NCBI GenBank assembly: GCA_947643415.1
Contig: CANRWA010000026.1
Location: 1 to 49,714, forward strand
Origin: an uncultured Clostridia bacterium
Lineage (GTDB): Bacteria; Bacillota; Clostridia; Lachnospirales; Lachnospiraceae
DNA length: 49,714 nucleotides
Reading direction: 5' to 3'
In this document: positions 1-49,714 of the stretch, piece after piece
How positions within the stretch are numbered: position 1 is the first letter of the stretch
How the letters are laid out: each line of letters starts with the position of its first letter
Made by a program: the position numbers and the translations under genes
Notes under the pieces: model-generated
The model's input: only the letters and a program-made list of their open reading frames with translations
What the model was told of the DNA's origin: nothing
Database searches by the model: none

Positions 1-1964
1 GCCTTCAGTGTCAGCTTATCTTTCACCTTCATGTAGATGGTCTTACCGGACTTCTTGCCCGGAACCTTGATCGTCACTTTGGATACCTTTGCCGTGGATG
101 TTCCTGGTTCATTTACATTTGGCTGCTGGATCTGTCCAGTGTAGTCTTTCTCTGTCACATTCTTTACAGTAAAGTAAGAACCATCACATACCATCCGCAT
201 ATATACTTTACCCAACCCATTGTCTTTGCCATCCTTGCTTCCCAGTGTCAGTGTTGTCTTGGATGTGAAAACATTCTTTGCATTCTTTGTGCTGACAACT
301 TTCAGGTTGATCTCCAGCATCTTGCCGTTACGGTTGATCTCAACATTTGCATTTGCACTGTCCATCAGAGCAATGAATGCCTTCTCAAAATCAGCATCTC
401 CCTGTTTCAGTGTCTTGCCATCACTTACCAGACTGTGGGATACATATGTGATTGCATCCCCGCTCAGGGATTTGTTGTCACCGCCTCCCCAGCCCCACAA
501 GTCTGTACGGACTGCTGCATATTCCTTATATGCTGCTCCTCTGGTCGCCTCAGCAAAATCTTCCTGGTTTGCAAACACCATTACAAAGTTATTGTATACC
601 TTCTCACCACCATGAACTTCCAGGTCAACCACACGGGTCTTCTTGTCATTGATCAGGTATGGTTTACTAAAACTGCCATCTTTCCAGAACCCCGTCTTCT
701 TATCTGTTGTTCCTACTGTATATGGCTCAAATTTAGTGTTGTAGGTAAATTCTTTTACTTCCGTCTTTGTTACATAATTCCCCTTTTCTGCAGTGATCGT
801 TACTGTGTATTTGACGCCGGCTTTTATATCAGCAAATTTAATTGTCCCCGGCTTATCCAGCGTAATGGTCTTTCCATCCCCGGTGACTGTCACTTTCACT
901 GCCGCTTCATTCAGTGCTTTCCATGTGATGTTGTATCCTTCGCTTCCCTCTTCTACAGAGAATCCTTCATAAAGATCCGCATCATAGAGATATTTTTCAC
1001 CTACTTTTTTTACCCTTACTGTCACAGTTTTCTCCTGTGCCAGATAAAATTTTCCATCAATGGTCTGCTCTGCCGCAGAAACAGTGAATTTATACTCACC
1101 ATCTTCCTGCAGTGTATACGCATATGTTCCTGCACCACTAACGGGAGTTGCGCTGACAGCAGAGCCAGTAGCAACTTCTGCATTATTTACCTTGATTGTC
1201 AGGTTTTCTGGATCAATCGGAAGTTTTGTCTCGTACTTCAGATCAATTCCTGTGCCAGCTTCGTTCAGTTCAGCCTTGATACTGTCACCAAGGAGTCCGT
1301 CTGCAACACCCTCAATCTTTTCATAGGTGTACCCTTTAATTGTAAAGGCGCTGGCATCAGCCCCCATAAACATCCTGACATCTTCAGCAGCCTTTTCCTG
1401 TACCTGCCGCATAACCATACTGTACTTCTTGCCATCAGCAGCTGTAAGAACACGAGTGACCGTGAATACATCTCCTATTCTTCGTACTGTAATGTCCTCA
1501 TCAGCGCCATTCATCGCTGCCCGCCATGCTGGCCAGTCAGCAACTGCTTCAATTCCACTCTCTGCATCTGCTGTAAACCATTCTTTCGTAGTAGTAGTGT
1601 TGGGTCTGGTAGCCTCTGTCACATTATACTGGTCTGCACGCAAATACCCATATTCTACATATCCCTCGGCGCTTCTGTCTGCATCTGTTGTTATGGCCAA
1701 AAACTCTGTGTTCCAGTTCTCAGCACCAACCTCATCCATGTGAACCTTGAATGTTGCTTCAAAGTTTCCTGAACCTTTATAATAGTTACTGAAACTGGTA
1801 TTGAATGCACCTTTTGCGACTACATCTTCCTGTGTTGTAGACTCTGTAATCACTGTTGGTGTCTCTGCCGCCCCTGCCACTGTCCTGCCCACCGCCACCG
1901 GGGTGGAGAAGACCATGGCGGCCGCGAGGACCATGGCAAGGCCCTTCTTGAAACTCTTCCTCAT
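1..1964 (-). CDS. Secreted surface protein with Ig-like repeats, 5' part only (runs off the window)
   Basis: About 654 codons of a larger protein are present; it reads leftward and leaves the window at position 1. The first residues, MRKSFKKGLAMVLAAAMVFS, are a textbook Sec signal peptide (basic n-region, Ala-rich h-region), with likely cleavage near AGAAE. The mature part is rich in Thr/Lys/Glu beta-strand patterns, Tyr/Trp-containing modules and Gly-Ala-Gly turns, as in extracellular Ig-like or carbohydrate-associated adhesins. The last visible residues (KVSKVTIKV, then KLTLKA) look like the opening of a Big_2-type Ig-like repeat. I chose the ATG at 1964 because AGGAGG lies about ten bases upstream; an in-frame ATG at 1973 sits directly against that site. 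I do not recognise the family. An export role is well supported, the ligand is unknown, and the C-terminal anchor is not visible. Confidence 0.75.
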   Translation of the reverse strand, partial: MRKSFKKGLAMVLAAAMVFSTPVAVGRTVAGAAETPTVITESTTQEDVVAKGAFNTSFSNYYKGSGNFEATFKVHMDEVGAENWNTEFLAITTDADRSAEGYVEYGYLRADQYNVTEATRPNTTTTKEWFTADAESGIEAVADWPAWRAAMNGADEDITVRRIGDVFTVTRVLTAADGKKYSMVMRQVQEKAAEDVRMFMGADASAFTIKGYTYEKIEGVADGLLGDSIKAELNEAGTGIDLKYETKLPIDPENLTIKVNNAEVATGSAVSATPVSGAGTYAYTLQEDGEYKFTVSAAEQTIDGKFYLAQEKTVTVRVKKVGEKYLYDADLYEGFSVEEGSEGYNITWKALNEAAVKVTVTGDGKTITLDKPGTIKFADIKAGVKYTVTITAEKGNYVTKTEVKEFTYNTKFEPYTVGTTDKKTGFWKDGSFSKPYLINDKKTRVVDLEVHGGEKVYNNFVMVFANQEDFAEATRGAAYKEYAAVRTDLWGWGGGDNKSLSGDAITYVSHSLVSDGKTLKQGDADFEKAFIALMDSANANVEINRNGKMLEINLKVVSTKNAKNVFTSKTTLTLGSKDGKDNGLGKVYMRMVCDGSYFTVKNVTEKDYTGQIQQPNVNEPGTSTAKVSKVTIKVPGKKSGKTIYMKVKDKLTLK

Positions 1965-2049
1965 GTTTCCCATTCCTCCTTTAAGATCATAAAAAATAAA
2001 ATAAAAAGATAAACACCCGCACCCCCAATATCCCCCCCGGCGCGCCCCA

Positions 2050-2070
2050 CGCCCCCAAAAAAAGGGGGCG
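2050..2070. repeat. Perfect inverted repeat CGCCCCC-A7-GGGGGCG
   Basis: Seven-base arms at 2050-2056 and 2064-2070 flank a loop of seven A. G+C-rich sequence (GCGC) continues on both sides. It would form a very stable hairpin in the leader RNA of the surface-protein gene, with a T7/U7 loop on that strand. There is no U-run after the stem, so it is not a standard terminator. Confidence 0.6.
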
Positions 2071-2108
2071 CGCACTGCCGGGAAGCCCAAAAAGTCAACG
2101 GGAAATTT

Positions 2109-2162
2109 GGGGGAGGGGCAGGAAAGTAAAAAAGGGTCAGTTAGAAGGGGAAGGGAGAGGGG
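2109..2162 (+). other. G-tract cluster with quadruplex potential
   Basis: The plus strand carries G runs at 2109-2113, 2115-2118, 2134-2136, 2147-2150, 2153-2155 and 2159-2162. The last four are separated by loops of 10, 2 and 3 bases, which meets loose G-quadruplex criteria. The G-rich strand is the template for the surface-protein mRNA, so any structure would form in DNA or act as a C-rich RNA element. Confidence 0.4.
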
Positions 2163-2218
2163 TGTTTTTCGAAAATATAACTAAATATAAAGAAAAGTAA
2201 CTACGCATATTATAATTG

Positions 2219-2252
2219 AAAAAAGAGAGGACTGTACAATTCCAGTCCTCTC
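2219..2252 (-). terminator. Rho-independent terminator of ilvE
   Basis: A perfect ten-base stem (GAGAGGACTG / CAGTCCTCTC, 2225-2234 with 2243-2252) has an eight-base loop and is followed on the minus strand by T6 (2219-2224). It begins 30 bases after the ilvE stop codon. Confidence 0.93.
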
Positions 2253-2281
2253 ATATAATCGAAACAATATTACAATTTTTT

Positions 2282-3307
2282 CTACTTTACTTCATGAATC
2301 CAGCCCTCTGGAGCTTCGATCTGCCCCATCTGGATTCCTGTCAGCGTATCATACAGCTTCTTTGTAATAGGTCCCATTTCCTCCATGCCGCTCGGCAGGC
2401 AGATCTCTTTTCCATGGTCGACGATCTTCCCAACCGGAGAAATTACGGCAGCGGTACCACACAGCCCACATTCTGCAAATTCCTTTACCTCGGCAAATGG
2501 AACTTCCCTCTCCTCTGTCTCAAGCCCAAGATACTCCTTTGCCACATGCATGATCGAACGTCTTGTAATAGAAGGAAGAATGCTGTCTGATTTTGGTGTG
2601 ACAACCTTATTGTCCTTCGTTACAAAAATGAAGTTTGCCCCTCCTGTCTCCTCCACATTTGTCCGGGTGGCCGCATCCAGATACATATTTTCGTCATATC
2701 CCTGGTTGTGGGCATCTACAATAGCATGAAGGCTCATGGCATAGTTCAGTCCGGCCTTGATATGTCCGGTACCATGTGGTGCCGCACGGTCAAAGTCTGA
2801 AACACGGATCGTAATCGGTTTTGCGCCGCCCTTGAAATATGGTCCTACCGGAGTGCAGAATACACGGAACTGATATTCATCCGCCGGGCTTACCCCGATC
2901 ACAGGACCACTGGCAAACATGTATGGACGGATATACAAGGTAGCTCCCGAACCATATGGCGGTACATAACCTTCATTCGCCTTAACTACCTGATCCACTG
3001 CCTCAACAAAACGTTCCTCCGGAAAAACCGGCATCTCCAGTCTTTTCGTGGTATCTGACATACGTTTCGCATTCAAGTCCGGACGAAATGTCACAATTCT
3101 GCCATTTTCTGTCGTATATGCCTTCAACCCCTCAAAACAGGACTGTGAATATTGAAGGACGCCGGCACATTCACTTATGGTCACAGTGGCATCGGTCGTC
3201 ATAGTCCCTGCATCCCATGCACCATCTTTATAATTTGATACATATCTTTCTGTAGTCACCTGATAGCCAAATCCAAGGTTTGCCCAATCAATATTTTTCT
3301 TTTCCAT
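2282..3307 (-). CDS. ilvE: Branched-chain amino acid aminotransferase
   Basis: This is a 341-residue PLP fold-type IV aminotransferase that interconverts Leu/Ile/Val and their 2-keto acids with 2-oxoglutarate/glutamate in the cytoplasm. The Schiff-base lysine is K184 in the HIKAGLNYA segment. The class IV signature appears at 219-228 (EETGGANFIF), and the N-terminal GLKAY loop and the RPYMFASG segment are as in long-type IlvE. Length is normal for the eukaryote-like long form found in Firmicutes. It is monocistronic, with a consensus promoter upstream (3355-3383) and a strong terminator downstream. The ATG at 3307 is preceded by AAGGA. Confidence 0.95.
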   Translation of the reverse strand: MEKKNIDWANLGFGYQVTTERYVSNYKDGAWDAGTMTTDATVTISECAGVLQYSQSCFEGLKAYTTENGRIVTFRPDLNAKRMSDTTKRLEMPVFPEERFVEAVDQVVKANEGYVPPYGSGATLYIRPYMFASGPVIGVSPADEYQFRVFCTPVGPYFKGGAKPITIRVSDFDRAAPHGTGHIKAGLNYAMSLHAIVDAHNQGYDENMYLDAATRTNVEETGGANFIFVTKDNKVVTPKSDSILPSITRRSIMHVAKEYLGLETEEREVPFAEVKEFAECGLCGTAAVISPVGKIVDHGKEICLPSGMEEMGPITKKLYDTLTGIQMGQIEAPEGWIHEVK

Positions 3308-3354
3308 GCTTCATTCCTTCTTTCCTATGTTCAGTATCACATTTTCTGTACTCT

Positions 3355-3383
3355 ATCTTACTCCTTGAAACTTTTGATGTCAA
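3355..3383 (-). promoter_or_regulatory. Sigma-A promoter of ilvE
   Basis: On the minus strand, TTGACA (3383-3378) and TAAGAT (3360-3355) are separated by 17 bases. Transcription would start near 3348, about 40 bases before the ilvE ATG. Confidence 0.85.
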
Positions 3384-3409
3384 GCTGTTACTGCTCCCGT
3401 CTTTTATCG

Positions 3410-3438
3410 TTGAACTTCTTTCTCCTATCCCTTATAAT
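3410..3438 (+). promoter_or_regulatory. Sigma-A promoter of the SGNH hydrolase-tmcAL operon
   Basis: TTGAAC (3410-3415) and a perfect TATAAT (3433-3438) are 17 bases apart. The start of transcription would be near 3445, and the first ATG of the operon is at 3484. Confidence 0.87.
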
Positions 3439-3483
3439 GATGTCATAACCTTCAACATGCCAACATAGAAAGGAACACGCAAA

Positions 3484-4101
3484 ATGAAACATATATTATG
3501 CTTTGGCGATTCCAACACATACGGGTTCAACCCGCATGGCGGGCGCTATGACGACAATACCAGGTGGACAAGGGTACTTGCCAGGCTTCTCGGCAGTGGT
3601 TATCTGATCCTGGAGGAGGGACTGAATTCCCGTACCACGGCTCTGGATGATCCCTATGAACCATACCGCAATGCTATGGACTACATCGTGCCCTGCCTGC
3701 AGACACATGCACCACTGGACCTCACGATCCTGATGTTGGGAACAAATGACCTGAAAGTGTACTTTCAGCCATCCGTAGAAAAGATAAACAGCCGCCTCCG
3801 GCGTCTGACAGAGGTCATTCTTGATGTCAGTATGGCACCTGTCCTTCTTGTAAGCCCGGTACACTTGGGAGAATCTGCACCCGAAGATCCCTGTGCTTTT
3901 CTTTATCCACCACATTCTGTTGAAGTATCCCATACTCTTGGCCCGGTTCTGAAGCAGACTGCAGGAGAACTTGGTGTGCCTTTTTTGGATGCTTCCGGCT
4001 ATGTCGATCCGGATCCTTTTGACCATGTCCATCTGTCACCAGAGAGCCACCACCTTCTCGCTGAAGCATTTGCGGGGAAAATAAAAGAAATCGGGATCTA
4101 A
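3484..4101 (+). CDS. SGNH/GDSL-type esterase
   Basis: This 205-residue cytoplasmic hydrolase has the SGNH blocks in order. Block I is CFGDSNTYG with nucleophile S10. An oxyanion Gly/Asn follows around 45-50. Block III is GTND (N88), and block V is DHVH with D180 and H183. No signal peptide is present. Such enzymes cleave acyl or acetyl esters, and the substrate cannot be told from sequence. It resembles the small arylesterase/TAP-like lineage. The stop is 14 bases before tmcAL, so the two are co-transcribed from the promoter at 3410. AAAGGAA precedes the start. Confidence 0.85.
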   Translation: MKHILCFGDSNTYGFNPHGGRYDDNTRWTRVLARLLGSGYLILEEGLNSRTTALDDPYEPYRNAMDYIVPCLQTHAPLDLTILMLGTNDLKVYFQPSVEKINSRLRRLTEVILDVSMAPVLLVSPVHLGESAPEDPCAFLYPPHSVEVSHTLGPVLKQTAGELGVPFLDASGYVDPDPFDHVHLSPESHHLLAEAFAGKIKEIGI

Positions 4102-4115
4102 CCAGGAGGAGTACC

Positions 4116-5330
4116 ATGAATGTTGTTGGCATCATTGCCGAATTCAATCCCTTTCATCAGGGACATGCATATATGATACAGAAAGCAAAGGAAATCACCT
4201 GCTCTGATCTTGCTGTCATTATCATGAACGGAGAATTCGTACAGCGGGGTGAACCTGCTGTCTTTTCTAAATATGACCGGACAAAGGCAGCTCTGGAGGG
4301 TGGTGCCGATCTGATACTGGAACTTCCTGTCCGTTTTGGGATCTCCAGCGCCGGGGATTTTGCTCTGGGCGGTGTTCTGGCACTATCTGCCCTGGGTTTC
4401 GTAACCCACCTTGCTTTCGGCAGTGAATGCGGAGATATCCTGCCATTTCAGGATGCCGCTGCTGCCCTTTTTGAAGAATCCGAAGAGTTTCATCAGACCC
4501 TTGCACATTTACTCAGAGAAGGCATGTCTTTTCCTGCCGCCCGGTCACATGCCCTGACAGAGACTTCCCCCATCCCTCCTTCCCTGCTAAAGAAGCCGAA
4601 TAATATTCTCGGTGTCGAATACTGCCTTGCCCTGAAAAAGACCAATTCGCCATTGATCCCTGTCACAATCCCAAGGACAGGGATGGGATATCATGAGACC
4701 TTTGCCAATGAGTATGACCAGGGCAAAAAAGACAAACCATCCCATAGGCCAGAAGGCCTCCTGTCAGGCAAAGCCCCACAGATGAACGTTCCATCTGCCA
4801 CTGCCCTCCGACAGAAAATCTATGACAGTGACACACCTCACCTGGCACTGGAAGATTTTGATTCCGCACTGGGCTATGCTTTATTGCAGGATAGCAATCT
4901 TACAAGATACAAGGATATCTCCTCTGACCTTGCCGACCGGGTCCAGCACTGTATTCCAGATTACCGGACAATCCGTGAACTAACGGGTCAGTGCCAGACA
5001 AGGGCATTCACTGATGGGCGGATCCGGCGTGGACTGATGCAGTGTCTCCTTCACATAGAGGCAACCGACCACACCATGCCCTATCTCCGGCTTCTTGGGC
5101 TGAGAATTAATAATAAAAACACAGGAGCCAGTTCCCTGCTCTCACAGGTGCCTGACTCCTGCCATATTCTTTCACGGCTTGCCATGGATATAAAAATCCT
5201 TGATCCTCATGCCCTTGCCCTGTTCCGGCAGGACCTCTTCGCTGCTGATCTCTACCGTCAGACCTGGTGCCGTAAGTACAACATAAGCCTGCCAAATGAA
5301 TACCAGCATTCTCCCATTATTGTTGGGTAA
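4116..5330 (+). CDS. tmcAL: tRNA(Met) cytidine acetate ligase (TmcAL/YlbM family)
   Basis: This 404-residue protein opens with GIIAEFNPFHQGH, the HxGH nucleotidyltransferase signature of TmcAL (former DUF795). The family activates acetate with ATP and transfers it to C34 of elongator tRNA-Met to form N4-acetylcytidine. Length agrees with the family (about 400). The ATG at 4116 has an ideal AGGAGG site. It is the second gene of a two-gene operon. A recognisable terminator is not visible between its stop and the converging gene at 5428, so its transcripts may overlap the end of the accessory protease operon. Confidence 0.92.
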   Translation: MNVVGIIAEFNPFHQGHAYMIQKAKEITCSDLAVIIMNGEFVQRGEPAVFSKYDRTKAALEGGADLILELPVRFGISSAGDFALGGVLALSALGFVTHLAFGSECGDILPFQDAAAALFEESEEFHQTLAHLLREGMSFPAARSHALTETSPIPPSLLKKPNNILGVEYCLALKKTNSPLIPVTIPRTGMGYHETFANEYDQGKKDKPSHRPEGLLSGKAPQMNVPSATALRQKIYDSDTPHLALEDFDSALGYALLQDSNLTRYKDISSDLADRVQHCIPDYRTIRELTGQCQTRAFTDGRIRRGLMQCLLHIEATDHTMPYLRLLGLRINNKNTGASSLLSQVPDSCHILSRLAMDIKILDPHALALFRQDLFAADLYRQTWCRKYNISLPNEYQHSPIIVG

Positions 5331-5427
5331 CTTATTTTATTTCCCAAGGATTCTCAGAATATTCTACCTCCATCAGGTAGTTCTTTGTCTATAGATACAG
5401 TGTATCAAGCTCGAACCGCAAAGCATT

Positions 5428-8400
5428 TTACTTTTTATTCAGTTCGCCTGCTGTCTTCTGGATTTCTTCCTTGTCCAGATATTTCTTCTCGTTCGCCATG
5501 ACTGCATTCACCAGACGTTCCATCGCATCCTTATTCGCCTCAATAATTCTTATTGCCTCTTTCAACTGTTCTGATAAAATCCGGTTGATGAGCTCTTTTA
5601 CCTTTTCGTCATATTTAAGCTCCATCTCTTCAATTTTAACAATCACGGCCAATCCGATTTCTTCTTCATACATTCCATATTTACACACCATATTTGCTGC
5701 AATGCCTGTAGCCATTTCCAAATCAGCAGCCGGACCATGTGTCAGACCATCTTCTATTTCTAATACATCTGCATATACCATTTCGGCGGCCCTGCCTCCT
5801 AACATACAACAGATCCTCTCCAGATAATATTTCTTGGTCGAATCCCCTTCCCCTGCCCCAGGCAGCATATATCCACCATGGCCTCCTCTTGCCACAATGC
5901 TCATATAAGCGGGTGGCCTGCCATTGTATAAATCAATCAAGGCATGCCCTGCCTCATGATACGCAGTCCGCTCTATCTCCTTTGGAGGCCTGTCAACTCT
6001 TTCCTCACCCATGATACATTTTTCAAACACCTCATCAAACAAGTCGTCATCAATATCACAGCCGGACCGAATCCCCTCCCGCAAAGCTGCCTCAACTACC
6101 TGCTCAAGCTTTGCAGGACTCCTTCCCTCAAACCGCTCAACAATACTCTCCATCTTTCCCTTCGAAATTTTAAACCTACCACTCTGCTTTTTGATGAGGT
6201 TTTCCAGCAGCTTCAAGTTCCCCTCTTTATCCAAATAATCCATCATAAATGTCATGTCAAAACGACGTTGGAGTGCAAAGTCAATTTTGTTTCCAAGATT
6301 CGTGGCTGCCATGACAAATACCGGCTTACTGTCTACTTTTTTAAACCCGTCCATCTCGGTCAGCAATGCGTTCAAAACCGGATTTGGCGCATTTGAATAT
6401 TCCCGTTTCATACCGATGGCATCAATTTCATCAATGAACAGGATTGCTGGCGCATATTTTCTTGCGATACGGAATTCATCCTGTACCTTTTCAGAACCTC
6501 CATTAAGCAACTCACTTGCGCTGATGGATAAGAAATTCACTTTGGATTCCGAAGCCACAACCTTTGCCAGAGAGGTCTTGCCAGTTCCCGGAGGTCCATA
6601 CAACAGGACTCCCCTTGGTCTCACCCCGCTTTTGTTATACTCCTTAGGCTTCCGGAGATAATCAATAAAAAATTTAAGCTCCTCTTTTAGATGCTCTAGA
6701 TACTTTGGCAGATAAATATCATCCCAGCTTTTATCCGGACGCAGATCATCGGACAGCATCGAAGACTTATCCTCGGACTCCACCGCCGTATCAAGCTTAA
6801 AATCACCAAAAATGATACTTCCAACATTGGTATCCTTATCAAATTCTTGTTTGGTTTCATACATCAGAACCTGATGCCGCGTTGCCAATGTCTCCATTAC
6901 CACCTGACAGCATACATCCTTGTATGCCTGCTCCAACTGGCTTCTAAAATATTTACTCTCGATAAACCCCGCGGCCCCTTTTTTCATAAGGGCATTTTTT
7001 TCTCTATCCGTATAGTCATGTCCATGGCTTCCGTCCAAAATATACACCGGGACTTCTTTATCTTCCTTCCGGAGTTGTAAGAAGACCTTCCGTCCAATCG
7101 TCTTGGCATCCACCACATTCAGCCTGTTTTCCACATTTTCAAGACCATGTATGTAGTCAATGACTGCAAAAAGAACATTTTCCTTATAGGTCATTTCCAT
7201 AAACTCATCAATATTCACAGTGCTCTTCACGCTTACATCGTTATTTTTTATCTTCCCAACCGACTTATATTTTACTGTTCCGAAGACAGGAATTACACAG
7301 TTCCTTTCCCCCTTGTAAAAGTCCCTGATTTCCTCTGTGGTATCTTCAAAATCACATTGCCATTCTATCCTTCTTTCCACGTCGTCTTCATCCAGTATCT
7401 GCTTATCTTCCAACAGTTCCAAAAACTTACGTATTTCCCTGTCAACAAGCTTACCCGCTATTTCGGAAGCATTTCTGGCATCTGCACTTCCCCCCATGGA
7501 ATACAATACAGTCTTGGCCAGATACTCCTTTCCCTGGCTCAGCTCATAGCCATATTTGTCTTTTAGTTTTCGAAAACGATCTTCTATATCATCCTTTACG
7601 AGTTCAAGAATTGCATCTGCCCTTAGATGGTTAAACATGATGATAACATGCGAAGACATCCTAGAAAGTATTTCCGGAGGGAAAAAAGGCGCTTTTGTTT
7701 CCGAATCTTTATCCTTCTCCAGTGCGTCCATCAACACCTTATCCGGAAGCAGCGTAAGATTTTCGTTCTGTGCATCACTGTAAAGCTGTCTGCCCGCATT
7801 AGTCGTAAAAAAAACGATAGCATTTTTAAACGACAGATTTTGCCGATTATATTTATCCTCGCAAATCCCATCATCCAAAATCTGTAAAAAAATCCGTATA
7901 ACAGAAATATGCGCTTTTTCTATTTCGTCAAACAAAAGAACGCATCTCGGATTTTTAGACACAAACTCGGTAAGTATACCCGGCTCAGAATCCTTCCAGG
8001 TTGGGGCAAAACCAACCAATTCTTCTATGGCCTCCCTATTAGAATACCCTGACATATCAAACCGTTTATAAGGCAATCCCAATCTGAAAGCAAACTGCTG
8101 TGCCATATAAGTTTTCCCCACACCCGGAGGTCCTGCTAAAAGGTATGCGCTCCTGGGGCCTCTCCTATTCGGCGTCAGGCAGGCCTTCAATTCCGCATTA
8201 AAATAAGATTCGCTCAGCCTCCCAATAGCTGCATCTTGTCCAAGAATCTTGCCTCTCAGTTCCGTTTCTATCGCTCCGGCCTGCATCAAAAGCTGCTGCA
8301 TGGAAACTTCGCCCTCCGCTTTCTCCGCCCCTTCTTCCGTTTTAATGGCTTTGGGCTTTGGATAACGGTTAGCCATCCGTTCCACGAACCGGATCACAGC

Positions 8401-9009
8401 ATACGGATTATACCCAATAGCATTCTCCTCTTCTAAGTCTTTATAGATAGCTGTCAATTCACTTAAGGCCACGTCAGAGAGACATTGTTTTAGCTGTCTC
8501 CTCAGCTTGTTTGCTGCTTTCCCCCTCTCCGTACCAGAACGTCTGCACCTGATGAGCTCGACGCATTCCTTCATATCTGCCGCTATCACCCAGTATTCTG
8601 TCGGTTCTGTATCTTTTTCTCTGTTGGCGGCTATCCATTTGTCAAATTCATCTCCATCATCCTCGATATTCTCTTCTTCCAGCCCCCTCATATCAGAAAA
8701 CAGTTCTAGATCATCTGCTTCTGACTCATCACCGAAGGGCAAAAAACCATAGTTCTTCCAACTCACATCGTCCAAATAGTCGGCACTATCACCCAGATAC
8801 ACCAAATCCCCCAGAAATTCTTCCGCTTCTTTTATGGCATACCGCAGGCTGCCGGGCACATCTTCCGGCTCCTCCTCCAACTCGCTCCGATATTCGAAAC
8901 GGCGAAATTTGGAATTTGGATACTTGTTTGTCTGCTCAGAACATTTCAGCCATTCATTAAAAATTCCGGTCTTTCTTCCGCATTTTACTGCATAAATCAT
9001 TTTCTTCAT
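5428..9009 (-). CDS. Hybrid-binding domain - AAA+ (Clp-like) - AAA+ (FtsH-like) - M41 protease, paralogue B
   Basis: This 1193-residue multidomain protein has a viroplasmin/RNase H1 hybrid-binding domain at residues 1-45 (YAVKCGRKTGIFNEW; Y6, W20, F38), then an acidic linker. The Clp/HSP100 D2-like AAA+ module follows, with GPPGVGKT 293-300, LLFDEIEK 358-365, sensor-1 TTN 402-404 and a sensor-2-like ADAR 509-512. A degenerate receiver-like segment lies at about 605-705. The FtsH-like AAA+ has GPPGTGKT 805-812, FIDEIDAIG 858-866 and fingers R915/R916. The M41 peptidase has HEAGH 1018-1022 and a likely third zinc ligand D1096. It has no membrane helix, unlike FtsH. Compared with its paralogue (11140-15117), the second-ring pore loop is shortened and lacks the aromatic residue. 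It is the last gene of the operon, 83 bases after the PLD gene. Predicted role (inference): ATP-dependent unfolding and proteolysis linked to RNA:DNA hybrids. Confidence 0.88.
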   Translation of the reverse strand: MKKMIYAVKCGRKTGIFNEWLKCSEQTNKYPNSKFRRFEYRSELEEEPEDVPGSLRYAIKEAEEFLGDLVYLGDSADYLDDVSWKNYGFLPFGDESEADDLELFSDMRGLEEENIEDDGDEFDKWIAANREKDTEPTEYWVIAADMKECVELIRCRRSGTERGKAANKLRRQLKQCLSDVALSELTAIYKDLEEENAIGYNPYAVIRFVERMANRYPKPKAIKTEEGAEKAEGEVSMQQLLMQAGAIETELRGKILGQDAAIGRLSESYFNAELKACLTPNRRGPRSAYLLAGPPGVGKTYMAQQFAFRLGLPYKRFDMSGYSNREAIEELVGFAPTWKDSEPGILTEFVSKNPRCVLLFDEIEKAHISVIRIFLQILDDGICEDKYNRQNLSFKNAIVFFTTNAGRQLYSDAQNENLTLLPDKVLMDALEKDKDSETKAPFFPPEILSRMSSHVIIMFNHLRADAILELVKDDIEDRFRKLKDKYGYELSQGKEYLAKTVLYSMGGSADARNASEIAGKLVDREIRKFLELLEDKQILDEDDVERRIEWQCDFEDTTEEIRDFYKGERNCVIPVFGTVKYKSVGKIKNNDVSVKSTVNIDEFMEMTYKENVLFAVIDYIHGLENVENRLNVVDAKTIGRKVFLQLRKEDKEVPVYILDGSHGHDYTDREKNALMKKGAAGFIESKYFRSQLEQAYKDVCCQVVMETLATRHQVLMYETKQEFDKDTNVGSIIFGDFKLDTAVESEDKSSMLSDDLRPDKSWDDIYLPKYLEHLKEELKFFIDYLRKPKEYNKSGVRPRGVLLYGPPGTGKTSLAKVVASESKVNFLSISASELLNGGSEKVQDEFRIARKYAPAILFIDEIDAIGMKREYSNAPNPVLNALLTEMDGFKKVDSKPVFVMAATNLGNKIDFALQRRFDMTFMMDYLDKEGNLKLLENLIKKQSGRFKISKGKMESIVERFEGRSPAKLEQVVEAALREGIRSGCDIDDDLFDEVFEKCIMGEERVDRPPKEIERTAYHEAGHALIDLYNGRPPAYMSIVARGGHGGYMLPGAGEGDSTKKYYLERICCMLGGRAAEMVYADVLEIEDGLTHGPAADLEMATGIAANMVCKYGMYEEEIGLAVIVKIEEMELKYDEKVKELINRILSEQLKEAIRIIEANKDAMERLVNAVMANEKKYLDKEEIQKTAGELNKK

Positions 9010-9092
9010 AACCTAACTTCTCCTATCGCCATATGTTCCCCGTATATGTAAGCTGTATTTGCCAAACCACAGGACAATTTGCTCTTTATTTT

Positions 9093-10562
9093 TCATCGTA
9101 CTCCAGGCATCCATTTTTGAAATAAATCAGCCTTCTGGGAATCCGTATAATACCATTGTTTGCGTTCACTGTCCCATTTTGCGCCTAATTTTTTTACCTC
9201 TTCTTTTTCTTTATATGGACATTTGATGTAATATCTATTTGCTTCTACAACTGCAGTTGCCGTTCCATGGGCATATGTATCCGGCTGTGCAAGGATTTCA
9301 TTAAAAAATCCAATTAGCTGTTTTGCCAACCCATGGTCTTCTATTATAATATAATGGTTTACTTTAGAATATTTTCCTCTATAGCTTATGCCGCTTAAAT
9401 TTGATCTCTCAGAATTATCTATCGACACATCTCCGTATATAAATTCTGATGGCGTATAATCACCTGTACTGACAATGACAATGTTATCTACAACAATGAA
9501 CTTTGCATGAACATTTTTATTCACTTTATAGCTGCAAGACTCAAGTTGATCCACTTGCTTAATCAAATATTTAAAGCTTTTTATGTGTTGAGGTTTCCGC
9601 TGACCATGCAGATCCCCATTCGCATCCACATATGTCTGTGATAGACATTTAACTTTAATTCCCTGTCTGCACTTGTCGAAAATAGCTCCAAAAATCCCCG
9701 GCCTTAGTCCTTTATTTTTTATATCACGATAATTGAATGCGGTCAATTCTTCTGCACATATATAAATCCTCTCTTGCGCTTTGGAAATAATGTCCCTAAT
9801 CTTTTCTTCAATTTTGATTGGTGAATCCTGGATAAATGGTGCGGTAAAATAATTCATTCCTACATTCCCACCATAAACTGTTTCCATTTCATAGTTATAA
9901 TTAGGGTGCGGATTCTGCCAATCAGGGAATCTGACAGAATGACTTAGCAAATTTGAGAAAAACATTTCTGATGTTTCACGTGATGCCGACGTGTCTTCTA
10001 CAAGCAGCATGAACTCAGCCTTGGGTTGATGATACCCTACAGTAAAATTAGAAGATGTAAGCCCTGTTACCGTCTTTCCGTCCTTATATTTTATATAAAC
10101 AGACTTAGAACGCAGGCTATATGACCGTCTTCTCCCAGAAAAGGAAGAGTACCTCACCGTAGATTTTCTTACACAGGTATGGTCAAAAACCTGCAGCATA
10201 TAGTTTTCGCTGTTCAATCTTTCGATATCTTCATAAATCTCTTTTGCCAATGAATATATCGTAACATTATGACGGTAAATCTCATTTGTTTCATATTCAT
10301 ATATGTCTTTAGGGTAACTGTCGTCATAGCCCTCCAATGGGATTGAAATAACAGTAACCTTGATTCCCCTATTTGCAAAAGATTTCATTTTTTCGTGCAA
10401 GACACCATTATTGTACCAATGCAGGCTCAAATATATTGCAGAGATATTGTCCGCTTCCCTGTCTAAAAAATCCAGAAATTTTTTTAATATCTCCACACTG
10501 GATCCCTTTTGATGGAGTTTTCGATTACTGGGATTTTCAAAAAAAAATATCGGTTCCATCAC
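9093..10562 (-). CDS. Phospholipase D-fold protein with C-terminal DUF5710 domain
   Basis: This 489-residue protein has two PLD-like halves. The second half carries a canonical HxKx4D motif (H352, K354, D359: HAKFIVVD) followed by STGDYTPSEF. The first half has only the trailing TGLTSSNFT signature at 167-175, with the His lost (SVYIKYKDGK). Residues 443-487 (YIKCPYKEK, then KLGAKWDSERKQWY) match DUF5710, a small domain often found on plasmid and phage primases and related nucleic-acid enzymes. It is therefore more likely a nuclease than a lipase, but with one intact HKD it would probably need to dimerise, as in Nuc/BfiI. The GTG at 10562 is seven bases after AGGAGG, and an adjacent in-frame ATG at 10559 is equally possible. 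It is the third gene of the operon, 117 bases after the RNase HI gene. It is clearly A+T-rich. Confidence 0.85.
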   Translation of the reverse strand: MMEPIFFFENPSNRKLHQKGSSVEILKKFLDFLDREADNISAIYLSLHWYNNGVLHEKMKSFANRGIKVTVISIPLEGYDDSYPKDIYEYETNEIYRHNVTIYSLAKEIYEDIERLNSENYMLQVFDHTCVRKSTVRYSSFSGRRRSYSLRSKSVYIKYKDGKTVTGLTSSNFTVGYHQPKAEFMLLVEDTSASRETSEMFFSNLLSHSVRFPDWQNPHPNYNYEMETVYGGNVGMNYFTAPFIQDSPIKIEEKIRDIISKAQERIYICAEELTAFNYRDIKNKGLRPGIFGAIFDKCRQGIKVKCLSQTYVDANGDLHGQRKPQHIKSFKYLIKQVDQLESCSYKVNKNVHAKFIVVDNIVIVSTGDYTPSEFIYGDVSIDNSERSNLSGISYRGKYSKVNHYIIIEDHGLAKQLIGFFNEILAQPDTYAHGTATAVVEANRYYIKCPYKEKEEVKKLGAKWDSERKQWYYTDSQKADLFQKWMPGVR

Positions 10563-10679
10563 TCGCCATCCTCCTATTTTTAAAATTTCACCACAATCAA
10601 ACTGCGTCTCTGTCTATTTATCCCACAGATAAACTTTGTATTTATCATTCTCTGCTCTTCATACATTTGTATAATCAGG

Positions 10680-11147
10680 TCAGGATTTGGGGTTATAGCC
10701 TTTATCAGGAATCAATACACCTTTCCGCGCCTTATGTACCATCTCATCACAACGCTTATTATTCATATGGATCTCATCCGTTATTTCAGCCTTTTTATAT
10801 CCTTTTACCCAAACAAATTCAACACTGTTTCTATTTTCCATAACTTCATCAAACAACTTCCATAAATCATGGTTATTGTTCTTTTTCTCATCTCCTTTAA
10901 CATGATTAACTACATACGTAGAATCTGTATATAGTTTTACGGAAGCCTCTTTGGGAATTTCCTTTAATGCTTCTATAACTGCAAGTAATTCCATACGATT
11001 GTTTGTAGATTTTATAAACCCTTGTTGTCTTTCTCTTTCTTTTTCCGTTTCATCCTGAATAATATTATTTTTTATGATAATTCCATATCCGCCAGTCCCT
11101 GGATTTGGGTCGCATCCACCGTCTGTCCAAATTAAAAAATCACTCAT
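10680..11147 (-). CDS. Ribonuclease HI
   Basis: This 155-residue single-domain RNase HI degrades the RNA strand of RNA:DNA hybrids with two metal ions. The carboxylates are D9 (WTDGGCDPNPG), E53 (NNRMELLAV), D75 (LYTDSTYVV) and D134 (KRCDEM). The His of the usual WVKGH loop (E. coli H124) is Tyr117 here (WVKGY); a His remains at 127 ahead of the last Asp. It lacks the N-terminal hybrid-binding domain, which is instead carried by the two protease genes of the same operon. The ATG lies inside the end of the upstream gene: the two overlap by eight bases (ATGAGTGA), with GGAGGG in the upstream coding sequence, so translation is coupled. It is unlikely to be the housekeeping enzyme given its context. 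Confidence 0.93.
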   Translation of the reverse strand: MSDFLIWTDGGCDPNPGTGGYGIIIKNNIIQDETEKERERQQGFIKSTNNRMELLAVIEALKEIPKEASVKLYTDSTYVVNHVKGDEKKNNNHDLWKLFDEVMENRNSVEFVWVKGYKKAEITDEIHMNNKRCDEMVHKARKGVLIPDKGYNPKS

Positions 11148-14100
11148 ATCTTCCCTCCATCAGTCCTTCAAGTTGTTTTCCTGTTAGCCTGTTCTCTTTA
11201 GCTAGAACCTCCGCAATCTTCCGGATTTTACCTTTTGCACTTTCTATGATTTCTATTGTGTTCTTCATCTCAGTCTTTAAGATTTCATTCACTTTAGCCA
11301 TGTATTCTCCTGCCAGTGCTGATTGAAGTACCTCATCCTTACTGAGGACAATCATCTGATCCTGTTCCATTCCATATGTGCATACCATTTGGAATGCGGT
11401 ATCAGTAGCATGCCGCAAGTCGCCGGATGCCCCTGTATTGAGCGACTTCTCCTTACCATAAAACACCTCTTCAGCCGCACGGCCTGCCAAAGAAATCCTT
11501 ATTCTTGCCAGGAGTTCATCTCTCGAATAATCTGCCACATTCTCCTGGTTTGCATGCTGCATATACCCACCATAATTACCCCTAGACTCGATCGTGATAT
11601 ATGAAGGTTTGTCCCCACTGATATAGGACACATACGCATGGCCGGCCTCATGAATAGCCACACTCTTGTAGTAATCCGGAGTATGCTCTTTCTTTTCACC
11701 ATGGTTGTACTCCTCAAGAGCGGTCAGCAGATCGTCATCCGTCATAGTTCCCGACTGTTTTATAGCATTACGGAATGCAAGTTCAAACACGTTCTGAAGC
11801 TCTGCAAGACTCTGTCCCGTAGTCCTCTCTGCAATATTGTGCGCTGTCTCTTCGGAAACAGCCGTGATATTCCTATCAGCAAGCATCTTAAGGAGATATT
11901 GTTCACGTTCACTTTCCCTCGGAAGATCCACACAAATCCTATTGTCGAAACGCCTGAGCAGAGCATCATCCAGTGAATCAATCCTATCACCCTCTCTTCC
12001 GGCTCCGAAGTTAGTAGCAGCCAGCACAAAAACAGGCTTATTGTGGTCAGCGCCAAGAAAACCATCCATCTCGGTAAGCAGGGCATTCAACATACTTTCT
12101 GTGTGATGAGTATTCTCTGAACCGGTTCTCTTCTTGCCGATGGCATCGATCTCATCAATAAATATAATAGCCGGCGCATATTTCCTCGCCTTTTCAAAGA
12201 TCCGCCTGATATTAGCCTCGCTCTCGCCTTCATATTTATTCATAAACTCTGTTGCACTGGTCTGGAAGAAGGCCACATCCGACTCACCTGCCATAGCTCT
12301 GGCAAGCATTGTCTTTCCAGTTCCCGGAGGTCCGTAGAGAAGAATCCCTTTCGGTGGTCTAATGCCATTCTTAATGAACTCTTTTGGTTTCGTAAGATAC
12401 TCCACAAAATACCGGAGATCTTCCTTCGCCTTTTCAGCTCCAATAACATCATAAAATTTAATATTGGGCCGCTCTACATCGGATAGAATTGAAGACAAAT
12501 CCTCGGATTCCACAGCCGTTTCCAACCTGAGATCATAAAATTCAATCTTGCCCACATCATAACGTTTGTCAACAAACCCTTTTCTCGTCTTATAGGTCAA
12601 TATCTGATGCCTGCGGGCAAGTGCATCCATTACTTCCTGACAACATACATCCCAATAGGCCACCTCCAGCTCATCTTCATAAAATTCCCTGTCAATAAAG
12701 CCTCTCGCACCTCTTTTAACCAGGTCGTTTTTCTCCCTGTCCGAATACTTATATTCGTACTTCCCTCCACATAAAATGTATATCGGAATGTCTTTGTTTT
12801 CTCCTGTCGCACGCAGAAACACATTACTTCCCACGGTTCTTGCATCTGCGATATTCAGGCTGTTTTCTGCACTATCCAATCCCAGTGTATAGTCAATTAC
12901 CCCAAAGAGAACATTCTCGGAACGGAGCATTCCCATAAATACATCACAATCCGTTGTGTCCTTCACAGTGATACCATTCTCTTTAAGAGAACCCGAAGGC
13001 CTATATTGCGTGGTTCCCAGTACGGGAATCACACCATTTATTTTGCCAGAATACAACTCTCTGATTTCATCCGTTGCTCCCGTAAAATCACAATCCCACT
13101 CTATTTTTTTGATCTTTTCGATGTTGTCCGGCAGCATCTTTTGCATCATCAGATTCATAAATTCATATAATTGCTGATCGATCAGCTTTCCGGCCAGCTT
13201 GGATGCATTCCTGGCATCGGCGCTTCCGCCCATGGAATAAAGCACAGTCTTCGCCAGTTTACTTTCCCCAATTCTCAAATTGTATCCATATCCCTGCTCT
13301 GTTTTTATAAGCTGATTCTCCACATCCTTTTCCACCACCCGCCTAAGGGCATCCGCTTTTAGGTGGTTAAACATGATAACGGTATGAGAAGACATTCTTG
13401 ATAGTATTTCAGAAGGAAAAAAAGGATTGTTTGTTTCCGGATTGATGTCTTTTTCCAAAGCATCCAGTACCAGCTTGTCTGGAAGCGCCGTCAGATTCTC
13501 ATCTTTTGCATCACGGTAACGCTGTTTGCCCGCATTTGTGGTAAATATTATAATGGTGTCTTTAAAAGATATATTCGTATCGTAATAACGGTCAAAACAG
13601 ATTCCGTCATCCAGTATCTGCAAAAATAACCGAACAACAGTGCCATGCGCCTTTTCTATTTCGTCGAACAAAAGCACACTATGCGGATTTTCATTCACAT
13701 AATCAGTCAGTACGCCCGGTTTGGAATTCTTCCAAAAAGTAGAAATACCGGTCAATTCCTCTACTGAATCGCCCCTGGGATATCCCGACATATCAAAACG
13801 TCTGAAAGGAAGACCCAGCTCGTCCGCAAATAACTGCGCCATGAAAGTCTTTCCCACACCAGAAGGTCCCGCGAACAAGAATACATTCCTTGGACCCTTT
13901 ATTTTCTCTTCCAAACGAGAACTTTTTTCCGCATGGAAAAAAGTTCTCTCTAATTTGTCAATTGCATCATCCTGCCCGAATACCTTCTCCTTGAGTTTCA
14001 CACCGATAGATTCGGCATGCATGACCAGCTGCTTAAATGATGCCTTCGTCTCCTTCCTATGTACTTTCTTCTCCAGATCGGGATTGACATATGGACCAGA

Positions 14101-15117
14101 CACTTTCATAAGTTCCTTCCGGTACACGTTATTCTCCGTTAATTCCCGATACAAGTCGCTCAAAGAGTGACCTCCCTGTTTGATATATTTCTTCATAAGT
14201 CTGTATGTGGTAGAATTCGTCTCCAGAATTCTCTCATAACTATTCTTTGCAAAGGCACGGCATCTTTGTAAGATCTCGTCAAAGTCCACATACTCCATGT
14301 CATACTTTTCAAAACGTTGTTTCAGTGCACGGTACTCATCTGAATTTTTCCATACTTTGCAGGCATCATCGACCCAGCCTGCAGGCGAATTCTCCATTGA
14401 AACCCCATCTCTGATTTTCGGATAAATCCTTCCCTTGTATATTTCGTCAAAACTATACAAAATTAACTTTGGATCGAATACAAATTCAAGCAATATGGCA
14501 TATAATGTAGCCACGTGATATCTGCCCACATAGTTTCCACATGTGATATCCGAATTTGAACTACCTGCAATATATAGAAGAATCTCAAGCCAGGGCTTAT
14601 TTTGGTTGGGACGTTCGGGTATGTGGAGCTCTCCGTACACTTCTTCTTCCTTCGTATGGTCAAAATTATACACTGTTGATTCCTCAAAGGAGATTTTACC
14701 CACAGGTTCTGCATAATCAGAAGGAACATCATTCACAAAGGCAAAGGGAAATTGCTCATCTATACCGTCTTTTTCACCCTCTCCTTGCGGATTGTCTCCA
14801 TCACCAGGACTTCCCTCCCCAAAAGGCAGAAACCCTTCCTTCTTCCAGCTGTCTTCCTCAATATAATCCTGTTTTCTGCCCTGGTAAACAAGCTTAAACC
14901 CTCCTATGCAGAACTCACCCATGTATTTTTCCGCAAGCATAAAGGCATACCGGAGACTACCCTCCTTATTTTCATCTTCCTTTTCAAACTCTGACCTGTA
15001 AGAAAAACTGCGATACAAAGCTCTGGAAAATCCATTCGTCTGCTCATAGCACTTCTTCCATTCATCATAGATACCGGTTTTTCTTCCTCTTTTTACTACG
15101 TAAATCAATTTTTTCAC
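11140..15117 (-). CDS. Hybrid-binding domain - AAA+ (Clp-like) - AAA+ (FtsH-like) - M41 protease, paralogue A
   Basis: This is the first gene of the accessory operon, 1325 residues. The viroplasmin/hybrid-binding domain is at 1-45 (YVVKRGRKTGIYDEW; Y6, W20, F38). An unrecognised region at about 110-345 is not shared with paralogue B. The Clp-D2-like AAA+ has GPSGVGKT 417-424, LLFDEIEK 482-489, TTNAG 526-530 and ADAR 633-636. A receiver-like segment spans about 733-835 (D742). The FtsH-like AAA+ has GPPGTGKT 929-936, FIDEIDAIG 986-994, an intact aromatic pore-loop region KYEGES 961-966 and fingers R1055/R1056. The M41 protease has HEAGH 1156-1160 and D1233. There are no membrane helices. The start is the GTG at 15117, six bases after GGAGGGG; a TTG at 15132 overlaps that ribosome site. 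The stop overlaps the RNase HI gene. Activity as an ATP-dependent metalloprotease is strongly suggested by intact motifs; targeting to hybrids is inferred. Confidence 0.9.
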   Translation of the reverse strand: MKKLIYVVKRGRKTGIYDEWKKCYEQTNGFSRALYRSFSYRSEFEKEDENKEGSLRYAFMLAEKYMGEFCIGGFKLVYQGRKQDYIEEDSWKKEGFLPFGEGSPGDGDNPQGEGEKDGIDEQFPFAFVNDVPSDYAEPVGKISFEESTVYNFDHTKEEEVYGELHIPERPNQNKPWLEILLYIAGSSNSDITCGNYVGRYHVATLYAILLEFVFDPKLILYSFDEIYKGRIYPKIRDGVSMENSPAGWVDDACKVWKNSDEYRALKQRFEKYDMEYVDFDEILQRCRAFAKNSYERILETNSTTYRLMKKYIKQGGHSLSDLYRELTENNVYRKELMKVSGPYVNPDLEKKVHRKETKASFKQLVMHAESIGVKLKEKVFGQDDAIDKLERTFFHAEKSSRLEEKIKGPRNVFLFAGPSGVGKTFMAQLFADELGLPFRRFDMSGYPRGDSVEELTGISTFWKNSKPGVLTDYVNENPHSVLLFDEIEKAHGTVVRLFLQILDDGICFDRYYDTNISFKDTIIIFTTNAGKQRYRDAKDENLTALPDKLVLDALEKDINPETNNPFFPSEILSRMSSHTVIMFNHLKADALRRVVEKDVENQLIKTEQGYGYNLRIGESKLAKTVLYSMGGSADARNASKLAGKLIDQQLYEFMNLMMQKMLPDNIEKIKKIEWDCDFTGATDEIRELYSGKINGVIPVLGTTQYRPSGSLKENGITVKDTTDCDVFMGMLRSENVLFGVIDYTLGLDSAENSLNIADARTVGSNVFLRATGENKDIPIYILCGGKYEYKYSDREKNDLVKRGARGFIDREFYEDELEVAYWDVCCQEVMDALARRHQILTYKTRKGFVDKRYDVGKIEFYDLRLETAVESEDLSSILSDVERPNIKFYDVIGAEKAKEDLRYFVEYLTKPKEFIKNGIRPPKGILLYGPPGTGKTMLARAMAGESDVAFFQTSATEFMNKYEGESEANIRRIFEKARKYAPAIIFIDEIDAIGKKRTGSENTHHTESMLNALLTEMDGFLGADHNKPVFVLAATNFGAGREGDRIDSLDDALLRRFDNRICVDLPRESEREQYLLKMLADRNITAVSEETAHNIAERTTGQSLAELQNVFELAFRNAIKQSGTMTDDDLLTALEEYNHGEKKEHTPDYYKSVAIHEAGHAYVSYISGDKPSYITIESRGNYGGYMQHANQENVADYSRDELLARIRISLAGRAAEEVFYGKEKSLNTGASGDLRHATDTAFQMVCTYGMEQDQMIVLSKDEVLQSALAGEYMAKVNEILKTEMKNTIEIIESAKGKIRKIAEVLAKENRLTGKQLEGLMEGRYE

Positions 15118-15298
15118 AAGGTACCCCTCCAAACGTTTTTTGTCACAGAATATAGCTTATCAACATACCCCCTCATTCCATCAACTGTCCTTTTCTAATT
15201 TACCTAGTACCTCTTCCGCCGTAAAACACCTCAATATCGTACATCTGATATCCATACCATTATTGTCACAATGTAAATATCCCACAAAGAGTTACTTT
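15118..15298. promoter_or_regulatory. Intergenic region upstream of the accessory operon, with an 11-bp palindrome
   Basis: This 181-base gap lies between malQ (upstream, same strand) and the protease operon. No malQ terminator and no convincing sigma-A promoter are visible, so read-through from malQ is possible. An inverted repeat ATTGT-G-ACAAT (minus strand; 15262-15272) could be an operator. A 24-codon ORF (15181-15255, minus) has no ribosome site and is not called. Confidence 0.35.
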
Positions 15299-16804
15299 TC
15301 AGTTCTCACCATTAAGCATTCCCACTCTCCCATATAGCTTCGTCATCTTCCTTATTTTCTCACACAGAGAATCGCTAAAAGCATCCTGATCCATACGCCA
15401 CTGCCAGTTATCTCCTATTGTAGATGGTGTATTGGTACGCGCTGTATTAGGCAGGCACAGATAATCCTGCATTGGGATCACACACAGGTCTGAGACACTT
15501 CCCATGGCAAGGCAGATCAGGTTCCATGTGAGCTTCTTCTTCGAGGCAAACCGTCCGCAGTTCATATAGCGTACTGCCACTGCCTTATCCTCTTTCGCCA
15601 TCTCATCCCAGCAACTGAATGTGGTGGCATTGTCATGTGTCCCTGTATACACCACAGAATTCCTGTCATAATGGTATGGCAGGTAATCGCTGTCCTCTCT
15701 GGAATCAAAGGCAAACTGAAGAACCTTCATTCCTGGAAAACCGGAATCCTTAAGAAGCTTTCGGACAGAGTCCGTCAGAAAGCCGAGATCCTCTGCTATG
15801 ATGGGAAGCTCTCCCAGTTCTTCCTGCAGTGCTGTGAAAAGATCCATTCCCGGTCCTGGTTCCCACTCACCATGTTCCGCTGTCTTATGTCCATATGGTA
15901 TCGCATAATATTCATCAAAACCACGAAAATGATCGATCCTCACCATATCATACCATTCATAACAGTTTCGGATACGGGAGATCCACCAGTCATAACCATT
16001 CTCCTTATGTATCTTCCAATTATAAAGCGGATTTCCCCAAAGCTGTCCTGTCTCAGAGAAAGCATCCGGCGGGCATCCGGCAACACCGATAGGCTGTCCA
16101 TCTTTGTCAAACTGGAAAAGTTCAGGATGTGCCCAGGTATCTGCGCTATCCAGGGCGACATAGATCGGTATATCACCAATGATCTTCACACCCTTTTTGT
16201 TGGCATATGCCTTCAATGCCTTCCACTGACAGGAAAATTCATACTGCAGGAACTCATAGAAATACACATCGTCCATCCATTTATTCTTATAAGAAACCAT
16301 AGCTTCCGGCTTGCGGAGACGGATGTCTTCTTCCCATTCCAGATAGCTCTTTCCATTCTTGCTGTCTTTCACTGCCATGAACAGGGCATAGTCCGGAAGC
16401 CATTCACTGTTCTTCTGGACAAAGGCATTGAATCCCGCATCCGATTCAATGCCACTCCGACCAAAAGCTTTGCGGAGCAGGGCAAACCGTTTCTCATACA
16501 GCACACCATATCTGACACGGCGGGCGTCTGTCCCCTCTGCCGCCTCCTCACACTCCTGTGTCTGCAGATATCCCTTCTTTACCAGATCATCCAGAGAGAT
16601 AAAATAGGGATTGCCGGCAAATGTAGAAAAGGATTGATAGGGAGAATCCCCATACCCTGTAGGGCCCATGGGAAGGATCTGCCAATAACTCTGCCCTGCC
16701 CTTGCAAGTTTATCTACAAATTCGTACGCGCACCGGTCAAAACAGCCAATTCCATATCGGGATGGAAGGCTTGCCACCGGAAGTAAAATACCACTATTTC
16801 TCAT
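15299..16804 (-). CDS. malQ: 4-alpha-glucanotransferase (amylomaltase)
   Basis: This 501-residue GH77 enzyme transfers alpha-1,4-glucan segments between maltodextrins and acts in glycogen and maltose turnover in the cytoplasm. Visible family marks are the N-terminal GILLPVASLPSRYGIG, the nucleophile region MVRIDHFRGF, the acid/base IIAEDLGF and the third-Asp region TGTHDN. Length is typical for bacterial MalQ. It lies 23 bases after the PrsA-like gene on the same strand, so it is probably the last core gene of the pth-mfd-prsA-malQ series. It fits functionally with glgC/glgD at 28815-31210. Confidence 0.95.
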   Translation of the reverse strand: MRNSGILLPVASLPSRYGIGCFDRCAYEFVDKLARAGQSYWQILPMGPTGYGDSPYQSFSTFAGNPYFISLDDLVKKGYLQTQECEEAAEGTDARRVRYGVLYEKRFALLRKAFGRSGIESDAGFNAFVQKNSEWLPDYALFMAVKDSKNGKSYLEWEEDIRLRKPEAMVSYKNKWMDDVYFYEFLQYEFSCQWKALKAYANKKGVKIIGDIPIYVALDSADTWAHPELFQFDKDGQPIGVAGCPPDAFSETGQLWGNPLYNWKIHKENGYDWWISRIRNCYEWYDMVRIDHFRGFDEYYAIPYGHKTAEHGEWEPGPGMDLFTALQEELGELPIIAEDLGFLTDSVRKLLKDSGFPGMKVLQFAFDSREDSDYLPYHYDRNSVVYTGTHDNATTFSCWDEMAKEDKAVAVRYMNCGRFASKKKLTWNLICLAMGSVSDLCVIPMQDYLCLPNTARTNTPSTIGDNWQWRMDQDAFSDSLCEKIRKMTKLYGRVGMLNGEN

Positions 16805-16827
16805 AAAAACTCCAATCCCACAACTGG

Positions 16828-17829
16828 CTATTCTGCCAGAAGTGATTTACTCACTTTTACTTCGTATTGTCCCGACCACTCTTTATACGCACTTTGAAAC
16901 TGGCTGGTCTGCCTTTCACTTATCACCTGATTCTTATATTCTTCATTCACTTTTTTACCGGATGGATTGACACAATAGGCAATATAATATCCGTCCGCCT
17001 CTTCAATAACGCCAGACACCTGATATTTCTTCAGCCCAAGCACAGCCGCCGCCAGATTTTTTCTTGTATCCATCTGTCCCACAAGGCTCTCTATCTCACT
17101 GGCCTGCGTATTTTCACGCGCCAGCTTATAAAAGCTGCCCACACCACTGTTCGCCTGCTGGCAGAGGGCATCTGCCTTTTGCTTCACCACTGCCTTATCC
17201 TGTCCCTCTGTTTTCAGCCAGATCAACTGTACCCTTGCCGCACGTGCCTGTTCCGCTGTGACATTGACATCCACCTGTCCAGTGATAACCAGATACATCT
17301 TCTCTGCCAGCTTATTTTCCTCAAAGATCTGAGCCACCAGCGGCTGGGTGATACCATTTGCCTGTTTCACCTCATCACTGAGCCCCTCACAAAACTGTCT
17401 GGCATTGTAATCCGCTTCCTCTTTCTCATCCGCAGCAAGTGTCACTCCCTGCACGGCTGCCGCCTTAGAGATCACCTTTACCTGGATTATGAGACGAAGT
17501 ACATTCTCCACCGCTTCCTGCCCAATGCTCTTGCCGCCTTCCAACGCCCCGGTATAATTCCAGATATCCTCTGTCAGCATGCTGGCATACTGGCTCTCCA
17601 TAAAATAGTAATACACCTTATACTCTTTATACGGAACTGTAGTCTTTCCTATTGACAGTGCCACTGAATCCTCACTCAGGGTTCCATTATTTACAGCAGC
17701 GGCGCCCTCTGACCTGCTGGTAGTCTCCTCCACAGCCTCACCTTCACCACACGCTGTCAGCACCAGGGACAGGCAGCATGCCATTGCTGCGATCCCTCTC
17801 AGTAATTTCTTCTTTCTTACTTTTTCCAC
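16828..17829 (-). CDS. PrsA-like lipoprotein foldase (peptidyl-prolyl isomerase)
   Basis: This is a 333-residue extracytoplasmic lipoprotein. A basic n-region and hydrophobic stretch lead to lipobox LTAC with Cys27. The remainder is a helical SurA_N-like chaperone region followed by a weak PpiC/parvulin-like segment at about 205-300, with the pattern A..V.LIWL, F..LA, and V..VIEEADGYYIAY. Family members help fold exported proteins at the membrane surface. The start is the GTG at 17829, five bases from GGAGGG, which itself overlaps the last codons of mfd. Only two bases separate the mfd stop from this start, so translation is coupled. The parvulin domain is divergent, so isomerase activity is uncertain. 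Confidence 0.8.
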   Translation of the reverse strand: MEKVRKKKLLRGIAAMACCLSLVLTACGEGEAVEETTSRSEGAAAVNNGTLSEDSVALSIGKTTVPYKEYKVYYYFMESQYASMLTEDIWNYTGALEGGKSIGQEAVENVLRLIIQVKVISKAAAVQGVTLAADEKEEADYNARQFCEGLSDEVKQANGITQPLVAQIFEENKLAEKMYLVITGQVDVNVTAEQARAARVQLIWLKTEGQDKAVVKQKADALCQQANSGVGSFYKLARENTQASEIESLVGQMDTRKNLAAAVLGLKKYQVSGVIEEADGYYIAYCVNPSGKKVNEEYKNQVISERQTSQFQSAYKEWSGQYEVKVSKSLLAE

Positions 17830-17831
17830 AT

Positions 17832-20800
17832 TTACCCTCCGTTCACACGCGCTTCTATTGAAGAACATGTCTCTTCTATTTTCTCACTCTGCCTGCATAG
17901 TTCCGCGATCTTCCTTACAATATATTCTGCCTGAGCTAAGAGATCTCCTTTCTTTTTCTCTGGCAGGGCATAGACAAAATATGGTTCTGCCCCTGACACA
18001 AAACGAAGCTTCTTATCCATCTCCATGATCAGGTCTGGAATAGCCGCCGCATTGATCTTCGCCTCCGGAAACATAGTAAAACGAAGGGTATCAGCCCGGC
18101 TGGCAACCTCTGTGATATATGCCCTGTGAGCTTCCGCCTTCAAAAGGGCAATGGTCAGCAGGTTCATAACACTCTTCGGCGGTTCACCAAACCGGTCTAC
18201 CAGTTCATCGATCATGTCGCTCTGTTCCTCTTCTGTCTCGATCTCTGCAATCCGTTTATAAATATCAAGTTTCTGCAGCTCATTCTTAATATACCCCACT
18301 GGAATAAATGCGTCAACCTTAATCTCAACACTGGTTTCATAATCCTGATTCGAAACTGTCTCACCCTTCAGCCGCTTTACTGCCTCATTCAGCATCTTAC
18401 AGTAAAGGTCATATCCCACTGCTTCCATGTGTCCGTGCTGGTCTGCTCCCAGCAGGTTACCTGCCCCCCGGATCTCCAGATCCCTCATGGAGATCTTGAA
18501 ACCAGAACCCAGCTCGGTAAATTCCTTGATGGCGGCGAGACGTTTCTCTGCCACCTCCTTCAGCATCTTATCCCGTTTATACATCAGGAAGGCATAAGCA
18601 GTGCGGTTGCTTCTCCCAACACGCCCCCGGAGCTGGTAGAGCTGGGACAGTCCCAAGCGGTCTGCATCCTCGATCATAATAGTATTTACATTCGGAATGT
18701 CAAGTCCTGTCTCTACGATAGTCGTTGCCACGAGCACATCGATCTCCCCACTGACGAACCGGAACATAGTTTTCTCAAGTTCCCTCTCATTCATCTGTCC
18801 GTGGGCAAATGCCACGGCAGCTTCCGGCACCAGTTTCGCGATCTCATTTGCCACGATATCCATATTTCCCACCCGGTTATAGACATAATACACCTGACCG
18901 CCCCTGCCGATCTCACGCAGTATCGCCTCTCTCACGATTTCTTCATTTTTCTCCATGACAAATGTCTGAATGGGCATGCGGTCCACAGGAGGTTCTTCCA
19001 GAACGCTCATATCCCGGATTCCCACAAGACTCATGTGGAGGGTCCTTGGGATCGGGGTGGCTGTCAGTGTAAGTACATCAATATCATTTTTTATCTTCTT
19101 TAACTTCTCCTTATGTGTGACGCCGAAACGCTGCTCCTCATCCACGATGAGAAGGCCAAGGTTCTTATAACAGATATCCTTCCCCAGCAGTCGGTGTGTT
19201 CCGATGACTATGTCCACACTTCCCTTACGCAGCCCTTCTATCGTCTTTCTCTGCTCTGCCGCTGTACGGAGCCGGCACAAAAGCTCTACATTTACACCAT
19301 AATCTTTCATCCTCTGGGCAAAAGTATTATAATGCTGCACTGCCAGAATGGTTGTCGGCACGAGAAATGCCACCTGCCGGCTGTCCATCACCGCCTTAAA
19401 GGCAGCGCGGATAGCAATCTCTGTCTTGCCATATCCCACATCGCCACAGATCAGGCGGTCCATGATCCTCGTGCTCTCCATATCTGCCTTTGTTGCCTCA
19501 ATAGCCCTCAACTGGTCATCTGTCTCATCATAAGGAAAAAGTTCTTCAAATTCTCTCTGCCATACCGTATCTTTCTCAAATGCGTGTCCCTGCTTAGCCT
19601 GCCTTGCCGCATACAGCCGCACCAGGTCTTCGGCGATATCCTGGACAGCGCCTCTGACCCGTGCCTTTGTCTTCTTCCACTCTGGTGAATTCAGCCGGTT
19701 CAGTTTCGGCACTTTGGCATCACTGCCAGCATACTTCTGAAGCACTTCCAGAGAAGTGGCCGGAACATAGAGGTTGCTGCCGGCGGCATAGGCAATTTTC
19801 AGATAATCCTTTATAATATGATCCCTCTCGATCTTCTCGATACCCTGATAGATACCAAGGCCATGATTCTCGTGAACCACATAATCACCGATCTTCAGGT
19901 CATGAAAGCTGTGGATCGACGCACCTTCATAACGCTTTATCTTTTTCTTCTTCTTTTTCTTCAGCCCGCCGAAGATATCACTCTCTGTCACCACAACGAA
20001 GTTCAGATTCGGGTACTCGAAACCATGCCGCACGCTGCCGCGGCTCACCATGACCTCACCCGGCTGCAGCACATGTTCCATCTTCCCGTCGTAGATGGCA
20101 TTGATCTCATAATCCATAAGATCCTCACACAGCCTGCGCCCCCTTGTCTCTGATGCCGACAGGAGAAGGACCCTGTATTTCTTTTTCTTTAACCGAACAA
20201 TATCTTTTGCCAGCAGGGCAAAGTTATTATTATAGGAAGGAGAAGACTGCACCTGAAAGTAAAATTTCCTCTCCACAGGTACCTCTTTCACCGGGGCATC
20301 CAGCGTAGACAGGAGCACAAGCGGGTAATGCTGCAGCTTCTGCATTAATTGTGGCAGGGAATACAGGACATCCATCTGCTTCGGCAGAATATAACCCTTC
20401 TCAAGCCGTCCGGACATGCTCTCACGGAATTCGTATTCCACCGCCTCCGCTTTCTCAATGCAGCGGTTTGGCTCATCCAAAAATACAACCACATTCCTGT
20501 GGGCAAAATAATCAAAAAAAGAACCCGTTCCCTCTGTCCCCCGCTCTGCAAAATAGGTGACATAACTCTCCAGATTGACCAGCCCATGGTATGACTCGAA
20601 ACTCTCCCTGAAATTTTCCACATTCTGGCGGAGCCTGGCCGCCTCTTCCTTCTTCCCCTGTTCCTTCAGCCTCGCTGTGCATTCTTCCATATCCAACCCG
20701 ATCTGGCGGAGTCCCCGAAGTGCATGTTCCTCTGACATAAAGACTTCAACCGCCGGATATATCTCGATCTCCTCTAATTTCTCCACCGACCGCTGGCTCT

Positions 20801-21419
20801 CCGCATCCATGCTGCATATGGTATCCACCTCGTCTCCCCATAAGTCGATACGGCAGGGGCTCTCTTCCGTCAGAGGAAAGATATCCAGAATCCCGCCCCG
20901 GACAGAAAATTCCCCTTCCCTCTCCACCTGAGCCACATTTTCATAGCCCATCTCGGTAAGCTTCTTCTGCATGTCAGTAAGGTCCAGGCTGTCTCCCTCC
21001 CGGATCATAATCTTATTTTCAATATATTTCTGGAAGGGCAGGCAGAAATCCATCCCGGCATCCATAGTAGTTACGATGGTCACTGGCTCCTCCCCGGCAA
21101 TGGCCTTAATGACCTTCAGGCGTTCCTTCACGATCGCCTGCCCATGGACATCGGCACTGTAGAAGATCAGGTCCTTCGCCGGATAATACATGATATTCCG
21201 ATCATACATACGGTAATCTTCCACGATCTCTTTCGCACGGATCTCATTGTGTGTTATAATCAGCCGGACATCTCCCAGTTCCTCTAACCCATAGATAAAG
21301 TGACATCTCTGGGCATCGATACTGCCGATGACATTGACTGGTGTAGCCCCCTTACTGACCGCTATCTTTAGTTGGTTGTACTCATCCAGTTCCCACAATG
21401 GGTCTAATAATGTTTCCAT
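17832..21419 (-). CDS. mfd: Transcription-repair coupling factor
   Basis: This 1195-residue DNA translocase displaces RNA polymerase stalled at lesions and recruits UvrA. The order is a UvrB-like N-terminal region (about 1-350), the RNAP-interaction (CarD-like) module after a lysine run at 487-495 (GDYVVHENHGLGIY, 511-524), then the RecG-type SF2 motor with Walker A GDVGYGKT 659-666, the motif II DEEQRFG and the motif VI QLRGRVGRS. A TRCF C-terminal domain follows. Length matches the family. AGGAGG precedes the ATG. It lies 40 bases after pth, an arrangement (pth-mfd-prsA) common in Firmicutes. Confidence 0.97.
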   Translation of the reverse strand: METLLDPLWELDEYNQLKIAVSKGATPVNVIGSIDAQRCHFIYGLEELGDVRLIITHNEIRAKEIVEDYRMYDRNIMYYPAKDLIFYSADVHGQAIVKERLKVIKAIAGEEPVTIVTTMDAGMDFCLPFQKYIENKIMIREGDSLDLTDMQKKLTEMGYENVAQVEREGEFSVRGGILDIFPLTEESPCRIDLWGDEVDTICSMDAESQRSVEKLEEIEIYPAVEVFMSEEHALRGLRQIGLDMEECTARLKEQGKKEEAARLRQNVENFRESFESYHGLVNLESYVTYFAERGTEGTGSFFDYFAHRNVVVFLDEPNRCIEKAEAVEYEFRESMSGRLEKGYILPKQMDVLYSLPQLMQKLQHYPLVLLSTLDAPVKEVPVERKFYFQVQSSPSYNNNFALLAKDIVRLKKKKYRVLLLSASETRGRRLCEDLMDYEINAIYDGKMEHVLQPGEVMVSRGSVRHGFEYPNLNFVVVTESDIFGGLKKKKKKKIKRYEGASIHSFHDLKIGDYVVHENHGLGIYQGIEKIERDHIIKDYLKIAYAAGSNLYVPATSLEVLQKYAGSDAKVPKLNRLNSPEWKKTKARVRGAVQDIAEDLVRLYAARQAKQGHAFEKDTVWQREFEELFPYDETDDQLRAIEATKADMESTRIMDRLICGDVGYGKTEIAIRAAFKAVMDSRQVAFLVPTTILAVQHYNTFAQRMKDYGVNVELLCRLRTAAEQRKTIEGLRKGSVDIVIGTHRLLGKDICYKNLGLLIVDEEQRFGVTHKEKLKKIKNDIDVLTLTATPIPRTLHMSLVGIRDMSVLEEPPVDRMPIQTFVMEKNEEIVREAILREIGRGGQVYYVYNRVGNMDIVANEIAKLVPEAAVAFAHGQMNERELEKTMFRFVSGEIDVLVATTIVETGLDIPNVNTIMIEDADRLGLSQLYQLRGRVGRSNRTAYAFLMYKRDKMLKEVAEKRLAAIKEFTELGSGFKISMRDLEIRGAGNLLGADQHGHMEAVGYDLYCKMLNEAVKRLKGETVSNQDYETSVEIKVDAFIPVGYIKNELQKLDIYKRIAEIETEEEQSDMIDELVDRFGEPPKSVMNLLTIALLKAEAHRAYITEVASRADTLRFTMFPEAKINAAAIPDLIMEMDKKLRFVSGAEPYFVYALPEKKKGDLLAQAEYIVRKIAELCRQSEKIEETCSSIEARVNGG

Positions 21420-21459
21420 AATCCTCCTATCCGGCAGATGCCCATGGCAGCCGATCTTC

Positions 21460-22035
21460 CTATCTCTCTATCTTCTTTCCATTTACCCGGTTCATGGCAC
21501 TTGCCACATCCTCATTCAGTATGGCAAGCACCGCCTCTTCTGCCAGCGCAAATACATCCCGGATCATGCCATCCTCTTCCCTTGAAAACCGCCCCAGTAC
21601 ATGTTTCACCAGGTCGCCTCCCTCTGGCTTTGCCCCTACACCGATCTTGATCCTCGCAAATTCCTCTGTGCGCAGATGCTGTATTATATTTTTGATCCCA
21701 TTATGCCCCCCGGCACTTCCCTTTGGACGAACCCGGATCTGTCCCACCGGTAAACTGATATCATCATAGATGATGATCAATTCGTCTATATCCAATTTAT
21801 AATAATCGAGAAGGGCGCGGACACTCTCTCCACTGAGATTCATAAAGGTCTGCGGCTGCGCCAGCATCACCTTCTGTCCCCCGATCATGCCTTTACCTAC
21901 GATCGCTTTGTTTTCCCTGCTCCTTAATGGTATATTGTATCGGTCACTGAGATAAGTGATCATATCAAAACCGATATTATGTCTTGTAGCGGCATAGTCT
22001 GTGCCCGGATTTCCCAGACCTGCGATCAGATACAT
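21460..22035 (-). CDS. pth: Peptidyl-tRNA hydrolase
   Basis: This 191-residue Pth releases peptides from prematurely dissociated peptidyl-tRNA. The N-terminus MYLIAGLGNPG with N9 and catalytic H19 (RHNIGF), QTFMNLSGES and the GSAGGHNGIK loop are all present. The start at 22035 has AAGGAGG seven bases upstream. In-frame codons further upstream lie inside the structured repeat and are not used. The gene is first in the pth-mfd-prsA series. Its mRNA leader includes the whole 158-bp repeat between the promoter (22276-22304) and the ribosome site. Confidence 0.96.
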   Translation of the reverse strand: MYLIAGLGNPGTDYAATRHNIGFDMITYLSDRYNIPLRSRENKAIVGKGMIGGQKVMLAQPQTFMNLSGESVRALLDYYKLDIDELIIIYDDISLPVGQIRVRPKGSAGGHNGIKNIIQHLRTEEFARIKIGVGAKPEGGDLVKHVLGRFSREEDGMIRDVFALAEEAVLAILNEDVASAMNRVNGKKIER

Positions 22036-22050
22036 AGTTACCTCCTTCTT

Positions 22051-22208
22051 AGGAACTGTTAAGAAATAACTTTTAAATAATGCGCAGGATTTTTCTTCGA
22101 GAGTGATGTTCAAAAATCAGGCGCATAGCGGGCTATGTAACTGATTTTTGAATAATGCTGTCGAAGAAAAAGACAAGCAATATTAAAAGTTATTTTTGAA
22201 CAGTTCCT
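22051..22208. repeat. Structured MITE-like repeat, copy 1
   Basis: This 158-bp element is bounded by AGGAACTG and CAGTTCCT and flanked on each side by TTA. Long terminal inverted repeats (about 30 bases with few mismatches) enclose a second internal hairpin (CAAAAATCAG / CTGATTTTTG). It is closely similar to 43745-43903 in the same orientation. Differences between copies fall in paired positions, so pairing is conserved. It lies inside the pth leader, ending just before the ribosome site. It has no coding capacity and is probably a non-autonomous transposable element. Confidence 0.85.
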
Positions 22209-22275
22209 TACCAACTGTGCGTACACAACTTTCACCCGACGGCGCCATAAGACACCCTCGGGAACTGTATTATTT

Positions 22276-22304
22276 ATTGTATCAGATTGGAAGAACGCTA
22301 GCAA
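22276..22304 (-). promoter_or_regulatory. Sigma-A promoter of the pth-mfd series
   Basis: On the minus strand, TTGCTA (22304-22299) and TACAAT (22281-22276) are separated by 17 bases. Transcription from about 22269 would give a long leader of about 230 bases that contains the repeat element. A small CCCGA/TCGGG hairpin occurs early in that leader. Confidence 0.75.
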
Positions 22305-22474
22305 CAGAAAATTGAATTTATCAAATACTGTTTTTTACATGATAGATCATTTTCTTTACTTCTTCTATTTCAGCATATCATGCGTGAATATTTTCCCATC
22401 AGATATTGCCAAGCCTGCCAGCAGAAAACTGAAAATGCTCTCTGAAGTGCGGGACGGCAGTACAAAAATCCTGA
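22305..22474. other. Gene-free stretch between divergent promoters
   Basis: The region lies between the leftward pth promoter and the rightward antitoxin promoter. A 61-codon plus-strand ORF (22312-22497) crosses it, but it lacks a ribosome site, is A+T-rich at its start and runs through the antitoxin promoter, so it is not called. I see nothing else. Confidence 0.5.
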
Positions 22475-22503
22475 TTGACGTTTCCATAAAGAAATGATAT
22501 AGT
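22475..22503 (+). promoter_or_regulatory. Sigma-A promoter of the antitoxin RNA
   Basis: TTGACG (22475-22480) and TATAGT (22498-22503) are 17 bases apart on the plus strand. The predicted start is about 22510. No protein-coding gene follows, only the antisense RNA. Confidence 0.85.
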
Positions 22504-22510
22504 AGAGATA

Positions 22511-22535
22511 CAAAAGGGGAAACCGGAAGCGGTTT
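22511..22535 (-). terminator. Possible terminator of the toxin mRNA
   Basis: A stem AAACCG/CGGTTT (22520-22525 with 22530-22535) has a four-base loop and is followed on the minus strand by CCCC and T4 (22515-22512). It is a weak terminator, but it is placed where the toxin mRNA should end. It overlaps the 5' end of the antisense RNA. Confidence 0.5.
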
Positions 22536-22569
22536 ACCTTAATAGTTATAGCAAACCTCTTATGAGGTC

Positions 22570-22610
22570 AGCCGTCATTATCTGCAGTAATGGCGGCTAT
22601 TTCTTTCCCT
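22570..22610 (+). terminator. Terminator of the antitoxin RNA
   Basis: An eleven-base stem with one G-U pair (AGCCGTCATTA / TAATGGCGGCT, 22570-22580 with 22588-22598) has a seven-base loop and a T-rich tail (ATTTCTTTCCCTT). The stem is also transcribed in the toxin mRNA, just after its stop codon. Confidence 0.75.
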
Positions 22611-22686
22611 TAAAAATCTGATAAAACAGACTGATAAGGGCAACTACAAATGTACAAAACAAGAAAAAATCCTGATATGTAATCAT
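22597..22686 (-). CDS. Hol_Tox-family small membrane toxin (type I TA)
   Basis: This 29-residue peptide begins MITYQDFFLF, continues as a single hydrophobic helix (CTFVVALISLFY) and ends in basic KGKK. This is the pattern of Firmicute putative holin-like toxins (TxpA/BsrG-like), whose overproduction disrupts the membrane. The gene has its own consensus promoter (22771-22799), a leader of about 78 nt, and a GGGGGG ribosome site eight bases before the ATG. The stop falls inside the hairpin shared with the antisense RNA. Toxicity is inferred from family resemblance and locus architecture. Confidence 0.85.
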   Translation of the reverse strand: MITYQDFFLFCTFVVALISLFYQIFKGKK

Positions 22687-22710
22687 CGTATCGCCCCCCT
22701 TCTTTCATCT

Positions 22711-22730
22711 GGAGGGCTATTCAACCCTCC
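22711..22730 (-). promoter_or_regulatory. Hairpin in the toxin mRNA leader
   Basis: A perfect GGAGGG/CCCTCC stem with an eight-base loop lies 25-44 nt ahead of the toxin start codon. It contains a Shine-Dalgarno-like GGAGGG that is paired. Leader structures that delay toxin translation are usual in type I systems, but this role is inferred. Confidence 0.5.
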
Positions 22731-22770
22731 GAAGAAGGTAAGCCGCCTCGCTTTTGGTTTCCCAGTTTTT

Positions 22771-22799
22771 ATTATATCAACAACCAAGATGCATATCAA
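22771..22799 (-). promoter_or_regulatory. Sigma-A promoter of the toxin gene
   Basis: On the minus strand, TTGATA (22799-22794) and a perfect TATAAT (22776-22771) are separated by 17 bases. The start would be near 22764. Confidence 0.88.
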
Positions 22800-22848
22800 C
22801 AATAATTATATTTTTGAAAAATCACAATTTATCTGCGATTCCTTTTTC

Positions 22849-23943
22849 TTACAAAAAATCCCCCTCTGGCTCCTTCATAGCAAGTTCAAGCATCACGGAG
22901 AAAGTATCAGAACCATTTCTCTTATCAAACCGCCCGGCGATATCTATTGCCTGTCCATAGAGCCACTGCTCCAGCTCACTGACAGAGTAAACCCCCTCCT
23001 TCTGATAACAGGACAAATTCTCTGGCAGTTCCATCTGTACCGTGTCTTTTTTCTTCGCAAGCTGATGGCACACCGTCCACGCCCCCCGGCAGAAATCAAA
23101 TACCCTCTTCTGATCCCACATACCTGCGATCCAGGGGAAACTTTCTATCATCAGTTTCTCCCCCTGCTCCAGGTCAGAATACGCAAAGCAGCGGAGAACA
23201 GCCCCAATATAAGAAAGATCACCACGGTCGCGGTGTCCGATCCGCTTCAATTCCCTGGCATAAGGAACTGCCATCTTCAGATCCCCTTTGTCCATTGCAT
23301 ATTCGATATAGTGTTTCAGCATCTGGTGAGGGGTATTACTGCAAAAGGAGAGCCGGCGCTGTTTGATAGGTTTGGCATGTACGGCAGCCCCTTCTTCATC
23401 TCCCACCAGAAGATGAAGCCAAATGGCATGGCATCGTTCACAGGCGCGGCAGTCCGACAATTCATCACGCCCTGTCTTCCAGAATTTCCGGAAATATTCA
23501 AATGCCTTTTCCTTATCCACATAAGCGGTAAATTGGCACATCTGCCACCAGTATGTGCGGTGTCCCATATGGAACCGCTGTACAAGCTGGTAGTACTGTT
23601 CCATCATTCCCTCCCACTGGGAAAGAGGGATCTGTGGCAGAGAGACCACTGGATCAATGGCAAGCTGCATGATCATAATATACATTTCACAGCCATTGGG
23701 GCCAAGCGCATCCGGATGCTCCTCAAAGATCGTGCTGAATTCCACGGCGACAGGCATCGCTTTCGGCGGATCATCATGAAAAGTCACCTCCGATGCATAC
23801 TGGTACCGGAAAAGCATTCGGTAAAAATGGTCTTTTGCCTCATCTGCTTCCCGAATAGCAGTTAATAATGCCTCCCTGAGGGCTGCCCCCTTCAAAAATT
23901 CCAGCCCTTCCTGAATCAGGCTCCCATCAAATTCTTTGTCCAT
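22849..23943 (-). CDS. Helical-repeat (TPR-like) protein of unknown function
   Basis: This 364-residue, soluble, acidic, largely helical protein has TPR-like patterns (alternating A/L/Y at helix positions; EYAMDKGDLKMAVPYARELK at about 229-248) and many Trp, Tyr, Cys and His residues (SDCRACERCHAIW near 165). There is no signal peptide or membrane segment. I do not recognise a named family. The ATG at 23943 is nine bases after AAAGG; a GTG nine bases upstream is less well placed. It is the third gene of an operon after a kinase-like and an HSP90-like gene, 60 bases downstream, so a co-chaperone or client-adaptor role is plausible but unproven. Confidence 0.7.
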   Translation of the reverse strand: MDKEFDGSLIQEGLEFLKGAALREALLTAIREADEAKDHFYRMLFRYQYASEVTFHDDPPKAMPVAVEFSTIFEEHPDALGPNGCEMYIMIMQLAIDPVVSLPQIPLSQWEGMMEQYYQLVQRFHMGHRTYWWQMCQFTAYVDKEKAFEYFRKFWKTGRDELSDCRACERCHAIWLHLLVGDEEGAAVHAKPIKQRRLSFCSNTPHQMLKHYIEYAMDKGDLKMAVPYARELKRIGHRDRGDLSYIGAVLRCFAYSDLEQGEKLMIESFPWIAGMWDQKRVFDFCRGAWTVCHQLAKKKDTVQMELPENLSCYQKEGVYSVSELEQWLYGQAIDIAGRFDKRNGSDTFSVMLELAMKEPEGDFL

Positions 23944-24003
23944 CGTTTTCACCCTTTCTTCATTATATGGTCTGGCTCGTCGGCACTAATTTGCGCCGCC
24001 AGG

Positions 24004-25794
24004 CTACTCATGATATTCCACCAGATTCAAAAGTTCATCACTCAATGCCTTCAATTCCCTGTGATGCAAAGAATGTCCCCCTGTGGCAAGCGCCTGAATA
24101 TAAAGAATCCTGGCAACGCTCTTTAACAAATCTTTATTCTCCATGTGTAACAGTCTCTGAATCAATGGACTACAATAATTCAGGTAAAGCACGGCAAGGG
24201 TCTTCTCTGCAGCATCCGATATAAGAGAAGCCAGTGCCTCTGAAAAGACACCATGGGAACTTTCCCTTGCTCCCTGCACCCGCCGCACGAACTCTACCTC
24301 GTCACTGTAATAATAGAGTGCTGGCAGGTCATCTGGCTGAAAACACCGGAGATCTGCCCTGCAGTCAAACTCCTCCAGACTCTCACTGAACAGCCTGAGC
24401 AGCTCTTTCGCATGTTGGTAGTCCTCTTCCGGAACCTCCTGCAGCACTCCTCCCATATCTTCTTCATGAAGCGCTGTGATTGGCAGGTCATACAAGCTGG
24501 CGAATTTGGGGATCAATTGTCCGTCAAAATCATAGCCGCTGCAGATCAGGAGACGGTTCTGTGCGGCAAAGACCGGTTTTAACTGCTCAAACCGAGAGAC
24601 CTCACCAATATAGACCGCCTCACCTGCCTGTCTCAGTGCCGCTCCTGTCATCTTTCCCTCGGATGTGACGAAAGGAAGATACTCGATAAATAACCGGAAT
24701 ATCTCATCATCCCACACTGCCATGGATTTGATGGCATCATAATGTACTGAGACGGTTTCCTGCAGGATCTTAGGGTCATGCTCCGAGAGCCAGATAAAAC
24801 GCTGTTTAACTGCTCTTGCAAATTCCTGCCTTGCAAGCTCCAGTTCTGAATCCTCATAAAAGCTCTCCCTTGAGGCGGTGGGACGCAGACCAGAAGTATT
24901 CAAAAAGCAGCGCAGGAAAAATGCCCATTCCGGCAGGAGTGGAACACCCTGGTCCGTGAGCAGCATATTTTTCAGGTAAATACGATGCCCACTCTTCACC
25001 GCAGGATCTGTCTTATAGGGAAGAATGTACGCGGCCCCGGACAGATGTTCTGTCTCAACCGGGATCACATCCAGAAAATCTTCCTCAAAGAGCCACTCGC
25101 CCAGAGACAGGAGCCTCCCCCGCCCCAGCTTCGTAAAACCGGCCGGGATATAATTTAACGGATCTTTCTTATCATTAAGATATACCGGAACCGGCAGCAT
25201 CAGCCCATAATACTGCACAAGCCGCGTAATGGTATTCTCCTGATAGTAATCCTCACACCCTTTTTTTGCCCGCAGTGTAATTGATGTGCCAGCCGGGATC
25301 CCCTTATCCTTACCCTTCTTTTTATCTCCCGTGGCAGAATCACCTGTCTTACTTAACGTATACGTTCCATCCGGTTTCCCCTCCCACACATATGTTTTAC
25401 TGCTATCTGTTGACCTGGTATGGACAACAATAGAGTCCGATACCATAAAACATGAGAGAAGTCCGATGCCAAACCGTCCAATATAATCTTCCAGTACCTG
25501 TCCACCCATCAAATCATGTTTTGAAGACTGACCGATGACAGACAGGAACTGGTGGATCTCCTCTTTGGTCAGCCCCGCTCCATTATCCGAGAAGCTAATC
25601 TTCTTTCCTGGCACACATTTGATATGTATTGCCCCTTTGTCCCAGCCGGATTCTTTCTTCTTTCTCAGCGCAATGGCATCTGTACCATTCTGCAGCAGTT
25701 CCCTCAGAAACACATCTGGTGTCTTATAAAGATGATTTGACAGGATCTCCAGCATACCGCCAAGATTAACCTGAAAATGAAATGTCTTCCCCAT
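24004..25794 (-). CDS. HSP90-family ATPase (HtpG-like)
   Basis: This 596-residue protein has the GHKL/Bergerat ATP site of HSP90: E32-N36-D39 in RELLQNGTDAI, D70 in SDNGAG and GRFGIG 106-111 (the lid glycine loop). The middle-domain region contains GLRPTASRESFYED around 300, matching the conserved SRE segment of HtpG. It is shorter than canonical HtpG, and the C-terminal dimerisation domain looks divergent. It begins one base after the stop of the kinase-like gene, with its GGAGG inside that gene, so the two are translationally coupled. Because it is embedded with a kinase-like and a TPR-like protein rather than alone, it may be a specialised HSP90 rather than the general chaperone. Confidence 0.88.
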   Translation of the reverse strand: MGKTFHFQVNLGGMLEILSNHLYKTPDVFLRELLQNGTDAIALRKKKESGWDKGAIHIKCVPGKKISFSDNGAGLTKEEIHQFLSVIGQSSKHDLMGGQVLEDYIGRFGIGLLSCFMVSDSIVVHTRSTDSSKTYVWEGKPDGTYTLSKTGDSATGDKKKGKDKGIPAGTSITLRAKKGCEDYYQENTITRLVQYYGLMLPVPVYLNDKKDPLNYIPAGFTKLGRGRLLSLGEWLFEEDFLDVIPVETEHLSGAAYILPYKTDPAVKSGHRIYLKNMLLTDQGVPLLPEWAFFLRCFLNTSGLRPTASRESFYEDSELELARQEFARAVKQRFIWLSEHDPKILQETVSVHYDAIKSMAVWDDEIFRLFIEYLPFVTSEGKMTGAALRQAGEAVYIGEVSRFEQLKPVFAAQNRLLICSGYDFDGQLIPKFASLYDLPITALHEEDMGGVLQEVPEEDYQHAKELLRLFSESLEEFDCRADLRCFQPDDLPALYYYSDEVEFVRRVQGARESSHGVFSEALASLISDAAEKTLAVLYLNYCSPLIQRLLHMENKDLLKSVARILYIQALATGGHSLHHRELKALSDELLNLVEYHE

Positions 25795-25795
25795 C

Positions 25796-26731
25796 TTACA
25801 ATACCTCCTGAAAAAGCCCTCCTGTCCAGCGGTTCATAGAATCCCTGAACCATTTCTCCTTCCAGAACCGGTTGTGCTGGGCGGCAATAAACAGTAAGAC
25901 ACTAAATGCCAGAAAGCCCTGCATATGATGCCCATCAATGGTAATCCCCGCAGCCCGCTCATAGCTTTCCCGGATGCTCTCCTGTTCCCGAACATGAATA
26001 TAATTGGACGCCAGCATACCACATTCTTGTACTTTGTATCCATAACCAGACAACGAAAAATCAATAGGTGAGAGACCGTAAGCTGTCTGCAGCACATTCC
26101 CAAAGCTAAGATCCGCATGAATCAGGCTTCTGGAATCCGGAACGGCATCAAGTATGGTCATGATATGGTCCACCTCATCAAGGACAGCCCGGCAGACCGC
26201 TCTCTGTTCTCTGGAAATGTGCGTCATCTCACATGCAAGGTCAAGCTCTGCTCTCATCCGCTGTACCAGGTCATGGGAATAAGAAAGCCTCACTCCGGCA
26301 AACCCGTCCGCTGCTTTGTGAAGTTCTGCTGCCAGAGTACCAAGACTTCCGGCATATGGATCCGCATGGTCTTTGTCCAAAGTCTCCCCCTCCACCCATC
26401 GCAGCAGTTCACAGCGTATGCCGTCAGAGAGAACCGAGATATATTCCCCACATTTATTCTGTATTGGTACCTGCACCGGAAAAGGAGCTCTTTCTGAAAG
26501 ATATAATAACAGTTCCATCTCTCCCTGCATCAGATCAGCCACTGGAACCGTTTCATATAATTTCAGCGAAAAACCTTCCATAGGCAAATGTATCCTCAAG
26601 ACATAAGCACCGTCTTTCAAGATTACTTTACATGTAATATTTTCATTGTGCCTGATAAATAAAACCTTCCTCTCGCCTATATCATAATGCAGTAATGCCT
26701 CCTGAACCAGCTTTTTAACATTTATAGTCAT
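25796..26731 (-). CDS. Aminoglycoside phosphotransferase-fold (APH) kinase-like protein
   Basis: This 311-residue protein has the APH/choline-kinase fold. The Brenner motif HADLSFGN gives H205, D207 and N212, and the metal-binding position is D224 in IDFSLSG (a DFS in place of the usual DFD or DFG). The N-lobe nucleotide site is weakly conserved. Family members phosphorylate small molecules (aminoglycosides, choline, fructosamine, homoserine) or proteins; the substrate here is unknown. The position at the head of an HSP90/TPR operon argues against a plain resistance enzyme. The ribosome site is weak (GG only), and no clear promoter was seen in the 110-base upstream gap. Confidence 0.82.
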   Translation of the reverse strand: MTINVKKLVQEALLHYDIGERKVLFIRHNENITCKVILKDGAYVLRIHLPMEGFSLKLYETVPVADLMQGEMELLLYLSERAPFPVQVPIQNKCGEYISVLSDGIRCELLRWVEGETLDKDHADPYAGSLGTLAAELHKAADGFAGVRLSYSHDLVQRMRAELDLACEMTHISREQRAVCRAVLDEVDHIMTILDAVPDSRSLIHADLSFGNVLQTAYGLSPIDFSLSGYGYKVQECGMLASNYIHVREQESIRESYERAAGITIDGHHMQGFLAFSVLLFIAAQHNRFWKEKWFRDSMNRWTGGLFQEVL

Positions 26732-26841
26732 TTTTATTTACCAATCCGTATTTATTCATTTACTTTAGCGTATGAATCACTCTATGTATAAATGATAGCC
26801 AAATACCCCACAGCAGGCTGATGAGGCATGGAATTGATATA

Positions 26842-27552
26842 TTATGCGATCTCCAGTGCAATCTTCATCATATCTGTAAATCCAATCTGCCGATCTTCCA
26901 CAGATAGAGATTCCCCCCGAAATGGTGCATCCGAGATCGTCAGCAGACAAAGAGCCTGTTTCCCTGCCCTGGCTGCATTCATATATAGGGCCGCAGCCTC
27001 CATCTCCACTGCCAGTATCCCCATCCTTGCCCATTTCTCCAATGCCCGTTCATCTTCATTATAGAAAATATCAGAAGAAAGGATATTGCCTGCCACTGTT
27101 TTGACGCCAAGCCTCTCACCTGTCTCCACAGCCGCCCTTGCCAGGCCAAAATCCGCCACTGGCGCAAAGGTTCCCGGCAGCCCAAACTGACTGGCATAAT
27201 TGGAATCCGTACTTGCCCCGGTTCCCACTACCACATCCCTGAGATGCACCTTATCGCTCAAGGTTCCTGCTGTACCGATGCGGATAATCCGATCCACATC
27301 ATAGAAATGAAACAACTCATATGTATAGATCCCCACTGAAGGCATCCCCATACCACCGCCAAATACCGTGATCTGTGTCCCCTGGTAATCGCCAGTGAAG
27401 CCCAGCATATTTCTCACGGTATTGATACATTCTGCATTCTCAAGGAAAGTCTCTGCGATGAACTTTGCCCGCAACGGGTCCCCTGGCATCAGAACCGTCC
27501 CTGCAATCTGACCTTTTTCTGCCCCAATATGAGGTGTCGGTGTATTACCCAT
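26842..27552 (-). CDS. deoD: Purine nucleoside phosphorylase, DeoD type
   Basis: This 236-residue hexameric-type PNP cleaves purine (deoxy)ribonucleosides with phosphate. Marks include MPGDPLRAK (phosphate site), GGGMGMPS, RIGTAGTL, the nucleoside-binding AVEMEAAALY and the catalytic Asp in ISDAPF. Length is as expected. The ATG at 27552 is seven bases after GGAGGG, and upstream in-frame codons overlap the previous gene and are not used. It follows the histidine phosphatase gene by 43 bases. Confidence 0.95.
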   Translation of the reverse strand: MGNTPTPHIGAEKGQIAGTVLMPGDPLRAKFIAETFLENAECINTVRNMLGFTGDYQGTQITVFGGGMGMPSVGIYTYELFHFYDVDRIIRIGTAGTLSDKVHLRDVVVGTGASTDSNYASQFGLPGTFAPVADFGLARAAVETGERLGVKTVAGNILSSDIFYNEDERALEKWARMGILAVEMEAAALYMNAARAGKQALCLLTISDAPFRGESLSVEDRQIGFTDMMKIALEIA

Positions 27553-27595
27553 GTTCGTTCCCTCCTTCACTTTGCCTTTGCGGAAATAAATCCTT

Positions 27596-28327
27596 CTAAT
27601 CCGTCCGCTCCCCCTCTTTCCCATAATACTCACAGAACCTGGCATGAAATGCCGGCGGTTCATCCGCCGCATACAGATGGGAAATATCCCCGAAGGAACT
27701 GACACGGAAAGAAGCAATCCCTCTGCGTCGCTCCTCTGTGTTGATCGTGGTCACAGATGTGGGCGCCGCACAGAAACCATGCCACACTACCATGGGCGAA
27801 ATACCCAGCAGATGGCTCAGCATAACACATTCCACACCAAAATGGCAGATCAGTACAATCCGGTCTGCATTCGCCCTCTCCACCCGGTAATAATTTCCTT
27901 CCCTAATATAACCATATCCGGCAAGCAGCCCATCCAAGCCATCTGCCACCCACTGATATTCCTGCGCCACGGCACTGTCCCGCATGATAGGAGTATCTGT
28001 CCAGTTCAGCTTATCATAATATTTCTCCTCTTTCGTCCAGTCCTGTGGGAGCCAGTCCCAGACAATAGTCCTGTCTTCTGAATCCGGCCGCGCAATATCT
28101 GCCCGGAAAAACTCCTGAAGCCAAGATAGTTCCACCGCCTCCCGTTTCATCTTTTTCAGAGTCAGGGATGCAGTATCCTTCGCCCTCCCCAAAGGCGATA
28201 CATAAAATTCTTTTATGTCAAGCTTCGATAGACGGTCTGCCAGAAGTTCTGCTTCTTTCCATCCTTTCTCTGTCAGTGAGTCGATCGAGTAATCCGGATC
28301 ACCATGCCGTATAATCAATATCTGCAT
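27596..28327 (-). CDS. Histidine phosphatase family protein
   Basis: This 243-residue cytoplasmic enzyme of the phosphoglycerate mutase-like superfamily starts MQILIIRHGDPDY, with the catalytic His8 in RHG. The second motif is YVSPLGRAKDTA, and the second His lies in ICHFGVECV. The substrate is unknown; relatives include cofactor-dependent phosphatases for sugars or nucleotides. The ATG at 28327 follows GGAGG by five bases. It is probably co-transcribed with deoD. Confidence 0.87.
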   Translation of the reverse strand: MQILIIRHGDPDYSIDSLTEKGWKEAELLADRLSKLDIKEFYVSPLGRAKDTASLTLKKMKREAVELSWLQEFFRADIARPDSEDRTIVWDWLPQDWTKEEKYYDKLNWTDTPIMRDSAVAQEYQWVADGLDGLLAGYGYIREGNYYRVERANADRIVLICHFGVECVMLSHLLGISPMVVWHGFCAAPTSVTTINTEERRRGIASFRVSSFGDISHLYAADEPPAFHARFCEYYGKEGERTD

Positions 28328-28452
28328 ATTATCCTCCATTCTGAAGCGTCACAATAACCTCCTTAAAGTGAAAGGCCACCAGCCAGGACTCTCACCTTCC
28401 ACTGATGACCTCTTACTTCTCACAGCACAACTCTAATGTCGTTCAATCGGGT

Positions 28453-28501
28453 ACAACAAAAATTAAGTAATTGACATTTCCTTATGCCTAATTTTGTTGT
28501 A
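28453..28501 (-). terminator. Possible terminator of spoVG
   Basis: Just after the spoVG stop, a long A+T-rich inverted repeat (ACAACAAAATTA with TAATTTTTGTTGT, one bulge) can fold. The T-rich descending arm may serve as the release tract. It is moderately convincing. Confidence 0.55.
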
Positions 28502-28506
28502 GTTGT

Positions 28507-28788
28507 CTAGTCCTGTTCTTCTTCTGGCAATTCTTCCAGTGCCCTCTCATACTCTGTTAAGATGGCCTCCTGCAGCATTGCCCTCATTTCCCCATTTATC
28601 GGATGAGCGACATCCCGGTATTCCCCATCCGGCGTTTTCTTACTCGGCATCGCGATAAATAATCCTTTTTCGCCTTCGATTACCTTGATATCATGAACTA
28701 CAAAAGAATCATCAAAGGTCACCGACACTACCGCTTTCATTTTAGATTCTTTGCTAACTACCCGGGTGCGTATGTCTGTGATCTGCAT
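28507..28788 (-). CDS. spoVG: Septation/sporulation regulator SpoVG
   Basis: This 93-residue SpoVG begins [11 protein letters not shown], with the conserved [25 protein letters not shown] and RDVAHPIN segments. SpoVG proteins are small nucleic-acid-binding regulators of septation, sporulation and virulence genes. GGGGG precedes the ATG. It lies 26 bases downstream of glgD on the same strand, so it may be transcribed with glgCD. Confidence 0.96.
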
Positions 28789-28814
28789 CTCAATTCCCCC
28801 TTTTTCTGGAATGT

Positions 28815-29936
28815 TTAAAGTACATAACGTTCATTTTTCTCGAGAATGATCTTAATCTCTTCTGGGGTGCCGACGAAGTTCGAATTTGCCCGAATCGTTC
28901 CGTGGCTCTCTACGATGCAATTTTCAATGTAAGTGTTATCCCCAATGTAAACATCATTAAGTATAATGGAATTCTTTATTACGCAGTTATTTCCTACATA
29001 AACTTCTTTGAACAGAAGGGAATCCCTTACCTCACCATTGATGATACATCCGCTGGCTACCAGGCTGTTCCTAACCTGTGAACCGGCATTGTACTTAGCT
29101 GGCGGAAAATCCTCGATCTTGGAGGCAATGTGAGGATATTCATCAAAGAAATATTCTCTCGTCTCCCTCTTGAGGAAGTCCATATTTGTCTTAAAGTATG
29201 ACTCTACTGTAGTAATATTGCTCCAGTAAGAATCCATAGTGTATGAATATATTTTTTTAATCCCTTTATAGCGTATAAAAATATCCTTTACCAGATCAAA
29301 ACCGCCTTCTGCCCCGGCGCGCTCGATCATCTCAATGAGCTGCCTGCGGCGAATCACATAAATACCAGTGGACACCAGGGTCTTATCCGTCACAATTGGT
29401 TTTTCCTCAAAATCCGTAACTACCCCGTCAGCATCTACTGAAATTACACCAAAGCGGCTCGGATCTTCTACTCTCCCCAAGTCCTTTGTCACAATGGTAA
29501 TATCCGCATTTTTCTCAATGTGGTACCCCAGCAGTTTATTCATGTCCATTTTATATACGCAGTCTCCAGAGGCGATGATGACATATGGCTCATGGCTGCT
29601 CTTCAGAAAATCAATGTTCTGTGCAATGGCATCGGCAGTTCCCCGGTACCACTGGTTATTGTCATGAGTCTGTGTCGGTGTGAAAACAAACAATCCTCCC
29701 TGCTTACGTCCGAAATCCCACCACTTGGAGGAATTCAGATGCTGTGTCAGTGATTTGGAATTGTACTGCGTAAATACACCAACTTTGTTAATATGCGAAT
29801 TTGCCATACTGCTCAGTGCGAAATCAATACTGCGGTAACCTCCTGCAATCGGCATAGCCGCTGTCGCACGATCTCTTGTCAGTTCCTTCATCCGGCTGCT
29901 GGAACCACCGGCAAGAATCAATCCAATTGCTCTCAT
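28815..29936 (-). CDS. glgD: Glucose-1-phosphate adenylyltransferase, GlgD subunit
   Basis: This 373-residue subunit begins [12 protein letters not shown], followed by [19 protein letters not shown] and a left-handed beta-helix C-terminus ([19 protein letters not shown]). In Firmicutes GlgD is the largely regulatory partner of GlgC in ADP-glucose synthesis. The GGSSSR loop in place of GGQGSR agrees with reduced catalytic capacity. Its ATG overlaps the glgC stop by four bases (ATGA), giving coupled 1:1 translation. Confidence 0.95.
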
Positions 29937-31210
29937 AATACGTCACCTGCCTTTATCAAACTTTCTCCGCCTTCCAGAGTATTGTTCGGATAATCCTCGA
30001 TTGTCGTTTTCCCTGAAATAGCTGTGTTTTTCCCGATGGTGACTCCATCCGGAATCTCTGTGTTGTTACCAATGGTAACAAGATTAAAGGCATAGACATC
30101 TGGTTTCCATTTGTTCACGACATCATCTTCACCGGCACCAAGTACGCAGTTAGCCCCAATCACTGTATCCTCAGCTACGATTGTGCGGTCTAACACAGTA
30201 TTCTTGCCAATCCGTGTAGAATTCATAATGATGGAATCCCTGACAACTGCTCCTTCTTCTATCACCACATCAGAACCAATGACTGAGTTGTGGATCTCTC
30301 CATGGATCTCACAGCCATCCCCCATGATGGCTTTATCAATCACTGCATCGCTGGCAATATACTGTGGACGGATCCACTCATTGCGTGTGTAGATCTTCCA
30401 GAACTCCTCATAAAGATTGAACACAGGAATCAGATCAATCAGCTCCATATTGGATTCCCAATAAGAACCAAGAGTTCCAACATCCTTCCAGTAGGCATTG
30501 TACTCATAAGCAAAGATCCTGTCCCCTCTCTCGTGACAATACGGAAGGATATGTTTGCCAAAGTCACAGCCCTTCTGGTCTTTCAGTTTGATCAGTGCCT
30601 CTTTCAGCACTGGCCATGAGAAAATGTAGATTCCCATAGATGCCAGGTTGCTCCGTGGATGCGCCGGTTTCTCTTCAAATTCCAGAATCCGGTGTGTGTC
30701 GTCTGTAATACAAACCCCAAATCGACTCGCTTCTTCGATCGGTACCGGCATTGTGGCCATCGTAATATCTGCATTATTGGCCTTGTGGAAATCCAGCATT
30801 ACCTGATAATCCATCTTGTAAATGTGGTCACCGCCCAGGATCAGTACATAATCCGGATTATACGATTCCATATACTTTAAGTTCTGGAAAATCGCATTGG
30901 CAGTTCCCGTATACCACTCACTGTTTGAACTTCTCTCATACGGAGGAAGAACGGACACGCCCCCAACATTACGGTCCAGATCCCATGGAATACCAATCCC
31001 GATATGAGTGTTCAGTTTCAACGGCTGGTACTGTGTCAGCACACCTACCGTATCCACTCCAGAGTTAATACAGTTACTTAATGGAAAATCGATGATTCGA
31101 TACTTTCCCCCAAAAGCAACAGCAGGTTTTGCTACATCTGCCGTCAAGACACCCAGTCTTGACCCTTGCCCCCCAGCAAGTAACATGGCTATCATTTCTT
31201 TTTTTATCAT
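29933..31210 (-). CDS. glgC: Glucose-1-phosphate adenylyltransferase, GlgC subunit
   Basis: This 425-residue catalytic subunit makes ADP-glucose from ATP and glucose-1-phosphate for glycogen synthesis. It has [11 protein letters not shown] near the N-terminus, [24 protein letters not shown] and the C-terminal beta-helix repeats. The start has GGGG seven or more bases upstream. It is preceded by a promoter (31244-31272) that overlaps a perfect palindrome (31235-31253). It forms an operon with glgD. Confidence 0.96.
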
Positions 31211-31234
31211 GTTATCACCCCTGTTGTTTATTTG

Positions 31235-31253
31235 ATGTTATAAAGTATAACAT
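31235..31253. promoter_or_regulatory. Perfect palindrome overlapping the glgC -10 region
   Basis: ATGTTATA-AAG-TATAACAT has eight-base arms and a three-base centre. The right half covers the glgC -10 hexamer. The position is that of a repressor operator; no regulator can be named from sequence. Confidence 0.5.
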
Positions 31254-31272
31254 ATAATTTCTGAAATGTGAA
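31244..31272 (-). promoter_or_regulatory. Sigma-A promoter of glgCD
   Basis: On the minus strand, TTCACA (31272-31267) and TATACT (31249-31244) are 17 bases apart. The start is expected near 31237, inside the palindrome. Confidence 0.72.
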
Positions 31273-31364
31273 TATTTTTAACAAAAATTTTTTCATATTT
31301 TTTCTCCTTTTCGTTAAAATGCACAATTTCATACTGTCTTTATTAAGCATTTTCACCTTTTTTC

Positions 31365-31392
31365 TTGTATTTTCCATATTATATTATATAAT
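31365..31392 (+). promoter_or_regulatory. Sigma-A promoter of murC
   Basis: TTGTAT (31365-31370) and TATAAT (31387-31392) are separated by 16 bases in a very A+T-rich region. The murC ATG is at 31439. Confidence 0.7.
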
Positions 31393-31438
31393 ATTAATAA
31401 CTATAAGTCTTTTTAGAGACAGAAGAAAGGTGTTGCTT

Positions 31439-32821
31439 ATGTATAAAATTGATTTTGAACATCCCTGCAATGTTCATTTTATCGGAATCGGCGGGATCAG
31501 CATGAGCGGTTTTGCTGAACTGCTGCATTCCATGGGTTTTACTATTACCGGTTCTGACCGGAGCGAGAGCAAGATCACAAAACATCTTGAGGACCTTGGC
31601 ATACAAGTAGTATATGGACAAGACGAGAAAAATATTACAGAATCCATTGACCTGGTCGTCTACACTGCGGCCATCCATCCTTCTAATCCGGAATACAGAC
31701 GTGCCAGCGAACTAAATATCCCGATGATGGAACGTGCCAGTATGGTAGGGCAGGTCATGAAAAATTATTCTTCTGCCATCGCCGTATCCGGTACACATGG
31801 CAAAACCACCACAACCTCCATCGCCTCCCAGATCTTTCTTCAGGCGGGTCTGGACCCTACCATCTCTGTGGGCGGCATCCTGGATGCCATTGGCGGCAAT
31901 ATCCGCATTGGGCGCTCGGAACACTTCATTACAGAAGCATGTGAATATACCAACAGTTTCCTGCAATTCTTTCCCACGGTGGGGCTGATCCTTAATATAG
32001 AAGAAGATCATATGGATTTTTTCAAAGATATCGACGATATCCGCCATTCTTTCTCAGAATTCGCAAAGAAGATCCCGTCACACGGTACGCTGATCATCAA
32101 TGCGGATATCGACCATTTTGAGGAGATCATAAAAGATGTGTCCTGCAGGGTAGTCACATATGGCCTGGACAATTCTTCTGCTGATTTCACTGCTGAAGAT
32201 ATATCCTATGATGATCTGGGCCATGGCAGTTTCGATGCCATCCGCAGTGGCAAAAAAGGTCCTCGTTTCCATCTCAATGTAGTAGGCAGGCATAATATCT
32301 CCAATACGCTCTCCTGCCTTGCCCTGGCTTCCCTGTATGGCATTGATGATGAGACAGTACAACAGGCGCTATCTGCCTTCCATGGAACAGAACGCCGTTT
32401 TGAGCTGAAAGGTGAAAAAAACGGAATCACAATTATTGATGATTATGCCCATCATCCCACTGAAATATCCGCCACACTGGAGGCTGCTGCAAAATATCCC
32501 CATAAGTCTCTCTGGGTAACATTCCAGCCACATACTTATACAAGGACAAGGGCTTTCCTAAAGGATTTTGCGAAATCCCTGGCCCTGGCAGATAAGATAA
32601 TCCTCACCGACATCTATGCTGCAAGGGAAAAGGATCCTGGTGATATCTCTTCCCAGATGCTGGCAGATGAATTAAGGAATCTGGGTAAAGAAGTATATTA
32701 TTTTTCTGATTTCACAGACATAGAAAAATTTATTTTAAAAAATTTAGTCAACGGCGACCTGTTGATAACTATGGGGGCCGGAAATGTAGTAGAAATCGGA
32801 GAAACTATTTTGAAAGCTTAA
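31439..32821 (+). CDS. murC: UDP-N-acetylmuramate--L-alanine ligase
   Basis: This 460-residue cytoplasmic Mur ligase adds the first amino acid of the peptidoglycan stem peptide. The N-terminal UDP-binding FIGIGGISMSGFAE, the P-loop GTHGKT at 118-123, the EACEY metal-site region and DDYAHHPTEI are present. The ATG at 31439 follows AAAGGTG; a longer in-frame extension upstream is hydrophobic, covers the promoter and is not real. It is followed by a strong terminator (32833-32887). Confidence 0.96.
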   Translation: MYKIDFEHPCNVHFIGIGGISMSGFAELLHSMGFTITGSDRSESKITKHLEDLGIQVVYGQDEKNITESIDLVVYTAAIHPSNPEYRRASELNIPMMERASMVGQVMKNYSSAIAVSGTHGKTTTTSIASQIFLQAGLDPTISVGGILDAIGGNIRIGRSEHFITEACEYTNSFLQFFPTVGLILNIEEDHMDFFKDIDDIRHSFSEFAKKIPSHGTLIINADIDHFEEIIKDVSCRVVTYGLDNSSADFTAEDISYDDLGHGSFDAIRSGKKGPRFHLNVVGRHNISNTLSCLALASLYGIDDETVQQALSAFHGTERRFELKGEKNGITIIDDYAHHPTEISATLEAAAKYPHKSLWVTFQPHTYTRTRAFLKDFAKSLALADKIILTDIYAAREKDPGDISSQMLADELRNLGKEVYYFSDFTDIEKFILKNLVNGDLLITMGAGNVVEIGETILKA

Positions 32822-32822
32822 C

Positions 32823-33023
32823 TTATCCACATTATCCACAGCCTTATCAACAATCAGTCGTACAGACAGGCTGTGGATACTTTTTTGTCAAGTAAAATTT
32901 GTTTATAATCGTATTTTCTTTCTTAACTTGATTAAGTGACGGAAAATCGTTATTTTTTTCCCATTTTTCGACAAAACAAGTATTTTCGAACATACGTTGT
33001 CAACATTATGCACATTATCCACA
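32823..33023. promoter_or_regulatory. DnaA-box cluster upstream of the dnaD-like gene
   Basis: Exact TTATCCACA boxes occur at 32823-32831, 32832-32840 and 33015-33023. One-mismatch boxes are at 32844-32852 (TTATCAACA), 33006-33014 (TTATGCACA) and, reversed, 32872-32880. A two-mismatch copy at 32997-33005 makes three contiguous 9-mers at 32997-33023, ending 37 bases before the -35 of the next promoter. The boxes at 32832 and 32872 are also arms of the murC terminator stem. The surroundings are A+T-rich. There is no dnaA or dnaN nearby, so this is probably not oriC itself. Confidence 0.65.
32833..32887 (+). terminator. Rho-independent terminator of murC
   Basis: A perfect twelve-base stem (TATCCACAGCCT 32833-32844 with AGGCTGTGGATA 32868-32879) is followed by C and a T6 run (32881-32886). 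It lies directly after the murC stop. Confidence 0.9.
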
Positions 33024-33059
33024 CTTATTTTCTACAAAGAAAGTCCCACTTTCCAGAAT

Positions 33060-33088
33060 TTGCAACTGTGATTTCTTTATGTTATACT
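33060..33088 (+). promoter_or_regulatory. Sigma-A promoter of the dnaD-like operon
   Basis: TTGCAA (33060-33065) and TATACT (33083-33088) are 17 bases apart. Transcription would begin near 33095, about 70 bases before the ATG, with a short GGCTG/CAGCC hairpin in the leader. Confidence 0.75.
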
Positions 33089-33166
33089 CTTGAAGGCAGG
33101 AATCAGACCGCCTGTCAGAGGCTGCCGTTTTCAGCCAGCCCGAATAGAAAGGAAACGTGTTTGCTT

Positions 33167-34276
33167 ATGGGATTTACCATTGTATCGGAATCCGGCTGCG
33201 GCTATACCCGGATATCAAATTCATTTATATGTGACTATATGCCTTCCGCAAATGGAAATTTTGTAAAACTATATCTGTATCTGACGATGGCATGCCAACA
33301 GCCATCATCAGCCGGGGAATTATCGGTATCATCTCTTGCCGACTGCATGGAATGTACAGAAAATGATATTTTGCGCGCCCTGCATTACTGGCAGCGGGAA
33401 GAACTTCTTATATTAAAAGAAGAAAATGGTGAGATTCTTGGGATCGTACTGCGCGAACCATCCTCCGGCAGCAATACAGCTTCTGCTGCCACTGTTGAAA
33501 ATGCTGCTGAGAGTACCATGGCTGATATAGATATGCCATCTCATAGATTTTCTGTACCAGCACCTTTGGGACAATCAGAGCATCCGATACCGGACAAGCA
33601 GAATTACACACCGCTTCAGGCGGAAGCCCTGATGAAAGACCAGGAAATCGACCGGGCCATCTCTGCTGTGGAACAACTGTTGGGGGAACCGGTTTCCCCT
33701 GCACATCTCCAGATGATCCTTTACTTTATGTGTGATATCGGATTTTCTGCACCACTTCTGATCACACTATATGAGACAGCCATACATAAGGGTAAGAAAA
33801 AACCAAACTATATAGAAGCAATCGGGATCAGCTGGGCAAAGAAAGGCATTGAGACACCCGAACAGGCACAGGAAGAAAGCTCCTCGTTCAGTGGAAGATA
33901 TGCGCTGGTTTCAAATGCTTTCGGCATCCGGCGCAGTCTTGCACCAGCAGAACGCGAAATCATTGACGGTTGGGAATCCTATCATTTTGCCGATAATATT
34001 ATTGAAGAAGCATGCAGGCGCACAATCCTCCAGACCGGGGATGCCAACCTGAATTACGCCTCCAAGATACTGGAAAACTGGCACAAGAAGCAGGTCATCT
34101 CACTACAGGATATTGAGAAATGTGATGAATCCTATAAGCGCCAGAAAAGAAATGGTGGAAATACGAAAAAGATCATTGTCAGTAAAAACCAGTTCCAGAA
34201 CTTCCCACAGCGGTCATATTCACAAAAGGATTATAACAGTCTAGAACGCCAACTGCTTCAGGGACAGAGGAATTAG
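33167..34276 (+). CDS. DnaD/DnaB_2-domain replication initiation protein
   Basis: This 369-residue protein has an N-terminal winged-helix-like region (about 30-90, LYLYLTMA and ALHYWQREELL, as in DnaD/DnaB N domains), a Ser/Ala/Thr-rich linker, and one or two DnaB_2/DnaD C-terminal segments at about 165-225 and 245-320 (NIIEEACRR, NYASKILENWHK). Such proteins remodel DNA at origins and help load the replicative helicase. The ATG at 33167 was chosen because the conserved GFTIVSESGCG follows it; AAAGGA lies about a dozen bases upstream, and an in-frame TTG at 33161 is an alternative. It is followed 21 bases later by the helicase-loader gene. Confidence 0.88.
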   Translation: MGFTIVSESGCGYTRISNSFICDYMPSANGNFVKLYLYLTMACQQPSSAGELSVSSLADCMECTENDILRALHYWQREELLILKEENGEILGIVLREPSSGSNTASAATVENAAESTMADIDMPSHRFSVPAPLGQSEHPIPDKQNYTPLQAEALMKDQEIDRAISAVEQLLGEPVSPAHLQMILYFMCDIGFSAPLLITLYETAIHKGKKKPNYIEAIGISWAKKGIETPEQAQEESSSFSGRYALVSNAFGIRRSLAPAEREIIDGWESYHFADNIIEEACRRTILQTGDANLNYASKILENWHKKQVISLQDIEKCDESYKRQKRNGGNTKKIIVSKNQFQNFPQRSYSQKDYNSLERQLLQGQRN

Positions 34277-34297
34277 CAATTAAGAAATGAGGAGTCT

Positions 34298-35299
34298 ATG
34301 GTACTTACTAACAGCCAGTACGAACAACTAATGTCACAATATTATAAGCGGCAGCTCCGCACAAAACAGATCTCACAGGATCGTGAGCGGGAAGTATATG
34401 AAGCGGTCCCTGCTTTCTTTAAGCTGGACCAGCGCATACGACAGCTCTCTCTTGACCACGCAAGACGGCGTCTGGCAGGATCTGACAGCGATGCCGGAAA
34501 TGGTGTCCTCCAGCAGCAAATCCGTGAGATCACAAAAGAAAAGAAAGTACTGCTGACCAGCCACGGTTTCCCGGCGGATTACCTGCAGCCTGTTTATACA
34601 TGTCCGGACTGTCAGGATACAGGCTATATCGGAGACAGAAAATGTCATTGTTTCGAGAGGGCCATCGTAGATTTTCTGTACTCACAGTCCAATCTCCAGG
34701 ATATTCTCGAAAAGGAAAATTTTGATCATTTTGAACTGTCCTTTTATCCAGATGACTATATTGAGGATACAACAGGCCAGACACCCAGGGATAATATGAG
34801 AAATATCCTGAACACCGCAAAGGAGTTTATCCGCAAATTCAACGATGAACCTGCCAACCTCCTTCTGTATGGAAATACCGGAGTGGGAAAGACATTTCTG
34901 ACGAACTGCATAGCCAGGGAACTTCTGGAATGTTCCCATACGGTTGTTTACTTGACTTCTCTCCGACTTTTTGATATTTTAGAGACGTATAAATTTGACA
35001 GGGAGCTGTCCCACGCCGAAAAGAATGCCGCTGTCTCTTATATTCTGGACAGCGACCTCCTGATCATCGATGATCTGGGAACTGAGCTTAACAACAGCTT
35101 TACGTCATCCCAACTGTATCACTGCATCGACGCCCGGCTGAACAACCGAAGGGCAACCATCATCTCCACGAACCTTTCTTTTGATGATCTGCGGGAACGG
35201 TACAGTGAACGGATCTTTTCACGTCTCACCAGCAACTATATCCTGCTGAAACTGACAGGCGATGATATCCGTCTGAGAAAGGCGATCACACAGCAGTGA
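34298..35299 (+). CDS. DnaC/DnaI-like helicase loader ATPase
   Basis: This 333-residue AAA+ protein has an N-terminal helical region, a zinc-binding cluster (C102, C105, C116, C118 in CPDC/CHC, as in DnaI) and the ATPase core: Walker A GNTGVGKT 192-199, Walker B DLLIIDDLGTE near 250, and a STN-type sensor 1. It would load the replicative helicase DnaB/DnaC at origins or restart sites together with the DnaD-like protein encoded immediately upstream. No transposase is nearby, so an IstB role is unlikely. A GGAG site precedes the ATG. Confidence 0.9.
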   Translation: MVLTNSQYEQLMSQYYKRQLRTKQISQDREREVYEAVPAFFKLDQRIRQLSLDHARRRLAGSDSDAGNGVLQQQIREITKEKKVLLTSHGFPADYLQPVYTCPDCQDTGYIGDRKCHCFERAIVDFLYSQSNLQDILEKENFDHFELSFYPDDYIEDTTGQTPRDNMRNILNTAKEFIRKFNDEPANLLLYGNTGVGKTFLTNCIARELLECSHTVVYLTSLRLFDILETYKFDRELSHAEKNAAVSYILDSDLLIIDDLGTELNNSFTSSQLYHCIDARLNNRRATIISTNLSFDDLRERYSERIFSRLTSNYILLKLTGDDIRLRKAITQQ

Positions 35300-35353
35300 C
35301 GCGTTTTATGTAGATGAAGCCCTTACACAACTATAGCATGGAGGATAACCCTA

Positions 35354-36517
35354 ATGAGCCAAAAAGATTTATCACAGACAATCCCTTATGGTGATCTCGC
35401 GATCATTCCCCTGGAGAGCAGTAAAATGCTCGGCAAAAAAGTAGATGATCATATCGTCGGCTGGAGGAGAAAAGCAAATCCATCATCATCGATTCACTTC
35501 AATAATTACAAAAAGGATTCTTACGTCATTGATGCCATATGCCCCCGGTTCGGTTCCGGAGAGGCAAAGGGAATCATCAATGAATCCGTCCGTGGTAAGG
35601 ACGTGTACCTTCTGGTTGATGTATGCAATCACAGTCTCTCTTACAAAGTATGCGGACAGATCAACCACATGTCCCCGGATGACCACTATCAGGATCTGAA
35701 ACGCATGATTGCTGCCATCAGCGGAAAGGCAAGGCGGATCACTGTCATTATGCCCTTCCTGTATGAGAGCAGGCAGCACAGGCGCAGTTCCCGCGAGTCC
35801 CTGGACTGCGCATTGGCACTTCAGGAATTGACTAATATGGGGGTTGAAAACATCATTACCTTTGACGCCCATGATCCACGGGTACAGAATGCAATTCCTC
35901 TCAAGAGCTTTGAGACAGTCCAGCCTACCTATCAGTTCATCAAAGCCCTGCTGGCAAATGTCCCAGATATCCATATGAATCCAGAGGATATGATGATCAT
36001 CAGCCCGGATGAGGGTGCCATGAGCCGCGCCATCTATTTTGCCAATGTGGCAGGCGCTGATGTGGGAACATTTTATAAAAGAAGGGATTACACTAAGATC
36101 GTAGAAGGCAGAAACCCCATAATTGCCCACGAATTTCTGGGAAGTGATGTAGCAGGCAAAGATGTCGTTGTCATTGATGACATGATCTCTTCCGGTGAAA
36201 GTATGCTTGATGTGGCAACAGAATTAAAGCGAAGAAAGGCAAACCATATCTTTGTTGCTTCCACATTTGGCCTTTTTACAAATGGATTGGCTAAGTTTGA
36301 TGAGGCATATAAAAACGGCCTGATCTACCGTGTCATGACTACGAACCTTGTATATCAGCCGAAAGAACTTCTGGAACGTGAATATTATATTGACGTGGAT
36401 ATGAGTAAATATATCGCCCTTCTCATTGACACCCTCAATCATGATGCCTCGATCTCCGAATACCTGAATCCTACTGATCGGATCGAACGCATATTGAGAA
36501 AATATGGACAGAAGTAA
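35354..36517 (+). CDS. Ribose-phosphate pyrophosphokinase, atypical long form
   Basis: This 387-residue protein of the PRPP synthetase family converts ribose-5-phosphate and ATP to PRPP for nucleotide, His and Trp synthesis. Recognisable marks are FDAHDPR 170-176 (the FDLHAxQ region), PDEGAMSRA 218-226, the flexible-loop KRRDY 242-246 and the PRPP loop VIDDMISSGES 273-283. It is some 60-70 residues longer than standard Prs, with an N-terminal extension. The PRPP loop reads ISSGES where canonical enzymes have xDTxGT, so the second loop Asp is missing. This agrees with a divergent class common in Clostridia; catalytic competence is likely but unproven. A strong terminator follows. Confidence 0.85.
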   Translation: MSQKDLSQTIPYGDLAIIPLESSKMLGKKVDDHIVGWRRKANPSSSIHFNNYKKDSYVIDAICPRFGSGEAKGIINESVRGKDVYLLVDVCNHSLSYKVCGQINHMSPDDHYQDLKRMIAAISGKARRITVIMPFLYESRQHRRSSRESLDCALALQELTNMGVENIITFDAHDPRVQNAIPLKSFETVQPTYQFIKALLANVPDIHMNPEDMMIISPDEGAMSRAIYFANVAGADVGTFYKRRDYTKIVEGRNPIIAHEFLGSDVAGKDVVVIDDMISSGESMLDVATELKRRKANHIFVASTFGLFTNGLAKFDEAYKNGLIYRVMTTNLVYQPKELLEREYYIDVDMSKYIALLIDTLNHDASISEYLNPTDRIERILRKYGQK

Positions 36518-36546
36518 GTACATGGGAAAGATCTCTGCTGCAGAGC

Positions 36547-36602
36547 GAAGAACCATCAAAGATGGTTCTTCGGAAGCCTGCGCTTTTCAGCCAGGCTTTT
36601 TT
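36547..36602 (+). terminator. Tandem hairpin terminator after prs-like gene
   Basis: An 11-base stem (GAAGAACCATC/GATGGTTCTTC, 36547-36571) is followed by a second stem (AAGCCTG/CAGGCTT, 36574-36598) and then a T-run to 36602. The T-run overlaps the stop codon of the converging PBP gene. Confidence 0.88.
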
Positions 36603-38931
36603 ATGCCGCTGGCTCCTCTCCCCCACCTTCCGGTTCAGGCTCTGGTTCTGGATCTCCTGCATCACCTGGTTCTGGAGTCTGGGCTGGCGGCTCTGTAGCA
36701 GCAGGCACAGGAGTTTCTGCAGGCGGTTCTGTCACCGTTGGTTTCTTCGTTGCAGAAGGTTTCTTTGTTGCTGCTGGTTCTGGCAGGTCATCATCTGGAT
36801 CATTATCCACATCTGGGTCATAGTCATCCGGATCTTCATCTACACTTCCCCCACCTCCACTGTTATCATCTTTATGATCATTATTTCCCGTCTTATTTCC
36901 AGAATAACTGCCTCCTGAAGAACCAGAAGATTTTCCTGTTCCCTCAAAGGTAAAATCTTTTGCCTCCAGTTTGGCATGTATCGCATTCATATATGCCTCC
37001 CAGATCCGGAGTGGATAGGAAGATCCATACAGGTCATCTACTGTCTTCGGCGAATCATACCCAACCCACACTGCTGTCGTATAATAAGGAGTAAAACCGC
37101 AGAACCATCCGTCCTTTTTATCATTGGTGGTTCCTGTCTTTCCGGCACTGACCATTCCATTCTGCAGGGAATGCCCCCTGGCTGTACCACGGGTCATAAC
37201 CCCTTTCAGAATATCCACCATGGAATTCGCCGCATCCACCTTATATATCGATTTCTCTTTCACATTGTCATCCACAATGACATTTCCTTCTGAATCAAGT
37301 ATCTTTACAATACAGGTAGGCTCCCTGTATTTGCCGTTATTTTCAAGTGCGGCATAGGCAGATGCCATCTCCAGGGAACTTACTCCATATGTCAGCCCGC
37401 CAAGAGAGGAGGGAAGATAGTAATCCGATGAAACAATCCTGTTGAAGTTCATATCCAGCAGGTACTGCAGCCCCACCTCCGGCTTTAGTTCCTGAAAAAG
37501 CTGCCACGCCACTGTATTCAATGAGTTTTCCACCGCAAACCGCAGGGAAACATAGCCATAATATTTGCCGCTGGAATTAGAAGGGCCATCTTTAAACTTA
37601 TAGTCATGTACTGTCGTGCTTGCTGTCTTCCCACGCTCCAGCGCCGGAGTATACACCACCAACGGTTTAATAGAACTTCCCGGCTGGCGGAACGACTGAT
37701 ATGCGCGGTTCAGGGAAAAGCCTTCCGTCTGCTGGCTCCGGCCACCTACAATCGCCACTACACGTCCTGTCTTATTGTCAATGCAGACAGCAGAACCCTG
37801 CATCTTATACATGCCATCAGTACTTTTTTCCTTAAAAGTTTTGAGATTTTCGTTCACAGCAGACTGTAATTCTTTCTGCTTCGTCAAGTCAATGGAGGTA
37901 TAGATACGATAGCCATTGTTGAGCAGCATTTTCTGTGCTGTGGAGTATTCCTCTGTATACTCACTGTCATAAATCTCTTTTTCACTCTCAGAGCTAAACT
38001 CACTTTTAAATTCGAAGCCATTTACCTTCATCAGGGCACGGGTCGCACTATACGTTACAAAAGTCTGGATATAATCCCTTTTTTTAACCTGCTGGATATT
38101 TAACTTAATATTCTCATTATAAGCCTCATCATATTCCACCTGGTTGATCTCCCCGTCACTTAACATCTGATCCAGCATACGGTTCTTTCTCTTCACGGTA
38201 TTATCATAGTTCGTCTCCGGGTTGTAAAGTGTCGGATTGTTAGGTATCGCACAGAGAAATACAATCTCTCCCAGGGACAGCTCCTGGCAGCTCTTGCTGA
38301 AATACCCCTTTGCGGCAGCCTCCAGGCCATAATACCCGTTGGCAAAGAAGATCGTATTCAGATAAAATTCCAGGATCTGGTCTTTGTTGTACTTCTTCTC
38401 CAGTTCCATGGCAATGAAGATTTCCCGGATCTTCCTCTCATAGGTCTTATCGGTATTCAGAAACACACCCCTGGCCAACTGTTGTGTAATAGTTGACGCC
38501 CCCTGCTTCTTCTCACCATTATTCTTCATCAGCTCCCAGAAAGCACGGACAATTCCTTTAAAATCAATGCCATTATGAGAGTAGAAATTCTTATCCTCTG
38601 TCACGATCATTGCCTTCTTCGCATAGTCCGGAATGGAATTGATATCCAGATAATAGGCATCTTTTTCTCCTTTCAGCACGGCAATCTGCTTGCCCTTGCT
38701 GTTGTAGGCAATGGAAGTCTCTGAACTTCGGAATGTCTCCGTAGTAGATGCCTGTACGATCGCCTTTGCCTCATCCTGCATAGCAAAGATATCATCACCA
38801 TATTTAAAATAAAAGATCAGCCCTCCTACCAGGATCGTCGTCAGCAATAACAATATCAATATTTTTATGACAAGCCAGAATTTTCTGTGTTTCTTATGCT
38901 TCTTCGGTTTCTTAGAATTATTCTTCGCCAT
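36601..38931 (-). CDS. Class A penicillin-binding protein (PBP1A-like)
   Basis: This 776-residue bifunctional murein synthase has a basic cytoplasmic N-terminus and one membrane helix at about 19-41. The GT51 glycosyltransferase has catalytic E112 in TEDKNFYSHNG. The transpeptidase has S419-x-x-K422 (PGSSIK), S470-x-N472 and AGKTGT near 570. The C-terminal 100 residues or so are low-complexity: Ser/Gly-rich, then acidic DPDDD, then Lys/Thr/Pro and Glu/Pro repeats. The ATG at 38931 follows GGAGG, and the promoter overlaps the end of the upstream gene (38997-39025). The long disordered tail is unusual in length and resembles the tail of the VanW protein at 47254. Confidence 0.95.
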   Translation of the reverse strand: MAKNNSKKPKKHKKHRKFWLVIKILILLLLTTILVGGLIFYFKYGDDIFAMQDEAKAIVQASTTETFRSSETSIAYNSKGKQIAVLKGEKDAYYLDINSIPDYAKKAMIVTEDKNFYSHNGIDFKGIVRAFWELMKNNGEKKQGASTITQQLARGVFLNTDKTYERKIREIFIAMELEKKYNKDQILEFYLNTIFFANGYYGLEAAAKGYFSKSCQELSLGEIVFLCAIPNNPTLYNPETNYDNTVKRKNRMLDQMLSDGEINQVEYDEAYNENIKLNIQQVKKRDYIQTFVTYSATRALMKVNGFEFKSEFSSESEKEIYDSEYTEEYSTAQKMLLNNGYRIYTSIDLTKQKELQSAVNENLKTFKEKSTDGMYKMQGSAVCIDNKTGRVVAIVGGRSQQTEGFSLNRAYQSFRQPGSSIKPLVVYTPALERGKTASTTVHDYKFKDGPSNSSGKYYGYVSLRFAVENSLNTVAWQLFQELKPEVGLQYLLDMNFNRIVSSDYYLPSSLGGLTYGVSSLEMASAYAALENNGKYREPTCIVKILDSEGNVIVDDNVKEKSIYKVDAANSMVDILKGVMTRGTARGHSLQNGMVSAGKTGTTNDKKDGWFCGFTPYYTTAVWVGYDSPKTVDDLYGSSYPLRIWEAYMNAIHAKLEAKDFTFEGTGKSSGSSGGSYSGNKTGNNDHKDDNSGGGGSVDEDPDDYDPDVDNDPDDDLPEPAATKKPSATKKPTVTEPPAETPVPAATEPPAQTPEPGDAGDPEPEPEPEGGGEEPAA

Positions 38932-38996
38932 CTTGAACCTCCCTCTGGAATTTACACCCATTCAATATGTACGCTTTATTTAATTACATAACCTAT

Positions 38997-39025
38997 ATTA
39001 TACCGCAATTCATCCTATGTTGCAA
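38997..39025 (-). promoter_or_regulatory. Sigma-A promoter of the PBP gene
   Basis: On the minus strand, TTGCAA (39025-39020) and a perfect TATAAT (39002-38997) are separated by 17 bases. The -35 lies inside the last codons of the glycosyltransferase gene. Confidence 0.82.
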
Positions 39026-40197
39026 AGTATTTCTTTGTGAAGGCACTGTGCCCGGTCTGCCCAGGTATGACGTTCCTCTGCCGTTTTCCATGCGCGCTCC
39101 CGAATCTTCTCCCAGCCTGCCCTGTCACCTAAAAGATCCTGTATGCGTTCCGGCAGATGTTCCAATGCATCCAGCTCATAAAACATGATATCTCTTCCAT
39201 CCTCCAGCTCATCCCACAGGTAGCGGCTCCAATCCGTAAAGCAGACTGCCCCGTTCAGCATGGAATTAAATACTCTGTCATGTGCGCCATCTTTGAACCA
39301 GGGCATCACATTTAATGATATTTTGGCACGGCCAAGCTCCCTCAGGCATGCCGCTGAATCCACCAGCCCGCCATGAATGATATTCTCTGGATGACGGCAC
39401 TCCAGATGATCCCAGCCAGAGCCAAAACATGACACCCGGATCCCGGCATCGACAAGATGCCTGACAACCTCTCCCCTGAAATAGTGTCTCACATACAGGT
39501 CAATCATAATCATATTCGGCATAATGTCCCGGATTCCGTCTTCTGTAATATCTTCCACTTCCTCCCACAGATGCCGGATAATGCCATCTGTCATATTCAA
39601 ATTAGGATGTTCAATAAAGTCATCTATAATGCCGTGGTAAAAAGCAGTATATTCATCGTCAATCCTGCCAATATCCTTTTCAAACCTTTCTGGCGGGGTA
39701 TAATTTCCTGTGAAAACTACATCAATCGGTCTCTCATCCCATCCTGGCATTGTTTCCTCACTCCACAGAGGTGTCCCAGCCAGTGGTAAAAACGGACCTC
39801 GTTTCAGGTCTGGAAAAAATCTGCGCAGGTATGCCTCATGTTCCCGGTCAATGGAAACCTGTGTATAATCTGCCGGTAAGAAGGGCAGGAATTTATGGTA
39901 ATAAAATGGATGATCCACCACAATATTGATAAAAGGAATCTCACGTGCCTCAAAAAAATTTATCCCATGAACATCCACCATATAATCTTCCCCACTGCAG
40001 CCATCAAAATTAAAACTTACCGCTGCCGTCACTCTGGGTTCGCAAAAGGCAAGCAGGCGTGAGAGGCTGTCATAGGACTTACATTGGTCAAAATAAAAAA
40101 CATCATATCCAATCTTTTCGAAAGCCTTTCCCATCTCCAGGCTGAAATACCACAATGTCTCAATCCCATGGGTAAATAAAACAATTTTTCTTATCAA
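39010..40197 (-). CDS. CgeB/YkvP-like glycosyltransferase
   Basis: This 395-residue soluble protein has a two-lobed GT-B layout. The N-lobe runs from MIRKIVLFTHG to about residue 150. A GNYTPPERF segment, typical of the CgeB-like linker (about 170), leads into the C-lobe with VSCFGSGWDHLE, NVMPWFKDGAHDRVFNSMLNG and AVCFTDW, the pattern of the Glyco_trans_1_2 (CgeB) domain. The family glycosylates spore-surface or cell-surface acceptors; the donor and acceptor here are unknown. It has no signal peptide. An AGCTCCC/GGGAGCT hairpin (40215-40232) precedes the start. Confidence 0.8.
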   Translation of the reverse strand: MIRKIVLFTHGIETLWYFSLEMGKAFEKIGYDVFYFDQCKSYDSLSRLLAFCEPRVTAAVSFNFDGCSGEDYMVDVHGINFFEAREIPFINIVVDHPFYYHKFLPFLPADYTQVSIDREHEAYLRRFFPDLKRGPFLPLAGTPLWSEETMPGWDERPIDVVFTGNYTPPERFEKDIGRIDDEYTAFYHGIIDDFIEHPNLNMTDGIIRHLWEEVEDITEDGIRDIMPNMIMIDLYVRHYFRGEVVRHLVDAGIRVSCFGSGWDHLECRHPENIIHGGLVDSAACLRELGRAKISLNVMPWFKDGAHDRVFNSMLNGAVCFTDWSRYLWDELEDGRDIMFYELDALEHLPERIQDLLGDRAGWEKIRERAWKTAEERHTWADRAQCLHKEILCNIG

Positions 40198-40232
40198 ACA
40201 GCATCTTCCTTTCCAGCTCCCCGGAGGGAGCT

Positions 40233-40259
40233 AAAAATGCGCCCACAAAGGGCGCATTT
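40233..40259 (-). terminator. Terminator of the symporter/diguanylate cyclase operon
   Basis: A perfect AAATGCGCCC/GGGCGCATTT stem (40235-40244 with 40250-40259) has a five-base loop and ends in T5 on the minus strand (40237-40233). It lies 30 bases after the GGDEF gene. Confidence 0.88.
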
Positions 40260-40288
40260 CCCATAGCTTTCTTACTGATACTTCAGAA

Positions 40289-41554
40289 CTACTTCTGCAC
40301 AATAATCTGGTTGCGTCCATGTTCTTTCCCAAAATACAGCAACTCATCTGCCCTGTTAACTGCAGTTTCAAATTTCTCTGTATCACTCCAATTCACCACG
40401 CCAAATGTCATGCTGATCTGAAATTCCTTTCCGCTGTGGTCAAACACCTTTCCTTCTATTCCATCATTGATCTGGCATAGTTTGCCGTATAATGCAGAAA
40501 TCTCTCCCTTCATGACAAGAAGGAATTCTTCCCCTCCCCACCGGGATGCGAAACCATTCTCTTCTATGCCCTTCTGCAATACATCGGCCACATAGCAGAG
40601 AACTTCATCCCCCATTTCATGGCCATATTGGTCATTTACTCTCTTAAAGAAATCAATGTCTCCCATTGCTATGCTGTATGCTTCCCCGGATTGCCGCTTT
40701 CCCGCCTGGATCATACAGGCACGGCGGTTAAACAGCCATGTAAGCGGATCCCGGCTGACCATATTTTCCAATGACCGGCTTACGATAATGGCATCCTCCC
40801 CGATCTCTGCCAGCTCATCACGACGCTTCCTTACATTCTGAGGCATCTCCTGTGAAAAGTCCCCCTGCGCAAGTCCATCGAGAAAACTTTTTATTGACTG
40901 GACCGCATCTGCGATCCTGCGTGATAACAGATTACAAAGAAAACTGGTGAGAAGTATTACCAAACCACACAGTATCACATTTCTCCAAATGATATAACGG
41001 ACGGAACGGTTTATAGCATCTACTGCCTTCCCCGCAAAACTGATACCGATCACATTTCCCTTGTTATCCCGGATGGGCACATAGTACCCATAATACTTAA
41101 CTCCATTAATATTTATATTCTTTGAAAAATAATCCTCACCATATTCCAATACGGCTTCTTTTACCGGATCAGGCACCTCAGTTCCAAGCAGGCGGTCACC
41201 ATTTTCGTCCCGTATCGTCGTAAGGCACCGCCTTGAGCCAACACAGATCGTCACATCGGCTCCTGTATCTTTCTTAAAACTGTCCATAAGCCGGAAATCA
41301 TAGGTAAGATCTAAATCCCCTTTCTTAACACTGCCATCCTCATAAGAAAAATCTCTCACATCTACCAGATCATACATGCGAATTAAACTGTGTGCCAGTC
41401 CGGAAAGGTTTTGCTTTACTTCATAACCCATTCCTTCCCTTACTGAATTCTGGGCATATAATGTCAGTATGACCCCCAGAACGATAACTGGCATAACCGA
41501 AATCAGCATGATAGAAAAATTAAGGCTTTTTCCTTTCTTTGCAGCCATCTTCAC
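40289..41554 (-). CDS. Membrane diguanylate cyclase (Cache - HAMP-like - GGDEF)
   Basis: This 421-residue protein has an N-terminal helix (about 12-34) and an extracellular single-Cache (sCache-type) sensor at about 40-180 with YYGYYVPIRDNKGNVIG. A second helix (about 190-210) and a HAMP-like linker precede the GGDEF domain, with its active-site GGEEF at 340-344. It should make cyclic di-GMP in response to an external ligand. No RxxD inhibitory site is visible five residues before GGEEF. The GTG at 41554 is eight bases after AAAGG; an ATG at 41548 is the alternative. It lies 16 bases after the symporter gene, suggesting that transport and signalling are co-regulated. Confidence 0.9.
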   Translation of the reverse strand: MKMAAKKGKSLNFSIMLISVMPVIVLGVILTLYAQNSVREGMGYEVKQNLSGLAHSLIRMYDLVDVRDFSYEDGSVKKGDLDLTYDFRLMDSFKKDTGADVTICVGSRRCLTTIRDENGDRLLGTEVPDPVKEAVLEYGEDYFSKNININGVKYYGYYVPIRDNKGNVIGISFAGKAVDAINRSVRYIIWRNVILCGLVILLTSFLCNLLSRRIADAVQSIKSFLDGLAQGDFSQEMPQNVRKRRDELAEIGEDAIIVSRSLENMVSRDPLTWLFNRRACMIQAGKRQSGEAYSIAMGDIDFFKRVNDQYGHEMGDEVLCYVADVLQKGIEENGFASRWGGEEFLLVMKGEISALYGKLCQINDGIEGKVFDHSGKEFQISMTFGVVNWSDTEKFETAVNRADELLYFGKEHGRNQIIVQK

Positions 41555-41570
41555 AATCTCTGCCTTTCCC

Positions 41571-43091
41571 TTAATGTATTTCTTCTTCCTCAGGCAATGC
41601 AAGCTTCTGCTGTACTGTCACCTTCGTATCCAGGCAAGTAAAGATCCCGTCTACTTTATCCCTGTCTGGTTTCGGTGTCAGAAGACTGACAACCGGTACC
41701 ACCACAAGCCCGGCGACCATGGCAATGGCCCCGGCATTGATGGGGGATGCAATATATTTGAGGAACATGTTGGATACTGTAATACCAACACCACAGATAA
41801 AGCTCGCCCACACAGCCGCCCTTGTGACACCTTTCCAGTACAGGCCATAGAGAAATGGCGCCAGGAATGCTCCAGCCAGCGCCCCCCATGAAATCCCCAT
41901 GAGCTGTGCGATAAATGCCGGTGGGTCCAGAGCGATCACAACGGATAATATGATAAAGAAAGCAAGCAGGATACGCATCCAGACTAATTGCTTCTTCTCA
42001 TCCATATTTTTAACAAATAAAGGCTTGATAAAATCCAGTGTCAAAGTCGAACTTGAAGTAAGAACCAGACTGGACAATGTAGACATAGACGCTGACAGCA
42101 CCAGTACGATAACAATTCCGATCAACAGGTCCGGAAGTGCGGAAAGCATTGTCGGGATAATGGTATCATAGGCAATGGAACCATCTGCCTCCGGCACCAC
42201 CCCGGAAATCTGGCTGAATCCCCCAAGGAAATAACATCCGCCAGACACTACAATAGCAAACAGAGTAGAGATGATGGTACCTGTATGGACTGACTTCTCA
42301 TCTTTGATGGCATAGAATTTCTGAATCATCTGTGGCAGCCCCCAGGTTCCCAGAGAAGTGAGGATCACCACTCCCAGCAGGTTCAGGGGGTCCGGGCCAA
42401 AAAATGATGTATATGCCCCCGGCATCACATCACTCGGCACTGCTGCCAGTTCCTTTACTGCTGTCATAAATCCACCATGCCCACTCAGGACGGCACCGAT
42501 TACCGCTACAATGCCAAACAGCATAATGATTCCCTGTATCAGGTCATTGAGTGCAGTCGCCATATAACCGCCAATGATCACATACACGCCCGTCAGCACT
42601 GCCATCACGACCACACACACACGGTAATCAATATCAAATGCAATGCCAAAAAGATTGGAAAGGCCATTATAGACAGATGCTGTATAGGGGATCAGGAAGA
42701 TAAAAGCAATCATAGAAGCAGCCACCCGCAGGCTGTTGCTGTCATAACGTTTGCCAAAGAAATCCGGCATGGTCATAGACTTCAGATGTTTTGTCATAAT
42801 ACGGGTCCTCCGCCCTAAGACTACCCAGGCAAGAAGAGAACCAAGCAGGGCATTTCCAATGCCAATCCATGTCGAAGCCATACCATAACGGTATCCAAAC
42901 TGTCCCGCATATCCGACAAAAACGACTGCCGAAAAATAAGATGTCCCATATGCAAATGCTGTCAGCCATGGCCCCACTGACCTGCCGCCCAGCACAAAGC
43001 CATTTACATTCGTTGCATGTTTTCTGGCGTATACGCCTACACCGATCATCACGCCAAAAAAAATGATCAGCAATAATATTTTCGCTACCAT
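41571..43091 (-). CDS. Sodium:solute symporter family transporter
   Basis: This 506-residue, very hydrophobic protein has about 13 predicted membrane helices and the SSS/PutP-PanF signatures: FVLGGRSVGPW at about 34-44, FAYGTSYFSAVVFVGYAGQFGYRYG and SASMSTLSSLVLTSSSTL. Substrates of this branch include pantothenate, proline, other amino acids and short carboxylates, and cannot be assigned. The ATG at 43091 follows GGAGG by five bases. It is co-transcribed with the Cache-GGDEF gene. Confidence 0.92.
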   Translation of the reverse strand: MVAKILLLIIFFGVMIGVGVYARKHATNVNGFVLGGRSVGPWLTAFAYGTSYFSAVVFVGYAGQFGYRYGMASTWIGIGNALLGSLLAWVVLGRRTRIMTKHLKSMTMPDFFGKRYDSNSLRVAASMIAFIFLIPYTASVYNGLSNLFGIAFDIDYRVCVVVMAVLTGVYVIIGGYMATALNDLIQGIIMLFGIVAVIGAVLSGHGGFMTAVKELAAVPSDVMPGAYTSFFGPDPLNLLGVVILTSLGTWGLPQMIQKFYAIKDEKSVHTGTIISTLFAIVVSGGCYFLGGFSQISGVVPEADGSIAYDTIIPTMLSALPDLLIGIVIVLVLSASMSTLSSLVLTSSSTLTLDFIKPLFVKNMDEKKQLVWMRILLAFFIILSVVIALDPPAFIAQLMGISWGALAGAFLAPFLYGLYWKGVTRAAVWASFICGVGITVSNMFLKYIASPINAGAIAMVAGLVVVPVVSLLTPKPDRDKVDGIFTCLDTKVTVQQKLALPEEEEIH

Positions 43092-43168
43092 ATGTACCTC
43101 CATTTTTTATCTGTTTCTGCTATACTCAATGATACTGATATGAGCCTGTTCAAATTGATGGCATTCAA

Positions 43169-43660
43169 CTACCAGTGGAGACGGTGCAGCTCTCCGGCTC
43201 TGTTCAGGTTTTCAAAACCATGCTGGCGCAGCGCCTCATATAACACAACCGCTACAGAATTCCCCAAGTTTAATGACCGGATCTCCCCAAACATGGGAAT
43301 CCTCACCGCCGTTTCCTTATGTTCTACCAGGATTTCCTCCGGTATGCCTGCACTCTCCCTGCCAAACATGATATAGCAGTCCTCTTCATAGGACACTTCA
43401 CTGTATACCTGCTTCGCTTTCGTCGTCGCCATATATATCTTTGCGCCGATATTCTTCTGGAGGAAATCCGGATAACTGTCATAGATACGGTAATCCAGTT
43501 TGTCCCAGTAATCCAATCCTGCCCTCCGCACCTGTTTTTCATTGATCTGGAATCCCATGGGCTCGATGAGATGCAGCCGCGCTCCCGCTGCCACACAGGT
43601 TCTTCCGATATTACCTGTATTTGCCGGTATCTCCGGCTCCAATAACACAATATTTATCAA
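43169..43660 (-). CDS. trmL: tRNA (cytidine(34)-2'-O)-methyltransferase, TrmL-like
   Basis: This 163-residue SPOUT methyltransferase modifies the wobble nucleotide of tRNA-Leu isoacceptors in characterised members. Hallmarks are NIVLLEPEIPANTGNIGRTC at the start, GRESAGIPEE and the trefoil-knot segment RIPMFGEIRSLNLGNSVAVV. The start is probably the TTG at 43660, seven bases after GGAG. An ATG at 43684 would add eight residues without a ribosome site. A hairpin and the second structured repeat lie just upstream. Confidence 0.92.
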   Translation of the reverse strand: MINIVLLEPEIPANTGNIGRTCVAAGARLHLIEPMGFQINEKQVRRAGLDYWDKLDYRIYDSYPDFLQKNIGAKIYMATTKAKQVYSEVSYEEDCYIMFGRESAGIPEEILVEHKETAVRIPMFGEIRSLNLGNSVAVVLYEALRQHGFENLNRAGELHRLHW

Positions 43661-43706
43661 AACTGTACTCCACTCTGCTATCACATTTTACTGCACTATT
43701 ACACAA

Positions 43707-43732
43707 CAAGTTTGTGCCAGAGCACAAACTTG
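43707..43732. repeat. 11-bp-arm hairpin next to the structured repeat
   Basis: CAAGTTTGTGC and GCACAAACTTG flank a four-base loop. There is no U-run on either strand, so it is not an obvious terminator. It is 13 bases from repeat copy 2 and in the trmL leader. Confidence 0.7.
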
Positions 43733-43744
43733 GTTCTGTTACTT

Positions 43745-43903
43745 AGGAACTGTAAATAAATAACTTTTAAATAGTGCGCAGGATTTTTCTTCGAGAGTGT
43801 TACCCAAAAATCAGGCGCATAGTGGGCTATGTAACTGATTTTTGGGTAGCACTATTCGGAGAAAAAGACAAGCAGTATTAAAAGTTATTTATTTACAGTT
43901 CCT
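43745..43903. repeat. Structured MITE-like repeat, copy 2
   Basis: This 159-bp element is closely similar to 22051-22208 and in the same orientation. Its ends AGGAACTG and CAGTTCCT are flanked by TTA on both sides, as in copy 1. The terminal arms pair perfectly over about 20 bases here (CTGTAAATAAATAACTTTTA with its complement). The internal stem is extended to TACCC/GGGTA where copy 1 has TTC/GAA. It lies between cheX and trmL. Confidence 0.85.
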
Positions 43904-43942
43904 TAGTTCAAATTGGCGCCATTGAGCTAAATAAGGGAAGTG

Positions 43943-44413
43943 TCACTCCTCCGGCTTAACAGCCAGATAGAGATCAATCTGTCCATTTGGAATCACCAAA
44001 GGCACACATAAACTTTTCGCATAACTACTCATAAATTTTACTTGTCCATGTGACAAGGTCGGCGGTGTGATATCAATGCCAATCCCTTTTGAAGAAAATA
44101 CAGTTGCCGCATTTCCCATAATCATATTGCCAAGCTCACCCAGCGCACTGGCAGAAAATTCATCGATCTCTTCAATCTCTGTCATGCACATCTTAGATGC
44201 GATATTACAAGCATTATCTTTGGTCATGGCAATCATGACCTGCCCCCGCATCTCACCGGTAACACCCACCATAATCACCCAGGTATCTGTTCCAAAAGAT
44301 GCCTCTCTCAGCATCGGCTTCTGCATTGTTACTTCCACAAAACACATGTCCTGCAGTATTTTCTTTGCTGCCATGAGAAATGGGTTAATATAATCAGCAT
44401 TTAATGTTGCCAT
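43943..44413 (-). CDS. cheX: CheX-type chemotaxis phosphatase
   Basis: This 156-residue CheX/CheC-family protein has the signature ALGELGNMIMGNAA, with catalytic E93 and N96, and a typical alpha-beta opening (LNADYINPFLMAAKKIL). The family dephosphorylates CheY-P or related receiver proteins. It stands alone here without other chemotaxis genes, so it may serve another receiver. A ribosome site (AGGAGG) precedes the ATG. Confidence 0.9.
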   Translation of the reverse strand: MATLNADYINPFLMAAKKILQDMCFVEVTMQKPMLREASFGTDTWVIMVGVTGEMRGQVMIAMTKDNACNIASKMCMTEIEEIDEFSASALGELGNMIMGNAATVFSSKGIGIDITPPTLSHGQVKFMSSYAKSLCVPLVIPNGQIDLYLAVKPEE

Positions 44414-44446
44414 GCCTTCCTCCTATCTGCACAATGATGATGAAGC

Positions 44447-44523
44447 ACGACGGGAATTGCGAAGCAATGTAGTCGTGCGTATGGCATCTGTTGGGGGGCA
44501 AAATACCTTTTGGCCCCAACATC
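44447..44523. repeat. Two hairpins between the aminotransferase and cheX genes
   Basis: A stem GCACGAC/GTCGTGC (44447-44480, with an inner ATTGC/GCAAT) and a stem TGTTGGGG/CCCCAACA (44491-44523) are adjacent. Neither has a U-run after it on the minus strand. They could be weak terminators or REP-like elements. Confidence 0.55.
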
Positions 44524-44550
44524 ACAATAATATCTTTTATCATACCATAC

Positions 44551-45708
44551 TTAGTAAAGGGTGTCTATAAAATTCTGTATCTTGCCCAATGCCAATTTCA
44601 GGTTATCAATAGAATATGCATAAGAAATGCGCAGATATCCTTCCCCACACTCCCCAAAGGCTGATCCCGGCACCACTGCTACCTTTTCCTGATGAAGAAG
44701 TTTTGTGGCGAATTCCTCGGATGTCATGCCGAACCGGCTGATATTGGGAAAGACATAAAAGGCCCCCATCGGTTCAAAGCATGGTATCCCCATATCATTC
44801 AGTTCCTTTACAAGAAAGCGGCGCCGTTCATCATAACTCTCCCGCATCCGTGCCACATCCTCATCCCCATGGCGCAGTGCCTCGATCGCCGCATATTGGC
44901 TTGTAGTGGGAGCACACATAATGACATACTGATGTACCTTAAGCATCTGCTTTATGATTTCCTTCGGCCCTGCTGCATAACCAAGCCGCCATCCTGTCAT
45001 GGCATAGGACTTGGAAAATCCATTGATGACAATTGTCCGCTCTGCCATCCCAGGCAGGGAAGCGATCGATACATGGTCGCCCTGATAACTCAGCTCTGAA
45101 TAGATCTCATCGGACACCACAAAGAGGTCCCGCTCCTCTATGACTTCCGTAATCTCCTTCAATTCACTCTCTGTCATAATAGCCCCTGTCGGATTATTCG
45201 GAAACGGGAGCACCAGGATCTTTGTATTCTCTGTCAATGCCGACAACAGTTTCTCCTTTGTCAGCTTGAAGTGGTCTTTTTCTTCCAGGGCAAGTGGTAC
45301 CGGCACTCCCCCTGCCATCTTGACACAGGGCAGATACGATACAAAACATGGTTCAGGAATGATCACCTCATCCCCCGGGTCCAGCATGGCACGCATGGCA
45401 ATATCTATGGCCTCACTGCCCCCCACTGTCACCAGAACTTCTTCCGGTGTATATGTAAGCTGGAATCTCCTTGCCAGGTATCCGCTGATCTCTTCCTTCA
45501 GTTCTGACAGGCCTGCATTGGATGTATAAAATGTCCTGCCCTGCTCCAGGGAATAGATCCCCTCTTCCCTGACATGCCAGGGCGTGTCAAAATCCGGTTC
45601 CCCTACTCCCAGTGATATCACATTTTCCATCGTATTTGCCACGTCAAAAAAACGTCGGATCCCCGATGGTGCCAGCTCCTGTACTGTCTTCGATATTGGG
45701 TTTCTCAT
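44551..45708 (-). CDS. PLP-dependent class I/II aminotransferase
   Basis: This 385-residue fold-type I enzyme has SLGVGEPDFDTP near 32-43, YTSNAGLSELK (61-71), FPNNPTGA (169-176), VSDEIYSEL (198-206) and the PLP lysine K233 in GFSKSYAMTGWRLGY. It is most like the aspartate/aromatic aminotransferase (PatA-like) group. The exact amino acid is not decidable. The start overlaps the stop of the Lrp gene by four bases (ATGA), so regulator and enzyme are coupled. Confidence 0.92.
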   Translation of the reverse strand: MRNPISKTVQELAPSGIRRFFDVANTMENVISLGVGEPDFDTPWHVREEGIYSLEQGRTFYTSNAGLSELKEEISGYLARRFQLTYTPEEVLVTVGGSEAIDIAMRAMLDPGDEVIIPEPCFVSYLPCVKMAGGVPVPLALEEKDHFKLTKEKLLSALTENTKILVLPFPNNPTGAIMTESELKEITEVIEERDLFVVSDEIYSELSYQGDHVSIASLPGMAERTIVINGFSKSYAMTGWRLGYAAGPKEIIKQMLKVHQYVIMCAPTTSQYAAIEALRHGDEDVARMRESYDERRRFLVKELNDMGIPCFEPMGAFYVFPNISRFGMTSEEFATKLLHQEKVAVVPGSAFGECGEGYLRISYAYSIDNLKLALGKIQNFIDTLY

Positions 45709-46193
45709 GGTGTGATCAACTGCCTTTCATCCCTTCTCTTCCCCTCCACGAGGGAAAGGCCATATTCTTTATATTTTTTCAAGACAAAATGTGTCGCCGT
45801 ACTCTCAATATCATCCATCGGCGCCAGTTTCGTCGCCACAAACCGCGCTACCTCTTTCATTGTCCTGCCATGAACGATAACAGTAAGGTCAAATCCGCCG
45901 CCGCTCATCAGATACAGGCTCTCCACTTCATCAAACTGATAGATGCGCTCCGCTGCCCTGTCAAATCCTCTTCCCCTCTCTGGCGTCACCTTTAACTCAA
46001 TAAGCGCTGTGACACGTTCTGCATCGATCTTATCCCAATTGATCAAGGTAGGATATCCACAGATTACCCCCTCTTTCTCCATCTGCGCCACAGCGTCCCG
46101 GATCTCCTCTGGTTTTGCCGACAGCATCGCCGCCAGGTCTTCTGTTGACAATCTGGAATTTCTGGCTATATTTCTCAAAATCTTTTCTTTCAT
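45705..46193 (-). CDS. Lrp/AsnC-family transcriptional regulator
   Basis: This 162-residue regulator has an N-terminal winged helix (about 8-50; RLSTEDLAAML, EEIRDAVAQMEKEGVI) and a C-terminal RAM effector domain (about 65-145, with LMSGGGFDLTVIVHGR). Such regulators bind amino acids and control their metabolism. It lies six bases after the AIR-synthase-like gene and overlaps the aminotransferase gene, which is its likely target or partner. Confidence 0.93.
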   Translation of the reverse strand: MKEKILRNIARNSRLSTEDLAAMLSAKPEEIRDAVAQMEKEGVICGYPTLINWDKIDAERVTALIELKVTPERGRGFDRAAERIYQFDEVESLYLMSGGGFDLTVIVHGRTMKEVARFVATKLAPMDDIESTATHFVLKKYKEYGLSLVEGKRRDERQLITP

Positions 46194-46199
46194 TCTCTA

Positions 46200-47186
46200 T
46201 CAATCCTTTCCGGCACGAAATAATTCGTCTGTTTTTGGCGGTTCCAGAAACCGCCGCTCATCGCCATTCATGATGACCCTGTCATTTCCCTCTGTCGCAT
46301 GCCCCACTACCGCACTGTGGATTCCCGCTTTCTTCAGTTCCTCCACCAGACGGCTGCCATGATCCGTTCCTATCAGCATAGCTCCGCTGGATATAAGCAT
46401 ATAAGGATTGATATCGAACACCTCACATACTTCTATCGTCTCCTGGCGTATGGGGATCTTGTGGAGATCAACCTCCAATCCGGTTCCGGATGCCGACGCC
46501 ATCTCCCACAGTGCGCCAAATATACCGCCTTCTGTTACATCATGCATTGCCGTGACACCTGTATCCATGGCAATCTTTGCATCTGGCATGACACTGAGGT
46601 ACTGGTCAAACCCTTTCGCTGCCTCCACTATCCCAGAGGGCAGTTTCTCCCGCAGATATTCTTCTCTTTCTTTGGCCAGGATCGAAGTGCCCTCAAGGCC
46701 GATCCATTTGGTCACCACAAGATCCTGTCCAGGCCGCAGCCCACCGGTCTGTATCAGCCTGTCTTTTGCGATCTTCCCAACACCAGTGACAGATACCAGC
46801 GTCTGGCTGACAGCAGCAGATACTTCCGTATGCCCTCCCAGGATCTCCACATTGAACCGCTCTGCCAGTTCTGTCACATCTTTCATAATCTCTTTTAACT
46901 CTTCTTCCTGACTCCCAGGTGGAAAGAGGATCGTCAGAAGCATACCGACCAGCTCTGCTCCGGATGAGGCAATATCATTTGCTGTTATATGAAATGCCAG
47001 TGTGCCGATGTCCTTTGCAGTCCCGGTTATAGGATCTGTCGAAAGCACCACCGCCTCATCCCCCAGCGCCAGTACACTGCAGTCCTCCCCTATGCCGGAA
47101 TGGACCAAAACTTCCGGCCTCTTTACTCTTAATCTCTTAAACACTGACCGTTTCAACACATTTTCAGGTACCTTTCCTATCTCCAT
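46200..47186 (-). CDS. AIR synthase-related (HypE/PurM/ThiL-superfamily) protein
   Basis: This 328-residue protein has the PurM fold: SGIGEDCSVLALGDEAVVLSTDP-type ATP-site strands near 30-55, HITANDIASSGAELVG (about 67-82), an ILGGHTEV motif and a C-terminal domain with MHDVTEGGIFGAL. It is closest to HypE-like AIR synthase-related proteins outside hydrogenase operons, and its substrate is unknown. The ATG at 47186 is six bases after GGAGG. It heads the operon with Lrp and the aminotransferase and follows the VanW gene by 67 bases. Confidence 0.88.
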   Translation of the reverse strand: MEIGKVPENVLKRSVFKRLRVKRPEVLVHSGIGEDCSVLALGDEAVVLSTDPITGTAKDIGTLAFHITANDIASSGAELVGMLLTILFPPGSQEEELKEIMKDVTELAERFNVEILGGHTEVSAAVSQTLVSVTGVGKIAKDRLIQTGGLRPGQDLVVTKWIGLEGTSILAKEREEYLREKLPSGIVEAAKGFDQYLSVMPDAKIAMDTGVTAMHDVTEGGIFGALWEMASASGTGLEVDLHKIPIRQETIEVCEVFDINPYMLISSGAMLIGTDHGSRLVEELKKAGIHSAVVGHATEGNDRVIMNGDERRFLEPPKTDELFRAGKD

Positions 47187-47253
47187 CTCTTTCCTCCATC
47201 CGCGCATGTTTTTGCGCATCTGGGTGAAATAGTTATTTTTCACCCTTCCTCCA

Positions 47254-48834
47254 TCACTGCCCGCCGTCTTCCGCCGGAATCGGTGCAGCCGTTGCCAGAG
47301 GCGAATCCGGCTCCTTCGATGGCTCATCCGGCTCAGGTGCCTCCGTCTGTTTTGGCACAGGAGTCGCTTTTGGTTCCTTTGTTGCTGTCGGCGCCTTTGT
47401 CGCTTTTGGTGTCTTTGCCGGCTTTGAGGATGCTGCCGGTTTTGGCGTTTCACCCGGCTTCGGTGTCGCTGTCGCCTTTGCCCCTCCTTTTGTCACATAC
47501 CGGGGTTCTGCCTTATATGTGCTGCTGTTCACCTGGGTCTTTTTGGATTCTCCGTTTTCCGTCACGATCTTCCAGAGTACAGCCTTATATCCAATATGTG
47601 CCTCCTGGGTCACCTGGGTAAAAGATGCCGGTTTCGTCTTGTCATACGTGATCTTATCCTCTCCCGGCTGTATCGTCTCTAATGTCTCAGACTCATATTC
47701 TACTTTGCGGTCCGGACTCCTTGTCTCTTCACCATATACATGGAAATACACACTTCCCGATACCGTTCCGCCTTCAATGTATACTGGCACATCTGTATTA
47801 TTGCGGAATTTGAGATCCTTGTAATCCCCCGCAATAGCAGCATCCATGGATGGTTTCACATAGGTTACCACCATGGAATGAGGGCTTCTCTCGACAATCT
47901 CCAGTTCTGCAAGAAGAAGTGCATTATATAGCGTTGTGGATACCTGGCATACTCCGCCGCCGATCGAGTCCACCACCTCACCATTGCTGTAAGATGGGGC
48001 AGCATAATAACCATTCTCCTCTGTCATAGGTGAGATTGCATCATGTACTGAAAATGTCTCTCCCGGATATACGACAGCGCCATTAATAAGCCGCGCCGCA
48101 TTCTCCACATTTTTGGACCGGCTGATATTACCTGCGTTGAAACTGGTAGAAAAACGCCCCAACTCATCTTTACAGCGGGAAGCAAGTTTCTTTGATATGG
48201 CAGGTTCTTTTTTGGTCACAACTGCCTGTACCTGTACATCTGCAGCCTCCGTCTGCTCTTCCAGCGCCTTTTTCGCAAGTTCCATTGTGGCATCAACATC
48301 CAGTTTCTCTCCCTTTCTGGACTTCGTGTACACAAGGCTGCCGTTCTCCATCCTGATACTGGAGTTTTTGGCTTTTGTACATTTCTTTGTACATTTTTTC
48401 TCTATAAACTCTTTTAATTTCTCCTCGGAATAGTTCCCCGCCAGGGAAAATACTTTGTGTTCTGATGCCACTTCTTTGATCTGGGCATAGTTGGTAAATA
48501 AATTTCCCTCTTTCCCTATCTTCAATGCCTCTTCAATTACAGGATCCAGTTCACTGGCATAACCAAGGCCTGCCAGTGTTGTAGTAACTGTCTTGCCATT
48601 GACATCAACTGTCAGTGTCCTCTGTGCCAGCTTTGCAATATGTTCATTCAGCACACTCCGTGCCTCATCTGCTGTCATGCCGCCCAGATCCACCTCGTCT
48701 GCATAGACACCTTTACATATCCTGTCGCTTTCTGGCTTTACCATGGCATATGCGGCAATGACATAGGACGCGATCAATATTCCCATAATTATAATTACAA
48801 GAAATGCCGGTAAAAACCTCTGTTTCTGTCTCAC
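47254..48834 (-). CDS. VanW/YoaR-domain membrane-anchored cell-wall protein
   Basis: This 526-residue protein has one N-terminal membrane helix (about 8-30) and two YoaR-like putative peptidoglycan-binding domains (about 40-230, with VDLGGMTADEARSVL). A VanW domain at about 255-390 includes GETFSVHDAISP, GGGVCQVSTTLYNA and RSPHSMVVTYV, followed by a G5-like beta domain (about 395-450). The tail of about 75 residues is rich in Thr, Lys, Pro and Ala. It acts outside the membrane on or near peptidoglycan; VanW biochemistry is not settled. The GTG at 48834 is seven bases after GGGAGG and is preferred to an upstream ATG that would lie before that site. Confidence 0.9.
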   Translation of the reverse strand: MRQKQRFLPAFLVIIIMGILIASYVIAAYAMVKPESDRICKGVYADEVDLGGMTADEARSVLNEHIAKLAQRTLTVDVNGKTVTTTLAGLGYASELDPVIEEALKIGKEGNLFTNYAQIKEVASEHKVFSLAGNYSEEKLKEFIEKKCTKKCTKAKNSSIRMENGSLVYTKSRKGEKLDVDATMELAKKALEEQTEAADVQVQAVVTKKEPAISKKLASRCKDELGRFSTSFNAGNISRSKNVENAARLINGAVVYPGETFSVHDAISPMTEENGYYAAPSYSNGEVVDSIGGGVCQVSTTLYNALLLAELEIVERSPHSMVVTYVKPSMDAAIAGDYKDLKFRNNTDVPVYIEGGTVSGSVYFHVYGEETRSPDRKVEYESETLETIQPGEDKITYDKTKPASFTQVTQEAHIGYKAVLWKIVTENGESKKTQVNSSTYKAEPRYVTKGGAKATATPKPGETPKPAASSKPAKTPKATKAPTATKEPKATPVPKQTEAPEPDEPSKEPDSPLATAAPIPAEDGGQ

Positions 48835-48923
48835 TCTGTTACCTCCCAATAACTTTACTTGCACATTTTCAAAAGCTGTATTAAACTATAAACAAAGGGG
48901 ATACCCGTTTTGCTTATTTCTAT

Positions 48924-49016
48924 CTATATAGAAGCCAGAAGTCCGATGACCATGGCTATAATGAGCACAACACAGATAATAGCTGCGACCAGCCGCTGTT
49001 TCTTACGGTTCATCAT
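48924..49016 (-). CDS. 30-residue single-pass membrane peptide (Prli42/DUF4044-like)
   Basis: The peptide starts MMNRKKQR and continues as one hydrophobic helix (LVAAIICVVLIIAMVIGLL). This charge-then-helix pattern resembles Prli42/DUF4044 micropeptides, in which a basic N-terminus faces the cytoplasm. A strong GGGGG site lies nine bases before tandem ATG codons (49016 and 49013). It lies upstream of the VanW gene, same strand, with a gap of 89 bases. The next gene is divergent with only 36 bases between starts. Family assignment is tentative; reality of the gene is likely from the ribosome site and composition. Confidence 0.65.
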   Translation of the reverse strand: MMNRKKQRLVAAIICVVLIIAMVIGLLASI

Positions 49017-49052
49017 AATAAATTACCCCCTTTCTGAAAGGATGTCATCAAC

Positions 49053-49688
49053 ATGAAATACATTTTTGTCTATCTTGTCTGTTTCTGCATCTTCTGTGCC
49101 TGGCTCTTTTATGAACAGCGCAAGAGCAGCCGGATACAGAAAAAAGCCTCCGAGGAGTTCTGGGCACGGGAAGAACTGGCTAACAGTACCCGAAAGAAGG
49201 ATATCTCTGATCTTCCCCTCATTCAGGTAGAGGAGGGCGAGATCCCCTTCCTTGAAACCCCGGATGAATCCATTACTAATTATATCGGCCAACTCCGGCA
49301 GATCATAAAAGAACCTATGCTGGACCTGTCAGATTATTCCAACACAGATTTAAAGTTAGCATATGGCGTCGGAAATTTCAAGACATTATCTGAATATGAT
49401 GAAAATTTTAATACTTTTCTGGTAGCTTTGACAAACCTCGCACGTTCCTATGAGCGGGGCGGGTATCATGAACAGGCAAAGGACACCTATCTGACAGCGC
49501 TCCGGCATGGCTCCCGCCGGGCAGGCGACTATGAAGAACTGGCAAAGGTCTGGCTGGCCCTGGGACGCCCAGATGAAGTAACCTCACTGATCCATGATCT
49601 GGAGAAGGGAGACCATCCACGAAAAGACAGCATCATTTCACTTCTCCGTCAGGTGTTGGATCACGCAGATTCCCGCAGAATGGTTTAA
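49053..49688 (+). CDS. Membrane-anchored TPR-like protein
   Basis: This 211-residue protein has an N-terminal hydrophobic helix (about 3-18, YIFVYLVCFCIFCAWLF) followed by a basic segment, giving a type of anchored topology. The remainder is soluble and helical, with TPR-like pairs at about 125-185 (LARSYERGGYHEQAKDTYLTAL and DYEELAKVWLALGRPDEV). No named family is recognised; a scaffold or assembly role is plausible. AAAGGA lies ten bases upstream of the ATG. Because the start is 36 bases from the divergent micropeptide start, its promoter must lie inside that gene or beyond. Confidence 0.75.
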   Translation: MKYIFVYLVCFCIFCAWLFYEQRKSSRIQKKASEEFWAREELANSTRKKDISDLPLIQVEEGEIPFLETPDESITNYIGQLRQIIKEPMLDLSDYSNTDLKLAYGVGNFKTLSEYDENFNTFLVALTNLARSYERGGYHEQAKDTYLTALRHGSRRAGDYEELAKVWLALGRPDEVTSLIHDLEKGDHPRKDSIISLLRQVLDHADSRRMV

Positions 49689-49714
49689 GGGATTTCTTTT
49701 TCTGTAATCAAAGA

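Follow-up and report, generated by a model that had tools for sequence, protein, structure and literature searches.

In IetAS, the protease partner is a subtilase (IetS). The RNase H1-type hybrid-binding domain (HBD) is able to bind double-stranded RNA too. According to the accessible parts of the sources on RNase LS, viroplasmin and RNase H modules occur in RNase LS proteins (PMC3710099), and Escherichia coli RNase HI is required for the activation of RnlA and for recruiting the antitoxin RnlB (PMC5308261). FtsH ternary conflict systems, as described in the available text of Kaur 2020 (PMC7159879), consist of MoxR, vWA, and a protein that carries a pair of FtsH-type rings, of which the first is inactive.

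The locus analyzed here lies in a 49,714-nucleotide stretch of DNA from an uncultured Clostridia bacterium of the Lachnospiraceae (the window), and includes two giant proteases (G1 and G2), an RNase HI, and a PLD/DUF5710 protein. To our knowledge, there is no system in which a processive protease is guided by an RNase H1-type domain to a nucleic-acid structure, and none appeared among the hits listed in searches of open-licence literature. The core trio of a type-1 HBD giant, a type-2 HBD protein, and an RNase H seems to be a system not described so far, with a possible role in defense.

Gene Organization and Insertion Site

ORF calling within the window revealed that the four operon genes are genuine, complete ORFs, all on the minus strand (Table 1), and 4/4 are preceded by Shine-Dalgarno-like sequences. 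RNase HI and G1 overlap by exactly 8 bases (11140-11147). The ORFs and Pfam results agree with the first-pass annotation, made from the sequence alone, which had described four leftward genes with these domains and this overlap. The ORF called for G1 is 11140-15132 with a TTG start; the GTG at 15117, already chosen in that annotation, is the better start, with GGAGGGG upstream. A promoter scan gave 20 promoter-like sites versus 24.7 in shuffled sequences, i.e., no excess.

The operon is inserted between tmcAL and malQ. In 6/7 genus relatives read (L125, L126, L128, L129, L130, and L131), these two genes are directly adjacent and the site is empty, while in G002 it is occupied by other genes. 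The GC content of 5428-15132 is 0.418 versus 0.465 in the remaining window; with the insertion, this bears out the A+T-rich accessory setting recognized earlier. The giants have a higher GC content (0.43-0.44) than PLD (0.364) and RNase HI (0.342).

Table 1. Features of the operon and its flanks in the window.
Feature	Position	Strand	Remarks
tmcAL	4116-5330	+	left flank of insert
Inserted segment	5331..15298		flanked by tmcAL and malQ
G2	5428..9009	-	1193 aa; type-2 HBD module/Clp-type AAA+/pseudo-receiver/FtsH-type AAA+ without pore-loop segment/M41
M41 zinc protease of G2 (HEAGH)	5458..5982	-	Peptidase_M41, Pfam
Type-2 HBD module of G2	8353..9009	-	~219 aa; free protein in L001, L002, L003
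PLD/DUF5710 protein	9093..10562	-	489 aa; C-terminal DUF5710
RNase HI	10680..11147	-	155 aa; acidic residues present
G1	11140..15117	-	1325 aa from GTG; HBD/Clp-type AAA+/pseudo-receiver/FtsH-type AAA+/M41 protease
M41 zinc protease of G1 (HEAGH)	11167..11667	-	Peptidase_M41, Pfam
AAA+ ring 2 (FtsH type) of G1	11926..12345	-	AAA, Pfam; pore loop present
Pseudo-receiver segment of G1	12478..13107	-	weak support
AAA+ ring 1 (Clp type) of G1	13435..13884	-	AAA_2, Pfam
Type-1 HBD (Cauli_VI) of G1	14989..15102	-	Pfam and solved-HBD match
malQ	15299-16804	-	right flank of insert

Domains of the Giant Proteases

Among the best 25 of 45 and 47 Pfam families, both giants include Cauli_VI (2e-11 for G2 and 1e-12 for G1), AAA_2 (1e-35 and 1e-36), AAA (1e-44 and 1e-49), and Peptidase_M41 (1e-26 and 2e-26). 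The Cauli_VI matches are above the cut-off, and solved RNase H1 hybrid-binding domains match the HBDs of the giants (3bsu at 8e-8 for G2, 1qhk at 6e-8 for G1). The type-2 module of G2 shows 60-65% identity to the free modules of L001-L003 over 220-224 aa.

In the alignment, the Walker motifs, Arg finger, HEAGH, and third ligand Asp of G1 are all intact, and 10/10 aligned giants retain HExxH and the third Asp ligand as well as Walker A/B in each ring. The pore-loop segment is absent from the FtsH-type ring of the G2-type giants. The maximum 19-residue hydropathy is 1.64 and 1.17 for the giants versus 2.83 and 2.72 for the two FtsH proteins of the host, and the giants are predicted to be soluble tandem-ring proteases with no clear membrane segment. 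The dN/dS of whole genes is 0.15-0.28 in four comparisons, indicating purifying selection.

The segment once called receiver-like shows receiver-type beta3/beta4/beta5 motifs in an alignment inspected by eye; beta1 lacks the acidic pair, and the segment is thus at best a pseudo-receiver. With a 14-sequence profile, a protein designed de novo was matched at 0.017, and natural receivers at 0.22 (4d6x) and 0.38 (CheY) only; a true response-regulator receiver is not supported. The predicted structure of G2, from a 6-row alignment, has a mean pLDDT of 51.6, and the pseudo-receiver is under pLDDT 50 in the predicted model. Only the C-terminal FtsH part of this low-confidence model is usable, and its best matches are structures of FtsH, 2ce7 and 3kds among them; the N-terminal region and the pseudo-receiver are thus without identification by fold.

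RNase H and PLD/DUF5710 Proteins

The window RNase HI matches Pfam RNase_H (8e-26), and scores 102.4 bits, under the NCBIfam RNase HI cut-off of 160 bits. Asp-Glu-Asp-Asp are kept, as judged from Pfam and the alignment to E. coli-type RNase HI, and the residue at the His124 position is Tyr. In the same alignment the segment of the basic protrusion is missing, and it would therefore be plausible for another chain to contribute an HBD in trans. The RNase H copies of L113, L004, and the window are 25-33% identical to that of L001, and the window copy resembles those found elsewhere only weakly (47.7% probability in hhalign). Copies from such different lineages suggest repeated recruitment of RNase H activity. 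In the window, L001, L002, and L003, the end of the giant and the start of RNase H are separated by at most 41 bases or overlap.

The PLD protein contains PLDc_2 (4e-9) and DUF5710 (7e-15) in Pfam, with one clear HxK...D motif by eye; against DISARM DrmC (NF038319) it scores 19.6 bits, under the cut-off of 133. The four-gene set proposed at first does not recur: PLD/DUF5710 is found at 0/13 other giant loci (none in L001-L004, L019-L023, L110-L113, L116, and L117). Two of 249 other family genomes gave a match. The match in G092 covers DUF5710 alone, and the only clear relative, L124, is on a 6.8-kb contig without a giant or RNase HI. Ten plasmid records match; at most 36% of the protein, mostly DUF5710, is covered among the matches listed. 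PLD is thus rejected as a core part; it is an accessory, probably chance cargo in the insertion site.

Recurrence and Distribution of the Trio

The conserved unit is the type-1 HBD giant, the type-2 HBD protein, and RNase H, found together in 5/6 HBD-bearing loci (the window and L001-L004). The type-2 HBD module occurs either as a separate protein or joined to an AAA-AAA-M41 of its own. Two full giants are present in the window and L004 only, and a single giant was seen in the stretch read for L020-L023, L110-L113, and L117. Since L001-L003 pair one giant with a free type-2 module, paired full giants are rejected as a rule. The two paralogous giants pointed out in the first-pass annotation exist in the window, but they are one version of a pairing that stays constant among loci, that of a type-1 with a type-2 HBD module.

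RNase H is a neighbor at 6/14 giant loci versus 0.13 expected by chance, namely at 5/6 HBD-bearing versus 1/8 HBD-less loci, which upholds the initial proposal that hybrid-binding proteases go with RNase H. Without the window, the count is 5/13 (P 1.7e-7); with L001-L003 counted once, it is 3 (P 1.2e-4), and with L004 also left out, 2 (P 0.003). For RNase H, as for the type-2 HBD module, a chance position next to the giants is already unlikely. L116 (a 4.4-kb contig) was left out of all neighborhood counts and of the tree. A duplicated second ring was the reason for leaving L003 out of the tree as well, and L003 and L019, on the same contig, were counted once. L020 has an HBD giant and no RNase H within 19.9 kb. 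No RNase H was seen in the stretch read at 7/8 HBD-less loci, and the partnership with RNase H therefore does not extend to the whole giant family; in the HBD-less G531, an ordinary RNase HI is ~21.7 kb away on the same contig. The HBD giants are one clade within a wider family with exchangeable N-termini.

In the reverse search, the RNase H of L003 matched 35/397 family genomes at E<=1e-12. Judged from their size and identity, these are mostly ordinary RNase H1, and therefore HBD-RNase H alone does not predict a giant; of the 35 RNase H1-like places listed, none shares a contig with a giant from this analysis except the own locus of G051. Among relatives of G051, 1/30 matches, which is G051 itself.

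The distribution of the giants is sporadic: 1/39 genus genomes and 6/397 family genomes, the own genome included. No giant was found at E<=1e-80 in 38/39 genus genomes; 26/39 pass the bar of 90% completeness and 5% contamination. Given this absence and the insertion, the operon is not core housekeeping, in line with the accessory setting given in the first-pass annotation.

The four window proteins complete no PADLOC system. Among the neighbors identified, defense-like genes (Mrr nuclease, PIN7, and TIR) are around the HBD-less L113 and L110, and none around the HBD loci, where the neighbors of L001-L004 lie outside the PADLOC scan.

At least 80 loci in viral contigs match the giant; among the matches listed, none extends into M41, as the highest query residue is 1149 and M41 starts near 1156. 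With tblastn of G1, 4 plasmid records (E<=1e-60) and the best 15 of 24 phage records (E<=1e-40) include no place covering 80% of the query. The type-2 module and PLD have no relatives in viral contigs. The window RNase HI has 83 phage and 48 plasmid records, distant and all below 60% identity, and the L003 RNase H has one phage record (29%). Carriage on phages or plasmids is not supported, because the matches listed fail to reach the M41 part or to cover 80% of G1.

Proposed Function and Alternatives

With this domain content, intact motifs, insertion, recurrent trio, and purifying selection, the operon is tentatively read, at somewhat less than an even chance, as a laterally placed accessory module: an HBD-steered soluble double-ring protease with RNase H, likely acting against phages, plasmids, or retroelements. 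Through their RNase H1-type HBDs, the giants would be tethered to RNA:DNA hybrids (R-loops, replication primers, or reverse-transcription intermediates). Proteins caught there, for instance a primase, a replication initiator, or a polymerase, would be unfolded by the AAA+ rings and passed on to the M41 site, while the companion RNase H would take away the RNA strand. The most likely use would be to curb those phages, plasmids, or retroelements that give rise to many hybrids as they replicate or are transcribed. A broader claim is more doubtful: that this is a new kind of prokaryotic conflict system, in which an ATP-driven protease with paired HBD modules strips and destroys proteins on parasite R-loops, primers, and reverse-transcription intermediates and the hybrid itself is removed by an RNase H recruited to the system, as one sensor version of a wider Clp-FtsH fusion family with swappable N-terminal recognition domains.

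It is unlikely that RNase H is instead a regulator or sensor subunit, bound to the giant and turning either the protease or a linked toxin on or off, by analogy with RnlA-RnlB. The E. coli precedent (PMC5308261) and the modules of RNase LS proteins (PMC3710099), as far as the accessible text goes, are consistent with such a role, as is the strong divergence of RNase H lineages among loci. However, the first Asp, Glu, and second Asp are kept in 6/6 aligned copies, and the last Asp is present in all six by eye (for the window, from the alignment to E. coli-type RNase HI), so that cutting is probably used.

An accessory role in clearing R-loops or stalled polymerases for the host under stress, rather than defense, is similarly improbable. 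It would use the same domain logic, and both the purifying selection and the lack of identified defense genes around the HBD loci suit it; the sporadic distribution and the insertion site empty in most relatives speak against it.

The HBDs could also have lost hybrid binding and act as protein-protein or dsRNA modules linking the giant, the second HBD protein, and RNase H, which is considered very unlikely. The basic patch of the type-1 HBD is altered to YRS (G1, L004a, and L020) or FCG, FCS, and YCG (L001-L003), the free type-2 modules of L001 and L002 have FQG there, and the HBD-like ends of the RNase H proteins in L001, L003, and L004 are more degenerate. Nevertheless, Tyr and Trp are kept in 8/8 HBD giants, and the F-R-R patch is kept in G2, L004b, and the free module of L003; these residues presumably contact the hybrid.

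That independent cargo genes became chance neighbors in one insertion site is hardly credible: the deviating base composition of PLD and RNase HI and the other genes at this site in G002 would fit, but the recurrent trios carry RNase H from different lineages, at P 0.003 to 1.7e-7 by strictness of locus counting with the window excluded.

If the hybrid-directed protease reading is true, RNA:DNA hybrids would be added to the known bacterial danger signals, and a stock of such sensors would already exist in the wider Clp-FtsH fusion family, whose N-termini are swappable. As a small unit, the recurrent trio lends itself to testing.

Comparison with Known Systems

The giants share with FtsH the AAA2 and M41 domains, HExxH, and the third Asp ligand, and the G2 model matches FtsH structures. 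They differ in the additional Clp-type ring, pseudo-receiver, and HBD, in the lack of any clear N-terminal membrane segment by hydropathy, and, for G2-type giants, in the missing pore-loop segment; their scores for NCBIfam TIGR01241 (FtsH) are 276.2 and 337.1 bits, under the cut-off of 600. ClpA/ClpB have two Clp rings and the giants one, with 156 and 167 bits for ClpA against a cut-off of 993 (NCBIfam).

The FtsH/Cdc48-type AAA+ resembles IetA (PADLOC 8e-46 for G1), at 118 and 134 bits (G1 134) under the cut-off of 510. Unlike in IetAS, the protease of the giants is a fused M41, and the Pfam results shown, which cover the four genes plus 10 ORFs on the flanks, contain no subtilase. These genes and ORFs, as scanned, also include none that encodes MoxR or vWA separately. 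Like the FtsH ternary systems, the operon would place an FtsH-type AAA+ in an accessory conflict module; in contrast to those, as the available text describes them (PMC7159879), the first ring is Clp-type with intact motifs.

With RNase LS/RnlA-RnlB, according to the accessible parts of PMC3710099 and PMC5308261, the window shares viroplasmin and RNase H modules, tied there to an anti-phage system, but it has a protease, and the HEPN nuclease of RnlA was not found in the four proteins (PADLOC; Pfam, best 25 of 45 and 47 for the giants). Like RNase H1, the operon brings HBD and RNase HI together; it differs in that, in the window, the two are split across chains and the HBDs sit on proteases.

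Gene Content of the Operon

The four genes of the operon (5428..15117, minus strand) are present as the first-pass annotation described them, and ORF calls and Pfam searches confirmed its genes, coordinates and domains. The two giant proteins, G1 and G2, carry an RNase H1-type hybrid-binding domain (HBD; Pfam Cauli_VI; type 1 in G1, type 2 in G2), followed by a Clp-type AAA+ ring (ring 1), a pseudo-receiver, an FtsH-type AAA+ ring (ring 2) and an M41 protease. Both are intact, each with a single HExxH motif and two copies of Walker A, and their sequences are those of HBD-bearing proteases with full motifs and without clear membrane segments. The residues known from FtsH and Clp proteins are invariant over 10 giants (alignment A1): the HExxH residues, Asp1238 as third ligand, and both of the Walker motifs. 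Four comparisons revealed purifying selection on the giants, with dN/dS of 0.15-0.28 for whole genes and up to 0.38 across the first 300 codons. All four operon genes are preceded by ribosome-binding sites.

A Recurrent Trio

The first 117 residues of G1 are 73% identical to their counterpart in L004a, one of the two giants of the relative locus L004. Free proteins of the loci L001, L002 and L003, like the N-terminus of L004b (the second giant of L004), are 60-65% identical to the first 220 residues of G2. L001, L002 and L004 are from genomes named Lachnospiraceae, and L003 is from a genome named 'Clostridia bacterium'; going by these nearest named relatives, the window belongs to a Lachnospiraceae. 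These matches and the neighbouring RNases H (Table) therefore place a type-1 HBD giant, a type-2 HBD protein and an RNase H together in five of the six HBD loci. At the sixth, L020, neither a type-2 HBD protein nor an RNase H was found within 19.9 kb. The RNases H are diverged: the window copy is weakly similar to those of other loci (hhalign 47.7%), and the L113, L004 and window copies are 25-33% identical to the L001 copy.

An RNase H adjoins the giant in 5/6 HBD loci versus 1/8 HBD-less loci (Fisher one-sided 0.016, hand-worked, kinship ignored). In the HBD-less G531 genome, an RNase HI lies ~21.7 kb from the giant, beyond the stretch read. The RNase_H search gave 20 matches in 14 genomes at E<=0.01, four of which adjoin giants; two divergent copies missed by the search (L002 and L004) were added. 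Thus, six neighbours were observed against 0.13 expected over the stretches read (Poisson; window taken as 24 kb). Because the window was chosen for its RNase H, it was excluded, leaving five against 0.118 (P 1.7e-7). Counting L001-L003 as one gave three against 0.092 (P 1.2e-4), and dropping also L004, because its RNase H was first spotted by eye, gave two against 0.082 (P 0.003).

The module is real and recurrent. Of the four-gene set originally proposed, the association of RNase H with HBD giants stands, but the gene for the PLD-fold/DUF5710 protein has no counterpart in any other giant locus examined. Its one clear relative (G129 genome, 48% identity, split across two frames) is on a 6.8 kb contig with neither a giant nor an RNase HI. 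The unit should be the trio, excluding PLD, which is taken as cargo or a local effector.

Features of the window and of relative loci
Feature	Locus	Coordinates	Evidence
RNase H adjoining giant	L001	7354-8091	Cauli_VI + RNase_H (Pfam; RNase_H below cut-off)
RNase H adjoining giant	L002	14094-14873	86% identity to L001 copy
RNase H adjoining giant	L003	15526-16290	Cauli_VI + RNase_H (Pfam)
RNase H adjoining giant	L004	17856-18866	no Pfam match; profile alignment to others (hhalign 96.8%, 2.8e-10)
RNase H adjoining HBD-less giant	L113	5022-5435	RNase_H (Pfam)
Metallophosphatase	L001	8242-8931	Pfam
Metallophosphatase	L003	16341-17030	by eye
Metallophosphatase	L110	6156-6875	match to L001 copy, 3e-13
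Metallophosphatase	L111	12295-13158	by eye
Metallophosphatase	L112	13898-14743	by eye
Metallophosphatase	L113	551-1375	by eye
DUF488-N3 protein	L001	9013-9456	
Receiver-domain protein	L002	9512-9934	Response_reg 2e-7 (Pfam)
Receiver-domain protein	L004	17408-17776	by eye
1613-aa giant	L003	10695-15536	
Multi-gene stretch	L113	3380-16205	
Second insert	window	22114-25795	
ORF of second insert	window	22849-23952	no Pfam or PADLOC match
HATPase_c_3 protein of second insert, 596 aa	window	24004-25794	PADLOC TmtA 4e-9

The Wider Family of Giants

The Clp-type ring, pseudo-receiver, FtsH-type ring and M41 domain are common to the relatives, with variable N-termini. The most distant relative, L117, has lost ring 1 Walker B and ring 2 Walker A, and the L116 giant is truncated by the contig end. 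The HBD is on G1, G2, the L001, L002, L003 and L020 giants and both L004 giants; Cauli_VI had no match on the giant's contig in the eight remaining loci, and the N-terminal pieces of L021, L022, L023, L110, L111 and L113 contained no Pfam domain above cut-off.

A 15-row tree (L003 and L116 excluded; midpoint root, for drawing) separates the seven HBD giants from the rest with support 100/100 and gives 100/100 also to a G2 branch (L004a, L020, G2, L004b) inside them; the remaining HBD giants, G1 and L001+L002, are not joined as one branch. The ring 2 pore-loop segment is present in host FtsH and G1, and absent from the G2 branch, L023 and L113. The ring 1 segment has an aromatic residue in 16 of 17 rows (by eye). 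From these pore-loop segments, pulling in G2 is probably done by ring 1.

The L003 giant has a duplicated FtsH-type ring and three Walker A motifs. Stand-alone receiver-domain proteins, mutually alike by eye, adjoin L002 and L004 and echo the pseudo-receiver within the giants. Calcineurin-like metallophosphatases of two types are near giants in 6/14 loci, and in L001 the metallophosphatase is separated from the type-2 HBD protein by a DUF488-N3 active-subclade protein.

Insertion Site and Distribution

The operon is flanked by tmcAL (HIGH_NTase1) and malQ. Of the 39 genus genomes, counting the window's own, 38 carry tmcAL, and its region was read in the best 7 of the 37 others, ranked by tmcAL match. 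The two genes directly adjoin, convergently, in six of the seven, and are separated by other genes in the seventh (G002). Giants were found in 1/39 genus (E<=1e-80), 6/397 family (E<=1e-90), 5/392 order and 3/398 phylum genomes (both E<=1e-150), own included, with two candidates scored per genome at the latter three levels. Both lines of evidence show that the operon is accessory and sporadic.

A second insert in the window separates pth from an APH-like gene, which adjoin in the genus relative L125. Neither of its genes had a match in the stretches read of seven genus relatives.

Predicted Function and Comparison with Known Systems

The window RNase HI keeps the acidic residues, and in alignment lacks the basic-protrusion segment of E. 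coli-type RNase HI. RNases H1 without the basic protrusion are known to depend on an HBD. The HBD proteins may hold an RNA:DNA hybrid on which the RNase H would act, and proteins sitting on the hybrid would be unfolded and then degraded.

A defence role is plausible, considering the sporadic insertion, the multi-gene cassette with exchangeable parts, and the neighbours of HBD-less relatives. In L113 these neighbours are an Mrr nuclease (PADLOC candidate PDC-S02, 1e-107), PIN7 and a TraG coupling protein; in L110 a TIR-like protein (PADLOC support) adjoins the giant. None of them was seen beside HBD loci, where the PADLOC scan of neighbours covered the window, and the support they lend to defence is indirect. 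In L113 the giant and its RNase H share a single stretch with the Mrr nuclease, PIN7 and the TraG/T4SS coupling protein, perhaps an integrative element. By eye, the HBD-less giants of L110, L111 and L112 sit among FHA, PP2C, protein kinase or TIR proteins in what look like signalling operons.

No description of an HBD protease and RNase H set was found among the open-licence papers listed in capped literature searches (titles and abstract openings), and the module is apparently undescribed. The FtsH ternary systems have partners different from those of the window operon (PMC7159879). The anti-phage pair RnlA-RnlB is regulated in both directions by RNase HI (PMC5308261). RnlA-RnlB with RNase HI is a precedent for the logic of the module, but not for this machine.
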